Shown here one piece after another: positions 1 through 64,000 of a stretch of DNA of 64,000 nucleotides. The stretch is from NCBI GenBank assembly GCA_036873755.1, contig JAVTVY010036974.1, positions 92,702-156,701 on the forward strand, given 5' to 3'. Made by a program: the position numbers and the translations under genes. Below the pieces are notes generated by a model. That model ran no database searches. It saw only the letters and a list, made by a program, of their open reading frames with translations, and was not told the origin of the DNA. The stretch is from Hanleya hanleyi (Eukaryota; Mollusca; Polyplacophora; Lepidopleurida; Hanleyidae). Every line of letters begins with the position of its first letter. The first letter of the stretch is position 1.

Positions 1-340
1 GCATGTAAAAAAATTTCCAGATATAAAAAGCGGAACACGGACTTTACCGTAGAATATACTCCTATCAACCCTATCCCAAAGGGGTAATATCGGTCCCCGG
101 GATTATCGGGGTCTGCTGGGAGAGGTAGGGTGGGGGAGTGGGTGTATGTAAATTTAGGATTTGTCCCGAAACTATAAAAAGCGGAACACGGACTTTACCC
201 GTAAAATAGGGAAAACCCCTACCAACCCTTTCCCAAAGGGCGAATATCGGTCCCCCGGGGCTTATCGGGGCCTGCTGAGAGAGGTAGGGTGGGTGCATGT
301 TTTCACAGAAAAAAAAATATAAAAAGCGGAACACGGACTT
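1..340. repeat. E1 left terminal repeat: tandem units with TATA-like boxes
   Basis: About two and a half tandem units of roughly 130-160 bp. Each contains a TATAAAAAGCGGAACACGG block, a CCCTA/TAGGGG-type stretch, and a GGTCCCCGGG-TTATCGGGG segment. The same units run inverted at 8860-9210 and occur several times in both arms of E3 (47830-48340 and 54890-55570). That identifies them as terminal repeats of one element family. Confidence 0.85.
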
Positions 341-1139
341 TTAATAGGGAAAACCTAGTATCAACCCTTCCCGGCCCGGCCCGGCCGCAGCGCGTGCGTT
401 TTCCGGCCCGGCCGCAGCGCGCGCGCATTACCCGGCCACACGCCTGCGCGGCATCACCGGAATTTCGGGTCAAAAGGTCAAAGGTCACATTCAGGTCAAA
501 AGGTCCCAGGTTCCCCTTCCGGCAAGGCTCGGCCCTCTCCGGGCCAATAGATAGCCTTTATCTGTCCTCCTGAAGCACCCATGCCCCCCACAATATCGCC
601 AGCACTATGCCCATGTTAAATGGCCAGTGGGGAACCCTCAGTTTTCCCCAGAACCGTATTGGCACGAAAAAATACATGAAACCATAGAACTTATAGTAAT
701 AAACTTAATCTATAGGTGTTGTACGAGTCTTCTCTCGGCGTCTTCGTGGTGACATGTGGGGATTCGGTCATGTCTTTCCGCACCTCGAACCTCTATAGTG
801 TTGTCACTCCACCTGTTGCTCTTGTAACTTGTAACTCCTCGTCAAATTTTTTGTGCTGGAATGCCCGCTCTTAACCTAGACCAAAACATGTACTCGGTCT
901 GTGGGCTGATTTCATTGGCTCTCTATTTTACTACAGTGTTCTTGCATTGTTTTCTGGACATTGATCGGTTACATTTGGCCCCATCCTAGGCCACTGATTG
1001 GCTACTTTCTCCACAGTGTTCAAGGCCAGTTTGACCGAATCCCCACATGTCTGTCATAGCCTTCATGGCCGCTTGTTTTATGCTCATATAGAAAACACAC
1101 AAGACAGAGGTTTTTTGGTGAGATCTCATTTTGGGTTTT
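341..1139. other. E1 left non-coding region
   Basis: No credible gene. Bases 368-460 are CpG-rich (GGCCCGGCC and GCGCGCGC runs), matching the CpG-rich block of E2 at 32600-32745. Bases 470-515 hold a run of GGTCA half sites (direct-repeat nuclear-receptor-like spacing). Bases about 950-1139 match E2 downstream of its protease gene (40480-40640) in inverted orientation, so this is the 3' flank of the late gene cassette. Confidence 0.6.
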
Positions 1140-1145
1140 TTTATT
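1140..1145 (-). terminator. polyadenylation signal of the E1 late cassette
   Basis: TTTATT on plus, that is AATAAA on minus, just after the last stop codon of the capsid-protease cassette. E2 has the same signal at 40458-40463. Confidence 0.6.
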
Positions 1146-2554
1146 CAGTGAACAACAACAACGCGAGAACAACCACGTGAAAACTGAAGCCCAGAACAGG
1201 GGGCTTTTCGTGAAAGAACTTCAGCCCAGAACGGGGCTTGTACATTGGTGGCAAAGTCACACATGACGTTGCGCGCCTTGTCCACTTGAATGATGTTGTC
1301 AAACTCGGCGTAGCAGACCACATTGACGGTGGTCCCGAGGGTTCGTGTAAAGTGGATTTCCAACCGTAAATTGCCTTGCTTGGCTAGGGCCAGCTGATGG
1401 TCGTTCTCTAATGTGGGGGTCAGATCGAAACAGAACAACGTGTATCCGTTTGCGTAGTCCTCCCGACTGATCATATTCCCTTCGTCCTGGTTGATTTGTC
1501 CGGTGGCTGTAAACAGGCTCTGACAGGCTCGAATGAAATTCCCGCTCCCAAAGTTCGGTGTTAAGGCCGTGGCTGGGACCTGTTGTCCGTCCACATGCAG
1601 GGCCACAAAATTGATGCCGAAATGTTGAAAGTCAAACGGGTTCTCTGGGTAGGCTCCGCTGAAACTAGTATTTTCCACACAGGCCACGATCAATCGTTTG
1701 GGTAGTTCCCCCAGGAACAGGTTTTCTTTGTTGGCGCTCATATTTCCAGCAGGCACGGAGAACACTTTGGTTTGTACACGTCGGATAGGGTACTGGGCTG
1801 GTTTTGTTTCCAAGGCTTTCATGTGTCCCAATTGAACGGCTGGATTCGGTTTCACTTTTCGGACATACAGGACTGCGTCTTGGATGACAATCTTATAGTC
1901 CGCTGCATGCCCCTCTACGTTAGTCGCCATCAAGGCGAAGGTCGGAGGCGCCCGTATCAGTCGGATTTTGATGGGGATCTTGTTCAAGAGGTACCGGTCT
2001 TGCATGAAGAGGTCTGCGTGCAGTCGGCCCATGAGATCCACCGAGGCGCCGTTCGCGGTGAAAGCTTTCCGTTTGTTATATCCTTCATTGTCCACCGTGT
2101 CCATGTGAGCGGCTGTGTCTTGGTAGAATAAAGTCAGCTGTCAGCTGAGATTCTTTAGCCTCTCGTCCATACGATAACAGTGTCTCGATGTAGGCTCGAT
2201 AGGGGTACGTGTTCGTCGAGTCAATGATGAGTTTGTCGCTGATAAAAATATCCACCTGTTGAAACATCGAGTGCAGCCAGAGATTCGTCGGGCCCACCGT
2301 TGCAGCTTGGACGATTCTGGAGCCATCCCCATTGACGACCTTGGCTTTCACATACAAGTAGGTATGGGCTAAATCCACATAGGCCGTATCCGCATTACTG
2401 ATGATGAACTCGATGGGCCCTGTTTCGTTGATGCTGGAGAGCGGGAGATGCTCTACCCATAAGCCTTGTTCGCACTGGTCTGGGTGGGCGGGACGGTCCA
2501 CAAATCAAATTCACTGTTGGTGGAGGGGCAGGACTCTGCGTGGATTAACGACAT
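1145..2554 (-). pseudogene. E1 major capsid protein, frameshifted and fused to a protease relic
   Basis: Homologue of the Polinton double-jelly-roll major capsid protein (hexon-like, the family often annotated F54H12.2-like). It forms the shell of the predicted virion. The start at 2554 lies 3 nt after the pX-like stop and matches the E2 start at 38530. A one-base deletion near 2472 and a second shift near 2128 split the frame into three blocks (2554-2472, 2501-2128, 2104-1145). The normal C-terminus ends with CDFAT in E2. In E1 a deletion of about 450 bp removes that stop codon and nearly all of the protease, so the frame runs into the last eight codons of the protease (ending APFWA) and through the hairpins. 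Core stretches such as FTATGQINQDEGN are intact. Capsid identity is confident; the gene is inactive. Confidence 0.85.
1185..1246 (-). repeat. two AAGCCC/GGGCTT hairpins
   Basis: Two short inverted repeats, each pairing a GGGCTT-type arm with an AAGCCC-type arm across a 5-8 nt loop, directly after the protease relic. E2 has four at 40296-40430. Confidence 0.6.
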
Positions 2555-2557
2555 GTT

Positions 2558-2921
2558 TTAAGAAAAGATATCCTGGGTCTTCGATGTGCGTCGTCGCTGG
2601 GTCGGACGTCGACTGGTGCGTGGTCTCGGTGGTGCAAGTCTTTTATTCCCTACGGTGCGTTGTGCTTTGGCCACCAAGACGCCTCCCGCTTCTTTGGCCC
2701 GCCGTTTCAAGGCTTCTTTGGGTGCCGTACCCCCCAAGACATCACCGGCGACTTGCAGTCCACTTCGGTCCGCTTGTTTGCCGATCGCTTTCACTCCACG
2801 CGTCACCAAGGGCAGGAACGTTTTGACGATACTCCCGGGTATGGTCCCCAAGGCCACCTCCGGCCTGTTGGGCATAATAGTCCATATAGCTGCGTGCATC
2901 GCACTCGTAAGGCACCTTCAT
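2558..2921 (-). pseudogene. E1 pX-like basic virion protein, broken N-terminus
   Basis: Orthologue of the intact E2 gene at 38123-38527. It has a hydrophobic/amphipathic centre (PLVTRGVKAIGKQ) followed by an Arg/Pro-rich tail (RRPTQRRRTSK). Such proteins sit beside the capsid gene in Polintons and adintoviruses and have been compared with adenovirus pX/mu-type core or membrane-active proteins; that function is inferred. The start ATG (2921-2919) overlaps the TAA of the minor capsid gene as TAATG. An internal deletion near 2850 removes the glycine-rich segment and shifts the frame, so the original N-terminus (MKVPYECD...) is out of frame with the basic tail. Confidence 0.75.
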
Positions 2922-3709
2922 TATACAAAGTGGGGAGCTCGTGCTTGTCGAAAATGAAATGTCAGCACCACTTTTCCTCGTTCGAATGCCACCGGTCGTC
3001 CCGTGTCATCTCTTATATCCACCGTGATAGTGTTGATGTCGGTTTGTCGTACGGGCAGGTAGAGCATGTGGGTGAAACTGTGGGTGATTTGATCTCCATA
3101 CGTCTTTTTAATGGGGACCACCCGTACCAGAGGTGTGTTGATATCGCCCACGATGTGGTTGTCGACCACGTCCGAGTAGACGTAGAGTCCGTACATACCC
3201 GACTTCATATCCATCGGGATCTGGCCATGGTCCTCGGATGGACCCGTGTAGGTCGGATGAGCGAGACCCAGCATTTGCTGTAGGATAGGACTCAGTACGA
3301 CACTCACGTTGGCGGTGAGGAGGATCTGTGCCTTGTCGTTGTGTGCGTTGTAATCGAAATCCACGTGATTCTTGAAAGGAAAGGATTTGACGGCTGTTGA
3401 AGTATTCGTGACCTCCCGTAGAGCCTTATAATGCAACAGTCTTGTCAGCCTTAGCATGAACTCCTTGTGGGTATCGTATTGGCCTTCGGAGAGGGTGAGT
3501 CGGGTGTTTTTTCTTTCGTAGGTCACCTCGTACCACACTTCATTGGCTCGCACGTTGTACCACGAGTAAGGGTATTGGATATCCACGAGGCCACATTCCC
3601 ATCGTCCAGGTAAATGCAACGGTTGCGGTAATTGGGGCACGTACTTGGCCAAGGTGTTGTCAGGAAATACATCCAGCGAACTGTTACTGTGTAGGGTGAG
3701 GTAAAACAT
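2921..3709 (-). CDS. minor capsid (penton-like, single jelly-roll) protein, E1 copy, intact
   Basis: A 262-residue open frame. It matches the conserved Polinton minor capsid or penton protein that plugs capsid vertices: MFYLTL start, a GRWECGL segment near residue 36, a SWYNVRANE stretch near residue 50, and an FHFRQARAP C-terminus. Beta-rich, no signal peptide or membrane span. The start at 3709 is the first ATG after a TATTAAAA-type box in the sister copy, and both copies begin identically. The TAA stop overlaps the ATG of the pX-like gene as TAATG. E2 has an 8-nt deletion in the same gene, so this is the only uninterrupted copy in the window. Expression is not established. Confidence 0.82.
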   Translation of the reverse strand: MFYLTLHSNSSLDVFPDNTLAKYVPQLPQPLHLPGRWECGLVDIQYPYSWYNVRANEVWYEVTYERKNTRLTLSEGQYDTHKEFMLRLTRLLHYKALREVTNTSTAVKSFPFKNHVDFDYNAHNDKAQILLTANVSVVLSPILQQMLGLAHPTYTGPSEDHGQIPMDMKSGMYGLYVYSDVVDNHIVGDINTPLVRVVPIKKTYGDQITHSFTHMLYLPVRQTDINTITVDIRDDTGRPVAFERGKVVLTFHFRQARAPHFV

Positions 3710-3742
3710 GGCGACTGAGCTGTCCTGCTGCTGCTGTTGGTT

Positions 3743-4582
3743 TTAATAGGTTTTCCAGGCCTTGGGCGGGTGTGTCCGGCGTCGTGTTCTTCGCGATGAC
3801 TTGCTACGTGTCACGGCTCTGGAGATGTGGGGTGTCTTGATCAAGGGTGGTTTTTTAAAGGAGTGAAAAGAAGGTGCCCGTTGTTGTGGTGTTTTGGGGG
3901 GTGACTCCGGTTCCCAGTCGGCTTCCCAAGAAGGTAGTGGGCCACTCGGCGATTGCTGGGTCCGCTGCATCCAGGCCCAGCGCTGGGGGCTCCCCACCAA
4001 TTCCTGTGGTACATGCATGTCTTTCAAGCCTTGAGCGAAGACCTGCCATCATCGAGGATACGTGTGCGACTTGCGTTGACTCATCAGGTCATTCACTAAA
4101 TCCGTCATGTGAGTACCAGGGACCACCTGATTCTGTACCAGTAGTTCACCTCTATCATTCCAAGTCATGTTAGGATTCTGTTTCATCCGTTGTAATACCA
4201 GGCCAGCTTGTTTCTTGAACGATGCAGGTACACTCTTCAGGACTTCGTCTTCCACCCACTGTGGGGCTGTGGGTGGTACCCCTGGTAATGGCGGCTGTTG
4301 GAACGGTGCTGAGATCGGCGGTGTGTCGCGTGGTTGTGGTGGTGGTGGTGGTGCTGGGGTAGAGAGGGTTTTGTATTGGTCCATGAACGTCATGTACCGT
4401 TGAAGCGTCTCATTGTACCGTTGTACTTTCTCACTGTCGCTTAACCCCGGTCTTTGTAAGATCTGTTGCATCTCTTCATCGAGAGTGTTTATGGTCTTCA
4501 CCGTAGGTGGGACAGGGTAGGGCGATTGGAGGCTTTGAAGGAGCCGTGGTTCGACGAGGACCATTTTTTTCGTGTGGTTCAT
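3743..4582 (-). pseudogene. E1 Polinton-conserved protein (MVLVEP family), one nonsense codon
   Basis: Begins MNHTKKMVLVEP and contains a proline-rich linker (PPPPPQP near residue 80) followed by a helical, charged region. This protein regularly follows the basic core-like protein in Polintons; its role is unknown to me and a virion-assembly role is only a guess. The frame is open from 4582 to a TGA at 4051-4049 and stays in register afterwards to 3743, so one nonsense mutation separates it from a 279-codon gene. E2 reads through the same site. It overlaps the preceding gene (4476-4928) by about 107 nt in another frame. Confidence 0.7.
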
Positions 4583-4928
4583 TGTCGGCCGAAGAGTCCA
4601 CCCAATACCGGACCAACACGGAAGCGGCCAACGGTGCTAAGATGGCCCCGAGAAAGCCGCCTTTCTGTAACACCTTTTTCTTTTGTGTTTGAGAGACTCG
4701 CTTCTGGACTAGGGTTCGGAGACCTGTCTTATGCTTGGTCAACTTGGTCTTCTGAGCCTGAGTCAGTGGTACGTTGCCTTTTAACCGGTTGTACCCGATC
4801 TCGCACGGACAGCGTACAAGGTCAGGGTCCGCACCGCGTACAATGGTTCGGACCAACTCGGGTGGAGCCGTCTTCAATACACGGAGCGTCGGGGCGTGCT
4901 TCCGTACTCGCGCAGACATCATGTACAA
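4476..4928 (-). CDS. basic core-like protein, E1
   Basis: About 147-150 residues. The start is ambiguous between 4928 and 4919 (MYM-MSARVRK). The N-terminal half is Lys/Arg-rich with the conserved stretch GNVPLTQAQKTKLTKHK (residues about 52-68) followed by QKGGFLGAILAPLAASVL, a short hydrophobic segment. This arrangement recurs in Polintons upstream of the MVLVEP-type protein. It resembles small basic virion or core proteins, but no enzymatic motif is visible. The C-terminal 40 residues overlap the next gene in a different frame, so the native end may be shorter. E2 fuses this protein to its neighbour by deletion. Confidence 0.65.
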   Translation of the reverse strand: MYMMSARVRKHAPTLRVLKTAPPELVRTIVRGADPDLVRCPCEIGYNRLKGNVPLTQAQKTKLTKHKTGLRTLVQKRVSQTQKKKVLQKGGFLGAILAPLAASVLVRYWVDSSADNEPHEKNGPRRTTAPSKPPIALPCPTYGEDHKHSR

Positions 4929-5029
4929 CTAATGCTAGAACCCACAACTCTGCTCTTTGTATCCTTTTGCGGGCTTTCTACTGAATATCGAACAGAGACA
5001 AAGTCAACCATGATATGGTATTAATTCTT

Positions 5030-5035
5030 TTTATT
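5030..5035 (-). terminator. polyadenylation signal downstream of the ATPase remnant
   Basis: TTTATT on plus (AATAAA on minus), 58 nt past the ATPase stop and just beyond the conserved hairpin. Confidence 0.5.
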
Positions 5036-5048
5036 ATCCCCATCATCA

Positions 5049-5084
5049 AACACACACACCCCAGCTGGGGGAGCCACTGTGGGT
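5049..5084 (-). repeat. conserved GGCTCCCCCAGC hairpin
   Basis: An inverted repeat with arms of CACACCC/GGGTGTG type around the core GGCTCCCCCAGC (minus strand), immediately 3' of the ATPase remnant. The same core, with different compensating arms, follows the ATPase region in E2 (36025-36065) and sits 3' of the gene cluster in E3 (49942-49973). Confidence 0.7.
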
Positions 5085-5093
5085 GGGTTTACA

Positions 5094-5528
5094 TTATTTT
5101 TGCATGTACACGTGGTGGGTCTCTCCGGGAAAGATTCCGGTCCGTATTCGAAGGTAATCGGGGGTGGCTTGCTTGAGGTCAAAGAGCATATACCCGTGCT
5201 GAGGGGTTGTCGCATCTTTAAAGGCTTCCAACGCAAACGGTGTGCGGCCGGGATACATCTGTCTCGCCAGGTGCAGCAGTTGAGTGGTATCTCTCGGGCT
5301 TTTGAAGACCACCAGGTAGTGGGCATTTAAGCTGATGTTCCGATGTTCTCTGTTTTTACTGAACAGATTCTGCACAATGTAGATGCTGCAGAGCCGTCGA
5401 TGATGGCTGCCTTTGGTAAAGAGTTAGGTGACGCGCGCATCCGTCTCCGCCATGAGATCATCCAGAACCACCAAGGTGTCCAAATCGGTCAGATTCGGTA
5501 GGCCTTCGACGAACGTGAAATGGAGCAT
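5094..5528 (-). pseudogene. E1 A32/FtsK-like packaging ATPase, C-terminal half only
   Basis: Homologous to the Polinton genome-packaging ATPase from just before Walker B to the C-terminus. Seen: Walker B LVVLDDLM (codons 19-26 of the remnant), LFTKGSHHRR, the sensor-like YIVQNLF, and the C-terminal RTGIFPGETHH. The Walker A half is absent; upstream sequence belongs to the Ser/Thr-rich membrane-protein frame instead. A TAA at 5426-5424 interrupts the remainder. An active ATPase from this locus is therefore not possible. The remnant shows that the ancestor was packaging-competent. Confidence 0.85.
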
Positions 5529-5881
5529 TGCTGCATACGCTGCCTGCTGTTTTCAGACGTAGTGCGTGTACTTGGTGTAGGTGTTGACTGTATTCTTGGT
5601 GTGGAGCTCGATGTGGCTTGTACACGTGGTTTGGTGGTGGTGATGACTGGGCTCGTTTCGATCACGGAGGTGACTGGTGTAGAGAAGGTCTGTAGACTGG
5701 TTTGACTGCCACTCACAGCTGGAGTTCTAAGTTGGTTAAGTAGAGTGCTGACATAGGCTACGTCGTAAAACACTCCTCCGTACAACACACTCAGCAGGAT
5801 TAACATTATCACCACAAAGCCCACTTGCGCTTTGCGCGTTTTGGGAGACGCTGTGTTCAGAGGCAGCTGCTGTTGGTCCAT
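5489..5881 (-). CDS. Ser/Thr-rich single-pass membrane protein, E1 only
   Basis: 130 residues from an ATG 57 nt after the integrase stop. Residues 1-18 are polar; one hydrophobic span lies at about residues 20-41 (VGFVVIMLILLSVLYGG); the rest is rich in Ser, Thr and Pro (STPVTSV, TPTPSTRTT), like a mucin-type stalk. I do not recognise a family. Its last 14 codons lie in the ATPase-homologous sequence in another frame, so the native C-terminus was probably replaced by the deletion that removed Walker A. E2 lacks the whole gene. A surface or envelope role is speculation. Confidence 0.45.
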   Translation of the reverse strand: MDQQQLPLNTASPKTRKAQVGFVVIMLILLSVLYGGVFYDVAYVSTLLNQLRTPAVSGSQTSLQTFSTPVTSVIETSPVITTTKPRVQATSSSTPRIQSTPTPSTRTTSENSRQRMQQCSISRSSKAYRI

Positions 5882-5937
5882 AGCGCCGTGTTCATGGTCG
5901 AACGTGGAATGAAGGATGACGGTAGTGGTGTCTGGCT

Positions 5938-7010
5938 TTATAGTCGCTTGACCTGGTTGGCCGCGACCCAGGAATTGAAGGAACTGGGCCAGCCTTGCCA
6001 TTTCACGAAAAGAAACAGTTTGCCACGGCGTCGCTCGGTTTTCAAAATCTGCTCCACTGTGTAGTAGTCTTGCTTTGTTGTTACGAAAGGCTGTAATTCC
6101 GTCTCGTGAAACGTCCCTAGCAACGGTTCCCCTTGAAGATCTTCCAGTTCATAGACTCGCTGCTGTCGGGGTAGGCGCCGTTTAATCAGGAAGTGCTCAT
6201 CGCTCCAGTTGGGCAAGTAACTTTTCTCAAATTGACCTTTGACTTTACTGATCCGTACAGGGTCCCCGACCTTGAACACCTCCTTCGGCGTTCGCTGCGA
6301 TTGCCTGGGGTACAAGACACGCCGGATTTGGGCTTCATTGCGTTGGGTCACGGTAATGGGGCTCTCTCTATACTCCGGTGATAGGCTCGATTGTATCCAC
6401 TCACAAGTTTCGGGAGAACATCGATGTACCGCCTTGTATTCTTATAGGTGAAATATTTATACATGCGGCCTTTGATTGTCCTGTTGAACCTTTCCACAAC
6501 GGAAGCCTTGGTCTCGTTGTACGTATGGAAGAAAAACACCTTCTGGGCTTTCAGAAACTGTTGGAACGGTTTGTTCAGGAATTCCGTGCCTTCGTCGGTT
6601 TGCAAATACAAGGGTTTGCGCCCGGTCTTGAAGATATCCTTGAACGCCGCTATGAGATTCGCCCCCGTTTTCGTCCGGATGGGTACCACCCACGCATACT
6701 TCGACAGGATATCGGTGCACGTCAAGATATACCGATTCTCATCGTTGTGTTTGGCAAAGGCGCTCATATCGACCGAATCCGCTTGCCACTGGGCATCTAT
6801 TCCTTCCACGATGACCCGGTTCCGTAGTAAATGGCGACGGACAGATCGATGTAAGGTATAGGTGTCTTGTTTTTTTAACCAATCTCGGACTTGGGCACGT
6901 TGTATCCCCTGGGGTTTGGCCGCTCGATAGAGAGCCGACAATGCACTATAGACCGCCGGACTGTCGGGACTGTAGTATAAGTTATCCAACACCTTTTCCC
7001 AGCGCTTCAT
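5938..7010 (-). pseudogene. E1 Polinton integrase with chromodomain, one frameshift
   Basis: Retroviral-type (rve) DDE integrase that would join the element's ends to host DNA. Block 7010-6348 holds the N-terminal helical domain and the catalytic core, including the three acidic residues in the contexts QADSVDM, QTDEGTEF and VVERFNRT. A single base lost near 6362 shifts into block 6351-5938, which holds the SH3-like region and the C-terminal chromodomain (YTVEQIL, FVKWQGW). E2 has the same gene uninterrupted. Chromodomain integrases are typical of Polintons and Gypsy chromoviruses; gene context makes this the Polinton type. Confidence 0.92.
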
Positions 7011-7048
7011 GGTGACAAATGATGATGGACCCTGGCTCTATCGTTTAT

Positions 7049-7518
7049 TTATAACGGTATATCTTGGGCCGGAGTTTCTTTCTGATTTTCTACATCGGCT
7101 TCTACCAGTATATTGTCCATGGTAAATAACCAGTCCAACTCGTCTGATGACCGCTCTTCCTCCGTAAGCACTCGATCCACATCTGCCACGGCATCTTCCA
7201 ATGCAGACCATAGAAGAGGGTGAAGGGTAAAATGCACTGTACCCCCATGTAGCCTAGCCAATTGAGCAAAGAAGGGCCGCGTCGGGTGTACACATCGTGA
7301 CACAAGTGGATGAGGTCGCCGTCCAGTTCACCAGACAACACCCGTTTGAATTTGGTCCAGCCCTCCCGCGACAGACGAATATGAGCAGGGCACGGTTGTG
7401 TAGGGTCTGCATCACAGATGTCTCCTACCTCCTCCATGATATCGACCTTATCCGCATAGACGTGCAGGAAGACCTCGGGGGTCAAGCTGACAAACGCCCG
7501 TAGTATATGCTCCGTCAT
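7049..7518 (-). pseudogene. E1 tandem paralogue C (possible PC4-like fold), frameshifted
   Basis: Matches the intact E2 protein at 34007-34489. The frame is open from 7518; one G is missing in a G-run at about 7272-7276, after which the homologous frame is 7303-7049. Two similar motifs, HIRLSREGWTKFKRVL and VHFTLHPLLWSALEDAV, each have the form beta-strand then an LxxxxWxxL/F helix. These resemble the end of PC4/Sub1 single-stranded-DNA-binding domains; this is an inference from pattern only. The stop codon lies inside the TATAAAT box of the integrase gene. Confidence 0.6.
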
Positions 7519-7609
7519 GATCAGTACGTGAATGGTACAAGATTTGACTGTCTCGTATTTATAGAAAGAAAAAGTTTATGACGTGAGATCAAAGGATCGG
7601 GTGGTCATG

Positions 7610-8110
7610 TCACTGGGCTGACAGTCTAGCCGGATAATCAATGGCATCGTCGTCTGCCTCCACTTCATTGCTAGGTTTGGTAATTTGTTCATTGGGTTTT
7701 GCCGCCGCTTCACTCAGGGCACGAGCCCAGGCCAACTGAACAACCGACCGCTCGTCCGGTGTAAACAGCTGGTCCACAATAGGCACCACTTTCTCGAAGG
7801 CTGTCCACAGATCGGGGTCTAGGGTGAAGCCTCGCGTAGGGTCTTGGTAACGGCCCAGGCGTGGGAAGAAGGGTCCACGGTGTACGTAGATGGCATTGTC
7901 TATGTGGATGAGGTTTCCGTCGAGCTCACCGCTGGACACCCGTTTAAATTTGGTCCAACCGTCACGATGTAGCGTAACCGCATTCGATACGGTCTCAGCG
8001 CGCGACCAGCAAACATCTCCACGGTCTTCAACGATGGTGACTTTATCTTCATAGACGTGTAACCCCACCCGGGGTGTAAGGGGAAGGATGGCTCGTAGGA
8101 CTGGTGACAT
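7610..8110 (-). CDS. tandem paralogue B (possible PC4-like fold), E1
   Basis: 166 residues from ATG 8110. Closely related in layout to paralogue C: DKVTIVEDRGDVC, then LHRDGWTKFKRV, then GELDGNLIHI, then FTLDPDLWTAFEKVV, and an acidic C-terminal tail. I chose 8110 because the sister copy has a single leader before this ATG. In E1 the promoter-leader segment is duplicated (about 8110-8250), which adds an artefactual upstream frame starting at 8254. Function is unknown; a nucleic-acid-binding or late-transcription role would fit a PC4-like fold if confirmed. Confidence 0.6.
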   Translation of the reverse strand: MSPVLRAILPLTPRVGLHVYEDKVTIVEDRGDVCWSRAETVSNAVTLHRDGWTKFKRVSSGELDGNLIHIDNAIYVHRGPFFPRLGRYQDPTRGFTLDPDLWTAFEKVVPIVDQLFTPDERSVVQLAWARALSEAAAKPNEQITKPSNEVEADDDAIDYPARLSAQ

Positions 8111-8255
8111 GGTTGACCCAATGACGAACGGTGAATGACACACACTCTGACTGTCTCTCGTATTTATGGTCAGGTCCCTCGGTGACATGGTTGACCCAAT
8201 GACGATCGGTGAATGACGCACACTGTGACTGACCCTCGTATATATCGGTTGCACA
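8111..8255 (-). repeat. duplicated promoter-leader of paralogue B
   Basis: Two tandem copies, about 80 bp each, of a segment with ATAAATACGAG, a GTCATTCACC stretch and TTGGGTCAACCATGTCACC. E2 has one copy (33365-33435). The duplication places two TATA-like boxes and two ATGs in front of the gene. Confidence 0.7.
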
Positions 8256-8309
8256 TAAGCGCATCTGTGGAGGCTCTGAAAAGCCGTTCTTTTTCTGTCG
8301 CTGTCATTG

Positions 8310-8630
8310 TCACAGCGTCAGGGTCAATAGGGCAAAGACCATTACTAGGCCAACGAGCCGTCGCTGGTTCCGGCGTGAGCGCTCGTGGTCCATAGTCCGG
8401 GCATCAAGGATGGCTATCATAGTCCAGTAGTGGTGAGTGATAGCACGCCTCTCCATCGAGTGCACTCTGTCGAGGACCGCTTCTGTGAACTCTTTCAGGA
8501 TCTGGCGTCGCCCCTCGTTGTCGTCGCCATCTCCAAACATGGACCGAACCACTGCTGTGTAACCCGTGAGTGAATTAACCGCGGTCGCATGCTGTAAAAT
8601 GCGAGTCGCATAGGGATGAGTGTCCGTCAT
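8310..8630 (-). CDS. small C-terminally anchored membrane protein (gene A), E1
   Basis: 106 residues from ATG 8630 (MTDTHPYATR). This start is preferred over 8693 because a TATAAAA box lies at 8682-8676, which would put the 8693 ATG upstream of transcription. Mostly helical and charged, ending in one hydrophobic segment (LVGLVMVFALLTLTL) at the C-terminus, suggesting a tail-anchored protein. No family recognised. E2 has a broken copy. A piece of its 3' end is duplicated at 10009-10195. Confidence 0.5.
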   Translation of the reverse strand: MTDTHPYATRILQHATAVNSLTGYTAVVRSMFGDGDDNEGRRQILKEFTEAVLDRVHSMERRAITHHYWTMIAILDARTMDHERSRRNQRRLVGLVMVFALLTLTL

Positions 8631-8675
8631 GGCTCTGTAACCGTAGGAATGAGGTGTGGGATGCAGAGGGGCGTG

Positions 8676-8682
8676 TTTTATA
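8676..8682 (-). promoter_or_regulatory. TATA box of gene A (E1)
   Basis: TATAAAA on minus, about 50 bp before the ATG at 8630. The same box and spacing occur in E2 (32954-32960). Confidence 0.65.
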
Positions 8683-8859
8683 CACCATGTCACACATGCG
8701 CGCCTATACGTAGCTCTACGGATGTAGTCCGTGATACGTACTATTCTGATTGGTTAGTTCAAAAAGAGAGCAACAATCAAAGATTACAGGTCAATCTTTT
8801 TTACTAGCCCCTCCATTACAGCACATCCAAGGGTTGATAAGAGTTTTCCCCTATTAAAA

Positions 8860-9210
8860 GTCCGTGTTCCGCTTTTTATATATTTTTTTCTGTGAAAACA
8901 TGCACCCACTCTACCTCTCTCAGCAGGCCCCGCTAAGCCCCGGGGGACCGATATTCGCCCTTTGGGATAGGGTTGGTAGGGGTTTTCCCCTATTTTAGGG
9001 GTAAAGTCCGTGTTCCGCTTCTTATAGTTTCGGGACAAATCCTAAATTTACATACACCCACTCCCCCACCCTACCTCTCTCAGTAAACCCCGATAAGCCC
9101 GGGGACCGATATTACCCCTTTGGGATAGGGTTGATAGGAGTATATTCTACGGTAAAGTCCGTGTTCCGCTTTTTATATCTGGAAAAAATTTTACATACAC
9201 CCACCCTGCC
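8860..9210. repeat. E1 right terminal repeat
   Basis: Inverted copy of 1-340: units with CCGTGTTCCGCTTTTTATA, GGTAAAGTCC and the CGGGGACCGATATT segment. Arms are nearly identical over about 330 bp. Confidence 0.85.
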
Positions 9211-9399
9211 TCTAGAGGGCAGCACCATCGATGCCAAAGGGGAATCCCCTTTTTGTTTGTTTATATTTTGCGGAGATATACTGGACAATAAACGCTCGAC
9301 CCTCGGGTTGCACGGATGCTAGACTCGTCCTAATAACATCGTCCAACACCTATAGATTATGTTATATATAAGTCTTCCTTCCCATGGTTTCATGGAAAA

Positions 9400-10650
9400 A
9401 CCCTGACCTTGAACTAGTGTGATCACCTGACCTCCCCGTGATGGGAAAAACCAGAACCAAGTCAGTACACGCATTCCATACATTCAGACATACCCAGGTC
9501 ATGACCGATTCACGCAGACCGGAAGTGACGTCATACACCTGCGCACTCCCCATGATGGAAAAACCCCAGAACCAAGTCAGTACATACATACAGTCAGACG
9601 AGGTCAAAATACTCGCTTCTGATTGGCTGCCAAAGGTCACGATATGCAAATTTTTGAGGTCAAAGGTCAATAAGCTATTTAATACTCTTTCTATACTCGC
9701 AGACCGGAAGTGACGTCATACGCCTGCGCACTCCCCATGATAGAAAAACCCCAGAACCAAGTCAGTACATACATACAGTCAGACGAGGTCAAAATACTCG
9801 CTTCTAATTGGCTGTCAAAGGTCACGATATGCAAAGTTTTGAGGTCAAAGGTCAATAAGCTATTTAATACTCTTTCTATACTCGCAGACCGGAAGTGACG
9901 TCATACACCTGCGTACTCTCCGTGATGGAAAAACCCCAGAACCAAGTCAGTACATGTATACAGTCAGACGAGGTCAAAATACTCGCTTCTGATTGGCTGT
10001 CGCTTCTGATTTTTCTGTCGCTATTATTGCCACAGCGTCAGGGTCAATAGAGCAAAGACCATTACTAGGCCAACGAGCCGTCGCTGGTTCCGCCGTGAGC
10101 GCTCGTGGTCCATAGTCCGGGCATCAAGGATGGCTGTCATAGTCCAGTAGTGGTGAGTGATAGCACGCCTCTCCATCGAGTGCACTCTGTCGTGTGCATT
10201 CTATACTCGCAGACCGGAAGTGATGTCATACACCTGCCCACTCTCCATGATGGAAAAACCCCAGAACCAAGTCAGTACATGTATACAGTCAGACGAGGTC
10301 AAAATACTCGCTTCTGATTGGCTGTCAAAGGTCACAATTGTAACTCTTCTGTGTTCGGAGGTAGTTTTTCTCCCCAATATGCAAATTTTTTAGGTCAAAG
10401 GTCAATGAGAGTCAATATCCACAACAGATCAGTACATGCATTCCTATCATTCAATATGACCTTGAACTATCACGTGACCTCCACGTGATAGAAAAAACCC
10501 AGAACCAAGTCAGTACATCCCATACAGTCATACCCAGGTCACACCCGATTCACGCAGACCGGAAGTGACGTCATACACCTGCGCACTCCCCGTGATGGAA
10601 AAAAACAGACACAAGTCAATACACGCATTCCATACAGTCAGACATACCCT
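9400..10650. promoter_or_regulatory. 185-bp promoter-like tandem array
   Basis: Tandem units with a period of 185 bp (ETS-CRE composite ACCGGAAGTGACGTCA at 9518, 9703, 9888 and again at 10558; a CRE-mutated one at about 10213). The best unit, 9600-9720, contains an inverted CCAAT box (GATTGG, 9621), the octamer ATGCAAAT (9644), the DR1 sequence AGGTCAAAGGTCA (9657), an AT-rich TATTTAATA (9676) and the ETS-CRE composite (9703). No coding potential beyond repeat-driven frames. Similar blocks occur in E2 terminal repeats. Enhancer or promoter function is inferred from motif content. Confidence 0.65.
10009..10195 (+). repeat. captured 3' fragment of gene A inside the array
   Basis: Nearly identical to 8290-8475, in the same plus-strand orientation, inserted within one array unit; the array sequence resumes at about 10196. 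Confidence 0.8.
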
Positions 10651-11250
10651 CAGTCCTCTATATACTTGGGACTACTTTCTCTCCGCGGAGGCAGACCGCA
10701 TCACCGCCAAACCGCATCACCGCGGATGAATCCCCTAACATGTATAAACATGATCCAAGGGCAGATGATGGACGAGATCTCTCGCCCCTGAAGATTGCCG
10801 AACATTCTTACGAAAACCCACGTATTTGGGACTACTTTCTGTCCGCGGAGGCAGACCGCATCTCCGCCAAACCGCATCACCGCGGAGGAATCACCTAACA
10901 TGTCTAAACATGATCCAATGTCAGATGATGGACGGGATGAAAGGATACAGGCCAGTACATGCTCAAGTGCACTCATTGACCTTTGACCAACCTTGCACCC
11001 CTCCCGACTAAAAGTGGTTTGGCCCGAAGTCAAAGGTCAATAAGGCCTTATCTCCTCGCTGTATACGATGAGAGGATACAGGTCAGTACATGCACTCATG
11101 CTCAAGTGCACTCATTGACTTTTGACCTACCTTGCACCCCTACCGACTAAAAGTGGTTTGGCCGAGGTCAAAGGTCAACCTGAGTCTATATCACTTCTGT
11201 ATACTACTCGCAGATATAACGGTAACCAATTTCAGTGTCTACCATGAATG
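10651..11250. repeat. E1 outer terminal region with duplicated blocks
   Basis: Two copies of a block containing GGGACTACTTTCT-CTCCGCGGAGG and CCGCATCACCGC (10670-10730 and 10830-10890), then two copies of a block with CATTGAC-TTTGACC-ACC and DR1-like GGTCAAAGGTCA (10960-11040 and 11100-11180). The CCGCGGAGG/CCGCATCACCGC block matches E3 near both termini (47680-47750 and 55660-55730), so it is element-derived. No gene seen. Confidence 0.6.
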
Positions 11251-11262
11251 TCACTTGATTAA

Positions 11263-11698
11263 CCCTACTGGCCTGGGGGGGGGGAGGCGGAAATGGCCCC
11301 CCTACCAAACTTTCTGTGCTATCTCCGGAACGCCAAAAACGGAGAGCTGAAACTCCTTGACCTTTTAGTTTATCATATTGGTGTCATTTTGAGCCTATTT
11401 GCATAACCCCCCGAGCAGAGGATCATGGGTAGATTCAAGATGGCGGCCACGTGGGGTACCAGAAAAGTGATGTTTTTGTCATATTTCGTCAAAATTTCTG
11501 CTTTTCCGCATTGAAAAGTGGGCAAAAACTATTTTATTTCACATCACATTAATATTTACTAATTTATCATGCAGTTTTTGCGGAGAAATTGCATAAATAA
11601 TTTTTTTACATTTTCTGGTAGAGCTTGACCCAAGGTGGGGGGCCATTTCGCCCCACCCCAGGCCAGGATTGGTCCCAAAAAGCCCAGGCCAGGTAGGG
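11263..11698. mobile_element. piggyBac-type MITE with TTAA duplications
   Basis: Terminal inverted repeats of the form CCCTAC-TGGCCTGGG...CCCAGGCCAGGTAGGG, flanked by TTAA at 11259-11262 and 11699-11702. TTAA targets and CCCTA-starting ends are the piggyBac signature. 436 bp, no transposase. Confidence 0.75.
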
Positions 11699-11882
11699 TT
11701 AAATATACTTAATCTAATAAATTCAAAGTCAGTGATAGAATACATTACAAAACAGGTATGTATGGGAATGATATGAACAATGTGAACAGAGGAGAGTACA
11801 CTACGACGGTTCATGACTATAGTGAGCGATAAATGTAAGAATCACTTGAGTTGAAAATACATGAATTGCCTTGCACGCTTAA

Positions 11883-12330
11883 CCCTACCTGGCCTGGGCG
11901 ATTTGGGGTGTATCGCAGCCTGGGTGATGGGGGGGGGGCGAAAGTGCCCCCCTATATATTTTCTCTACCACTAAGGCTAGAGTGCTGAAACTTACCACAC
12001 AGTATCTTGGGTTCAAGCTCTACCGAGAAATGTGAAAAAATCCAAGATGGCCGCCATGATGACGTCACAGTGACGTCATCTTCTTGGAAGCCATTTTTGG
12101 CCTTTTTGGGGTCGATTTTTCGAAATTTTCATTTTTCCGATTTTTCTCTCGAAAAAAATCAAATAAAATATAGAATAATTAGTTTTGCACAAATAAAATA
12201 CTTTCAAGGCCTTTAAGGCAAGGAAAATGTGAAGAAATGGAGCGAAAAGATTGGAAAACACGACTTTCGCAGATACCACATGGCCGCCATTTTGAATTTA
12301 TCCAGCAGATACCCTGAAACAAGTTTTTGT
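11883..12330. mobile_element. partial copy of the same MITE family, with YY1-like and CRE sequences
   Basis: Begins TTAA-CCCTACCTGGCCTGGG but has no matching right end. It includes AAGATGGCCGCC (12044) and two TGACGTCA palindromes (12060 and 12071), as in the copy at 20701. Confidence 0.6.
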
Positions 12331-13079
12331 CTTCAGTGTGTGGTGATCGCGAACATTTTGCCGAACATTTACCAACAGTTATCCAATCAACTGGCAGCTG
12401 TCGGTCATGTGACGAAGTCGCTCTCACATGACACAACAAACTGGCCTCGCTGCTTGATCGCGGCGACTGGCGGTCAACAGAAAATGTTCGCAGTGTGAAG
12501 TTAACACGAACAAAAACATGAACAAACTGTTCTGTTCTAATACAACAAATTGTTCGTAGTGTGAGTTGGGCTTTAGCATCAGGGGGTGATCTATTTTGTA
12601 TTCGTTTGTGTATCTGACCTGCATTCATCGAATCAAAAATATGCAGAAACTTTTTCTAGCGACAGTAACTGAGTTGTTTATTATTCACTCGTGGAGAATC
12701 CGCTGTTTAAGAAGTGTTGAAGTCTGTATCTGCTGTTATTTTCTTTCGTGGTATCATTTCAGAGAGTGGAATATTTGCCTCTGTTTAGTCCCTTGTTTAT
12801 GTAGTAAGTGTGATGCTCAACACTAACTTTACTGGTTTGGCTTGATTTCCTCTTCTCAAACGCACAGCTCAGTCGGGCAATATTTTCAGCGTGCATATAA
12901 AAAACTGAATAGATATTTCTTCAACGGTCTGTGAATAGTTCATACAAAACAATATAGGGAAAAATGTAGAGTAATCTGTATGCACTCTTCAATGATTTAT
13001 ACGCTTTTACTGGGACTTTCACTTTCTAGCTGGCGTGAAATACATGGATACAACGATCCCATGCTCATGAAATTAATTA

Positions 13080-13080
<1 letters not shown>
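12331..13080. other. no recognisable feature
   Basis: AT-rich sequence with only short, unconvincing frames. A TTCGCAGTGTGAA-type motif recurs (12325-12350, 12487 and 12553). Nothing further is supported. Confidence 0.5.
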
Positions 13081-13125
<45 letters not shown>

Positions 13126-14705
13126 TCATTTTTGTGTCACAGACGTGTGCCAACAAACATGTACATGCAGATGATCACATATTTGCACATCCATTTACAA
13201 AACTATAGATACACACACATCAAAATATATACAGACGTTTAGGAAGTAATCTCTTGCTCATTATAGACCTTATGGTACCTAGTTCTAGCCTGAAGCTCAC
13301 ACGAGTAATCTACTGCTGCTGACTATTAAAATGTTTGTTAAAAAGTATCCATTTTCTATTAAATTTATCCAATGTATTTTCCATATTTGCTATATATTTC
13401 TCGGTATTATAGTGTTTCTGAATGATCTGCAATAACGCTTTTATGTGTACTTTAGATTTGTGCAATTTTGAATTATATATATAATTTTTAGTAAGCAGCA
13501 TCAGATTATTCATGACTTCTTGTCTTTTACCCCAACCAAGTACAATTCGATCAGCAGTTATAGACCCTCTTAATTTTGCTACTTCTTTGCACCACTTTTC
13601 TAAATCGGTCCACAGCTTTTTGACAGTTTCACATTCTATAAATATATGTTCTATTGTTTCTACAAAGGCTTTACAAACTTCACAAATATCACTCTCTGAT
13701 TTACCAATCTTGTATAAAAACAGTTGGTGCTTAGTATTCTATGCAAGAATCTAAATTGTAGATCTATTAGTGTAGTAGAGCCAGTACACCGTCTGATGCT
13801 GGCAAATGTGTTGTTCCATACAATATCTTCTTTTTTGTAAATACTTCTCCCATGTACTACAAGCTGTGGGGTTGAAACACCTATCGTCATTCAATATATC
13901 ATAATAGTTTCTGCATCCCTTCGCTTGCCTTACCAGAAACTCAATATACTGTGTAATACGGGGGCTGGTTCTCAAAATACGCGAGTAGTTTTCTTCCACA
14001 TTCTTTGTCCATTTCTTGGGTATATATAGATTTGATTAATTGGTTATAGTCCAAAAAGGTCCCCTTTATGCCATACCATGTTTTTAGCTCGACTAAACTC
14101 ATTATTTTACCTTCTATATTGATTATGTCCCTTAGATTTTTGATACCATGGTTATACCAGTTTTCTATAAAAAGATTGGGTATCCGGAAATGGTGATTGT
14201 ACCAAAGCGGTTCGTTGTATATATTGTCGAGCGTTTTATTTTTCATTGCCTTTTGGACGTGATGCCAGGCTTGGAGGGTGTCTTTCCAAAAAGGGTTTTC
14301 TAGATCACGCGTGACTACCCTTGAGTACTCGGGGCCAAGGTTACATATGTTTTCATAATACTTTCCACCGAGAAGACTTTGCCACTTTCCTTTCTGTAGT
14401 ATTTTTTTGTCCATGAGGTTTTTAATGCCTGTACAAAAAATTTCAAGTTAACCATTCTCAGTCCTCCATATTTATAGTCTTGTGTTATTACGTCTCTTTT
14501 TATTCGATCGCTACCTTCATTCCAAACAGGTTAGTATTCAGTTCTTTCATAGTGTTTTCTGGTGGGTTTGGCAAGGCAAGGAAGAGATGCACAAGCTTTG
14601 ACAGTGCTGTAGATTTGATGACCGTTATCTTTCCCAGTAGCGTAAGGTTACGAAGTTTCCACCTCGACAGCTCTTTTTTCAAATCATTCATTTTAGACAG
14701 ATAGT
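13081..14705 (-). mobile_element. 5'-truncated LINE (non-LTR retrotransposon)
   Basis: A run of about 43 T at 13081-13124 is the poly-A tail of a minus-strand insertion. Upstream on minus are reverse-transcriptase C-terminal fragments: LTLLGKITVIKS...LPNPP (14691-14500), a long block 14414-13941, and a cysteine/histidine motif CEVCK...EHIFIEC (about 13700-13640) typical of the zinc-knuckle-like end of LINE ORF2 proteins. Frames are broken several times. The catalytic core lies outside the retained part. Possible short target duplication (AATTAATTA-like) at both ends; not certain. Confidence 0.75.
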
Positions 14706-14855
14706 TGACTATACTTTATAATTAATTACAGGCTATATATTTTTGAATATTTTTGATGGAGAAATGCCGAAATTAATATAAAACGACGGGAAAGCGATCA
14801 CATATTAAACGATAAAAATGGATCTCGAACCCAGAACGACGAAAAACGCCTATTG

Positions 14856-16672
14856 GTCCGTGTAACCTTGCACAATTCAATTTTCCTTTTTTGTTTTTGT
14901 AATCTCAAATTCAAAAATTGAAATTTGACCGTCAATTTTCAATTTTCGTTTTTTTGTTTTTGGTTTCTCAAAATCAAAAACTGAAATTTGTGCATCCATT
15001 TTCAAGTTTTGATTTTGGGATTACAAACAAAAATTGACTGTCAATTTTCGTTTTTCGTTTTGCTTCACGCAAAAATGAAAATCGAATATTGAAAATTGCC
15101 TCGACTTGTCCGTTTTTCGTTTATTGATTTTAACTTTTGACGTATCAATGTTAAGTTCACACGCGGAAAGGTTATGAATTCACTTCCGAAACGGCGAGTA
15201 GAATAGAAAACGCAAATCGTGTCGTATAAGAGGTGTGGAGCGTGAGAGGCATGTGGCCCACCAGACCATCCTCGCGAGCCAGTGTATCGATCGATTTGTT
15301 AGGGTATCTATATACTGATTTTGGAAAAAAAAAGATGAAGAAGTACCCTCTAAATCAAACCAATCAGTGAACAGGCTCAGCTAGCTCATTACGCCAATCC
15401 ACTGCAAAGTTTGAGACGTGACAGGTTTGAATTTCATCGCTGGCATAACTACTTTGTCAGGCTGAAATCGACATCGAGAGTCAAAGCAAAAACCGCCGGC
15501 TTGGGATACCAACAAATTCAAAATAACCTTGGGAGATGAAATGTTCGAGATTTAAGCAACGACTCAAGAACTCACTCGAATCACCAAAAATGTCCAGGTA
15601 AACCCTTTGCGAGGAATTACGATTATGTCTGGACAGGTGGCATCCCACTGTTCTCATTGGTTATTGGCATTGAGGCTTTAGCCAATCAGGACCTAGTCTT
15701 AGATTCCCTCAGTTCTAAAAATATATGTTTAGAGCGCTATGAAGACGAACAGCATTCACGCACACAACCGCTATTTGTGGTAATGATTTAAAATATAGTA
15801 CTTATAAAGATACCAACAAAGATGTAATACCAATAAGAATAGGCATCACGGTGATGGGCCTCGAAATCCGTATATGGCAAGCGGCCCGTAACCACCATTT
15901 CAAACAAGCACACAACCGCCACGATTGACGCCAGACGTCTGAATGCTCCAACACTTCAGGTCCAATCTCCCTTCTCTATTTTTGGGACCTGGTCCGATCT
16001 TCCTTCTCTATTTTGGGGACAAGCTGGATGCTCGTCACCGTTCAGCGCCAAAAACGCTTCAACGCTTTAATTGTGGGTGTCAAACGCTTCAATGCATCGA
16101 CGCGGAGAGTTCCTTTGGGGGTTTTGATTAGGGAACCCACGTATTTATTATATTACCCTACTTTAATGAAACTCCCATGTGTATCAACCCCGCTGTTCGC
16201 ACATATGCCTACTCCATCATACACATGCGCAGTTGGCCCATTATAACCTAGCTCGAATGCCTGGCTCCTGGGGTCTATAGTGTAGTGAAACTCCCATATC
16301 TTTCACCCTGCTGGTTTTCCATTTTATGCTCCACACCTGCCTATACAACCCGGTTTGCGCTTTCCATACTACTCCGCGGACCCAAAGTGATATCAAAAGC
16401 CTTGCGCGTGCGCAGTTAACATTGGCACGTCAAAGTTACAATCCAAAAAGAAAAAACGGACAAGTCGAGCCAATTTTCAATATTTTATTTTCATTTTTGC
16501 GCGAAGTGAAACGAAAAACGAAAATTGAAAATTGAATGTCAAATTTCAATTTTTGATTTTGAGAAACCGAAAACGAAAAACGAAAATTAAAAATTGACGG
16601 TCAATTTTCAAGTTTTGATTTTTAGAAACCAAAAACAAAAACCAAAATATAACTGTGCAAGGATACATGGAC
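14856..16672. mobile_element. 1.8-kb inverted-repeat MITE
   Basis: Outer inverted repeats GTCCGTGTAACCTTGCAC (14856-14873) and GTGCAAGGATACATGGAC (16655-16672). Inside each are about 250-bp arms made of degenerate AAATTGAAAATTG-type subrepeats, in inverted orientation. The central part has no transposase. I could not define a clean target duplication. Confidence 0.6.
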
Positions 16673-16886
16673 CCCTAATGAGCTAACAGATATCCTTATA
16701 ATTCCCAGATTAGTAAACACATTTTTGTCAAAAAGGCTACAATTAAAATAATTTTAATTTCACTTTTTTAGTGATCAAGGCAAGTCAGAACCAAAATATA
16801 CTTATGTATGAAATGTAATGATAAATTGAATGAATTGATTTTTATTCTGGTTCTTGGCTGCATACTACACAAAAATCTATCCTAAT

Positions 16887-18114
16887 GTATGAGGCGCCGT
16901 TTGTCACTTTCTGATTTAATCTACTGATTTATAAATATCGGGTATTTAGCAGTCGGATATGTAAATGTGCATAAAATGAGCGTGAAATAAACACCGACTT
17001 TAGTCAATTTTAAATCCTATATCAGCGAATAAAATCCGAGAAATATTTATAAATACCTATATTAGATTTCAAGATATATATATCTCTCGTTGTGTTATTT
17101 CTGGGATATAAATTCCTCCACAATATATATATATATATTCCTGACAAACGATTTCTTATTTATATATCCGAGGTAACGTATCTTACTGATATATAAATAT
17201 TTCAAAATGTGCTGTTGGGTATATATATATATATCCAGTCTTCGTCTAACTCCGGATTTACAAATACTGAACTGAGAAAGTCTCATATATAGATATCCCA
17301 TTTATAGTATGCTAATAGTATGCTGATGAGTCTCAAAAACCGATGACGTCGTCGGTTTTGGTGTTGGTTTAGATCATATTGTCTATTTCGTGTTTCAGGT
17401 GACAAAAGTCCTTGTGATCCGTGGGCAAGACATAATGAATACTAATAATAATATCTTTCTATAAATTCTGTGCTTCTGCGAATAACGCTGGTTAAAAGTA
17501 AGAAGTACCTGAATGAATTTGCCCGATAATATTCACAGATGACCCACAAATAAGCGTGTGTTTACAATACCGCACATGAGAATCTGCGGAATGATTGAGC
17601 GGTGTTTGCCGACCCTTGGTACACTTGAAGAGGCTTAGTGTGACATCATCATTTTTGCGGTAAACGTATCGTAACTCATTAGCATATTATAACTGGGATA
17701 TCTATATATGAGACTTTCTCAGTTCAGTATTTGTAAATCCGGAGTTAGATGAAGATGGATATACATTTTTAAATATTTATATATCAGTAAGATACGTTAC
17801 CTTGGATATATAAATAAGAAATCCTTTATCAGGAATATATATATATATGGTGGAGAAATTTATATCCCAGAAATAACACAACGAGAGATATATATATCTT
17901 GAAATCCAAAATAGGTATTTATAAATTTTTCTCGGATTTTATTCGCTGATATAGGATTTAAAATTGACTGAACTTGGTGTTTATTTCACGCTCATTTTTT
18001 GCAAATTTATATATCCGACTGCTAAATACCCGATATTTATATATCCGACTGCTAAATACCCGATATTTATAAATCAGTAGATTAAATCAGAAAGTGACAA
18101 ACGGCGCCTCATAC
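16887..18114. mobile_element. 1.2-kb foldback MITE with TAAT duplication
   Basis: Perfect ends GTATGAGGCGCC...GGCGCCTCATAC with inverted arms of about 430 bp rich in TATATA tracts. Direct TAAT repeats lie at 16883-16886 and 18115-18118. The arm-internal GATATTTATA-type block is duplicated at 18000-18070. No coding capacity. Confidence 0.7.
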
Positions 18115-18621
18115 TAATGGACTTAAAATACATCCAATTTATTGAAAATGAACTTTTGCTGCGTTTTTAACTTGCAATTCTATCCTTGCTTGCAACACAA
18201 TTACCTAGTTTACCCTAAATATTGAAACCTAAGTATATGTACTCGGGGATATTGCTCCAAAAATAACACTTCCACAACATTTTTTCCACAGGGCCTAGTT
18301 ATGGACCGATGACCAGGGGGACCATGGCTCTTTCTCTCGAAATCGGTAGTTTTGAAGATGATCAAAAATATATAATATACCGATAGCGGAAGTGATAATT
18401 TTCACTGCACGGAACTGCGTGTTGTCACTTTTTCTCGATATTAGTGCTGATCAATTAGTGCATGTAATCAATCACTGCACAGTTTCTCACGAAAACTGAA
18501 CAGTATTGCTGCCTTAAATGTACATGTATATACAGGGTGTAAATCCGAGCGTTCATATCATATTTACGAATTCGGTATATAGCTGTTATACTACATTGTA
18601 ATATTGTTATGTAATAATAAC
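18115..18621. other. no recognisable feature
   Basis: Probable intron of the guanylate-cyclase gene read on minus, downstream of its exon. Nothing else seen. Confidence 0.4.
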
Positions 18622-18720
18622 CTTCTCCGCTGGACTCCATCCTAGATGCGGTGTTAACTGTGTCACCAAATAGACAGTATCGGGGCATCTTCATACCAAC
18701 CACGCCGGCTACACATGATC
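18622..18720 (-). CDS. host guanylate cyclase, one catalytic-domain exon
   Basis: A 99-bp exon on minus with an acceptor (TTTCCAG, 18727-18721) and a donor GT (18621-18620), both phase 1. Its 33 codons include [20 protein letters not shown] and SRMESSGE, the highly conserved class III nucleotide-cyclase segment following the second metal/substrate region of receptor-type guanylate cyclases; such enzymes convert GTP to cGMP. Only this exon is identifiable; neighbours must lie outside the window or beyond what I can recognise. The whole Polinton cluster may therefore sit in or beside a large intron of this gene. Confidence 0.85.
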
Positions 18721-20696
18721 CTGGAAATGAAAATGATATTGCGAGCTCAACAGATTTTAAATGTACGGATAATATTTCGAAAAAAATTATGTCATCAGTT
18801 ATACCTGGAATTTGAATAGTATCATACATGAGCATGCTCTCATTTCCAATTACATATGTATTCCTATGGCTGGAGTGCCAAATCTTTGCACACCGATATA
18901 TAGTTGAGACAGGATCTGCTGATGGCGGCTGTGATGATACAATCAAATAGGTATCTTTCGACCGAGTATACTGACCGAAAAAAAAACACACACAATTTCC
19001 TCCTGCTCAGTAAAGAAAATCACTACTTCATATTGAACATATACATTTCTGGTCCTTTTGAGACAGAAATTCACCACAAAGTTCAAGAAAAACGTGAGTG
19101 TCAGCCCTGAACTCTTTACGTTTCTAACGTAATTACGAATTACCGTTATTTCACAATAAATGTATGTTCGAGTTTACAGTATATTTAATCGTAAACATAT
19201 ATTCTGTATATTGAACTGTGATATTTCTGTTCACTGGAATGGGTAACTGCGCACAATCATGACATAAAATTCCTGTTTTGTCTAAACGTAGCTCGATATC
19301 TTTGCATACGAAACGCCCAGTTGCAGGACACATCTGACACCTGCAGCTGCGTTGTCAACATTCAGAGCATTATCAGAACATACAATGGGAGAGACGCGGC
19401 GGACAGCTTTATCGGCCTACAATACGGTTTGCTTTTGGTTTTATAAATCCTATATTCGTGTAATAATTTCACAGATTCGTTTCGTGATTATTTACGAAAC
19501 TTGTGACCGCATTTGTAAACACGAAGAGCTGAAATACGCAAACGAGCAATGGTCATTTCGGTCTTCCATTGACGTACTTTTCCACGGGACCGATAACTGT
19601 AGACAACGATATCACGTAATTACACAGTTTAAATGATGTCAAAAACCGTAACTGTAAATTACAGTGCAATACGGTGCAACATTTCACAGTTTTAAGGCAT
19701 GCGAAAAAGCGGTAATTGTAAAATACGGTGCAACGCATTTTTACAGTTGAATGTACTGGCACCTTTTCTGACAGTACATTTAACTATGAATTTACGGTGT
19801 GGTTTATAACAGTGCCGTACGGATATCTCTACTCCCCCGTACTCAGATTACACAGGATTAATATATTGCAGCCCCCGAAAAGGTGAGTGTGACATTTCAT
19901 CCTAATTGTGCCATTCCCAATATGTCAAGTTAGGGCTCCATTTGAAGATGGTCGAACTGCAATATTCATAGAATAGTGACCCGTTTTGGAGAACATCGGT
20001 ACCGTAGGGTCAGTTGATAGGCAGTATCCATAACGTATGGTATAGCCACCAATTCTACTCGTAGCTCTATATATATAACCAAACGAATAAAGAAGAAACA
20101 AATGAGTGAAAATGGATTAACTTGTGCGTAAACCATTGCCTGCTTCGGGCTATCAATTATGGTACAAAGACTCAATTGCAACGGTGACAATATTATTTTA
20201 ACCTCGGAGATATATAAACATGTGAAGGTTATCTCCAGGAGGAAAGTGATTGTGAACGTTCCTGGAATATGATAAAAAAAATGCTGAAAGACGAACAGCT
20301 TTAAAATCACTTCACCTATTGATTGTCGAGTATTTTTAGCCCACAATATTATTTCTTGTGTGAGGGAAATTCATTGTCAGTCCCGTTTCACAAAATACCC
20401 CATGTATCGTAAAAACTGTATCGTCGCTCAATGACATGGGCGAAAAGCAACTGCTGGTGATGACGTCACCATCGACAGGTCTGAAGCCGGCATGGGGCCA
20501 CCGGTGGTAAAAAAATCAAAAACTGTCCCAATGTCAGCAAAGGCAAGCAAGTGGTAAAACATTGAGGACTTTATCAAACAAACATCAAACTTCATCCATC
20601 ATGACATGCAGGTGTTCCGACTAGACGGTTTAGATCACCCATGCGAAATAGCACTCCAATTGGCTATAGTCCAAAGCGGGACCTGTTGGAACCGGT
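18721..20696. other. intronic or intergenic, no gene recognised
   Basis: Unique-looking, AT-rich. Bases about 19620-19770 contain a short degenerate repeat (ACAGT...ACGGTGCAAC). Otherwise no exon, repeat end or RNA gene could be supported. Confidence 0.4.
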
Positions 20697-20700
20697 TTAA

Positions 20701-21608
20701 CCCTATCTGGCCTGGGCGATTTGGGGTGTCTAAATATTTTCGCTATCGCTAAGGCTAGAGGGCTGAAACTTACCACACTATATCCTTGGATCAAGCGCTA
20801 CAAGAAAATGTAAAAAAATCCAAGATGGCCGCCATGATGACGTCACTGTGACGTCATTTTCAAAAGAGCATTTTTGGACGATTTTGGGTCAAAATCTTGG
20901 AATTGTTGTTTTTTTCGCAAAAACTGCATGATAAATTAGTAAATAATAACCTCATATGAAATAAAATAGGTTTTACTCACTTTTCTGTACAGAAAAGCAA
21001 AATTTTTGAAGAAATATGACGAAAACATCACTTTCTGGTACCCCACATGGCCGCCATTTTGAATTTACCCATGATCCTCTGCTCGTGAGGTTATGCGAAT
21101 AGGCTTAAATGACCCCAATATGATAACCTATAACGTCACGAAGTTTCAGCTCTCCATTTTTTTGGCGTTCTGGAGATATCGCAGAAAGTTTGGTAGGGAG
21201 GCATTTTGCCCCCCCCCCTCCCCCAGGACTGGTAGGGTTAATGGGGGAAGGGAGGGAGGGGGGAAAATCAGGGGGTGTTTCTTGGTGATGCTAAGACATA
21301 TGGTTTCAGTAAAATGCATAGAATCGCGTTGAATCAATATGCTGAATTTTTGTGTAATTTTTGAAGAAATATGACGGAAAAACATCACTTTTCTGATACC
21401 CCCCATGGCCGCCATTTTGAATTTACCCATGATCCTCTGCTCGGGGGGTCATGCAAATAGCCTCAAAATGACCCCAATATGATAATCGGAAAAGTCACGG
21501 AGTTTCAGCTCTCAATTTTTTGTCGTTCCGGAGATACGAGCAAAAAACCCAACGGGAGGGGGGGGAGGCGGAAAGTGCACCCCCCCCCCCCACCAAGGCC
21601 AAGTAGGG
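20701..21608. mobile_element. piggyBac-type MITE, full copy plus a partial tandem copy
   Basis: The full copy is 20701-21237, with TTAA at 20697-20700 and 21238-21241 and CCCTATCTGGCC.../...GGTAGGG ends. A second, right-half copy follows to 21608 with TTAA at 21609-21612. It contains AAGATGGCCGCC (20822) and paired TGACGTCA palindromes (20838 and 20849). Confidence 0.7.
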
Positions 21609-21612
21609 TTAA

Positions 21613-22269
21613 ACCACCCCTACATTAGGTGTTATTAAAGTGGGCGTTTGAAGCCAAATTTTCCTGTGCTATCTGGTCGCTTACGCGCCATCACGACCCT
21701 ACGCCAAGCCAGGGCCCGGACAATTATTGGCGATTGAATCCCAAAGGCGATTTTTTAAGCTGACAGCAAAGACACTCTCTGTCTCACATTTCTAACGCAA
21801 TTTGATGAAGGATGCTCGATCCCTACTGTTTCAATATCTCGGCGTTTTTCTTCATTAAACTATTTCAAAGATGTTTAATCGGTCATATTCGTACACTTTC
21901 GCCTTTGTCCAAGAGTGAACCAGAAAGAATACAATCGAATTTGTGTTCATAACACATGTAGAGTCTGAGTGATGGTGGTGGATTTGCTGATTTTCTTTAT
22001 TGGCATGGTGATTCAGTTCGAGTAGGCCGAAATCTCAGTGATTACGCCTTCCTGATCTGCGCATTTCTTTGAAATTGTAGTGTGCGGGTCGATTCTCATA
22101 CGGGTTTTGCGAATGAAATGAAACTGAATATGATTCATCGTTTCAATGTAGACGAGTTTGGAGGTATTTCTGCGCACATCCGTTCTCAAAACGAGGTCAG
22201 CGCTGCGTCACCATGGCATTCATGGTAATTGACGTAGCTCAGGAAAGTTTGCGGGGCGACGGTTTACTG
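21613..22269. other. no recognisable feature
   Basis: No frame, repeat end or RNA structure I can support. Confidence 0.4.
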
Positions 22270-22272
22270 TAA

Positions 22273-24378
22273 GGGTGCACTCCACACCTAAATGATGTGC
22301 GGCTAAAAACAGGCATGGGTTCGGGTCTTCGACCTTAAATATATGTAAAATCCTTAACAAAACCCCTGTAAAAGTATATATTTCCCGAATGGGCACACTC
22401 ATGTCATTATGCCAGGGGAGAATTGAGCTATTGAAATTGAAAAGGAAAGACATGCAATCCTCCTTAAACCTTTTTCAACTTTTTTGAAAAACTCCATAAA
22501 ATGTATTAAAATGTGTCAAATTCGACACACATCCCAGAGAAAACGTACGAAATGATTTTGTTTTTATGCATGTTAGAATGTTTCACGTCTAACGGACATT
22601 TTAAAATGGAGAAAACAAGAAAACTCGTTTTTTTTGTCGAATTTTATCGCCATAAAGGAATCATCATTTTCGCTCCCCGAAATAGTGAGGATTTTGGCCT
22701 GCCAGATATTCAATTCAGGAAACGATTAACTCTGTAGTGGCGCGCAGGTGCGATCAGCAAGCAATTGTTATATCCTCGTTTGGAGAAATGGTTACGTCCA
22801 GCAGGGTGATACTATAGATATCAGTTAGTAGAAAGGAAAGAAGAATTACCATGCTGTCAAAAACAAGCGACCTTCCTTACTATGAAATTAGGGAGGGGCC
22901 ACTTTGTGCGAAACTGTGGCAAATGTGGAGTGCACCCTTAAAGGCTATGGTGTTTTCTCAGAATTTCTGTTCTCAAGGCTTTGCCAATCTGGGAGTGTTT
23001 GCGGGTTTCTTGGTATAGGACACTTGCTTGTAGTATGCAGATTTATCGGATATCCCGTCAATTACTTTCCCCCTACCCCATCTTTGTTTTTGCGATTGTT
23101 GCAGAAAAATCACGAGTTTACGATCCCAATAAGAATATCGTAGCATTATGCTTCGACTGTGACAATGAAACCCATGTACAAAGATCGAGAGTGTTGACCA
23201 GCTTTCGAATGAGGCATGAGGAGCAAAATAAACGCAAAAATAGCTGAAATTCGAGCCAAATTGTCAATGATTTTTCATTCTGACTTTTCTAAAAGATTGG
23301 GGGGTGGGAGTACAAACATCGATATAAAAGGGACAAAACCAGCATAATACGCTCTCATTCACTTTAGATCAGGGTGCTGGTGTGATCCTTGTTGGAAATT
23401 AATCACATTGACATTCACATTGGCAATAATGGGACATACAGGTCACTAATCGTAACATATATGCCTAATCAAGGGGAGGTAATTCTGTATAGGTCCATAT
23501 AGCATATATGCAAGGTGAGTGCTATCATACCATGTAGTATGCATAAAATCGAAGCATTTCTGACTAAGATAAATGAACTTTACCATCCCGTTCCATGTCA
23601 AGTCATCACAAGGTCCGAATAAGCGATTTTAACGAGTGTAGTGTAGGAGAACATACAATATTTGACCTACTCGTGTATTATAACCGTGCAATGGAGCCTA
23701 CATTAAGGGTGAACTCCACACCTACATGATGTGCGGCTAAAAAAAGCATGGGTTCGGGTCTTCGACCTTAAATATATGTAAAATTCTTAACAAAACCCCT
23801 GTAAAAGTATATATTTTCCGAATGGGCACACTCTGCCATTATTCCAGGAGACAATTGAGCTGTTGAAATTGAAAAGGAAAGACGTGCAATCCTCCTTAAA
23901 CCTTTTTTAACTATTCTGAAGAACTCCATAAAATGTATGAAAATGTGTCAAATTCGACCCACATCCCAGAGAAAACGTACGAAATGATTTTGTTTTTATG
24001 CATGTTAGAATGTTTCCCGTCCAACGGACATTTTAAAATGGAGAAAAAACTGGGGGTCGACCTACTCATTTTTTGTCAAATTTTATCGCCATAAAGGAAT
24101 CATCATTTCGCTCCCCGAAATAGTGAGGATTTTGGCCTGCCAGGTATTCAATTCCGGAAACGATTAACTCTGTAGTGGCGCGTATAGGTGCGATCAGCAA
24201 GCAATTGTTATATCCTCGTTTGGAGAAATGGATACGTCCAGCAGGGTGATACTATAGATATCAGTTAGTAGAAAGGAAAGAAAAATTACCATGCTGTCAA
24301 AAACAGGCGAACTTCCTTATTATGAAATTAGGGAGGGGGCCACTTTGTGCGAAACCGTAGCAAGTGTGGAGTGAACCC
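22273..24378. mobile_element. composite element 1: MITE-spacer-MITE with TAA duplication
   Basis: Two direct copies of a roughly 670-bp MITE (22273-22937 and 23707-24378), each ending in GGGTGCACTCCACA-like inverted repeats, flank a 769-bp spacer. The outermost flanks are TAA at 22270-22272 and TAA at 24379-24381. The same three-part structure recurs at 29187-31300 at another locus with a different duplication, so the whole unit appears to have moved together. No transposase; frames within are short. A 3-bp target duplication would fit Harbinger/PIF-type elements; assignment is tentative. Confidence 0.7.
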
Positions 24379-24381
24379 TAA

Positions 24382-25519
24382 CATTTTAACGTCGTGTATT
24401 GTAACGTTGAAAAGAGACGTTCATTTTTCCAAACGCCAAAACTGTTGTGCACGAAAAGCCGATATATATATATATAAAGGAACGGTGAATGGGCTATTTC
24501 GCTGGCTATTTCGCTATTTCTAACTTTCACATAGTCTTTAGAAAGGTACAGGTGCACAGGTATCCGCCTTTGCCCCAACCTTCTTGTCACCGATTGAGCA
24601 AAAGGTGAAGAGCTGTCTGAAATATAGCCAAGTTCGTGAAATAGTTACTTCTACAGCCTTGATCAATCACGAGGATATATACGGAAGATCGTCGATGTAA
24701 ATGTTACCGGTCTCTATACTTGTTGGGAGGGGATTTATCACACGAGCCAAGAGATCGTGTACACAGAGTGAATGCATTTATCACCTTTGACAAACAAACG
24801 ACATTTTCTTCAAAAACAGTTGCAACTTTCTCTTCAAGCTGTTTGATAAACATCTAGACATTTTGCCCAATCTCCCGTAGGTTTGGTAGTGTAATGACGC
24901 TAGTTTTATATTTGTGACAGACTGTAGTTTTTGACGTCTTGATTGTGACGTCACACCTTGTGATGGTTCCAGGGTTGCTGATATTAACAGTTGATGTATT
25001 TCTTCACTGCAATACAGAGTGTAGATAGACATAGGGAATATTATAATACAGTGGAGTATATTATGTACAGAAGAGCTTAGTAGTGCCACAAGGCTATGGA
25101 TTATGGATTACGGATTCACGGGTCTCCGTAATTAACCGTAGATCTGGTGAATTCTGTTGTTTGTTATATCTTTGTGATACCAACCAGGCCTGCAGATATC
25201 GATGACATTACATTGGTGTCAATAAGTGGAATTTCCTCTAGAACCCAGGGGACAATTTTGAGGAAAATGGAACTCTGCACAGACACGTACGACGATGGGG
25301 TCCAGTTCCCGTCAACTTCATCAAGTACACATTGGTGAGATCGTTTCAACCACTGCATATTGACTGAAATAATTCACTGAAATTATCCCAGCATCATCTT
25401 ACTGATAGTTTTCCGGGAGTTGAAGACTCTGATACATAGTAAATATTTTATTTGCAAAAAAAATTAGGATTTGAATAGACTGTTTCCCGCCCCACCCACC
25501 CACGGTACGCTCTATAAAT
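24382..25519. other. mostly featureless; one weak exon candidate
   Basis: A plus-strand stretch 25191-25334 has an AG before it and a GT after it and an open frame (RPADIDDITLVSISG...), but I recognise no protein. The rest is unremarkable. Confidence 0.25.
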
Positions 25520-25925
25520 CAGCAACAACAGCAATTCTTGTTTTATTTCTTTCAAAGAATTGAAAGAGGTGGATTTATTTTATTATATTAATGGCAGAAA
25601 ATTACTAATAGTGTTTACTGGTGAAAAAATTAACCTCTTACCAGCTAAGCTGTCATATGCAGACAATTGTATGACGTTGAGATTGTCGTGTTTGTTTTCT
25701 ATAGTTTATTTCACAAACTGTTGTAACGTCATAGTTTGACATTTACAGACGATTTTTATTTCAACAGCAATTGTTGTTTTATTTATTTCAAAGAATTGAA
25801 AGAGGTGGACTTATTTTATTATATTAATGGCAGAAAATTACTAATAGTGTTTGCTGGTGAAAAAATTGATTTCACAAACTGTTGTAACGTCATAGTTTGA
25901 CATTTACAGGAGATTTTTATTTCGC
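25520..25925. repeat. tandem duplication, AT-rich
   Basis: The segment with TTCAAAGAATTGAAAGAGGT...GGCAGAAAATTACTAATAG occurs at about 25540-25630 and 25780-25870, and CACAAACTGTTGTAACGTCA at about 25711 and 25872. This is an imperfect tandem duplication of about 235 bp with an internal deletion in the second copy. Confidence 0.7.
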
Positions 25926-26689
25926 TACTTACTGCATCTTGACATGTTGTGTGTATTTTTTTTCTTCATACAGTAGATTGATGGTAAACTCTGCCATTAT
26001 TTTATTACATACTGGCAAATTTGTTGATAATCTTGCCAGCTCGATGGATATGAGACACTGGGGTGACCAAAGACCAAACTCCTTAACACCAAAATCTACT
26101 CTCAAGCTGATTTGATAAGAAGTAGGAGAAACCGAGCCCCAAAGTTAACCTCGAACTCTTATTTGATAGTGTACACCCAACAGATTTGTTGGTTAGAAAG
26201 GGGCTTAGACAATTACAGTTGGTCATAGTTAGTGAGTGCTACCAAGAAAACCTGTATGTCCTGAGTGTGACAGTAGACCAACAGGAGCTACACAGTTTCA
26301 ATATGGACGGTGGCGGGAACAGAAGATGAGATGAATCATCTAACTGTTGAGAGTAGGCATGATAACGGGAATAATGAATCCCAGCTGGAAGACACAGCGT
26401 CACACAGTGGAATGAAACAGAATCATTGCAAACCATCATGTAAAATTGAATGTCTGAAATAAAGAGTATTCGCATCGACCACCATGAGCTGACAAAAAGC
26501 ATCGTGGACATACGGAAAGAACAGACTAAGCAAGGTTGACGTAATTATAGCTCTACAACAGTCTATCGGAAGACTTCAACAATAATCCGATTGCCAATGA
26601 GAATACTAACCTGAATAATAATTATTCCTAGGTTCAGTCATTCCGTCGGTCAGAAGTTCCTCGTCAAAAACTTGACGAATAGGATGAAA

Positions 26690-27420
26690 AAGACCGATGA
26701 AGAGAAGGTGGACAGACTCCAAGACTGAGTGGGGAAGCTGTTCGCATGCTTTCCACACTACCGGATGATGTGAGAGATAATTATACAAAGCTAAATAAAT
26801 CTTCATCTGAGAGGTTTGGTAAAGAAGGAACCGCCTTCAACAGATCGTAAACGCCTGTCAGACGTTCGACAAAAGAAAGAGTCCCCAGAGGAGTTTGCAG
26901 AAGAGGTGCGCGGGTTGCCTGTCAAAGTATTCGCGGACTTAACCCAAGATCTATAAGAGTAGTTGTCAGCTGAAGCTTTTTTAAAGGGATATAAAAACTC
27001 AAATGAAGCCTATACAGCCACGAATCAGCGACCAGAGACGTCACTCTAGAAAATAACTACGAAGCGACAGTTGCGCATAATTTCTATGAGACTTCTGCAC
27101 AACAAACACGACGAGTGTTATGGCAGGACGGACACTTCGAAAGTTCTGATGAGAAACAGCCGGTATCGAGGCGGATCCAGGGAAGACGAACTTATCCACA
27201 GGGGAAAAGAGTTATTGGCCCAAATTTCAGCATTTCTAACTCAGCAATCTGGCAGTTCAGCTAAGGGACCAGATGTCAAAATAGGGACGGAGGGTGTTGC
27301 CTGTTACAATTGTGAGGGTCCTTTTAGAATAGGGTCTCTAAAACTTGGGTCAGGGAACCCACTCCCCCTGGCGGCCGAGATCGCGTAGCCCGGATGCCCC
27401 GAACATTAAATCGAGGATCG
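26690..27420 (+). pseudogene. Gypsy gag remnant
   Basis: Frame-broken capsid-like sequence: LPDDVRDNYTKLNK, then SPEEFAEEVRGL, then LSAEAFLKGYKNS, and a truncated CCHC knuckle beginning CYNC near 27301. This order is typical of Ty3/Gypsy gag in marine invertebrates. Stops occur at several points. Confidence 0.65.
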
Positions 27421-27473
27421 AACACAAGAACCCCAAACCAACTATCACTCTGGGACACTAGATCACTAGATCA

Positions 27474-28070
27474 ATGAATAGTAAAGTCATTTCTGTCAAC
27501 ATCAACGGTACACAAGCGGAGGCTCTGGTTGATACGGGTGCTGATGTCACTATGAATTCTGAGAAACTAGCTAGAGAAGCTAAGTTATCACGGCAGAATT
27601 CATATCCCCTCAAGTTGTATAATGCCGAAGATGGAACAGAAATGGACACAAAAGGAGGAGTCCCTGTAACATACCGTTTGGTGGGGAAGCCATGGAAATG
27701 GCCAGTTTATATAGCACCAATCAGGCACCAAGCACTCAAAGGCCTGGATTTCCTCGAGGAGGTAGATACTACCATCTTGTCCAAGCAAGGAGACGTAATC
27801 ATCCAAGGAACAGCGATATCGTGGAAGAGAGGTGGTACAGACAGCAATTACAAAGTTACATCGGTCACACTTTCAATTCCACCGGAAAGTGAGAGGGTTG
27901 TAAGTGGAAGGGTAAGGACACCTGACCCAGCTCGAACCGCAGTTCTGGAAGCGGGCTCGCTTAATGGAGGATTGTTTGCTGGGTCTGTGTTGGCGAAGAT
28001 GAAGGAATTGGTTCCTGTCAGGGTACTGAACCCCAACCTCTCTTCTGCGAGGATGTCAAAGGTCATCTAG
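27474..28070 (+). pseudogene. Gypsy retropepsin and start of pol
   Basis: 198-codon open segment. The aspartic protease motif ALVDTGADVTM has its catalytic Asp at about residue 20, and a GLDFLEE segment is typical of the second half of the retropepsin fold. It would process the Gag-Pol polyprotein. Flanking gag and reverse transcriptase are broken, so the locus is dead although this frame is open. Confidence 0.75.
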
Positions 28071-28199
28071 TTGGTAGAAGTGCAACCAGAATACCCATAT
28101 GAATTGAGAAATAGAGCGTCACCAGATTCGTCTTCTGTGCGCAGATTGTCAGAGGGGGCTGTTATATCACCTCACTTAAAAGACTTTTGAAACAACTGT

Positions 28200-28960
28200 C
28201 GCACGAACTTCACCTCAGAGCAAGCAGATGCAGGCAAGGATGTGCTTTTTGAGTTCCAAAGCATATTTGACAAGGACAGTAACGATATTTTGTTGCTTCT
28301 CCGAGGTATCCCATCATATATCAACGCAAGATTCTGCCCCTATCCGTCAACCAGTGAGGAGGACTTCGCTGGATTTTCAAGATGAAGAAGCACATCTTAA
28401 GGGCCTGTGGTGTTGTGGTGCCTTCTCGGTTAGAGAGGGCAAGTCCTGTAATATTTGTTGGGAAGAAGTATGGGGATTGCGCTGGTGCGTTGACTATCGT
28501 AGACTGAATGACGCAACTCGGAAAGATGCCTTCCCAAGATTGAGGAATGTCTAGACACATTGAGTGGAGTAACCATGTTTTCCACATTGGACTAACAAAG
28601 TGGATGTCACCAAATAGAAATGACAGGAGGACATGAGTAAAACTGCTTTGATCAAAAGGTTTGTCACATTCGAGTTTACCATGACGCCGTTTGGATTGGG
28701 TGGAGCCCCGGAAACATTCCAGAGGACCGGTGAAATATATGCTATTCCACAAGAAAGTTCGTTTCGTCTGCGAGCAGGGAGTGGAAATTAACCCAGGTGG
28801 TTAAATAATGGCCTGTTCTCAAGAATATAAAGCATTACAAACCTTTCTCTATCTTACCAATTATTACCGCATATCTGTTCGGGATTACGCCGATAGAGCA
28901 AAACCGCTGTATAACCTAGTTTAAAAGAAAGCTGTGTTTGACTGGTCAGCTGAACAAGAC
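28200..28960 (+). pseudogene. Gypsy reverse transcriptase remnant
   Basis: Contains the fragment RWCVDYRRLNDATRKDAFP (about 28480-28540) from the fingers domain, a decayed motif around 28575-28640, and the connection-domain text YLTNYYRISVRDYADRAKPLYNL (28850-28920). The catalytic YxDD region is deleted or unreadable. Multiple frameshifts. Confidence 0.7.
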
Positions 28961-29186
28961 GAGGAATTCAAAGAACTATAAAAGGGGTGTCACAAATCAG
29001 CCCCGATACTTACCATGCAGTGACATTTATCCTGGATACAGATGCGTCACACTCGGCTGTTGTGGCAGATGTCACAAGTGCAAGAGAGAGAGGAACAGGT
29101 GGTGGCTTATGCTAGCAAACGTCTGGGTCCTGCACAGGAACGTTATTGGGTTACCAGACGCGAACTTCTTGCCATAGTTAGCTTCA
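28961..29186 (+). pseudogene. Gypsy RNase H, 5' part
   Basis: Frame-shifted RNase H start around the DTDASHSAV motif (about 29035-29060) and the RRELLAIV motif (about 29157-29180), ending exactly at the composite insertion. Confidence 0.65.
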
Positions 29187-31300
29187 GGGTGCATTCCACA
29201 CCTAAATGATGTGCGGTTAAAAATAGACATGGGTTCGGGTCTTCGGCCTAAAATATATGTGAAATCTTTAAGAAAACCCCTGTAAAAGTATATATTTTCC
29301 GAATGGCCACACTCATGCCATTATTCCAGGAGGCAAGTGAGCTATTGAAATTGAAATGAAAGACGCGCAATCCTCCTTAAACCTTCTTCAACTTTTCTGA
29401 AAAACTCCTTAAAATATATGAAAATGTGTCAAATTCTACCCGCAACCCAGAGAAAACGTACGAAATGATTTTCTTCTTATGTATGTTAAAGTGTTTCCCG
29501 TCCAAAGGACAATCTAAAATGGCGAAAAAAACAGGGGGTCGACCTACTCGTTTTTTGTAAAATTTTATCGCCATAAAGGAATCATCATTTTCGTTTCCCG
29601 AAAAAGTGAGGATTTCGGCCTGCCTGATATTCAATCCCGGAAACGATTGACTCCGTAGTGGCGCGTAGTTGAGACCAGCAAGCAAATGTTATATCCTCGT
29701 TTGAAGAAATGGCTACGTCCAGCAGGGTGATACTATAGATATCAGTTAGTAGAAAGGGAAGAAGTATTACCATGCTGTCAAAAACAGGCGACCTTCCTTA
29801 TTATGAAATTAGGGAGGGGCCATTTGTGCGAAACCGTGGCCTAGTGTGGAGTGCACCCTTAAGGCTAGGGTGTTTTCTCAGAATTTCTGTTCTCAAGGCT
29901 ATGCCAATCTGGGAGTGTTTGCGAGTTTCTTGGTATGCGACACCTGCTTGTAGTATGCAGTTTTATCGGATATCCCGTCAATCACTTTCCCCCTACCCCA
30001 TCTTTGTTTTTGCGACTTTTGCTGAAAAATCGAGAGTTTCAGAGCTCAATAAGAATATTATAGCATTATGCTTTGACCGTGACAATAAAAGCCATGAACA
30101 AAAATCGGGAGCGTTGACCAGCTTTCGAATGAGGCATGAGAAGCAAAATAAACGCAAAAATAGCTGAAATTCGAACCAAATTGTCAATAATTTTTCATTC
30201 CGACTTTTTCAAAAAATTGGGGGGTGGGAGTACAAACTTCGAGATAAAAGGGACAAAACCAGAATAATACGCTCTTATTCGCTTTAGATCAGGGTGCTGG
30301 TGTGATCGGTATTGAAAATTAATCACTTTGACATTCACATTGACAATAATTGGGACATACAGGTCACTAAGCGTAACATATGTGCCTAACCAAGGGGAGA
30401 TTATTCTGTATAGGTCCAAATAACATATATGCAAGGACAATGATATCATACCATGTAGTATGCATAAAATCGAAACATTTCTGACTAAGATAAATGAACT
30501 TTACTATCCCGTTCCATATCATGTCATTACAAGGTCCGAATAAGCGCTTTTAACGAATGTAGTGTAAGAGATCATACAATATTTAGCCTACTCGTGTATT
30601 ATAACCGTGCAATGAAGCCTACATTAAGGGTGCATTCCACACCTAAATGATGTGCGGTTAAAAATAGACATGGGTTCGGGTCTTCGGCCTAAAATATATG
30701 TGAAATCTTTAAGAAAACCCCTGTAAAAGTATATATTTTCCGAATGGGCACACTCATGCCATTATTCCAGGAGGCAAGTGAGCTATTGAAATTGAAAATG
30801 AAAGACGCGCAATCCTCCTTAAACCTTCTTCAACTTTTCTGAAAAACTCCTTAAAATATATGAAAATGTGTCAAATTCTACCCGCAACCCAGAGAAAACG
30901 TACGAAATGATTTTCTTCTTATGTATGTTAAAGTGTTTCCCGTCCAAAGGACAATTTAAAATGGCGAAAAAAACAGGGGGTCGACCTACTCGTTTTTTGT
31001 AAAATTTTATCGCCATAAAGGAATCATCATTTTCGTTTCCCGAAAAAGTGAGGATTTTGGCCTGCCTGATATTCAATTCCGGAAACGATTGACTCCGTAG
31101 TGGCGCGTAGTTGAGACCAGCAAGCAAATGTTATATCCTCGTTTGAAGAAATGGCTACGTCCAGCAGGGTGATACTATAGATATCAGTTAGTAGAAAGGG
31201 AAGAAGAATTACCATGCTGTCAAAAACAAGCGACCTTCCTTATTATGAAATTAGGGAGGGGCCATTTGTGCGAAACCGTGGCCTAGTGTGGAGTGCACCC
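29187..31300. mobile_element. composite element 2: MITE-spacer-MITE with TCA duplication
   Basis: Same architecture as 22273-24378: MITE copies at 29187-29858 and 30628-31300, nearly identical to each other, with a spacer at 29859-30627 homologous to 22938-23706. Flanked by TCA at 29184-29186 and 31301-31303. It splits the Gypsy RNase H, and reading resumes after it, which fixes its borders. Confidence 0.78.
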
Positions 31301-31303
31301 TCA

Positions 31304-32139
31304 CGGCCCATTTTCGTCATTATCTCTTGGAGCAGAAGTTCATCCTTAGAACAGTAGAACAGATCACAGCAGCCTGACTTGGCTTTTCCGCTTCAAATCA
31401 CCAAACGTTCAGCTAGCTCGCTGGCTAGAAGAATTAGGTCAGTACAATTTCGTGATACATCATCATCCCGGTAATAAGAACAATGACGCACACTCCCTGT
31501 CCAGAGTCTCGGATTACTAAGCGTGTAATTGTTATCACCCATTGCAGCTCCCATGTGGCGGATGCGACCATATAACAGACTAAGATGTCGACGACATATT
31601 ACTGTTGACCATCCGTGGGCTGCCATCCTTCAAAGCGACTACGTTCTCTGTGACGAGCAACACGCTTCCCGGTTATCCAAATATGCTTTGAACTACGGGA
31701 TGCACAAATGACCGACCGGATTTTATGATCTTGAGAAAGTGGGCTCAGGAAGGCTCTACGACAGGAAAAGAGTAGGTTTTCCTAGAAAGCCCAGCACTGA
31801 CACGTTTCTGGCTCTGTTTCCAAGAGATAGTGAAGATTGATGACCAATAGGAGAATCCAGATGACGATGAACGTCCGTGCTTAATTATCCCTGACAGCAT
31901 GAAACACGAGATGTTAAGCTTATGCCATGTTCTACCGACTGCAGGACATCCGGGCATCTCTCTTACCTTAGAGAGAGTGAAACAACTATTCTAGTTGGTA
32001 GGACTTTCTGGAGATGTCGACAAGTATGTGAAGCGTTGTAAGTAGTGCTCTAAGCAAAAGCGTGATTGCCGTCCTGGTAGTGCCACCCTACAACAGTATC
32101 AGTGCGGTGCCCCAATGAATAGGGATCAGTTGGATATTC
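31304..32139 (+). pseudogene. Gypsy RNase H 3' part and integrase zinc-binding region
   Basis: RNase H remainder (HFRHYLLEQKF at about 31311-31345, ...HHPGNKNNDAHSLSRVSD at about 31460-31515) then, after broken sequence, the H2C2 region LCHVLPTAGHPG...CKQ/CSKQKRDCRPG (about 31915-32080). Several stops. The integrase catalytic core is absent; the sequence stops where E2 starts. Confidence 0.7.
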
Positions 32140-32142
32140 GTG

Positions 32143-32830
32143 GCGAGCCACTAATGGGCCGATGGAGTCGAGTGAGGTATCAATGTGAAGCATATGTGAG
32201 GGACCAACCGACTGGAGTAGTGTCTCGGCCGTTGTCCACATTCTCCGCATGCGCAGACAGGGAATTGTGGGAAAATTGTGTGGAAATAGACGTTTTGCGG
32301 TCTAGGTGGGCCACTAATGGTCCGATGGAGTCGCGTGAGGTATCAAAGTGAAGCATTCGTGAAGGGGCATCCAGTCATGGGTGGGTGCATGTACAATTAG
32401 GGGTATGACGTCACTTCCGGTCTGGATGAATGGGGCGTGACCTGGGAACATGATAGGACATGTACTGACCTGTCTGTGGGGTTTTTCCCGCCAGAATTTC
32501 TCTGACGTCTGCGCCTGCATCCGGGTATGTATGAGGGTCTGTGTGAATGGGGTGTGACTTGGGAACATGATAGGAATGCATGTACTGACCTGTCTGTGAG
32601 GTTGTTCCCGGCCCGGCCCGGCCCGACCCGGCCGCAGCGCGCGCGGGTTATCCGGCCGAGTGCGCGCGCGCGGGTTATCCGGCCGAGTGCACGCGCGCGG
32701 GTTATCCGGCCGCACGCGCGCGCGGGTTATCCGGAAGTGCGCGGGTGAATGTCGGGTCAAAAGGTCAAAGCTCAAATCCAGGTCACAATCGCTCCCATAC
32801 TGTATATAGGCGAGCCATTGGCTCGAAAAC
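32143..32830. repeat. E2 left terminal repeat and CpG-rich block
   Basis: About one and a third units of a 181-bp repeat (GCCACTAATGG-CCGATGGAGTC...TGAGGTATCAA-GTGAAGC), then an ETS-CRE composite in reverse (TGACGTCACTTCCGGT, 32406-32421). Next come two copies of a GGGAACATGATAGGA segment, then a CpG block (32600-32745) of four GCGCGCGGGTTATCCGGCC-type repeats, and finally GGTCA half sites at 32755-32790. Confidence 0.8.
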
Positions 32831-32953
32831 AGTTTGGATTGACCTGTAATCTTTGTTGTTGTTGCTCTCTTTTTTGGACTAACCCATCAGAATAGTACGT
32901 ATCACGGATTACACCCGTAGAGCTACGTATAGGCGCGCATGTGTGACATGGTC

Positions 32954-32960
32954 TATAAAA
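32954..32960 (+). promoter_or_regulatory. TATA box of gene A (E2)
   Basis: TATAAAA, 53 bp before the ATG at 33007; same position as in E1. Confidence 0.65.
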
Positions 32961-33006
32961 CACGTCCCTCTGGATCCCACACCTTCATTTCTACGGTTAC
33001 AGAGCC

Positions 33007-33352
33007 ATGACATCCATCCCTATGCGACTCGCATTTTACAGCATGCGACCGCGGTTAATTCACTCACGGGTTACATAGCAGCGGTTCGGTCCATGTTTGG
33101 AGATGGTGACGACAACGAAGGGATCCTGATCCAGAAAGAGAAGAAGGGATCCAGATCCTGAAAGAGTTCACAGAAGCGGTCCTCGACAGAGTGCACACGA
33201 TCGAGAGGTGTGCTATCACTCACCACTACTGGACTATGACGGCCATCCTTGATGCCCAGGCTATGGACCACGAGCGCTCACGCCGGAACCAGCGACGGCT
33301 GGTTGGCCTAGTCATGGTCTTTGCCCTATTGACCCTGACGCTGTGGCATTGA
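33007..33352 (+). pseudogene. E2 gene A (small tail-anchored protein), broken
   Basis: Orthologue of 8310-8630. A 4-nt loss just after the ATG shifts the frame, and a short local duplication near 33119-33160 (GGATCC-GATCC...AAAGAG) breaks it again. The C-terminal hydrophobic segment LVGLVMVFALLTLTL is preserved at about 33300-33345. Confidence 0.65.
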
Positions 33353-33366
33353 CAGTGGGACCTGAC

Positions 33367-33373
33367 CATAAAT
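33367..33373 (+). promoter_or_regulatory. TATA-like box of paralogue B (E2)
   Basis: CATAAAT within CATAAATACGAG, 58 bp before the ATG at 33425. The ATAAATACGAG word is repeated before paralogue C. Confidence 0.55.
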
Positions 33374-33424
33374 ACGAGGGTCAGTCAGCGTGTGCGTCAT
33401 TCACCCTTCGTCATTGGGTCAACC

Positions 33425-33964
33425 ATGTCACCAGTCCTACGAGCCATCCTTCCCCTTACACCCCGGGTGGGGTTACACGTCTATGAAGATAAAGTCACCA
33501 TCGTTGAAGACCGCGGAGATGTTTGCTGGTCGCGCGCTGAGACCGTATCGAATACGGTTACGCTACACCGTGACGACTGGACCAAATTTAAACGGGTGTT
33601 GAGCGATGAGCTCGACGGAAACCTCATCCACATAGACAATGCCATCTACGTACACCGTGGACCCTTCTTCCCACGCCTGGGCCGTTACCAAGACCCTACG
33701 CGAGGTTTCACCCTAGACCCCGATCTGTGGACAGCTTTCGAGAAAGTGGTGCCTATTGTGGACCAGCTGTTTACACCGGACGAGCGGTCAGCTGTTCAGT
33801 TGGAGTGGGCTCGTGCCATGAGAGAAGCGGCGGCAGAACCCAATGAACAAATGTCTAGCAATGAAGCGGAGGCAGACGACGATGCCATTGATTATCCGGC
33901 TAGACTTAGTCAGCCCAGTGACATGACCACCCGATCCTTTGATCTCACGGGGTTCTCCCTATAA
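33425..33964 (+). CDS. tandem paralogue B (possible PC4-like fold), E2, intact
   Basis: 179 residues. Motifs in order: VGLHVYEDKVTIVEDRGDVC (residues about 16-35), VTLHRDDWTKFKRVL (about 47-61), NLIHIDNAIYVHRGPFF, RGFTLDPDLWTAFEKVVPI (about 93-111), then an acidic, low-complexity tail. It aligns along its length with paralogue C, so the two arose by tandem duplication before E1 and E2 separated. PC4/Sub1-like single-stranded-DNA binding is suggested only by the FTLDPDLW...helix pattern. The stop codon TAA lies inside the TATAAAT box of the next gene. Confidence 0.65.
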   Translation: MSPVLRAILPLTPRVGLHVYEDKVTIVEDRGDVCWSRAETVSNTVTLHRDDWTKFKRVLSDELDGNLIHIDNAIYVHRGPFFPRLGRYQDPTRGFTLDPDLWTAFEKVVPIVDQLFTPDERSAVQLEWARAMREAAAEPNEQMSSNEAEADDDAIDYPARLSQPSDMTTRSFDLTGFSL

Positions 33965-33966
33965 AT
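33960..33966 (+). promoter_or_regulatory. TATA box of paralogue C (E2)
   Basis: TATAAAT, 47 bp before the ATG at 34007. It contains the stop codon of paralogue B. Confidence 0.6.
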
Positions 33967-34006
33967 ACGAGAGCCAGTCAAATCTGGTACCGTCCACGTA
34001 CTGACC

Positions 34007-34489
34007 ATGACGGAGCATATAATACTGGCGTCTCTCAGCTTGACCCCCGAGGTTTTCCTGCACGTTTATGCGGATAAGGTCGATATCATGGAGGAGGTGG
34101 GAGACATCTGTGATGCGGACCCTACACAACCATGCCCGGCTCACATTCGTTTGTCTCGGGAGGGCTGGACCAAATTCAAACGGGTGTTGTCTGGTGAGCT
34201 GGACGGCGACCTCATTCACTTGTGTCAAGATGTGTACATCCGACGCGGCCCCTTCTTTGCTCAATTGGCTCGGCTAGATGGTGGTACAGTGCATTTTACC
34301 CTTCACCCTGATCTATGGTCTGCATTGCAAGATGCCGTGGTAGATGTGGATCAAGTGCTTACGGATGAAGATCGGTCATCAGACGAGTCGGACTGGTCAT
34401 TTACCATGGACAATGTGCTGGCAGAAGCCAACGAAGAAAATCAGAAAGAAACTCCGGCCCAAGATATACCCGTTATAAATAAACGATAG
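34007..34489 (+). CDS. tandem paralogue C (possible PC4-like fold), E2, intact
   Basis: 160 residues: EVFLHVYADKVDIMEEVGDIC (about 13-33), HIRLSREGWTKFKRVLSGEL (about 45-64), DVYIRRGPFFAQL, VHFTLHPDLWSALQDAVVDV (about 91-110), acidic tail. Shares GWTKFKRVL-GELDG-LIH and RGPFF with paralogue B. The 3' end carries the integrase TATA box. E1 has a one-base frameshift here. Function unknown; see paralogue B for the fold hypothesis. Confidence 0.65.
   Translation: MTEHIILASLSLTPEVFLHVYADKVDIMEEVGDICDADPTQPCPAHIRLSREGWTKFKRVLSGELDGDLIHLCQDVYIRRGPFFAQLARLDGGTVHFTLHPDLWSALQDAVVDVDQVLTDEDRSSDESDWSFTMDNVLAEANEENQKETPAQDIPVINKR
34474..34480 (+). promoter_or_regulatory. TATA box of the integrase gene (E2)
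   Basis: TATAAAT inside the 3' end of paralogue C, 43 bp before the integrase ATG. Confidence 0.55.
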
Positions 34490-34516
34490 AGCCAGGGTCC
34501 ATCATCAGTTGTCGCC

Positions 34517-35590
34517 ATGAAGCGCTGGGAGAAGGTGTTGGATAACTTATACTACAGTCCCGACAGTCCGGCGGCCTATAGTGCATTAACGGCTCTCTAT
34601 CGAGCGGCCACACCCCTGGGGATACAACGTGCTCAAGTCCGAGATTGGTTAAGAAAACAAGACACCTATATCTTACATCGAGCTGCCCGTCGCCATTTTC
34701 TACGGAACCGGGTCATCGTGGGAGGACTAGATGCCCAATGGCAAGCGGATTTGGTCGATATGAACGCCTTTGCCAAACACAATGATAGAACTCGGTATAT
34801 CTTGACGTGCATCGATATTCTGTCGAAGTATGCGTGGGTGGTACCCATCCGGACGATAACGGGGGCGAATCTCATAGCGGCGTTCAAGGACATCTTCAAG
34901 ACCGGGCGCAAACCTTTGTATTTGCAAACCGACGAAGGCACGGAATTCCTCAACAGACCGTTCCAACAGTTTCTGAAAGCCCAGAAGGTGTTTTTCTTCC
35001 ATACGTACAACGAGACCAAGGCTTCCGTTGTGGAAAGGTTCAACAGGACATCCAAAGGCCGCATGTATAAATATTTTACCTATAAGAATACAAGGCGGTA
35101 CATCGATGTTCTCCCGAAACTTGTGAGTGGTTACAATCGAGCCTATCACCGGAGTATAGAGAGAGTCCCCATTACCGTGACCCAACGCAATGAAGCCCAA
35201 GACCGGCGTGTCTTGTACCCCAGGCAATCGCAGCGAACGCCGAAGGAGGTGTTCAAGGTCGGGGACCCTGTACGGATCAGTAAAGTCAAAGGTCAATTTG
35301 AGAAAATTTACTTGCCCAACTGGAGCGATGAGCACTTCCTGATTAAACGGTGCCTACCCCGACAGCAGCGAGTCTATGAACTGCAAGATCTTCAAGGGGA
35401 ACCGTTGCTAGGGACGTTTTACGAGACGGAATTACAGCCTGTCGTAAAAACACAGCAAGACTACTATACGGTGGAGCAGATATTGAAAACGGAACGTCGG
35501 CGTGGCAAACTGTTTCATTTCGTCAAATGGCAAGGCTGGCCCAGTTCCTTCATTTCCTGGGTCGCGCCCAACCAGGTGAAACGACTATAA
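34517..35590 (+). CDS. Polinton integrase with C-terminal chromodomain, E2, intact
   Basis: 357 residues, full length for the family. Residues 1-70 form the N-terminal helical domain. The rve catalytic core carries the acidic triad D78 (WQADLVDM), D139 (QTDEGTEF) and E173 (VVERFNRT). Residues about 225-310 form an SH3-like region (VGDPVRISKVKG), and residues 315-357 a chromodomain with aromatic residues YTVEQIL and FVKWQGW that could bind methylated histone tails. The enzyme joins element ends to host DNA with a staggered cut that yields 6-bp duplications, matching the duplication seen at E3. All catalytic residues are present, so activity is possible. Confidence 0.93.
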   Translation: MKRWEKVLDNLYYSPDSPAAYSALTALYRAATPLGIQRAQVRDWLRKQDTYILHRAARRHFLRNRVIVGGLDAQWQADLVDMNAFAKHNDRTRYILTCIDILSKYAWVVPIRTITGANLIAAFKDIFKTGRKPLYLQTDEGTEFLNRPFQQFLKAQKVFFFHTYNETKASVVERFNRTSKGRMYKYFTYKNTRRYIDVLPKLVSGYNRAYHRSIERVPITVTQRNEAQDRRVLYPRQSQRTPKEVFKVGDPVRISKVKGQFEKIYLPNWSDEHFLIKRCLPRQQRVYELQDLQGEPLLGTFYETELQPVVKTQQDYYTVEQILKTERRRGKLFHFVKWQGWPSSFISWVAPNQVKRL

Positions 35591-35599
35591 AGCTTGGGT

Positions 35600-36022
35600 A
35601 AAGGCCTACCCAAGCTGGCCGATTTGGAACCGGACACCTTGGTGGTTCTGGTTGATCTCATGGCGGAGACGGATGCGCGCGTCATCCAACTCTTTACCAA
35701 AGGCAGCCACCATCGACGGCTCAGCATCATCTACATTGTGCAGAATCTGTTCAGTAAAAACAAAGAACATCGGAACATCAGCTTAAATGCCCACTACCTG
35801 GTGGTCTTCAAAACCCCGAGAAATACCACTCAACTGCTGCACATGGCGAGACAGATGTATCCCGGCCGCACACCGTTTGCGTTGGAAGCCTTTAAAGATG
35901 CGACAATCCCTCAGCACGGGTATATGCTCTTCGACACGGGTATAAGCCACCCTCGATCACCTTCGACTACGGACCGGCATCTTTGCCGGAGAGACACACC
36001 ACGTGTACATGCAAAAATAATG
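35600..36022 (+). pseudogene. E2 packaging ATPase remnant
   Basis: Starts 10 nt after the integrase stop with no ATG, directly at the region before Walker B. Seen: LVVLVDLM (first Walker B acid replaced by Val), LFTKGSHHRR, YIVQNLF, NAHYLVVFKTPRNTTQ, RQMYPGRTPFALEAFKDA. A frameshift near 35938 displaces the C-terminus. Walker A and everything between the integrase and this point, including the membrane-protein gene, are deleted. Confidence 0.85.
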
Positions 36023-36024
36023 TA

Positions 36025-36065
36025 AACACACCCACAGTGGCTCCCCCAGCTGGAGTGTGTGTGTT
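36025..36065 (+). repeat. conserved GGCTCCCCCAGC hairpin, E2
   Basis: Arms ACACACCCACAG / CTGGAGTGTGTGT around the core GGCTCCCCCAGC, directly 3' of the ATPase remnant. Confidence 0.7.
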
Positions 36066-36133
36066 TGATGATGGGGATAATTAAAAGAATTAATACCACA
36101 GCATGACTGACTTTGTCTCTGTTCTCTGAGGTA

Positions 36134-36141
36134 GATAAAAA
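36134..36141 (+). promoter_or_regulatory. TATA-like box of the core-protein gene (E2)
   Basis: GATAAAAA, 35-44 bp before the candidate ATGs at 36169 and 36178. Confidence 0.4.
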
Positions 36142-36168
36142 GGGCAGAGTTGTGGGTTCTAGCATTAG

Positions 36169-37263
36169 TTGTACATGATGTCTGCGCGAGTACGGAAGCA
36201 CGCCCCCAGGCTCCGTGTATTGAAGACGGCTCCACCCGAGTTGGTCCGAACCATTGCACGCGGTGCGGACCCTGACCTTGTACGCTGTCTGTGCGAGATC
36301 GGGTACAACCTGTTAAAAGGCAACGTACCACTGACTCCGGCTCAGAAGACCAAGTTGGCCAAGCATAAGACAGGTCTCCGAACCCTAGTCCAGAAGCGAG
36401 TCTCTCAAACACAAACGAAAAATATGTTACAGAAAGGCGGCTTTCTCGGGGCCATCTTTGGGTGGACTCTTCGGCCGACAATGAACCACACGAAAAAAAT
36501 GGTCCTCGTCGAACCACGGTTCCTTCAAAACCTCCAATCGCCCTACCCTGTCCCACCTACGGTGAAGACCATAAACACCCTCGTTGAAGAGATGCAACAG
36601 ATCTTACGAAGACCGGGGTTAAGCGACAGTGAGAAAGTAAAACGGTACAATGAGACGCTTCAACGGTACAAGACGTTCATGGACCAATACAAAACCCTCT
36701 CTGCCCCAGCACCACCACCAGCAACACCACGCGACACACCGCCGACCTCAGCACCGCTCCAACAGCCGCCATTACCAGAGATACCACCCACAGCCCTACA
36801 GTGGGTGGAAGATGAAGTCCTGCAGAGTGTACCTGCATCGTTCAAGAAACAAGCTGGCCTGGTATTACAGCGGTTGAAACAGAATCCTAACATGACTTGG
36901 AATGATAAAGGCGAACTCCTGGTACAGAATCAGGTGGTCCCCGGTACCCACATGACGGATTTAGTGAATGACCTGATGCGTCAACGCAGGTCGCACACGG
37001 ATCCTCGAGGATGGGAGGTCTTCGCTCAAGGCTTGAAAGACATGCATGTACCACAGGAATTGGTGGAGAAACCCCAGCGCTGGGCCTGGATGCAGCGGAC
37101 CCAGCAATCGCCGAGCGGCCCACTACCTTCTTGGGAAGCCGAGTGGGAACCGGAGTCACCCCCCAAAACACCACCACAACGGGCACCTTCTTTTCACGCC
37201 TTTAAAAAACCACCCTTGATCAAGACACCCCACATCTCCAGAGCCGTAACACGTAGCAAGTGA
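36169..37263 (+). CDS. fused basic core-like protein and MVLVEP-family protein, E2
   Basis: 364 codons (start 36169 or 36178). Residues about 1-95 match the basic core-like protein (GNVPLTPAQKTKLAKHK, then QKGGFLGAIF). A deletion of about 50 bp at 36461 then joins it in frame to the partner gene at MNHTKKMVLVEP. The rest has a Pro-rich linker (APPPATPRD), LQSVPASFKKQAGL and a C-terminal basic RAVTRSK end. In E1 these are two overlapping genes. The fusion removes the hydrophobic APLAASVL tail of the core protein. Whether the fusion is functional or simply degenerate cannot be told. Confidence 0.6.
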   Translation: MYMMSARVRKHAPRLRVLKTAPPELVRTIARGADPDLVRCLCEIGYNLLKGNVPLTPAQKTKLAKHKTGLRTLVQKRVSQTQTKNMLQKGGFLGAIFGWTLRPTMNHTKKMVLVEPRFLQNLQSPYPVPPTVKTINTLVEEMQQILRRPGLSDSEKVKRYNETLQRYKTFMDQYKTLSAPAPPPATPRDTPPTSAPLQQPPLPEIPPTALQWVEDEVLQSVPASFKKQAGLVLQRLKQNPNMTWNDKGELLVQNQVVPGTHMTDLVNDLMRQRRSHTDPRGWEVFAQGLKDMHVPQELVEKPQRWAWMQRTQQSPSGPLPSWEAEWEPESPPKTPPQRAPSFHAFKKPPLIKTPHISRAVTRSK

Positions 37264-37311
37264 CCGCGACGAACACGACGACGGACACAACCGCCCAAGG
37301 CCTGGAACACC

Positions 37312-37319
37312 TATTAAAA
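37312..37319 (+). promoter_or_regulatory. TATA-like box of the late cassette (E2)
   Basis: TATTAAAA, 39 bp before the minor capsid ATG. No further box precedes the three downstream genes. Confidence 0.5.
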
Positions 37320-37350
37320 CCAACAACAGCAGCAGGACAGCTCAGTCGCC

Positions 37351-38126
37351 ATGTTTTACCTCACCCTACCCAGTAACAGTTCGCTGGATGTGTTTCCTGA
37401 CAACACCTTGGCCAAGTACGTCACCCAGTTACCGCAACCGTTGCATTTACCTGGACGATGGGAATGTGGCCTCGTGTATATCCAATACCCTTACTCGTGG
37501 TACAACGTGCGAGCCAATGAAGTGTGGTACGAGGTGACCTACGAACGAAAAGGCACCCGACTCACCCTCCCCGAAGGCCAATACGATACTCCCAAGGAGT
37601 TCATGCAGGGGCTGACAAGACTGTTGCATTATAAGGCTCTACGGGAGGTCATGAATGTTTCAAAACCCATCAAAACCTTTCCCTTCAAGAATCACGTGGA
37701 CTTCGATTACAACGCACACAACGACAAGGCACAGATCATCCTCACCGCCAACGTGAGTGTCGTACTGAGTCCTATCCTACAGCAAATGCTGGGTGTCGAT
37801 CTACAGACGTTCGCTGGTCCCTCCGCCCACCAAGGCCAGATCCCGATGGATATGAAGTCGGGTATGTCGGGTAAGTCGGGTATGTTGAACGACAACCACA
37901 TCGTGGGCGATATCAACACACCTCTGTTACGGGTGGTCCCCATTAAAAAGACGTATGGAGATCAAATCACCCACAGTTTCACCCACATGCTCTACGACAA
38001 ACCGACATCAACACTATCACGGTGGATATAAGAGATGACACGGGACGACTGGTGGCATTCGAACGAGGAAAAGTGGTGCTGACGCTTCATTTTCGACAAG
38101 CACGTGCTCCCCACTTTGTACAATGA
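37351..38126 (+). pseudogene. E2 minor capsid (penton-like) protein, 8-nt deletion
   Basis: Same protein as 2921-3709. Open to about 37994, where 8 nt are missing relative to E1; the homologous C-terminus continues in another frame (DINTITVDIRDD to FHFRQARAPHFV) to the TGA at 38124-38126. That stop overlaps the next ATG as ATGA. A SGMSGKSGM stretch at about 37856-37885 differs from E1. Confidence 0.78.
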
Positions 38127-38527
38127 AGGCGTCTTACGAGTGCGATGCACGCAGCTATATGGACTATTATGCCCAACAGGCCGGAGGTGGCCTTCCGGTC
38201 TTTAGTGGTGCGCGCATGCAACCAGGGCACGGGCTGAGAAACATACTCGGGAGCGTCGTCAAAACGTTCCTGCCCTTGGTGACGCGTGGGGTGAAAGCAA
38301 TCGGCAAACAAGCGGTACGCAGTGGACTGCAACTCGCCGGTGATGTCTTGGGGGGTACGGCATCCAAAGAAGCCTTGAAACGGCGGGCCAAAGAAGGGGG
38401 AGGCGTCTTGGTGGCCAAAGCACAACGCACCGTAGGGAATAAAAGACCTGCACCACCGAGACCACGCACCAGTCGACGACCGACCCAGCGACGACGCACA
38501 TCGAAGACCCAGGATATCTTTTCTTAA
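38123..38527 (+). CDS. pX-like basic virion protein, E2, intact
   Basis: 134 residues. The N-terminus has YYAQQAGGGLPVFSGARMQ (about 15-33) with a glycine-rich turn; the middle segment TFLPLVTRGVKAIGKQAVRSGLQ (about 52-74) looks amphipathic; the C-terminus is Arg/Pro-rich. Conserved in Polintons and adintoviruses next to the capsid gene and compared in that literature to adenovirus pX/mu-like proteins, so a genome-condensing or membrane-active role is inferred. Start overlaps the previous stop (ATGA); stop lies 2 nt before the major capsid ATG. Confidence 0.75.
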   Translation: MKASYECDARSYMDYYAQQAGGGLPVFSGARMQPGHGLRNILGSVVKTFLPLVTRGVKAIGKQAVRSGLQLAGDVLGGTASKEALKRRAKEGGGVLVAKAQRTVGNKRPAPPRPRTSRRPTQRRRTSKTQDIFS

Positions 38528-38529
38528 AC

Positions 38530-39839
38530 ATGTCCTTAATCCATGCAGAGTCCTGCCCCTCCACCAACAGTGAATTTGATTTGTGGACCGTCCCGCCCAC
38601 ACATACCAGTGCCGAACAAGGATTATGGGTGGAGCATCTCCCGCTCTCCAGCATCAACGAAACAGGACCCATCGAGTTCACCATCAGTAATGCGGATACG
38701 GCCTATGTGGATTTAGCCCATACATACTTGTATGTGAAAGCCAAGGTCGTCAATGGGGATGGCTCCAGAATCGTCGACCAAGCAACGGTGGGCCCGACGA
38801 ATCTCTGGTTGCAATCTATGTTTCAACAGGTGGATATATTTCTCAGCGAACAAACTCATCAGTGACTCGACCAACACGTACCCCTATCGAGCCTACATCG
38901 AGACGCTGTTGTCGTATGGACGAGAGGCTAAAAAATCTCAGCTGACAGCCGCTTTATTCTACCAGGACACAGCCGAGCACATGGGCGAACGACAATGCGG
39001 GATATAACAAACGGAAGGCTTTGACCGCGAATGGTGTCTCGGTGGATATCATGGGTCGACTGCACGCAGACATGTTCATGCAAGACCGGTACCTCTTGAA
39101 CAAGATCCCCATCAAAATCCGACTGATACGGGCGCCTCCGTCCTTCGCCTAGATGGCCACTAACGTAGAGGGGCATGCTGCTGACTATAAGATTGTCATC
39201 CAAGACGCAGTCCTGTATGTCCGAAAAGTGAAACCGAATCCAGCCGTTCAACTGGGACACCTCAAAGCCTTGGAAACAAAACCAGCCCAGTACCCTATCC
39301 GGCGTGTGCAAACCAAAGTGTTCTCTGTGTCGGCTGGAAATATGAGCGCCAACAAAGAAAACCTGTTCCTGGGGGAACTACCTAAGCGATTGATCCTGGC
39401 CTGTGTGGAAAATACCAGTTTCAGCGGTGCCTACCCAGAGAACCCGTTTGACTTTAAACATTTCGGCATCAATTTGGTGGCCCTGCATGTGGATGGACAA
39501 CAGGTCCCAGCTACGGCCTTAACACCGAACTTTGGGCGCGCAAATTTCATTCGAGCCTATCGGAGCCTGTTTACAGCCACCGGTCAAATCAACCAGGACG
39601 AAGGGAATATGACCAGTCGGGAGGACTACGCGAACTGATACACGTTGTTCTGTTTCGATCTGACCCCCACCTTAGAGAACGACCATCAGCTTGCCCTCGC
39701 CAAGCAAGGCAATTTACGGTTGGAAATCCACTTTGCGCGAGCCCTCCGGAGCACCGTCAATGTGATCTGCTACGCCGAGTTTGACAACATCATTCAAGTG
39801 GACAAGGCACGCAACGTCCTGTGTGACTTTGCCACCTAA
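38530..39839 (+). pseudogene. E2 major capsid protein, several breaks
   Basis: Double-jelly-roll capsid homologue beginning MSLIHAESCPSTNSEFDLW. Frame disturbances lie near 38850 and 38985; nonsense codons at 39150-39152 (TAG where E1 has TTG) and 39637-39639 (TGA where E1 has GGA). The C-terminus ends CDFAT-stop at 39837-39839, 1 nt before the protease ATG, giving the native end of the gene that E1 lost. Nothing beyond these breaks distinguishes it from E1. Confidence 0.85.
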
Positions 39840-39840
39840 C

Positions 39841-40314
39841 ATGGATACAGACCAGATAACCATCGTGCTGGAGAATGACCCAGGGACACGTATGGTCTTT
39901 CAAGGGGTGTTCGCCCGAGATGTGTTCCCATTAGACCGTATGTATCGTGCTGCGTACGTTCTCAACACGGACCCCATGGATCGGCCCGGTGAACATTGGG
40001 TGGGCGTGTACTTGACAGAACAGCTGGGCGAATACTTTGACCCGTACGGCCTGCCACCCCTCCATCCCGATTTAACAGACTGCATGGATCAAGGCACAGA
40101 GACGTGGTGTTGGAACAGTCAAACGTTGCAAAGCCTGACCAGTAGCGTGTGCGGACAATATTGCTTGTTTTACCTGTACCATCGATGCCGGGGAAGAACC
40201 TTATCTACCATCGTACAGATGTTTGACGAGTACCCCAAGGCCGAGGACCGCGATGTACTCGTATATGACTGGGCCGCCCATCATTTCAATGTACAAGCCC
40301 CGTTCTGGGCTTAA
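39841..40314 (+). CDS. adenain-type cysteine protease, E2, intact
   Basis: 157 residues, close to the usual adenain length (about 200, Polinton forms shorter). Candidate catalytic residues in the family order: His52 (GEHWVGVYL), Asp67 (YFDPYG), Gln97 (LQSLTSS) and Cys104 (SVCGQYCLFYL), with Cys108 also present. The enzyme is expected to cleave capsid-protein precursors during virion maturation. The ATG is 1 nt after the major capsid stop, so translation by reinitiation on one late mRNA is likely. E1 has lost all but the last eight codons. Confidence 0.9.
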   Translation: MDTDQITIVLENDPGTRMVFQGVFARDVFPLDRMYRAAYVLNTDPMDRPGEHWVGVYLTEQLGEYFDPYGLPPLHPDLTDCMDQGTETWCWNSQTLQSLTSSVCGQYCLFYLYHRCRGRTLSTIVQMFDEYPKAEDRDVLVYDWAAHHFNVQAPFWA

Positions 40315-40430
40315 ATTCTTTCAATGTACAAGCCCCCTGTTCTGGGCTTAAGTTTACAAGCCCCCTGTTCTGGGCTCAAGTTCTGTCGATTTCAATGTAC
40401 AAGCCCCCTTTTCTGGGCTTCAGTTTTCAC
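40296..40430 (+). repeat. four AAGCCC/GGGCTT hairpins after the protease gene
   Basis: Four copies of ACAAGCCCC-TTCTGGGCTT-type inverted repeats, the first inside the last codons of the protease (AAGCCCCGTTCTGGGCTTAA), spaced about 20-45 nt apart. E1 keeps two. Possible 3'-end processing or transcription-termination structures; inferred. Confidence 0.65.
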
Positions 40431-40457
40431 GTGGTTGTTCTCACGTTGTTATTGTTG

Positions 40458-40463
40458 AATAAA
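40458..40463 (+). terminator. polyadenylation signal of the E2 late cassette
   Basis: AATAAA, 144 nt after the protease stop and just after the hairpins. No other AATAAA lies within the cassette's 3' end. Confidence 0.6.
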
Positions 40464-40880
40464 AAACAAACTGAGATCTCACCAAACAAAAAAACCTGTC
40501 TTGTGTGTTTTCTATATGAGCATAATGCATGAAGACTATAACAGACATGTGGGGATTCGGTCAAACTGGCTTTGAACACCGTGGAGAAAGTAGCCAATCA
40601 GTGACCTAGGATGGGGCCAAATGTAACCCATCAATGTCCAGAAAACATTACACGGATGTACAAGAACCCGGATGCAGGCGCGGACGTAGGCGAAAGCATC
40701 CTAGTATCCGGATGTAAGCGCAGACGTGAGCCAAATTCTAGTACCCGTCCATTGGTTCTTTTATCGATCGCTCATTGGCTCTTTTTCTCGGCCGCTGATT
40801 GGTCCAAATGGAACTGCCGATCCTTCCCAGGTTAATTTACAATCCCCTTTTTGTGTTCAAGCTCTGAATATCGATGCCGC
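40464..40880 (+). other. E2 3' flank
   Basis: Matches E1 950-1139 inverted for the first part. Contains two copies of a GGATG-AGGCGCAGACGT-type segment (40672 and 40710) and three CATTGG/GATTGG-type CCAAT-like words (40752-40803). No gene. Confidence 0.5.
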
Positions 40881-41692
40881 AACATTGCCGAAAGGGAGAC
40901 CTTTGACCTTTTGACCTGGATGTGACCTTTGATCTTTTGACTCGACATTCACCCGCGCACTTCCGGTGATGCCGCGCAGGCGTGCGGCCGGATAATCCGC
41001 GCGCGCGCACTCGGCCGGATAACCCGCGCGCGCTGCGGCCGGGGTGGGCCGGGAAAAATCCCACAGACAGGTCAGTACATGCATTCCTATCATGTTCCCA
41101 GGGCACACCCCATTCACACAGACCCTCATACATACCCGGATGCAGGCGCAGACGTCAGAGAAATTCTGGCGGGGAAAAACCCACAGACAGGTCAGTACAT
41201 GTCCTATCATGTGCCCAGGTCACGCCCCATTCACCCAGACCGGAAGTGACGTCATACCCCTAATTTTACATGCACCCACCCATGACTGGATGCCCCATCA
41301 CGAATGCTTCACTTTGATACCTCACTCCATCGGACCATTAGTGGCCCACCTAGACCGCAAAACGTCTATTTCCACACCCTTTTCCCACAATTCCCTGTCT
41401 GCGCATGCGCAGAATGTCGAAAACGGACGACACACTACTCCAGGCGGTTGCTCCTTCACACATGCTTCACATGGATACCTCACTCGACTCCATCGGCCCA
41501 TTAGTGGCTCGCCTAGATCCCAAAACGTCTATTTCCATACCCTTTTCCCACAATTCCCTGTCTGCGCATGCGCAGAATGTGGACAACGGCCGAGACACTA
41601 CTCCAGGCGGTTGCTCCCTCACATATGCTTCACATTGATACTTCACTCGACTCCATCGGCCCATTAGTGGCTCGCCTAGGCCCCAGAACGCT
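40880..41692. repeat. E2 right terminal repeat with 181-bp tandem units
   Basis: GGTCA half-site cluster (40905-40945), CpG block (40970-41050), ETS-CRE composite at 41239-41254, then about two and a half 181-bp units (from 41320, 41490 and 41650) with GGCCCATTAGTGGC and GCGCATGCGCAG. Inverted relative to 32143-32760. Homology ends near 41692. Confidence 0.8.
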
Positions 41693-43529
41693 GGAGATAT
41701 AGCAGCTGGAGATGTAGATATATTTCGGGTACCCCCGGAAATATGGCTTTAAATGCTTGCTACCTACTACTAACGTGACTGCTCGTCAACATATTACTAT
41801 ACCAAGGTGATAATTTGTTGTTATCGATGAGAGGATCGGAAGTACGTATGAAGAGTTAGAAATATCAGAAACTTTCGAGCTTGCCCTCAGAATACCATAA
41901 AAGAATTACATGGCAATGTATAAAAGAATTTCATGGCAATGTATAAGTTATCCATTCCGTCATCATAGTAAAAGCATGATGAAACTAGGGCTGGAATGGC
42001 CTCTCAACACTCTTACAGTTCGGGGAATAAGTCAGTGAGTGGGCTCCTAAGGTCGCTCTCAACAATTTCTCTGCCATATCACGACGATCCAGACACATCA
42101 TCCTGACACGAGGCCAACCGGTCTGTGATCTATCCACTTCGTGCTGAGCGTAAAGCGATCAAGATACAAATCATATTGTTTTAGTCTTTGGTATGACTCG
42201 ACCCGGGATCGACCCCGAGACCTGTGGCTTGCGAGGCGTGCGATCTGTATATTAAGAACTTCAGCTACCAATAAAACCGGTATCTCACAAAAGCCTAACC
42301 TGTCTCAGTAATGTCAAAAGCGGGACCTCGTCTAGTTGACAAAACACCCCACTCTCACACTTGAAAACTCCGAAACATTCGACTCCTAGAAAATATATCG
42401 TATTTCCGATTTCCGTTTGAAAAGTAGTAGCAGTACTAAGTATACAGTTTGACCAGATTACCACCGGTTTAATTTGAACGTTATTTACATCAAATCCAAA
42501 TGACGAAGATGAAGATACCCACTGGAATCCCCCTGAGTTACTTCCCTTTGTAATAACTAAAAAAAACTGCAGATTTTTACAGCATCTGATGAGCAATTAA
42601 ACTCTAAAGGTAAAGGCTTCAAAGTTTCAAAATACAAATAACACAGAGGTGGTGAAAAACAACGTCACAGTCTGATTACGTTTACGTCGTATTTTATCGT
42701 GTCGACTGACATTACCTCATGATATTACGCATTGGCATTCTAAACAGAATAACCTTCGACGTCGGACGCTGTTTTGAAATGTTCATCCAAATGAACCTAG
42801 AGACACTAACACAAGCCAAGGTACACCTGCACTTGCCCAGAGACAAGGAACAGAAAGATTGGGAAGATGATGTATATGCTAAAATCAACAATTAAACAAA
42901 CAACCAGAAGGACATGTGGGAAGCGCACCAAAACAACAGAGAGGAAGCTGTTCAACCAAAAACAACAGAGACGAAGCTGTTCTCTCAACCTTTCAACCAA
43001 TCGGGTTCCATGTGTGTTTAAGCAGGATGAGATGCTGGTAATGATGAGAGACGCATTCTTCGAAGGAAAGCCTCTGAACACAGCGTAATTTGACGACACG
43101 TTCAAAGAGCAAATCTGTACCACTTACCTTGAGATCAAAGAAAACCCTTGCTCACTCAATGATTATCCATACAACGGCGACGTCATTTTGCCAGAAGTGG
43201 TTTGTGCCGTCAGCTATTTCCAACCAGGACTGCACCTGAACCCAACAACATTTTCCATAACAGCTTAAACATTCCGGTAAACAACTCACAAGAGTGATAT
43301 GAAAATTTGCTAAATATTGGGCTACCTTAAAGGCGAAGTTCAGCACAAAAAAAAACTGGCAAACCATACTACAGTCAACAGTCATCCTACCGGTCCTTTA
43401 CTCTCGCTTGCATGGAGAAAATTGAAAAAATAAAATAGCCTGGAACACATCGGAGAGACGAAAAACAGAGGCTTATAAGGAGCTCCATCCTGCATGTAGC
43501 ACAAATAGCCCTCAGTGCCTTATACAACA
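41693..43529. other. no gene; one tRNA-like or SINE fragment
   Basis: On minus, about 42285-42170, the sequence GGTAGCTGAAG...CGCACGCCTCGCAAGCC...GGTCTCGGGGTCGATCCCG resembles a tRNA-derived SINE head (A- and B-box-like), but the cloverleaf does not close convincingly. The remainder, including the frame at 42806-43123, is not recognised. Confidence 0.3.
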
Positions 43530-44640
43530 ACTGCTATCACAGCCCTTGTGGACCCGGAAAAGGCCTTTGCCAGCGTATGGAGAGTGAGCCTCATGGTTAA
43601 CATCCAGGAACTTGGAATCATCACCACATTGTGGAATTCGATAGATTCTTCCAGTCCACCAGAGCTGCTTTTGGCTACATAGACGTTGATGAGGGTCCTC
43701 TATTCCAGAAGAATAATAAAGGCAAAAAACAAGTTCGCAGATAATGACAGTCGATTCGCACAGGCATAGACCTAGCCAGACTCCAATTAGAGATACTTGG
43801 TACTGTCCTCTTGGTGTTTGGATGATGTAGATCAAGATCGATGTTGTGAAAACCCTCAGCTAAAGCGGGACTCCTAATTGTATTGAAGCCAACAGTTCAC
43901 CGCAAATCGAGCAGGGCACAACACTCTTAAAATACAAGGGCCTGGCTATCCTTAACTGAAGGTCTGATCAACCTATTTGCTATCCTCGTTAGGTCATACA
44001 ACGAGAAGGCCAGGCTCGATGATATCCAACGAAGGATACTGGCCCTCTGCCTGGGACTCGTCGTGTGGCAAGGATGCCATGGAGGCAGATGCAGGTGTAC
44101 TCCCAATTGACTAGAGAAGGAAGAAGATATCCACAAAATACACTAGCGAACCAATCAAATAACTACGAGATCAATGGCGGAGCTTTCCGCGAGAGCGTCA
44201 TCTGTCAGTATGCGATGCAGATAGATGCAACAGATACAGAGCAACCGACGTGCGTAATAGACGTGACCCAGATGAAAATCAAATCAGCGGAGACTCATTT
44301 GACTCGACAGGCTTATTGAATGGTCCAAGTTTGGGTCCTTCAAGGATCGTTCTAAACAGGGGGCCAAGAAATTCATCTAACAGGAACTAGAACAAATCCA
44401 TTTTTGGATCCACATGCGGTGCACGTGCAGCTATTTACATCTCCACGAAAAGAGTATCACCATCACCCACCCTGTAACAGATGAAGCTGAAGATGCAGTG
44501 GTCGCCCAGCCATGCAAACAGATATCCCTGAAAACGAACATGCAGATTTGTTTGCAAATGAGGCTGCAAATCTTGCTAGAATTGTAGAGACAATCAAGAA
44601 TATATTCACCCAGGCGACCTCAGCAATACAACGAGATCAC
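43530..44640 (+). pseudogene. decayed LINE with RNase H (Jockey/I-like)
   Basis: Reverse-transcriptase motif TALVDPEKAFASVW (43530-43590); RIQ/DIQRRILALCLG (about 44020-44055) and MEADAGVLPI (about 44078-44108) typical of the region between reverse transcriptase and RNase H in Jockey-like LINEs; RNase H motif PENEHADLFANEAANL (about 44527-44575). Many frameshifts and stops; no target duplication found. Confidence 0.6.
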
Positions 44641-45560
44641 ATGGCGCATGCAAGGGACCCAGGCGTCTCGTTCTGGGAAATCTCCATGCCTCTAGTTCTT
44701 CTCGTTTTGGGTACAGTGTTCCACTCCGGGCTGCGCATGCGCAGTCCTACTCCCTCCTCAGGGCGAAAACATGGGTCCAGACGTCTCATTCTCTGAAATT
44801 CCTATACATCTAGGCCCTCTATACCACGGTACTGCGTTCCACATGCCCAATCGAACTCCAAACACAATTTTCCACGTGTTCAGGCCTCTCCTTTGGTGTA
44901 ATCGCCAGGTCACTAGGCCCTCTAGTTCTCGGTACAGCCTTCCGGTACCGGTTGCACATGCGCAGCCCTTCTCTCCTCCTTACGCTACCATAGTTCGAAA
45001 GCCTGGTCCAGGCGTCTCGTTGGTTGAAATCCCCTTGTCTCTAGTCCCTCTTGTTCTCGGTACAGCGTTCCACTTCCGCTTGCGTAAGCGCAGATCTATT
45101 CCCCTTCCCACACTACTCTAGGACGGGAGACTTAGTCTAAGTGCCTCTTATGGTGACATCCCTATGTCTCTCGTCTCTTCCGTTCGCGGTACGGCGTTCC
45201 ACTTACACTTGCATATATTTCCCTCTCCACACTACACTACGGAGTAAGCCTGGCTCCCGGCATCTCATAGGGCCAAATACCCTTTGTTTCCAAGCCCTCT
45301 GGTTCTGGGTACAGCGTGCCATTTCTGATTGCTCATGCGCAGCCCTACTCCCCTTCCCCACACTACTCTTAAGTTGAAATCCCCGGTCCAGGCGTCTCGT
45401 TTGATGAAATACTCATGTCTCTAGTCCCTCTGGTTGTCGATTCTGCGTTCTACTTCCGCTTCCGCATGTGCAGCTACAGTCCATTCATCAAGCTACTGTG
45501 GGGCGAAAGCCTAGCCCAAGCTTCTCCTTGAGTGAAACACCCATGTCTCTAGTGTAGTCC
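44640..45560. repeat. degenerate minisatellite with NRF1-like palindromes
   Basis: About seven units of roughly 110-130 bp containing CTAGTCCCTCT-GTT-TCGGTACAGCGTTCCACTT-type segments and TGCGCATGCGCA-like sequences (best at 44732-44743). Highly diverged copies; no coding. Confidence 0.7.
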
Positions 45561-46225
45561 CTCCTGTTCGCTGAATAGGAAATGTGGATAAATGTGGAGT
45601 TGCGCAGGACAATGTGCATTCCCACGCTCCTATGCATGCGTACTCGAAAGCTCGCATAAAGCCAATACGCATGCGCAGTTGCGCCGAATTGCACATTTTC
45701 TACTACTGTGGAGTTACGCATTCAATATGCAGTCCATATATTTGTTTCATATGACTACTCCGGCAACTTTTTCCACCACCCTGAATATGGTTAGATTCTA
45801 CTGTTGGACGTTTCGTCCCGGAGGCTTGCTCTCTGTAAAAATCATTGTGATAGTATTCTTGTGAAAGGTAAATGTGGTGGAGAATGAAGCACTTGTGCCT
45901 CACAGGATGTTCTGAATACGAACATGTACTCTATTAATACTCACTAGTTTGGGCCGTTTCTTCTATCTAACGGTCACATAGTTCATTATTTCCCATCAGA
46001 TTACTTGATTGGGCTATTACATCCTAGCTCGTAAATATTTTAATCTAATACCGCCCGAGCCGGTGCTAGGGACCGTGTGGTCATGCCGTTCAAGATGTTA
46101 ACATTTATATAGATCTTCAAACACAATATACAATGTACATATACATAACGGCCGCGACTTTACAAAAAAACTCTAATATTCACGAGACATATTACGAGAC
46201 AGTTCGGTTGTCACACACACACAGT
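45561..46225. other. no recognisable feature
   Basis: One further GCGCATGCGCAG at about 45668. No gene or repeat ends supported. Confidence 0.4.
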
Positions 46226-46530
46226 TCAACTTTTTAATTCCCACCGGAGATAGCGAACTCCTGAACACGGCCTGCTCTGCACACAGTCCAATGGTACCCG
46301 TTAATCAACGTAATGTCCGGTCACGACCTGTAGCGTCTGTGCCGTACATCTAAACTCCATCCAGTGGCGAACAGTAATTCAACTTTTTAATTCCCACCGG
46401 AGATAGCGAACTCCTGAACACGACCTGTTCTGCACACAGTCCAATGGTACCCGTTCATCAATGTAATGTCCGGTCACGACCTGTAGCGTCTGTGCCGTAC
46501 ATCTAAACCCCATCCAGTGGCGAACAATAA
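46226..46530. repeat. two-copy tandem duplication, about 153 bp
   Basis: TTCAACTTTTTAATTCCCACC...CATCCAGTGGCGAACA occurs at 46226 and again at 46379, about 96% identical by eye. Confidence 0.85.
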
Positions 46531-47150
46531 TTCCGACCCAAACAGTTCCAACCGAACACACAAAACAGGTTGTGGTTTACAAGACCAAACACATACAAAC
46601 ACAGAGTCTCCGAGGTTGGAGTCGTCCACATCCCGCTGGCCTTTGGAAGAGACTAACGATATACAGAATTAAACCACAGCTGAACAACTCGCAATAGATT
46701 TTGCACACGACACCACAGAACCACAACCTGTTTGACCGGTTTGTACAGTTAACGCAAATAACGAATCATATACGTTCTATGATGCGCAAAAATTATGTAT
46801 TAGCTTGGTCTCCACGTGTTACAGTTCTATACTGCAACATTGTTTTAATAAGCAGAATATGCAGTTCCGTATAGCTCATAATAATACATGTTCCACAATC
46901 AAAATATATCTTCCTACTAATATACAAATGATCCACAAGCTCTGCGTGTGCAAATCATGTATACCTTCACATGGTATCAGTATGTGGACCGAACCAGAAG
47001 AAGTCAATTCTAAAATCAGACTACTTAATCACCTGTCCGGATACCAATCCGTGACAAATACGAAATCAGTATATTTGCTTGTAGGGGCATGCAACACTTG
47101 TCAGCACACCGGCATATTTTCATCACACTTATGTTGCGTTTAAGGATGGA
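46531..47150. other. no recognisable feature
   Basis: AT-rich with one 112-codon frame (46805-47143) that I cannot relate to any protein. Confidence 0.35.
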
Positions 47151-47470
47151 GAAAAGTTTGCTTTTTTCTTCTTTTCTACATAGAAAAGTGAATAAACCCT
47201 ATTTTATTTCATATCAGACTATTATTTACTAATTTATCGTGCAGTTTTTGCGAAGAAAGAACAAAAATAAAAAATTCGAAAATTCTAACCGAAAAATTGT
47301 CAAAAAAATGCTCTTTTCGAAAATGACGTTTCTGTGACGTCATCATGGTGGCCATCTTGGATTATTTTACATTTTCTCATAGAGCTTGACTCAAAGATAT
47401 AGTGTGGTAAGTTTCAGTTCTCTAGCCTTAGCGATAGCGAAAATATATAGGGGGTACTTTCCGCCATCCA
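47150..47470. mobile_element. piggyBac-type MITE fragment, inverted
   Basis: Right-to-left copy of the family at 20701 (paired GTGACGTCA-type CRE and GGCCATCTTGG around 47330-47360), lacking TTAA ends; it abuts E3. Confidence 0.55.
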
Positions 47471-47498
47471 TTTGTATTACCAGACTACAAATACGGTT

Positions 47499-48340
47499 AG
47501 TAGTATGTCCACGGCATTTAAACTCATATTGACCTACTTATTTGTTCCCCCGGGTAAAATTTAAGGGGGAACTTTGTGAGGCTCTCTACGGGTGGGGTAT
47601 GTGGCACAGCTCTTGGTGGGAACTTTTCAACATCCGGAAAGTACACATAAACTGATGACGTCATCACGTTTATTCTTCCGCGGTGATGCGGTCTGGCGGC
47701 GATGCGGTCGCGGGAAAAAGCTTCCGCGGAGAAAAAGTAGTCCCTAGACTTCAAATACGCTGCATGGTCCGATTGGGTCGAGTGAGGTATCAAAGTGAAG
47801 CATTCGTGAAGGGGCATCCAGTCATGGGTGGGTGCATGTAAAATTAGGATTTTTTCCCGAAACTATAAAAAGCGGAATACGGACTTTACCCCTAAAATAG
47901 GGGAAAACACCTATCAACCCTAGCCAAAAGGGCTAATATCGGTCCCCGGGCTTATTGGAACCTGCCTATCCAGTCAATGGGTGCATGTAAAATTAGGATT
48001 TTTTCCCGAAACTATAAAAAGCGGAATACGGACTTTACCCCTAAAATAGGGGAAAACCTCTATCACCTCTAGCCAAAAGGGCTAATATTGGTCCCCGGGC
48101 TTATCGGGGCCTGCCTATCAAGTCAATGGGGTGGGTGCATGTAAAATTAGGAATTTTTTTTCGAAACTATAGAAAGCGGAATACGGACTTTACCCCTATC
48201 AACCCTAGCCAAAAGGGCTAATATCGGTCCCCGGGCTTATCGAGGCCTGCCTATCAAGTCAATGGGGTGAGTGCATGTAAAATTAGGATTGTTTCCCGAA
48301 ACTATAAAAAGCGGAACACGGACTTTACCCCTACAATAGG
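47499..48340. repeat. E3 left terminus and 160-bp subterminal units
   Basis: Outer 320 bp contain TGACGTCA (47656) and CCGCGG-GATGCGGTC blocks also seen in E1 (10670-10900). A 70-bp module (47770-47845) is nearly identical to E2 32330-32400. Then four units of about 150-165 bp (from 47830, 47990, 48140 and 48270), each with ACTATAAAAAGCGGAA-ACGGAC and CCCCGGGCTTAT. Confidence 0.85.
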
Positions 48341-49100
48341 GGTCTGTATTATACAATATACGGGAAAATGCCTGTATGGGGGGAGGGGAGATCACATTTT
48401 TGGGGGGGGGCTTTACTATGGCTTGTGGGGTCTCGTTTTTCTCGTCTCGCCAAGAAAATGGCAATGAAAAGGGTCCCAGAGGGAATCGGTGAAATTTTTG
48501 GGAAAAGTACCGGGTAGGCCTGTATATAGGCCTATAGGCTGGCTATATGGGGGTATAGGTTCAACCTGGGAAATTCACACACGTTCATTGTGATATGGGT
48601 TGCTTGGATTTGTTTTTCACGTCTAGTCATTTAGAACACGATGGGAAGGGTCTCGGTGCGCAACGGTGAAATTTTTGGAAAAGTACCATATAGCCCATAT
48701 AGTCCCATACTGGCTATATGGGGGTATAGGTTCAACCTTGGAAATTCACACACGTTCATTGTGATATGGGCTGTTTGGATTTGTTTTTCACGTCTCGTCA
48801 TTTAGAACACGATGGAAAGGGTCGCGGAGCGAAACGGTGAAATTTTTGGAAAAGTTCACCGAGGCCTGGGTAGGCCCATAGGCCTATACTGCATGGCTAT
48901 GGGGGAATAGGCCCATACGGAGTGGACGTTTTGGGGTCTAGGTGAGCCCCTAATGATCCTATGATGTCGTATGAGGTCTTATTTTGAAGCTCTCGTGGAG
49001 GAGCATCCCACTGGACTAATGGTTCGTCCGTTTTCAATAGTCTGCGCATGCGCAGTCTGGCCGTAGTATAGAAAGCGGGCATGTTGGGGGGTATGTGGGT
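48341..49100. repeat. E3 inner tandem repeats, left arm
   Basis: Three units with a period of about 171-178 bp (GGTGAAATTTTTGG at 48489, 48666 and 48837; CTATATGGGGGTATAGGTTCA; TTCACACACGTTCATTGTG). Followed by a block similar to the E2 181-bp unit (GTCTAGGTGAGCCCCTAATG, 48937) with TGCGCATGCGCA at 49043. Confidence 0.75.
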
Positions 49101-49690
49101 GTGTGTTTGGGGTAGAGATGGACCACTATGGGTCCGAATGGGTCGTGGAAGGTGTCAAAGTGAAGCTTGTGTGGGTTAGAGTCAGAATGGTGTGTTTTTA
49201 AGTGCAAGTCGCGTCAATCTGCGCATGCGCAGTTGGTTGTAGTAAGTACAGTGGTCATTTTGGGGCAGTACAGGAAGGTATTTGGGGTAGAGATGGACCA
49301 TCCTTGGTTCAATGCGTACAGGAAGGTGTCATGTTGTAGCTCTCGGGGTGTAGACTTCGATTTGAGGGATGTCCACGTCATCTGTGACGTCATCGATGAC
49401 GTCATCGGTACGAGTAGTAGCGAAAGTGGACATTTTGGGGCAGTGAAGGAAGGTATTTGGTGTAGAGAGGGACCATCCTTGGTCCGAATGCGTCGTGTGA
49501 GGTGTCATTTTGTAGCTCTTGGGGTGTAGACTCCGATTTGAGGGATGTTCACGTCATCTGTCACTTCACTGATGACGTCATCAGTACGAGTAGTAGCCAA
49601 AGTGGACATTTTGGGGCAGTGAAGGAAGGTATTTGGTGTAGAGAGGGACCATCCTTGGTCCGAATGCGTCGTATGAGGTGTCATCTTGTA
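49100..49690. promoter_or_regulatory. CRE-rich tandem repeats, left arm
   Basis: Three units of about 179 bp (from 49250, 49430 and 49610) with GGACATTTTGGGGCAGT, GGACCATCCTTGGTCC and TGACGTCA palindromes (49385 and 49397 in the best unit). Mirrored at 53573-54000 in the right arm. No gene. Enhancer-like character is inferred. Confidence 0.6.
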
Positions 49691-49880
49691 GCAACGCCCG
49701 CCAACGCCAAGCTTAACGTTTCAACGCCCTGGTGAAATAGCTCAGAAGTTCTGATTTTCTAGATATTCCATGGAATTGTCACTAATTCTTCGAAATGCAG
49801 ACGCCTTAACGCTCTAACATAACGCCTTGACGCCATGATATAGACCGGAGAGAGAACAACAACAACAACAAGGATGACAC
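49690..49880. repeat. AACGCC iteron module, left arm outer copy
   Basis: Repeated AACGCC/TAACGC words (49690-49730 and 49800-49835) around CCCTGGTGAAATAGCTCAGAAG. A paralogous module lies upstream of the C2H2 gene (50755-50920), and the right-arm copy is 53385-53560. Confidence 0.65.
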
Positions 49881-49941
49881 ATGAGAGAACAACAACAACA
49901 AGAAGTTTTTTCATATAGTTTATTTTCCCCAATGTTACATC

Positions 49942-49973
49942 ATACCCACGCTGGGGGAGCCGCGTTGGGTATG
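49942..49973 (-). repeat. conserved GGCTCCCCCAGC hairpin, E3 left arm
   Basis: Arms ATACCCA-ACGC / GCG-TGGGTAT around the core GGCTCCCCCA (minus). In the right arm the deletion junction (about 53262) removed the 5' stem and left the 3' half. Confidence 0.75.
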
Positions 49974-50123
49974 TTTACAACTCAAAAAGACTCTTGCCCA
50001 ATCAGAGGCCACCATTTGCATCTGTCATATTCGTTCCTGTCCGTTAGATGTATTCTTGTCCAATCAGAAGTCGCCATTTCAGAAAGTTCCATCTTCGGCC
50101 ATGTTCGCTCTGAAACGTTTATT

Positions 50124-50696
50124 CTAATCATCGCCGGACAGGCCTGGATATTCTTCGGGCAGCATGTCCTGAAACGGTTGTTTGCGCATTCTGATCGCAT
50201 TTTCCAGGGCCTCGGTGGGTGGTAGCCCCATAGCCTCTTCCAAGTGACGCTTGGTCTTCATGATGGACCTGTGCGTGGGATCGCCTTTCATTTCAAGCGG
50301 TAGTAAGGTATACTGTTCATAGATCGCCATGGCTGTTTTCCTGATGCGGGGGCGCATTTGGGTGTACGTCTGTTGTAAATTATCCTCTCCGGCGTCTTCG
50401 ATCGCTGCAGCGTAAGTATTGATAGCTGCTGTCACAATACGATCCCAGAAGGTAGGTTCTGCCTCACTTTCCACGGACGTATGCTGACTATCTGAGGTCA
50501 AGCTCTCCGTATCACTAGATAGACTCTCAGCAATCTCTGTTTCGGTATCAGTCGATACACTCTCAGCAGTCTCTGTATCAGCATCCGCCTCAACGGACTC
50601 CTCGGAGTCTTCAATCCCATGTATATTTTTCTGGTGTCGCATCATATCGTAATGTCTGGTGAACGTGCGTTCGCACTCAGAGCAAGTATAAGCCAT
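50124..50696 (-). CDS. C2H2 zinc-finger protein with acidic linker, E3
   Basis: 190 residues from ATG 50696, chosen because a TATAAAAG box lies at 50750-50743, about 50 bp upstream; the frame also opens further up. One C2H2 finger at residues about 4-27 (CSECERTF...HQKNIH), then a Ser/Glu/Thr-rich acidic region (about 30-85), then a helical domain ending PTHRSIMKTKRHLEEAMG...ALENAIRMRKQPFQDML. The finger resembles that of the neighbouring ATPase, and the C-terminal domain resembles that of the 101-residue protein next to it. DNA-binding role likely; target unknown. Confidence 0.7.
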   Translation of the reverse strand: MAYTCSECERTFTRHYDMMRHQKNIHGIEDSEESVEADADTETAESVSTDTETEIAESLSSDTESLTSDSQHTSVESEAEPTFWDRIVTAAINTYAAAIEDAGEDNLQQTYTQMRPRIRKTAMAIYEQYTLLPLEMKGDPTHRSIMKTKRHLEEAMGLPPTEALENAIRMRKQPFQDMLPEEYPGLSGDD

Positions 50697-50742
50697 GTTG
50701 ACGGTTGAACGTCGACTGTGCGTGTTTTTGGAAATACGCTCG

Positions 50743-50750
50743 CTTTTATA
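50743..50750 (-). promoter_or_regulatory. TATA box of the E3 C2H2 gene
   Basis: TATAAAAG on minus, about 50 bp before the ATG at 50696, the same spacing as in E1 and E2. Confidence 0.6.
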
Positions 50751-50754
50751 GACA

Positions 50755-50920
50755 GTAACGCCCATCAACGCTTAGCTTAACGCTTCAACACCCTGGTGAA
50801 TTAGCTCAGAAGCTCTGATTTCCATGGAATTGACACCAATTCATCGAAATGCAGTGACGCCCGTCAACGCCCGTCGTTACGCCGTAACGCCCGTCTCAAC
50901 GCCTTAACACATTTTCTTAA
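50755..50920. repeat. AACGCC iteron module, upstream of the C2H2 gene
   Basis: At least eight AACGCC/ACGCCC words (for example 50757-50795 and 50857-50910), including CGCCCGTCAACGCCCGTC. Similar words occur at the centre of E3 (52246-52266 and 52460-52485). Confidence 0.65.
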
Positions 50921-50924
50921 CCCT

Positions 50925-51230
50925 TTAACGTCGTTTAATGATGCGTTCGAACAAATGTTTCTTTTGTGCTATTGCTCTGACATACGCCGCTTTCCAGTTC
51001 ATGCCCGAGGTTTTCAACATGGACGCTGTTCTTTCAATTTCCATATGGACTGGGTCCTTATCCAACAATTTCATATGGGTCAGTAAGTCGGCATACCGCT
51101 GACGTAAAGCCCGTCGTAGTCTGGGTGCCAATCTGTTATGGGCTAAAATTGCGGCTTCCTCTTTCGTATACCCTTTGCGTTGAAACTTGTTTTCTGTGAC
51201 CTCCAACTTTCTTTGAACAAATCCTTCCAT
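50925..51230 (-). CDS. 101-residue helical basic protein, E3
   Basis: Begins MEGFVQRKLEV. Lys/Arg-rich and helical (LAPRLRRALRQRYADLL). The C-terminal 50 residues (DPVHMEIERTASMLKTSGMNWKAAYVRAIAQ...KHLFERII) match the C-terminal domain of the C2H2 protein in pattern: DPxH, I..T...L, G, A...AI...K..F. It overlaps the extended ATPase frame by about 88 nt in another frame. Function unknown; a shared dimerisation or DNA-bound assembly domain is a guess. Confidence 0.6.
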   Translation of the reverse strand: MEGFVQRKLEVTENKFQRKGYTKEEAAILAHNRLAPRLRRALRQRYADLLTHMKLLDKDPVHMEIERTASMLKTSGMNWKAAYVRAIAQKKHLFERIIKRR

Positions 51231-52104
51231 AGCCTCGAGTTCACATTATGTTCTTCAACCTCGGGTTGGTCCTTCACGGTTGGGTGATATTCCGGGACTG
51301 GTGGTATGAAGAAGGCCCGCTGTACGGGGGTGGGTTGCTGCTTCACCAAATGTGGACTCGGTGGATGGTGTAGGGGCTGTGGTGATCCCTCGCCGGGTAG
51401 CAGGTGGGTCGTCAGCCGGCGATCTTTGGGGGTATGGGCTTTTAAATCTAAGAACAGTAGCCGTACGGACGACTTGTCGCTTCTTGAAACGCCTGCATGA
51501 AATGGTCGATGTTCTGAGGATAAATTCGACTACCAAACACACGAATTTGTGCTCTGTCGATGGGGTTGGAGAACAACACAAAGTATTGGCAGTTCGAGGC
51601 AATATCTCTGGACGCCTTGCCTTGAGGAAAGAGATTCTGGGTCAAATAGATGACGGACAGATTGCGATGATGGGACCCTTTGGTGAATAGGTCGGCGATT
51701 TTCGAATTGTCCTTGGCCGCATTCATCAGATCATCCAGCACTACCACGTTGGTCTGCTCGGGGTCAAAGTAATACGGTTCGTCTATGTCGTGAGGAATCC
51801 CTGGGACGAAACTCACATTCTGTAATCGTGTAGTTTCGTAGGCGGGCTGCCATTGGCTATAACACCAAACAACACGTGTCGGAGCTGGGGTTGCCACACT
51901 TTCCTCTAAGAACTTCATCACCCAGGACGTCTTTCCACATGCCGTAGGGCCACTCACCGTCATCGTATAGGGATGCTCTACTGCACTTGTTGGACCTATA
52001 GCGGGACTCGGCGGTGTCTCTTGGTTGTGTTTGCCTTGAATGTGCCTGAGCACACTATCGCGACGAGAGAAGGTTCTCTGACAGAACGTACACGTACACG
52101 ACAT
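51143..52104 (-). pseudogene. C2H2-zinc-finger/packaging-ATPase fusion, E3 left arm, one frameshift
   Basis: N-terminal C2H2 finger at residues about 4-26 (CTFCQRTF...HIQGKH), then the A32/FtsK-like ATPase: Walker A GPTACGKTS near residue 52, WCYSQWQ, Walker B VVVLDDLM near residue 125, LFTKGSHHRN, and sensor YLTQNLF. It would drive genome packaging into capsids. After SRPYGY (about 51455) a one-base shift is needed to reach the typical C-terminal LFLDLKAHTPKD...LLPGE, after which that frame runs a further 80 codons to 51143. If the shift is real the native enzyme is truncated near residue 218. Starts 50 nt after a TATAAG box. The ATPase is clearly a different lineage from the E1/E2 remnant. 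Confidence 0.8.
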
Positions 52105-52154
52105 GTTGATCTGTCGACCAATACATAAGGACTGATGAGGGACACATGTTCATT

Positions 52155-52345
52155 CTTATATGTACAGACACCACCACCAACACCACCACCACACACTACC
52201 ACACACACACACACACCACCACCACCACCACCGCCACCACAGGGCGTTGACGGGCGTCAACGCCCAGCGGTGGTGGTGGGAGCTCCCGTGTGGCAGAGTT
52301 CTTGGATCGGAGCTCTTGGAGCTCAAAACCGGAACTGACCTTTGA
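52155..52345. repeat. E3 centre, left: CAC/ACC microsatellite and TATA
   Basis: TATAAG at 52160-52155 (minus) serves the left ATPase. Bases 52166-52242 are CACCAC/ACACAC microsatellite, and 52244-52266 holds a GGGCGTTGACGGGCGTCAACGCCC palindrome-like word. All are mirrored on the other side. Confidence 0.7.
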
Positions 52346-52380
52346 CCCCTGCGCGCGCTAACAATACCGGATACAGGGGT
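52346..52380. promoter_or_regulatory. E3 axis of symmetry with facing GGTCA sites
   Basis: The two arms meet as TGACCTTTGACCCCTG, then a 22-nt unpaired spacer (52352-52373, CGCGCGCTAACAATACCGGA core), then CAGGGGTCAAAGGTCA. Facing DR1-like sites bracket the axis between the divergent ATPase promoters. Confidence 0.7.
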
Positions 52381-52381
52381 C

Positions 52382-52573
52382 AAAGGTCAGTTCCGGTTTT
52401 GAGCTCCAAGAGCTCCGATCCAAGAACTCTGCCACACGGGAGCTCCCACCACCACCACTGGGCGTTGACGCCCGTCAACGCTCGGTGGTGGCGGTGGTGG
52501 TGGTGGTGGTGGTGTGTGTGTGTGTGTGGTAGTGTGTGGTGGTGGTGTTGGTGGTGGTGTCTGTACATATAAG
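52382..52573. repeat. E3 centre, right: mirrored microsatellite and TATA
   Basis: Inverted copy of 52155-52345, with GTG/GGT microsatellite and TATAAG at 52568-52573 for the right ATPase (start 52624). Confidence 0.7.
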
Positions 52574-52623
52574 AATGAACATGTGTCCCTCATCAGTCCT
52601 TATGTATTGGTCGACAGATCAAC

Positions 52624-53442
52624 ATGTCGTGTACATGTACGTTCTGTCAGAGAACATTCTCTCGTCGCGATAGTATGCTCAGGCACATTCAAGGCAAACA
52701 CAACCAAGAGACACCGCCGAGTCCCGCTATAGGTCCAACAAGTGCAGTAGAGCATCCCTATACGATGACGGTGAGCGGCTTTACGGCATGTGGAAAGACG
52801 TCCTGGGTAATGAAGTTCTTAGAGGAAGGTGTGGCAACCCCAGCTCCGACACGTGTTGTTTGGTGTTATAGCCAATGGCAGCCCGCCTACGAAACTACGC
52901 GATTACAGAATGTGAGTTTCGTCCCAGGGATTCCTCACGACATAGACGAACCGTATTACTTTGACCCCGAGCAGACCAACGTGGTAGTGCTAGATGATCT
53001 GATGAGTGCGGCAGAGGACAATTCGAAAATCGCCGACCTATTCACCAAAGGGTCCCATCATCGCAATCTGTCCGTCATCTATTTGACCCAGAATCTCTTT
53101 CCTCAAGGGAAGGCGTCCAGAGATATTGCCTTGAACTGCCAATACTTTGTGTTGTTCTCCAACCCCATCGACAGAGCACAAATTCGTGTGTTTGGTAGTC
53201 GAATTTATCCTCAGAACATCGACCATTTCATGCAGGCGTTTCAAGAAGCGACAAGTCGTCCGCGGCTCCCCCAGCGTGGGTATGATGTAACATTGGGGAA
53301 AATAAACTATATGAAAAAACTTCTTGTTGTTGTTGTTCTCTCATGTGTCATCCTTGTTGTTGTTGTTGTTGTTCTCTCTCCGGTCTATATCATGGCGTCA
53401 AGGCGTTATGTTAGAGCGTTAAGGCGTAACTACGAGCGTTGA
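52624..53442 (+). CDS. C2H2-ATPase, E3 right arm, chimeric C-terminus
   Basis: Same protein as the left copy with the finger, Walker A (GFTACGKTS, so G-x4-GKT is kept), Walker B VVVLDDLM and YLTQNLF all present in one open frame to residue about 213 (SRP). There the 1.5-kb deletion joins it to the hairpin and repeat region, adding about 59 foreign codons that include LLVVVVLSCVILVVVVVVLS encoded by a GTT microsatellite, an accidental hydrophobic span. The C-terminal GYLLFLDLK...FPGE-equivalent part is missing. Nucleotide binding may survive; packaging function is doubtful. Confidence 0.8.
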   Translation: MSCTCTFCQRTFSRRDSMLRHIQGKHNQETPPSPAIGPTSAVEHPYTMTVSGFTACGKTSWVMKFLEEGVATPAPTRVVWCYSQWQPAYETTRLQNVSFVPGIPHDIDEPYYFDPEQTNVVVLDDLMSAAEDNSKIADLFTKGSHHRNLSVIYLTQNLFPQGKASRDIALNCQYFVLFSNPIDRAQIRVFGSRIYPQNIDHFMQAFQEATSRPRLPQRGYDVTLGKINYMKKLLVVVVLSCVILVVVVVVLSPVYIMASRRYVRALRRNYER

Positions 53443-53560
53443 CGGGCGTCACTGCATTTCGAAGAATTAGTGACAATTCCATGGAATATCTAGAAAATCA
53501 GAACTTCTGAGCTATTTCACCAGGGCGTTGAAGCGTTAAGCTTGGCGTTGGCGGGCGTTG
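53385..53560. repeat. AACGCC iteron module, right arm
   Basis: Inverted counterpart of 49690-49880: GGCGTTATGTTAGAGCGTTAAGGCG and GGCGTTGAAGCGTTAAGC words around CTTCTGAGCTATTTCACC. Confidence 0.65.
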
Positions 53561-54340
53561 CTACAAGATGACACCTCATACGACGCATTCGGACCAAGGA
53601 TGGTCCCTCTCTACATCAAATACCTTCCTTCACTGCCCCAAAATGTCCACTTTGGCTACTACTCGTACTGATGACGTCCCCAGTGAAGTGACAGATGACG
53701 TGAACATCCCTCAAATCGGAGTCTACACCCCAAGAGCTACAAAATGACACCTCACACGACGCATTCGGACCAAGGATGGTCCCTCTCTATACCAAATACC
53801 TTCCTTCACTGCCCCAAAATGTCCACTTTCGCTACTACTCGTACCGATGACGTCACCGATGACGTCACAGATGGCGTGGACATCCCTCAAATCGAAGTCT
53901 ACACCCCGAGAGCTACAACATGACACCTTCCTGTACGCATTGAACCAAGGATGGTCCATCTCTACCCCAAATACCTTCCTGTACTGCCCCAAAATGACCA
54001 CTGTACTTACTACAACCAACTGCGCATGCGCAGATTGACGCGACTTGCACTTAAAAACACACCATTCTGACTCTAACCCACACAAGCTTCACTTTGACAC
54101 CTTCCACGACCCATTCGGACCCATAGTGGTCCATCTCTACCCCAAACACACACCCACATACCCCCCAACATGCCCGCTTTCTATACTTCGGGCAGACTGC
54201 GCAGAACCATTAGTCCAGTGGGATGCTCCTCCACGAGAGCTTCAAAATAAGACCTCATACGACATCATAGGATCATTAGGGGCTCACCTAGACCCCAAAA
54301 CGTCCACTCCGTATGGGCCTATACCCCCATAGCCATGCAG
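53561..54340. repeat. E3 right-arm CRE-rich repeats and NRF1-like site
   Basis: Mirror of 48930-49690: three 179-bp units, TGACGTCA pair near 53850-53870, TGCGCATGCGCA at 54021-54032. Confidence 0.7.
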
Positions 54341-55907
54341 TATAGGCCTATGGGCCTACCCAGGCCTCGGTGAACTTTTCCAAAAATTTCACCGTTTCGC
54401 TCCGCGACCCTTCCCATCGTGTTCTAAATGACGAGACGTGAAAAACAAATCCAAACAGCCCATATCACAATGAACGTGTGTGAATTTCCAAGGTTGAACC
54501 TATACCCCCATATAGCCAGTATGGGACTATATGGGCTATATGGTACTTTTCCAAAAATGTCACCGTTGCGCTCCGAGACCCTTCCCATCGTGTTCTAAAT
54601 GACTAGACGTGAAAAACAAATCCAAGCAACCCATATCACAATGAACGTGTGTGAATTTCCCAGGTTGAACCTATACCCCCATATAGCCAGCCTATAGGCC
54701 TGTATACAGGCCTACCCGGTACTTTTCCCCAAAATTTCACCGATTCGCTCCGGGACCCTTCCCATTGTCATTTTCTTGGCGAGACGAGAAAAACGAGACC
54801 CCACAAGCCATAGTAAAGCCCCCCCCCAAAAAATTTGATCTCCCCTCCCCCCATACAGGCATTTTCCCTTATATTGTATAATAGACCCCTATTGTAGGGG
54901 TAAAGTCCGTGTTCCGCTTTTTACAGTTTCGGGAAACAATCCTAATTTTACATGCACTCACCCCATTGACTTGATAGGCAGGCCTCGATAAGCCCGGGGA
55001 CCAATATTAGCCCTTTTGGCTAGAGGTGATAGAGGTTTTCCCCTATTTTAGGGGTAAAGTCCGTATTCCGCTTTTTATAGTTTCGGGAAAAAATCCTAAT
55101 TTTACATGCACCCACCCCATTGACTGGATAGGCAGGCCCCGATAAGCCCGGGGACCAATATTAGCCCTTTTGGCTAGGGTTGATAGGGATGTTTCTCCTA
55201 TTTTAGGGGTAAAGTCCGTATTCCGCTTTTTATAGTTTCGAAAAAAAAATCCTAATTTTACATGCACCCACCCCATTGACTTGATAGGCAGGCCCCGATA
55301 AGCCCGGGGACCAATATTAGCCCTTTTGGCTAGAGGTGATAGAGGTTTTCCCCTATTTTAGGGGTAAAGTCCGTATTCCGCTTTTTATAGTTTCGGGAAA
55401 AAATCCTAATTTTACATGCACCCACCCCATTGACTGGATAGGCAGGTCCCAATAAGCCCGGGGACCGATATTAGCCCTTTTGGCTAGGGTTGATAGGTGT
55501 TTTCCCCTATTTTAGGGATAAAGTCCGTGTTCCGCTTTTTATAGTTTCGGGAAAAATCCTAATTTTACATGCACCCACCCATGACTGGATGCCCCTTCAC
55601 GAATGCTTCACTTTGATACCTCACTCGACCCAATCGGACCATGCAGCGTATTTGAAGTCTAGGGACTACTTTTTCTCCGCGGAAGCTTTTTCCCGCGACC
55701 GCATCACCGCCAGAACGCATCACCGCGGAAGAATAATCGTGATGACGTCATCAGTTTATGTGTACTTTCCGCATGTTGAAAAGTTCCCACCAAGAGCTCT
55801 GCCACATACCCCACCCGTAGAGAGCCTCACAAAGTTCCCCCTTAAATTTTACCCGGGGGAACAAATAAGTAGGTCAATATGAGTTTAAATGCCGTGGACA
55901 TACTACT
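54341..55907. repeat. E3 right terminal region
   Basis: Mirror of 47499-48930: three units with CACGTGTGTGAATTTCC-like segments, then five TATA-bearing units of about 160 bp (54890-55570; the left arm has four), the 70-bp E2-shared module (55560-55640), the CCGCGG/GATGCGG blocks (55660-55735) and the terminus. Confidence 0.85.
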
Positions 55908-55913
55908 ACGGTT

Positions 55914-56335
55914 TGTGTTCCGTTATGAGGACTTGAAAAGAATTTCGCTGTCAAATAATCAATTATTGCTGCTCTCTCTATTAATCCTTATTATTGTCGG
56001 TCTACCTACAAGACTAGGCTAGTCTACTTCACTGATAGAAGCCTAGCAACACAAAAGGTTATTCTAGGTATTATTATTGCCCCGTCGATGGAGCAATATA
56101 AGTAATGAAACGAAAGAATGTACATTAGAACCACATAATAAATCACAGCATCGATTTTGACAATAATTATAACCTATGATGCAAATTTAGGAGGAAACAC
56201 ACATATCAGTCTAAACTGCCAAGTTCAAGAAGACGAATCAGGAAATGTACGCGAATAAATCATGTATATAGCTTTCATCCTAAAGTTAAAATCGGCATAT
56301 ATTAAGGGCGAGAGAGAGAATTAGATTTAACGTCT
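55914..56335. other. no recognisable feature
   Basis: Unique-looking flank of E3; no gene seen. Confidence 0.4.
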
Positions 56336-56685
56336 CGTTCAGCAATATGTCAGCTATTACAGAGACGAGTGTGAGGTTGAGAATCGTTCAGCAATATGTC
56401 AGCTATTACAGAGACGTGTGTGAGGTTGAGAATCGTTCAGCAATATGTCAGCTATTACAGAGACGTGTGTGAGGTTGAGAATCGTTCAGCAATATGTCAG
56501 CTATTACAGAGACGAGTGTGAGGTTGAGAATCGTTCAGCAATATGTCAGCTATTACAGAGACGAGTGTGAGGTTGAGAATCGTTCAGCAATATGTCAGCT
56601 ATTACAGAGACGAGTGTGAGGTTGAGAATCGTTCAGCAATATGTCAGTTATTACAGAGAGACGAGTGTGAGGTTGAGAAGGCCCT
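56336..56685. repeat. 49-bp minisatellite, seven copies
   Basis: Unit CGTTCAGCAATATGTCAGCT...GAGGTTGAGAAT starting at 56336, with repeats every 49 bp (AGCAATATGT at 56341, 56390, 56439 and so on to 56635). Copies differ by a G/T at GACGAGTG and one AG insertion. Confidence 0.95.
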
Positions 56686-58438
56686 GAGATCAAACATATC
56701 CACGTAACGCTAATAACATGAGTTTAACGATCATGGTTACGATTTATAGAGATATTCTAATGGTTGTAATCCATACAAGTATGGCCAGCTGGCTTGAGTA
56801 ACTGAATTATCAACTTCATGATCATTATCATAAACAGCAGCATCACTAACATCACCAGTCATCATAACTGGGAAGCTTGACAAGCTCGCCTTATGAAGAA
56901 TGCAGACCAATATATTAAGGTGTATCGATAGATTGAATCATTAATAAGAATGATATAGAAATACATATACAGGTACGCGTAACCCACTTTTTGCGAGGAA
57001 GTATTTTATCTGTTGACATTTTGAGGTAGTCCCCAATTGACGTCATACAGTTGGAACTTAGACGCTGCTATTATTGTTAAGTTTTATACGGTAAAGTTTT
57101 GCAGGATTACAGTGAGTGAGTGAGTGAGTGAGTGAGTGAGTACGTGTATAATTTTCCGTTACTTTCAATGATTTAGCCTACATGTGACAGGGCAGTACCA
57201 TTAATGCCAATGCCAATTTCTTATAATGCTGCCTCCATGCAGACATGATAACCTATCCAGCCGCATTATCCTTACAGAGGGTCAACCAGTCATTCATCTA
57301 TATTTGAGCGCTAAGAGAGAAAGTTCCATTTTTTTGGTATGATTGACAACTGTTTCTCATCCACTTTTCATTTGTTTTCTCACAGACTGATCTCCCATCG
57401 TTGGTGCTTTGATCTGCAGGTTGGAAATGAGCAAGATAATGTAAAACATCAATTTTCCTCTCATCCCAGCATGCTTATTCATGGAGAAACCCAGTGATTT
57501 AAAAAAAAATAGCTTTCATAAAATTTTCATTGATTGTATTTTAAATTGCTCGATTTTGGAAAAAATGACATCGTATGAAATCATCTCATCGCGTAACAAC
57601 AACAACAACAACAACAACAGGTGCATTTTCAATGAACCTGCGTTCATAAGTAGGTTAAATATGAACATTTTAAAAACGATACTCTTTATTTTTTATAACT
57701 TTTTTCAGTTTCACCAGCAGAAACTATCAATATACAGAAGTATACACAATAAACTACTGGAGATATACGAGGCTGAATGCAAATGATTACAGCCCCTGTT
57801 TTAGCCTAACAGCAGCTCTTGCCAAATATTTCTACAGTAGTTAAAGCGCCAGTCACACTTTCACTAAGTAGGCCTATATACCCTCGGTAACTGAAAATCG
57901 ATGGGTTTCGATCATGGATCAGGGGTTGACTCCTCCGGCACTTTGCTGTAATATGCCAGTGGTCTCCAGATAGTTAAGGAGAGCTTCGGTGATCTTCTAT
58001 CTTTCTGTTGGGTATGGGTCTTTCCCATATAATAACCAATGAAATCCATATGAGAACACCCTGTGGGAAAGTTCATCCCATATACGTATACGAGATCAGC
58101 GCGTGACGCGCACTAGCCAATCAGAAGTAATGCCGGACTACTTTCGTATTTTCATGAATGAAATGTGTAGGTCAAATATACTACGCCTATTTTTTAGTAA
58201 CATTTGCTATCGTCTGCTTTACACAATTATGAGAATACCGATAATTGATGGATTAATATGTCGATGGACAGAGACATCAACTTGAATTTCTTGAAACCTG
58301 GCGATAGTGTGTGGGTAAAGAAATCCAGCCAGAAGGCAGTTGGAACATTCGTAAAACGGCACAAACCACTGGGAACATTTACTTTGTTCCGTGTCACGAT
58401 GGATTCAGGCCAAATGATTATTATTATTATTATTAAAA
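56686..58438. other. no gene; two microsatellites
   Basis: GTGA/AGTG repeat at 57108-57140 and AAC repeat at 57596-57620. A frame at 58258-58464 (NFLKPGDSVWVKKSSQ) hints at a mobile-element fragment but ends in an ATT microsatellite; not assigned. Confidence 0.4.
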
Positions 58439-59250
58439 TTACGAGCCAAACAAATCCAACTTAAGAAGGATGGAAAGGGCAACAAACCGTGTAAGTCAGA
58501 GCCGATCACCGACGATGAAATCTCCAAGTTGTACGAAACCGGCCATCAGCTCGGACGAAGTACCCCAGACAGCGTTTTAAATACTCTGTGGCTCAACAAC
58601 ACCACCCATTTTGGCCTCCGTGCCGTGAAGGAACATCGTCAATTGCAGTGGGGAGATGTTACACTCGAGACAGATTCTGTAGGTCGAGAATTTCTCGAGT
58701 ATTCGTGTGAACGGCAGACCAAGACCCGTACTGGCGCAAACCCGCGAGACACTCGCACTGTAAATCCTCGAATTTATTCCACTCAGTTTGACCGCTGTCC
58801 CGTGACCCTGTACAAGTTTTACGCAGAGAAACGTCCAGAATATACCAAGAGTGCAGATTCTCCGTTTTACATTGCACCAAAATGTAAAAATCCACGTGGA
58901 AATGAAGTATGGTACAAAAATCAGTGCGTTGGCGAAAATAAAATTGCCGCCATTATGAGATCCATGAAAACGGCAGCCGGCCTCTGGAACAGAAGAAAAT
59001 CACCAACACGAGTGCGCGAAAATATGTTGCACAGAAACTTGTCAACAGTAAAGTTCCTCCCACAGAAGTCATGCAGATAACAGGCCACAAAAACGTCCAG
59101 TCTATCCTGAATTATTCTTCTCTTTCGGAGCAGCGACAAATGGAAATTTGTGGCATTATCGATACACCAACACCAACGGATGCCATCTGCCTATCGTCCT
59201 CGCAGCGTGTCTCTACATGCAGTTCAGCCTCGGCCGCTGCCACCTCCCTC
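58439..59250 (+). pseudogene. Crypton-like (DUF3504) tyrosine recombinase, frameshifted
   Basis: Frame 58439-58985 contains STPDSVLNTLWLNNTTHFGLR (first catalytic-Arg region) and QWGDVTL, then FYIAPK. A shift near 58984 leads to KKITNTSARKY...PPTEVMQITGHKNVQSILNY, the second box (Arg, His of GHK, and the nucleophile-type Tyr in LNYS). In the family the residue before SARK is usually His; here it is Thr. The family derives from Crypton elements and is common in marine invertebrates. Frameshift and the His change indicate a dead copy. Confidence 0.7.
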
Positions 59251-59765
59251 AGTTTCGCAGGTGAAGAATCCCATGACCTCCAAACATATTCATCCATGGG
59301 TCCCTTGTTTAGTGGTTGTGCTATTTCAGGTGGAACAATAAATATCAATTTCTCCCTACCTCACTTTCCGACTGGCGAAAAACGTCCTAGACTGTCGAGT
59401 GATTAAACTCTGGAAACCCGCGCTTTCAGCTTCAACTTTCAAGTTCAGTTCATTTCAGTCACGAGTTACATTGTGGACTTGACTCTTTCGTCAAACTGTA
59501 ATGCTTTTACTCCTTGGCCAAGGCGAACTGAATTTATTCAACTGCTAAATTCGATAAATTTACTGTTTATAATGATTTCTAAACTGGGAACTCTCTCTTG
59601 CTGCGTAATAATCTTGCTGCGTAATAAACCTTGTGCCTGTTCACCCTACGTAATGTATATAACTGCGCAGTAAAATTGTAAACAAACCGTCAGCTGAAAA
59701 TCTTTGTTGTGCTTTGTTGGCAATATTTTCGGCTAAAAAAATTATATGGGAAAAAGAATCCCAAA
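59251..59765. other. no recognisable feature
   Basis: Serine-rich tail of the recombinase frame continues to about 59406; nothing else supported. Confidence 0.35.
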
Positions 59766-59891
59766 TAACTTGATGCTGAGATGAAATTTCCCACTCTCGA
59801 GAAGGAAAAATCATCCCGACCTCGCCTAACGGCTCGGTCGGGATGATTTTTCCTTCTCTCGAGTGGGAAATTTCATCTCAGCATCAAGTTA
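59766..59891. mobile_element. 56-bp stem hairpin (foldback MITE)
   Basis: Arms 59766-59821 and 59836-59891 are almost perfectly inverted around a 14-nt loop (TCGCCTAACGGCTC). Outer bases AAGTTA/TAACTT and a nearby ATGGGA-type flank fit a very short foldback element. Confidence 0.75.
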
Positions 59892-60085
59892 TATGGGATC
59901 CTCTTAGTCTTCCCTGTTAAAATTCATGCACAATTCTGGTGTGAAGTGTATCCCAGTCCTACAGAATATTTAGATCATATCCCATGTTTTTTCCATAGTA
60001 TAGACCACTTCCCTAATCAGTGTGTGATATAGGAAAATAAAACCTAGCCGGGTTAATAGAAAACAAACTTAACACTTTTCCTTTT

Positions 60086-60406
60086 ACACTCGTCTTCGAT
60101 CCTCTTTTTTATGACAAAAGAGATGATTACAATTTCGACATCGTAAACTATCCCTTTCTGGACAGTAATATTCCAGTGGGACCTGCATATGGCGTATACA
60201 TATCTCGCTTAGTAGCATTTGCTGGATCCTGTGTTAAATGTGACGATTTTAATCAACGTCACAAAACATTGTTGCAGAAACTTATAAAACAGGGCTATTC
60301 CACCAAGCGCCCCCACTCAAAGTTTCTCAAATTTGGCGATACATATCGCATGCTGATAGCAAAATACGAACGTAGCGTGCAAGATCTATGGCACTACGTT
60401 TCGTAA
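60086..60406 (+). pseudogene. retroelement reverse-transcriptase C-terminal fragment
   Basis: Open frame reading LFYDKRDDYNFDIVNYPFLDSNIP...PAYGVYISRLVAFA...DDFNQRHKTLLQKLIKQGY. This pattern is known to me from reverse-transcriptase-type proteins repeated in amphioxus, coral and mollusc genomes; element class uncertain. No catalytic region retained. Confidence 0.55.
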
Positions 60407-60811
60407 CTTGTGTCTAATTCCGCTTAACCCGGGGCTAGGGGCCGTATGAACCCATGTACTTCAAGATCCTCATGGTACTCATATGAACAGTCACAATCAA
60501 AGCGTGACTGAGATACATCATTCTTTAGATGACGACTTTACAACGAATATTATGGATTAAGAATACTGATCAGCGATACGGATTTGATATTTTTGGGACA
60601 TCATGATGTCTTGCCGGCATCATTCAAAAAACTGTTGACCGCTTCTCTCTTGCAGGAAACAAGCCTATGTTTATGTATAATATGATTGTCTTTTTGAATT
60701 TGGTGCTAATACTGTTATATGGAATATGGAATAGGTCTTTGGATTATGGACGCGGATATTCTCTAATGGACGACGGCTGGATTATGAATGACGGACTAGA
60801 CGCTTGTAACG
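60407..60811. other. no recognisable feature
   Basis: No gene or repeat end supported. Confidence 0.35.
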
Positions 60812-61300
60812 TTACATAGGGAACCATTTCTGTCTGCTGTAACTGACATGACGTCAACACGCATGGATCTGATAAAGGTGTAGAAAAAAATATATCATCT
60901 CGGTGCCATTAAAAATACTTGCAAGAGGCTAACATGACGCAAATTCATTTCTGCTATCTGTATGCTACTTGAATAAATTAGGTTAACCTTTTAATCAACA
61001 GCTTGGAACTATGCAAATGGTTCCTGCCAATTGTCAACAAGTATTCCACGTCAATTGTCAACATTTGTTCTGGCCGGGTTAATAGATAATAAACGGCAAC
61101 GTTATTGAGACCATTTCTGCCTAGTGTAACTCACATGACGTGAAGACGAATAGATTTGCTAACGCTGTGAAAACCCAAGATTATCTCGATGCCACAAAAA
61201 AAATACTCTGCAAGAGACTAAAATGCAAATTAATTTAAACTTTCTGTGTATGCTACTTGAATAAATTAGGTATATCTTTTAATTAACAGCAGGGGTATCT
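60812..61300. repeat. two-copy direct repeat
   Basis: The segment with ACCATTTCTG-CT-GTGTAACT-ACATGACGT ... TGCTACTTGAATAAATTAGGT ... TTAA-CAACAGC occurs at about 60820-61005 and 61110-61295, separated by CAATTGTCAA-rich sequence. Confidence 0.7.
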
Positions 61301-61887
61301 TCAATTGTCAATCATTGTTCAGCTCAACGACAACAATTGTTCATGCCAAATGCCAGTCATTATTCATGCCAATTGTCAATAAATCACCATCGACACTTAT
61401 CCTGTAAAAACTGAAATGTTCACTTTGTGACTAATATCTCGTCTATGTCGTCGAAGAAAAAAATCGCTTCAAAATTGTAACACATTTAGTTGTCTTGGTC
61501 ACTTATCTAAAGATATACTTGCTGACGCTTGTCTGCATTGTCGATAAGCGTGTGTCGCACGGGATAATTTAGAAGGGCATTGTGCTAGAAACACCAAATT
61601 AAACGCGGTGGTGATAACGATGCCGGTGTGACGGAAACGGTGGCCCGATGCATCCAGTGTCCGGGGGACACTCGCGTCTAGACGTAAGTGTCCCAAGACA
61701 CTAAGACCTGGATTTAATTGTCCGTCGGGCATTCAGGTCTGGATTTGCAGGTCCTGGGACACCGGCTTCCAGGAGACGAAAGTCCTAACCTGGAGCCCAG
61801 TGTCCGCCTCGATTACTACTTCCGATTTTCCATCCAGTTTACACGTGAACATGTTTACCAGAGAGTAGTATAGAAAGGGGAGTTACG
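61301..61887. other. no gene; GTCC-rich stretch
   Basis: Several CAATTGTCAA words (61310-61380). Bases 61650-61760 repeat GTCC-GGGACAC-type words. Nothing else. Confidence 0.35.
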
Positions 61888-62128
61888 GCATTATTGACCT
61901 ATTTCCGACAGGTGGCGCCAATAGATCATTTCCGTCTGACCTTTGTGAAGTCACTTCCGGTTCCGGTCATGTGACATAAAGTGACCTTTAACCCTGCGCA
62001 TGATTTCCGCTATTGTGCGCATGTCCACTATTGTGCACTTCCGATCACGTGACCGGAACCGATAGTGACCTCACAAAGGTCAGCCGGAAGTGACGTGTTG
62101 ACGTCACCGGTTGTAAGTAGGTCAATAA
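61888..62128. mobile_element. 240-bp inverted-repeat MITE with ETS/CRE-like motifs
   Basis: Ends TATTGACCTA (61888) and TAGGTCAATA (62119-62128); inside, paired CCGGTTCCGGTCA/TGACCGGAACCG and GACCTTTGTGA/TCACAAAGGTC arms form a long imperfect hairpin. Confidence 0.7.
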
Positions 62129-62591
62129 CGCGCTAAGCCCCCCCCCCCTCTCTCTGTCTCTCCCTCCTACCCAGGAGGTGGGTGAGGACGAAAATGAAAT
62201 GAAAAAAAACAAGATAATTTTAACAGAAAATCTTGAAATTTATGCTAAGAAATAGCCAGGTAAGACTGCATCACACCTAAGGGCTTTTCCTCGTGATTTT
62301 TTGGCCTCTTTGCTTGTCCGGTGGGAGCGTGTTCACTACAATGAAGAATACAACATATTGGCGAGCATACGTTACAACATAAAAATGAGAAATAACAAGC
62401 TCTTCTGTATCTATGAATGCAAGTCGCGATATGTAATTGTTCTATAAAGGTGTGGAAGCTGCCATTCAGTGGGGTAACTAGGCCACTACTTGTATTCTTT
62501 TAACGGCATATTCCGTGGGTCTTCCAAAGACGGGGTCAAATTTGCATGTTTTCTATATATCTTGGACTATTTCATGCAAACAATTCCTTGT
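62129..62591. other. no recognisable feature
   Basis: A poly-C/TCTC stretch at 62139-62170. No gene. Confidence 0.35.
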
Positions 62592-62595
62592 TTAA

Positions 62596-63066
62596 CCCTA
62601 CCACGCATGCGGGAGGGACATTGGACACCCCCCTCCCCCCACCAAACTTTCTGCGCAATCTCCGGAATGATAGAAAAATTGAGAGGTGACACTCCGTGAA
62701 TTTGTAGTTTATCATATTGGGGTCATTTGGAGCCTATTTGCATAACCTCCCGAGCAGAGGATCACGGGTAAAATCAAGGGTAATTTATCATGCCTTTTTT
62801 TTGGAAAAATTACATGAATAAAATTTTTGCAAAATTTGATAAAAAAATCGACCAAGAAAGGTATTTTTTGAAAATGACGTCACTGTGACGTCATCAAAGC
62901 GGCCATCTTGGATTGTTTTTGCATTTTATTTTACAGGTTGACGGAAAGGTATAGTGTGGTAAGTTTCAGTTCCTTTACCTCAAGGGATAAGAAAAATAGT
63001 TAGGGAAAGGGTGAGGGGGGGGGGGGAGCGCCTGGACAGGTCCTAAACATCCCAGGCCAGATAAGG
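62596..63066. mobile_element. piggyBac-type MITE with TTAA duplications
   Basis: CCCTACCACGC start after TTAA (62592-62595) and CCAGGCCAGATAAGG end before TTAA (63067-63070); 471 bp; interior contains inverted CRE pair near 62876-62893. Confidence 0.65.
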
Positions 63067-63070
63067 TTAA

Positions 63071-64000
63071 CACAGAATTTCTTTAGATTTCTCGCATTCT
63101 TAATAACGACGGAAACTTTTAATTCAAAGTAAAGATAGCAACCGCAGTGTAAAGGTTACTCAACAGTTTAAAGGTTTTCTCATTCATTCATTGATTCATT
63201 CATTTATTCACCAAGATAAATTACTTGTGCAATTTATAGTTGTAAAAGGCAGTTGGCGGGAATAAAACCCCAGGGCGCTTGTTCTATCCCTGTAGTAAAC
63301 AATTCGATTATACATACGAATATAAGTTAAAGAGGCTGGTGAATATTGATATGAATGTAAGCGGTGAGAACATTATATACATAAAAACAAACACGTATCC
63401 TCCGACAATCAGCAAACTCGACGGTGTAAAGGTTTACTCTGCGGTTTAAACGGTGTAAATGTTTCCAAGAGTTTTGTTTGGTTTTCGTTGAAAAAACCCC
63501 CGATAAAGTCATTTATGACGACGTTACTAGAAATGACAAAAATGTAAAGAAAACATGTGATCAACTAAAATCTGTTTGCAGAAAATTGGCGAAAATCAAG
63601 AACATCCCCAATAAATGAAGAAAATGTAATAATAAAATGTTATCGATGTTCCCTATGGGCCAGCCTTATTCAATCTTGGATGGAATAGGCAAATATACCC
63701 GGTGTTTGTCACGAATACACCATTAGTTTGCGAGCGCCTTAGGTTGAACTACCGGTAATGTATACATATTAGCCATGAAGTCTACAAAATATATTAATTG
63801 CGGGTCACTATGACTCACTGTTCCCATTTCTATGTAAATGGGTGATACCAAAAAAGAATAGTATCTCGCTCAAACAATCAAAGATAAAACTCATAATAAA
63901 TATATTCACTTTCAATGATCAAAACAACGGAATTTTGTTGGCATACTGCTACCTGATAATTCCTTCGAGCAGCTCGACGTATGGAACGCTTCTCTTGCTG
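63071..64000. other. no recognisable feature
   Basis: ATTCATTC microsatellite at about 63180-63208. No gene supported to the end of the window. Confidence 0.35.

Follow-up and report, generated by a model that had tools for sequence, protein, structure and literature searches.

The 8.4-kb element inserted at positions 47493-55913 of the window (the whole 64,000-nucleotide stretch of Hanleya hanleyi DNA analysed here) probably belongs to a family of palindromic, non-autonomous satellites of Polintons, present in high copy number. The satellites would replicate by snapping back on themselves and be mobilised in trans. It is bounded by an exact 6-bp target duplication and has ends of the Polinton type, starting AGTAGTATG... 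at 47499 and finishing ...CATACTACT at 55907. The ACGGTT on both sides and the AG...CT ends had been noted in the initial annotation of this DNA, and the sequence bears them out. Besides the 6-bp duplication, two traits of Polintons/Mavericks are found in the element: AGT-repeat ends, here AGTAGTA, and a packaging ATPase of the A32/FtsK type (363 homologues at E<=0.001).

Table 1. Positions in the window of the palindromic element, its parts, and element 2.
Feature	Position	Strand	Remarks
Target-site duplication, left	47493..47498	.	ACGGTT
Left terminus	47499..47534	+	AGTAGTATG...; 60 bases identical to right terminus
Left arm	47499..52351	+	4853 nt
Tandem array, 149 bp, left arm	47828..48198	+	2.4 units
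Tandem array, 171 bp, left arm	48464..48855	+	
Tandem array, 176 bp, left arm	49250..49692	+	
Left-arm-only segment, 1503 bp	49963..51465	.	3' part of ATPase (broken frames) and second zinc-finger gene
Second C2H2 protein	50124..50768	-	left arm only; C-terminal region resembles that of long ATPases (by eye)
ATPase ORF, left arm	51448..52104	-	C2H2 finger and A32-type packaging ATPase; Walker A GPTACGKT; early end at frameshift
Central asymmetric spacer	52352..52373	.	22 nt
ATPase ORF, right arm	52624..53442	+	truncated by deletion, then 59-codon hydrophobic tail; Walker A GFTACGKT
Tandem array, 176 bp, right arm	53560..54002	-	
Tandem array, 171 bp, right arm	54374..54765	-	
Tandem array, 154 bp, right arm	54886..55590	-	4.6 units
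Right arm	52374..55907	-	3534 nt; no counterpart of 49963-51465
Right terminus, inverted	55872..55907	-	
Target-site duplication, right	55908..55913	.	ACGGTT
Element 2, Polinton relative	32142..41771	+	integrase-chromodomain frame; capsid and protease frames by eye; putative end 41771
Empty site of L037	40323..40328	.	AATGTA, within element 2

The inverted arms are separated by a 22-nt spacer, as previously described, and outside it they differ at 59 of 3331 aligned positions (1.8%) and by 10 indels, the largest of 1503 bp and three others of 23, 24 and 174 bp. The 1503-bp segment was lost from the right arm and is not a gain of the left, which runs on through it, with its frames broken, into sequence resembling homologous ATPases; with this segment gone from the right arm, the axis lies near 52363, off the midpoint. 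The element had been called almost perfectly palindromic; the right arm is short by 1.5 kb. The same segment contradicts the statement that the inverted repeats fill the whole element.

The gene content, an ATPase and zinc-finger genes, agrees with the earlier description, and both ATPase copies in the window are broken. PF04665 is matched by 21 of 23 aligned ATPase members, the protein of the window's right arm lying outside those 21, and a 401-aa frame is open in 6 of the 20 genomic regions fetched. ATPase codon variants seen once comprise 39 synonymous and 118 others (neutral expectation 0.256 synonymous), against 22 and 22 for those seen more than once (Fisher P 0.0026), and nonsense variants number 6 in the once-seen class and 0 among the shared variants. 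The shared variants show purifying selection, which could date from a non-palindromic ancestor. In the window, 15 changes separate the ATPase copies of the two arms, 8 of them synonymous and 7 of other kinds (P 0.02), a result given little weight on so few changes. None of the element's ORFs is an integrase (Pfam places one in element 2), no protein-primed PolB was recognised by inspection among the ORFs of at least 120 aa in 47499-55907, and no capsid or protease was recognised by eye among the ORFs of that interval. IMG/VR gave no viral relatives for the ATPase alone, the ATPase alignment or a Polinton PolB, none of 94 candidates was a homologue of the second zinc-finger protein at E<=0.001, and Rfam gave no match at gathering scores. 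The structure model of the ATPase was poor (mean pLDDT 55.3), and a search of solved structures listed 21 sequences, by name zinc-finger proteins.

Exact matches to the centre motif number 772 in the host genome (2.48 Gb), a count that haplotype duplicates may inflate, against 0 for a reversed-pattern control; this, together with the kilobase arms, means that the palindrome in the window is not due to chance. The centre query was matched end to end in all 40 places scored (window included, of 1100 candidates), and the inner-arm query has matches on at least 37 contigs of the same genome, many as inverted pairs (40 scored of 4018 candidates). Of these 37 contigs, 27 were studied further. A single spacer dominates, occurring in 18 of the 27 contigs in which it was read, with the window included; the 22-nt form in the window is, by eye, a shortened version of that in the 17 others. 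Spacer B is found in 5 contigs and a third spacer in C3601, and no non-palindromic parent with the dominant spacer was seen among the copies examined.

In 14 of the 20 fetched regions there is a second arm in inverted orientation, complete or partly deleted, and in nine of these each arm has 500 bases or more of the ATPase stretch; a contig end cuts 4 of the 20 after the second arm begins, and 2 are arranged otherwise. Ends were inspected in 12 of the 20, and both AGTAGTA ends are present in 5. The 6-bp target duplication is exact in three of the six elements with both ends (the window, L037 and L047) and agrees at 5 of 6 bases in L036, L038 and L049. L047, whose second arm extends little beyond the terminus, has a single gene-bearing arm, and its inverted ends measure ~840 bp. 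Comparison of the L037 palindrome with its empty site, in the window, identifies an independent insertion with its own 6-bp duplication. In this family the palindrome is inserted as a unit, with a 6-bp duplication of the target. The initial annotation had proposed to look for further copies that have the same centre and duplications of their own, and such copies exist. L033 and L035 have one asymmetric arm junction in common and different outer ends, so that a palindrome can be inherited as such, the arms not always being remade.

An old variant at the centre motif is T:T in 481 copies, G:G in 277 and T:G in 14 (control 0), where about 359 mixed copies would be expected if the arms were independent. 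At one site, this pattern needs only a single homogenisation event with inheritance afterwards. Over 43 common sites and using 2000 permutations, common variants are concordant between the arms in 18 of 21 cases for the ATPase stretch (14 pairs; permutation mean 0.21, maximum 0.52) and in 54 of 70 for the gene stretch (10 pairs; mean 0.16, maximum 0.51), and rare variants are confined to one arm in 53 of 78 and 34 of 56 cases. Since old variants are alike and private mutations differ, the arms of most inserted molecules came from one template and were near-identical at insertion; in this most copies resemble a snap-back satellite, a likeness and not a membership, with L033 and L035 as exceptions. 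Structural variants are also present in both arms, in L037 and, by eye, in the window's class with its shorter centre-proximal part. Of the 14 arm pairs, only 4 come out as well-supported sisters in a tree of the arms, in which two forks with good support join arms belonging to different elements (C30072 with C8588, and C16864 with C29418); 5 of the 14 pairs have no rare variant in common. Arm matches covering fewer than 520 of 865 positions were excluded. Aligning the arms of L043 and L050 gave differences of 13% and 33% at the chosen centres, L050 having masked bases, and these values were set aside. Arm distances by themselves were tried and failed to separate arms of the same element from arms of others, and shared variants were used instead.

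Each copy is built of two inverted units, comprising the terminus, the tandem arrays, the second zinc-finger gene and the zinc-finger ATPase, with a short asymmetric spacer between them and the ATPase genes pointing outward from the centre. We propose that a helper Polinton, through its protein-primed polymerase, displaces one strand of the palindrome, that this strand snaps back into a hairpin duplex with a single origin end, and that copying through the hairpin loop restores the palindrome. Both arms would then descend from one hairpin duplex and therefore evolve in concert. The AGTAGTA ends may be recognised by the integrase of the helper, and the packaging ATPase that is retained may, to judge from its protein family, bring satellite DNA into helper capsids. 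Integrase and PolB frames sit in other Polintons of the genome. The initial annotation suggested a head-to-head dimer of a hairpin-primed product; a multi-copy family and an inheritable palindrome argue against a single dimer, and the origin may still have been hairpin-primed. It is conceivable, and put forward tentatively, that these elements represent a class of self-complementary satellite, which combines snap-back replication by a helper PolB, a helper integrase, an ATPase of its own that takes over helper capsids, hundreds of copies, and arms kept alike by the mode of replication.

There is a modest chance that one founding palindrome has instead been inherited as a duplex like any Polinton, with occasional gene conversion of the arms and no hairpin phase. 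The dominance of one spacer, the junction common to the two insertions L033 and L035, and the scarcity of supported sisters and of common rare variants among the arm pairs are all in its favour, but the agreement in old variants extends over 43 common sites and is not limited to one, both arms carry structural variants, and there are additional centres. It is rather unlikely that the element is a dead deletion derivative, resembling a very large MITE, in which only the ends matter and the ATPase is passenger DNA. The broken ATPase copies in the window and the exact duplication of L047, with its one gene arm, are in line with such a derivative; the relatively fewer non-synonymous changes and the lack of stops among the shared ATPase variants, and the retention of the 401-aa frame, are not.

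Less probable still is expansion in place, in which an ordinary Polinton inserts and repair at its terminal repeats then copies one half over the other. Such a mechanism is discussed for Galileo (PMC3573991) and would retain the target duplication. However, it is contradicted for the family by the one centre motif common to hundreds of loci and by L037 and its empty site, and the confinement of most rare variants to one arm indicates limited conversion after insertion; it could account for some unusual copies, L034 and L048 among them. Finally, fold-backs are a known class of assembly or sequencing artefact, to which this palindrome very probably does not belong, given the mismatches and indels between its arms, the private mutations in each, the exact target duplication and the independent insertions with duplications of their own.

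The palindromic copies record in the genome what Polinton-type DNA may do when it is outside the chromosome. They also show that multi-kilobase palindromes can number in the hundreds in the genome of an animal. The concerted evolution of the arms suggests self-annealing single strands, as predicted by strand-displacement replication. The findings further suggest that Polintons have gene-bearing satellites, as AAV and phages do, and that such a satellite has retained a packaging gene but not the genes for replication, integration and capsid. Phage satellites of the PICI type are bacterial and redirect packaging by other proteins; the elements described here would act alike if their ATPase redirects packaging to satellite DNA, no homology being claimed. 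Vertebrate Mavericks are described as ~17 kb long, with an (AGT)2//(ACT)2 end motif, 6-bp target duplications and inverted repeats of 46-1447 bp (PMC8097293). The present element is like them in its type of ends, its duplications, its terminal inverted repeats and its packaging ATPase, and unlike them in having no recognised PolB, integrase, capsid or protease frame, in its length of 8.4 kb, and in having inverted repeats that make up most of it. The snap-back defective genomes of AAV are likewise self-complementary half-genomes and head-to-head dimers, in symmetric and asymmetric forms, that depend on others for replication; they belong to a parvovirus, their formation is ascribed to end joining, and the account cited does not describe them as a transposing family (PMC8235507). 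Foldback-type elements such as Galileo (PMC3573991) and Tm1 (PMC3169594) also have inverted repeats that are long, are themselves internally repetitive and can occupy nearly the whole element, those of Galileo reaching about 1.3 kb and being longest in non-autonomous copies. According to the same sources Galileo has a P-superfamily transposase and Tm1 is of Mutator type with 9-bp duplications, whereas the family studied here has 6-bp duplications and Polinton ends.

Element 2, whose left end was not found, is a possible kind of helper. In the genome as a whole, the integrase is without a stop in 101 of 112 scored places and PolB is open in 25 of 38, one PolB being adjoined by an ATPase and an integrase frame. 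In elements 1, 2 and L048, Pfam identified the integrase and chromodomain only; capsid, protease and PX were named there by eye. The earlier suggestion that the integrase of another element carried out the insertion is a fair one, since the palindrome has no integrase frame of its own and its left terminus matches the putative end of element 2 at 25 of 36 positions, although a place at 11208 in the window scores equally. Mobilisation in trans is proposed from this similarity of ends, which is weak. Elements 1 and 2 carry a truncated ATPase. A multipartite arrangement, with the palindromes supplying the ATPase missing from integrase/capsid elements, was considered and found no support in a search with the junction of the truncated ATPase in element 1: from 1908 candidates 39 other copies were scored, of which none matches across it and 15 show both of its sides with extra sequence between. 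A fixed absence of the whole ATPase from integrase/capsid elements, as in a multipartite Polinton, was not found. The 149-bp array of the left arm and the repeats found at the ends of element 1 are related (about 70-80%). The top-scoring homologue of the integrase is from the chiton Liolophura sinensis, at 65%.

Window element 47493-55913, with its two inverted arms around a central spacer, is flanked on either side by the target duplication ACGGTT and has the termini AGTAGTATG.../...CATACTACT. With the spacer excluded, the arms mismatch at 59 of 3331 aligned positions (40/2444 in the terminal part, 15/639 in the ATPase frame and 4/248 from the ATPase to the spacer). They are also separated by 10 indels, the biggest being a 1503-bp segment (49963-51465) absent from the right arm, and the second biggest being 174 bp, roughly one tandem-repeat unit. 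Past the ATPase domain, homologous ATPases go on, as does the left arm (with broken frames), whereas the right arm skips at the same point to sequence closer to its own end. This indicates a deletion in the right arm, and hence an ancestor more symmetric than the present copy. Both ATPase frames are broken. The arms carry three types of tandem array, of which the outermost shares about 70-80% identity with repeats that element 1, an integrase-bearing Polinton relative, carries at its ends. A further array, of seven near-identical copies of a 49-bp unit, lies immediately outside the window element (56335-56679).

Features of the palindrome and of the two integrase-bearing Polinton relatives (window positions)
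Feature	Position	Strand	Content
Left arm	47499-52351		
Spacer between arms, 22 nt	52352-52373		
Right arm	52374-55907		
Element 1	1-~9206	minus	integrase-chromodomain frame; capsid and protease frames by eye
Element 2	32142-41771	plus	integrase-chromodomain frame; capsid and protease frames by eye

The arm gene product joins a C2H2 finger to an A32-type packaging ATPase, which suggests a role in packaging. At E<=0.001 the ATPase has 363 homologues, with 50% identity to the top scorer. Among the aligned members, 21/23 matched the Pox_A32 profile and 8/23 Adeno_IVa2; the right-arm window protein itself matched neither at E<=0.001. For a second C2H2 protein (50124-50768), the homologue search at its sensitivity found none. 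Inspection by eye, together with a Pfam search of the three main ORFs, recognised no PolB, integrase, capsid or protease among ORFs of at least 120 aa in the element. Adjoining the spacer are mirror-image copies of GGGGTCAAAGGTCA (52336-52349 and 52376-52389), which resemble a nuclear-receptor DR1 site; with the ATPase genes reading outward, the pair may be a two-way promoter.

The genome (2.48 Gb, 52793 contigs) holds many relatives of this element. An inner-arm query matched in 37 contigs, frequently as inverted pairs, among the 40 scored of 4018 candidates. Twenty regions of at most 10 kb were fetched: 14 have an inverted second arm, intact or with deletions (in 9 of these both arms keep 500 or more bases of the ATPase stretch), 4 run into a contig end after the second arm has begun, and the other 2 (L034 and L048) are arranged differently. 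AGTAGTA is found at both ends in 5 of the 12 regions inspected for ends. Counting the window, three copies have an exact 6-bp duplication (ACGGTT in the window, AATGTA in L037 and GACGTG in L047, which has a single gene arm only), and in three further copies 5/6 bases match. The cleanest insertion is L037, whose left flank matches window 39754-40328 and right flank 40323-41018; the overlap of 6 bases identifies 40323-40328, inside element 2, as its empty site. L037 and L049 form a subfamily with different ends (AGTAGTAGGAAAAGG), the gene stretch largely missing and a distinct ATPase C-terminus.

A single centre motif recurs across hundreds of copies. Of 1100 candidates for a 66-base query spanning the centre, 40 were scored, the window's own among them, and all 40 aligned end to end; the 39 outside the window measure 73-77 bases, so the window copy has lost about 10 spacer bases. 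Exact patterns (15 bases each side of the centre, 5-35 between), which constrain the arms and not the spacer, counted 481 centres with T at one arm position, 277 with G and 14 mixed, against about 359 mixed expected if arms were independent; reversed-pattern controls gave 0 matches. The spacer read at 17 pattern-matched places had the common form at 15 and other forms at 2, and one further place, read separately, had almost none. Among centres read in 27 contigs, 18 have the common spacer (including the shortened window form), 5 a AAAGGTTTCC-type spacer and 1 a third type, while 3 have half a centre joined to other sequence. GCGCGC repeats flank both the common and AAAGGTTTCC-type spacers, and could be seeds of fold-back. 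In L034 and L048 a half centre joins the arms to parts of element-2-type Polintons, from the terminal side in L034 and, by eye, from a capsid gene in L048; this suggests recombination at the centre.

We file the family as Polinton-derived and non-autonomous, working like a snap-back satellite that is probably moved in trans by helper Polintons. A palindrome with a helper origin at each end would be a self-annealing template for strand-displacement replication: each displaced strand could snap back along its full length as a single-origin hairpin, and copying through the loop would remake the palindrome, both arms deriving from one duplex. The ATPase finger could favour satellite DNA. Such replication predicts that the arms evolve in concert and that the loop persists. 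The main rival is that a single founding palindrome was inherited plainly, with occasional conversion. The arm tree (41 arms, 27 contigs) has little resolution, most changes being private; 4/14 arm pairs are well-supported sisters, and two well-supported forks unite arms from different elements. For variants in at least 5 arms, the two arms of an element agree in 18/21 cases (14 pairs, 7 sites), and in the adjacent gene stretch, for variants in at least 4 arms, in 54/70 (10 pairs, one being the tail-to-tail locus C49185; 36 sites). Random pairing gives 0.21 and 0.16, respectively, and 0/2000 permutations attained the observed concordance. Rarer variants are less often common to both arms (25/78 and 22/56), yet still exceed random pairing. 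Most copies therefore had near-identical arms at insertion, which diverged later. Against constant remaking of the arms, L033 and L035 have one asymmetric junction in common with different outer ends, and 5/14 pairs have no rare variant in common between arms.

The ATPase gene was probably functional while the family spread, in palindromic or earlier form, judging from its codons and open frames. Singleton variants in the 41 arms (39 synonymous, 118 not) are in line with the neutral expectation of 0.256 synonymous, whereas those found in two or more arms divide evenly, 22 to 22 (Fisher P 0.0026), some of these possibly being common to one element's two arms only, which is expected to weaken the contrast. 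Nonsense variants number 6 among singletons and 0 among those seen more than once. All 213 ATPase codons are open in 25/41 arms, and a 401-aa frame is present in 6/20 fetched regions.

Among the papers listed by a literature search, which did not extend to repeat databases or to the bulk of subscription journals, no title or abstract opening reports palindromic Polintons. One paper mentions Polinton inverted-repeat expansion, citing others (PMC3573991), and another describes vertebrate Mavericks with inverted repeats of 46-1447 bp, (AGT)2//(ACT)2 ends and 6-bp duplications (PMC8097293).

Possible helpers are abundant. Of 31829 candidates for the element 2 integrase, 112 were scored, counting the one in the window; all 112 match it with at least 92% identity, and 101 of them are stop-free. 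A Polinton PolB matches at 38/38 scored places (of 8818 candidates), 25 of these stop-free. In the 2.3 kb adjoining one PolB are an ATPase that shares 61% identity with that of the palindrome and, by eye, an integrase frame, both on the opposite strand from PolB; this integrase is 41% identical to that of element 2 over 230 residues. The palindrome end matches the putative end of element 2 at 25/36 bases, which is only suggestive since a place at 11208 scores equally. Elements 1 and 2 are 91-94% identical across long matches, and neither has a PolB-like frame. Inverted pairs of the terminal repeat elsewhere are spaced 9.4-10.3 kb (four) and 12.1 kb (one), so PolB-less Polintons roughly 10 kb long may be a common type. 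The ATPases of element 1 (~5090-5506, minus) and element 2 (35591-36025, plus) are without the N-terminal half. None of 39 other scored copies matches across the element 1 junction and 15 have extra sequence there, and the loss therefore seems confined to elements 1 and 2. Elsewhere in the window, a ~680-bp repeat occurs four times at 22270-31307, in two direct 2.1-kb blocks that surround gypsy-like pieces (by eye) in an odd double-LTR arrangement, and an ORF at 58418-59406 contains DUF3504 (PF12012), a relative of Crypton-type recombinases.
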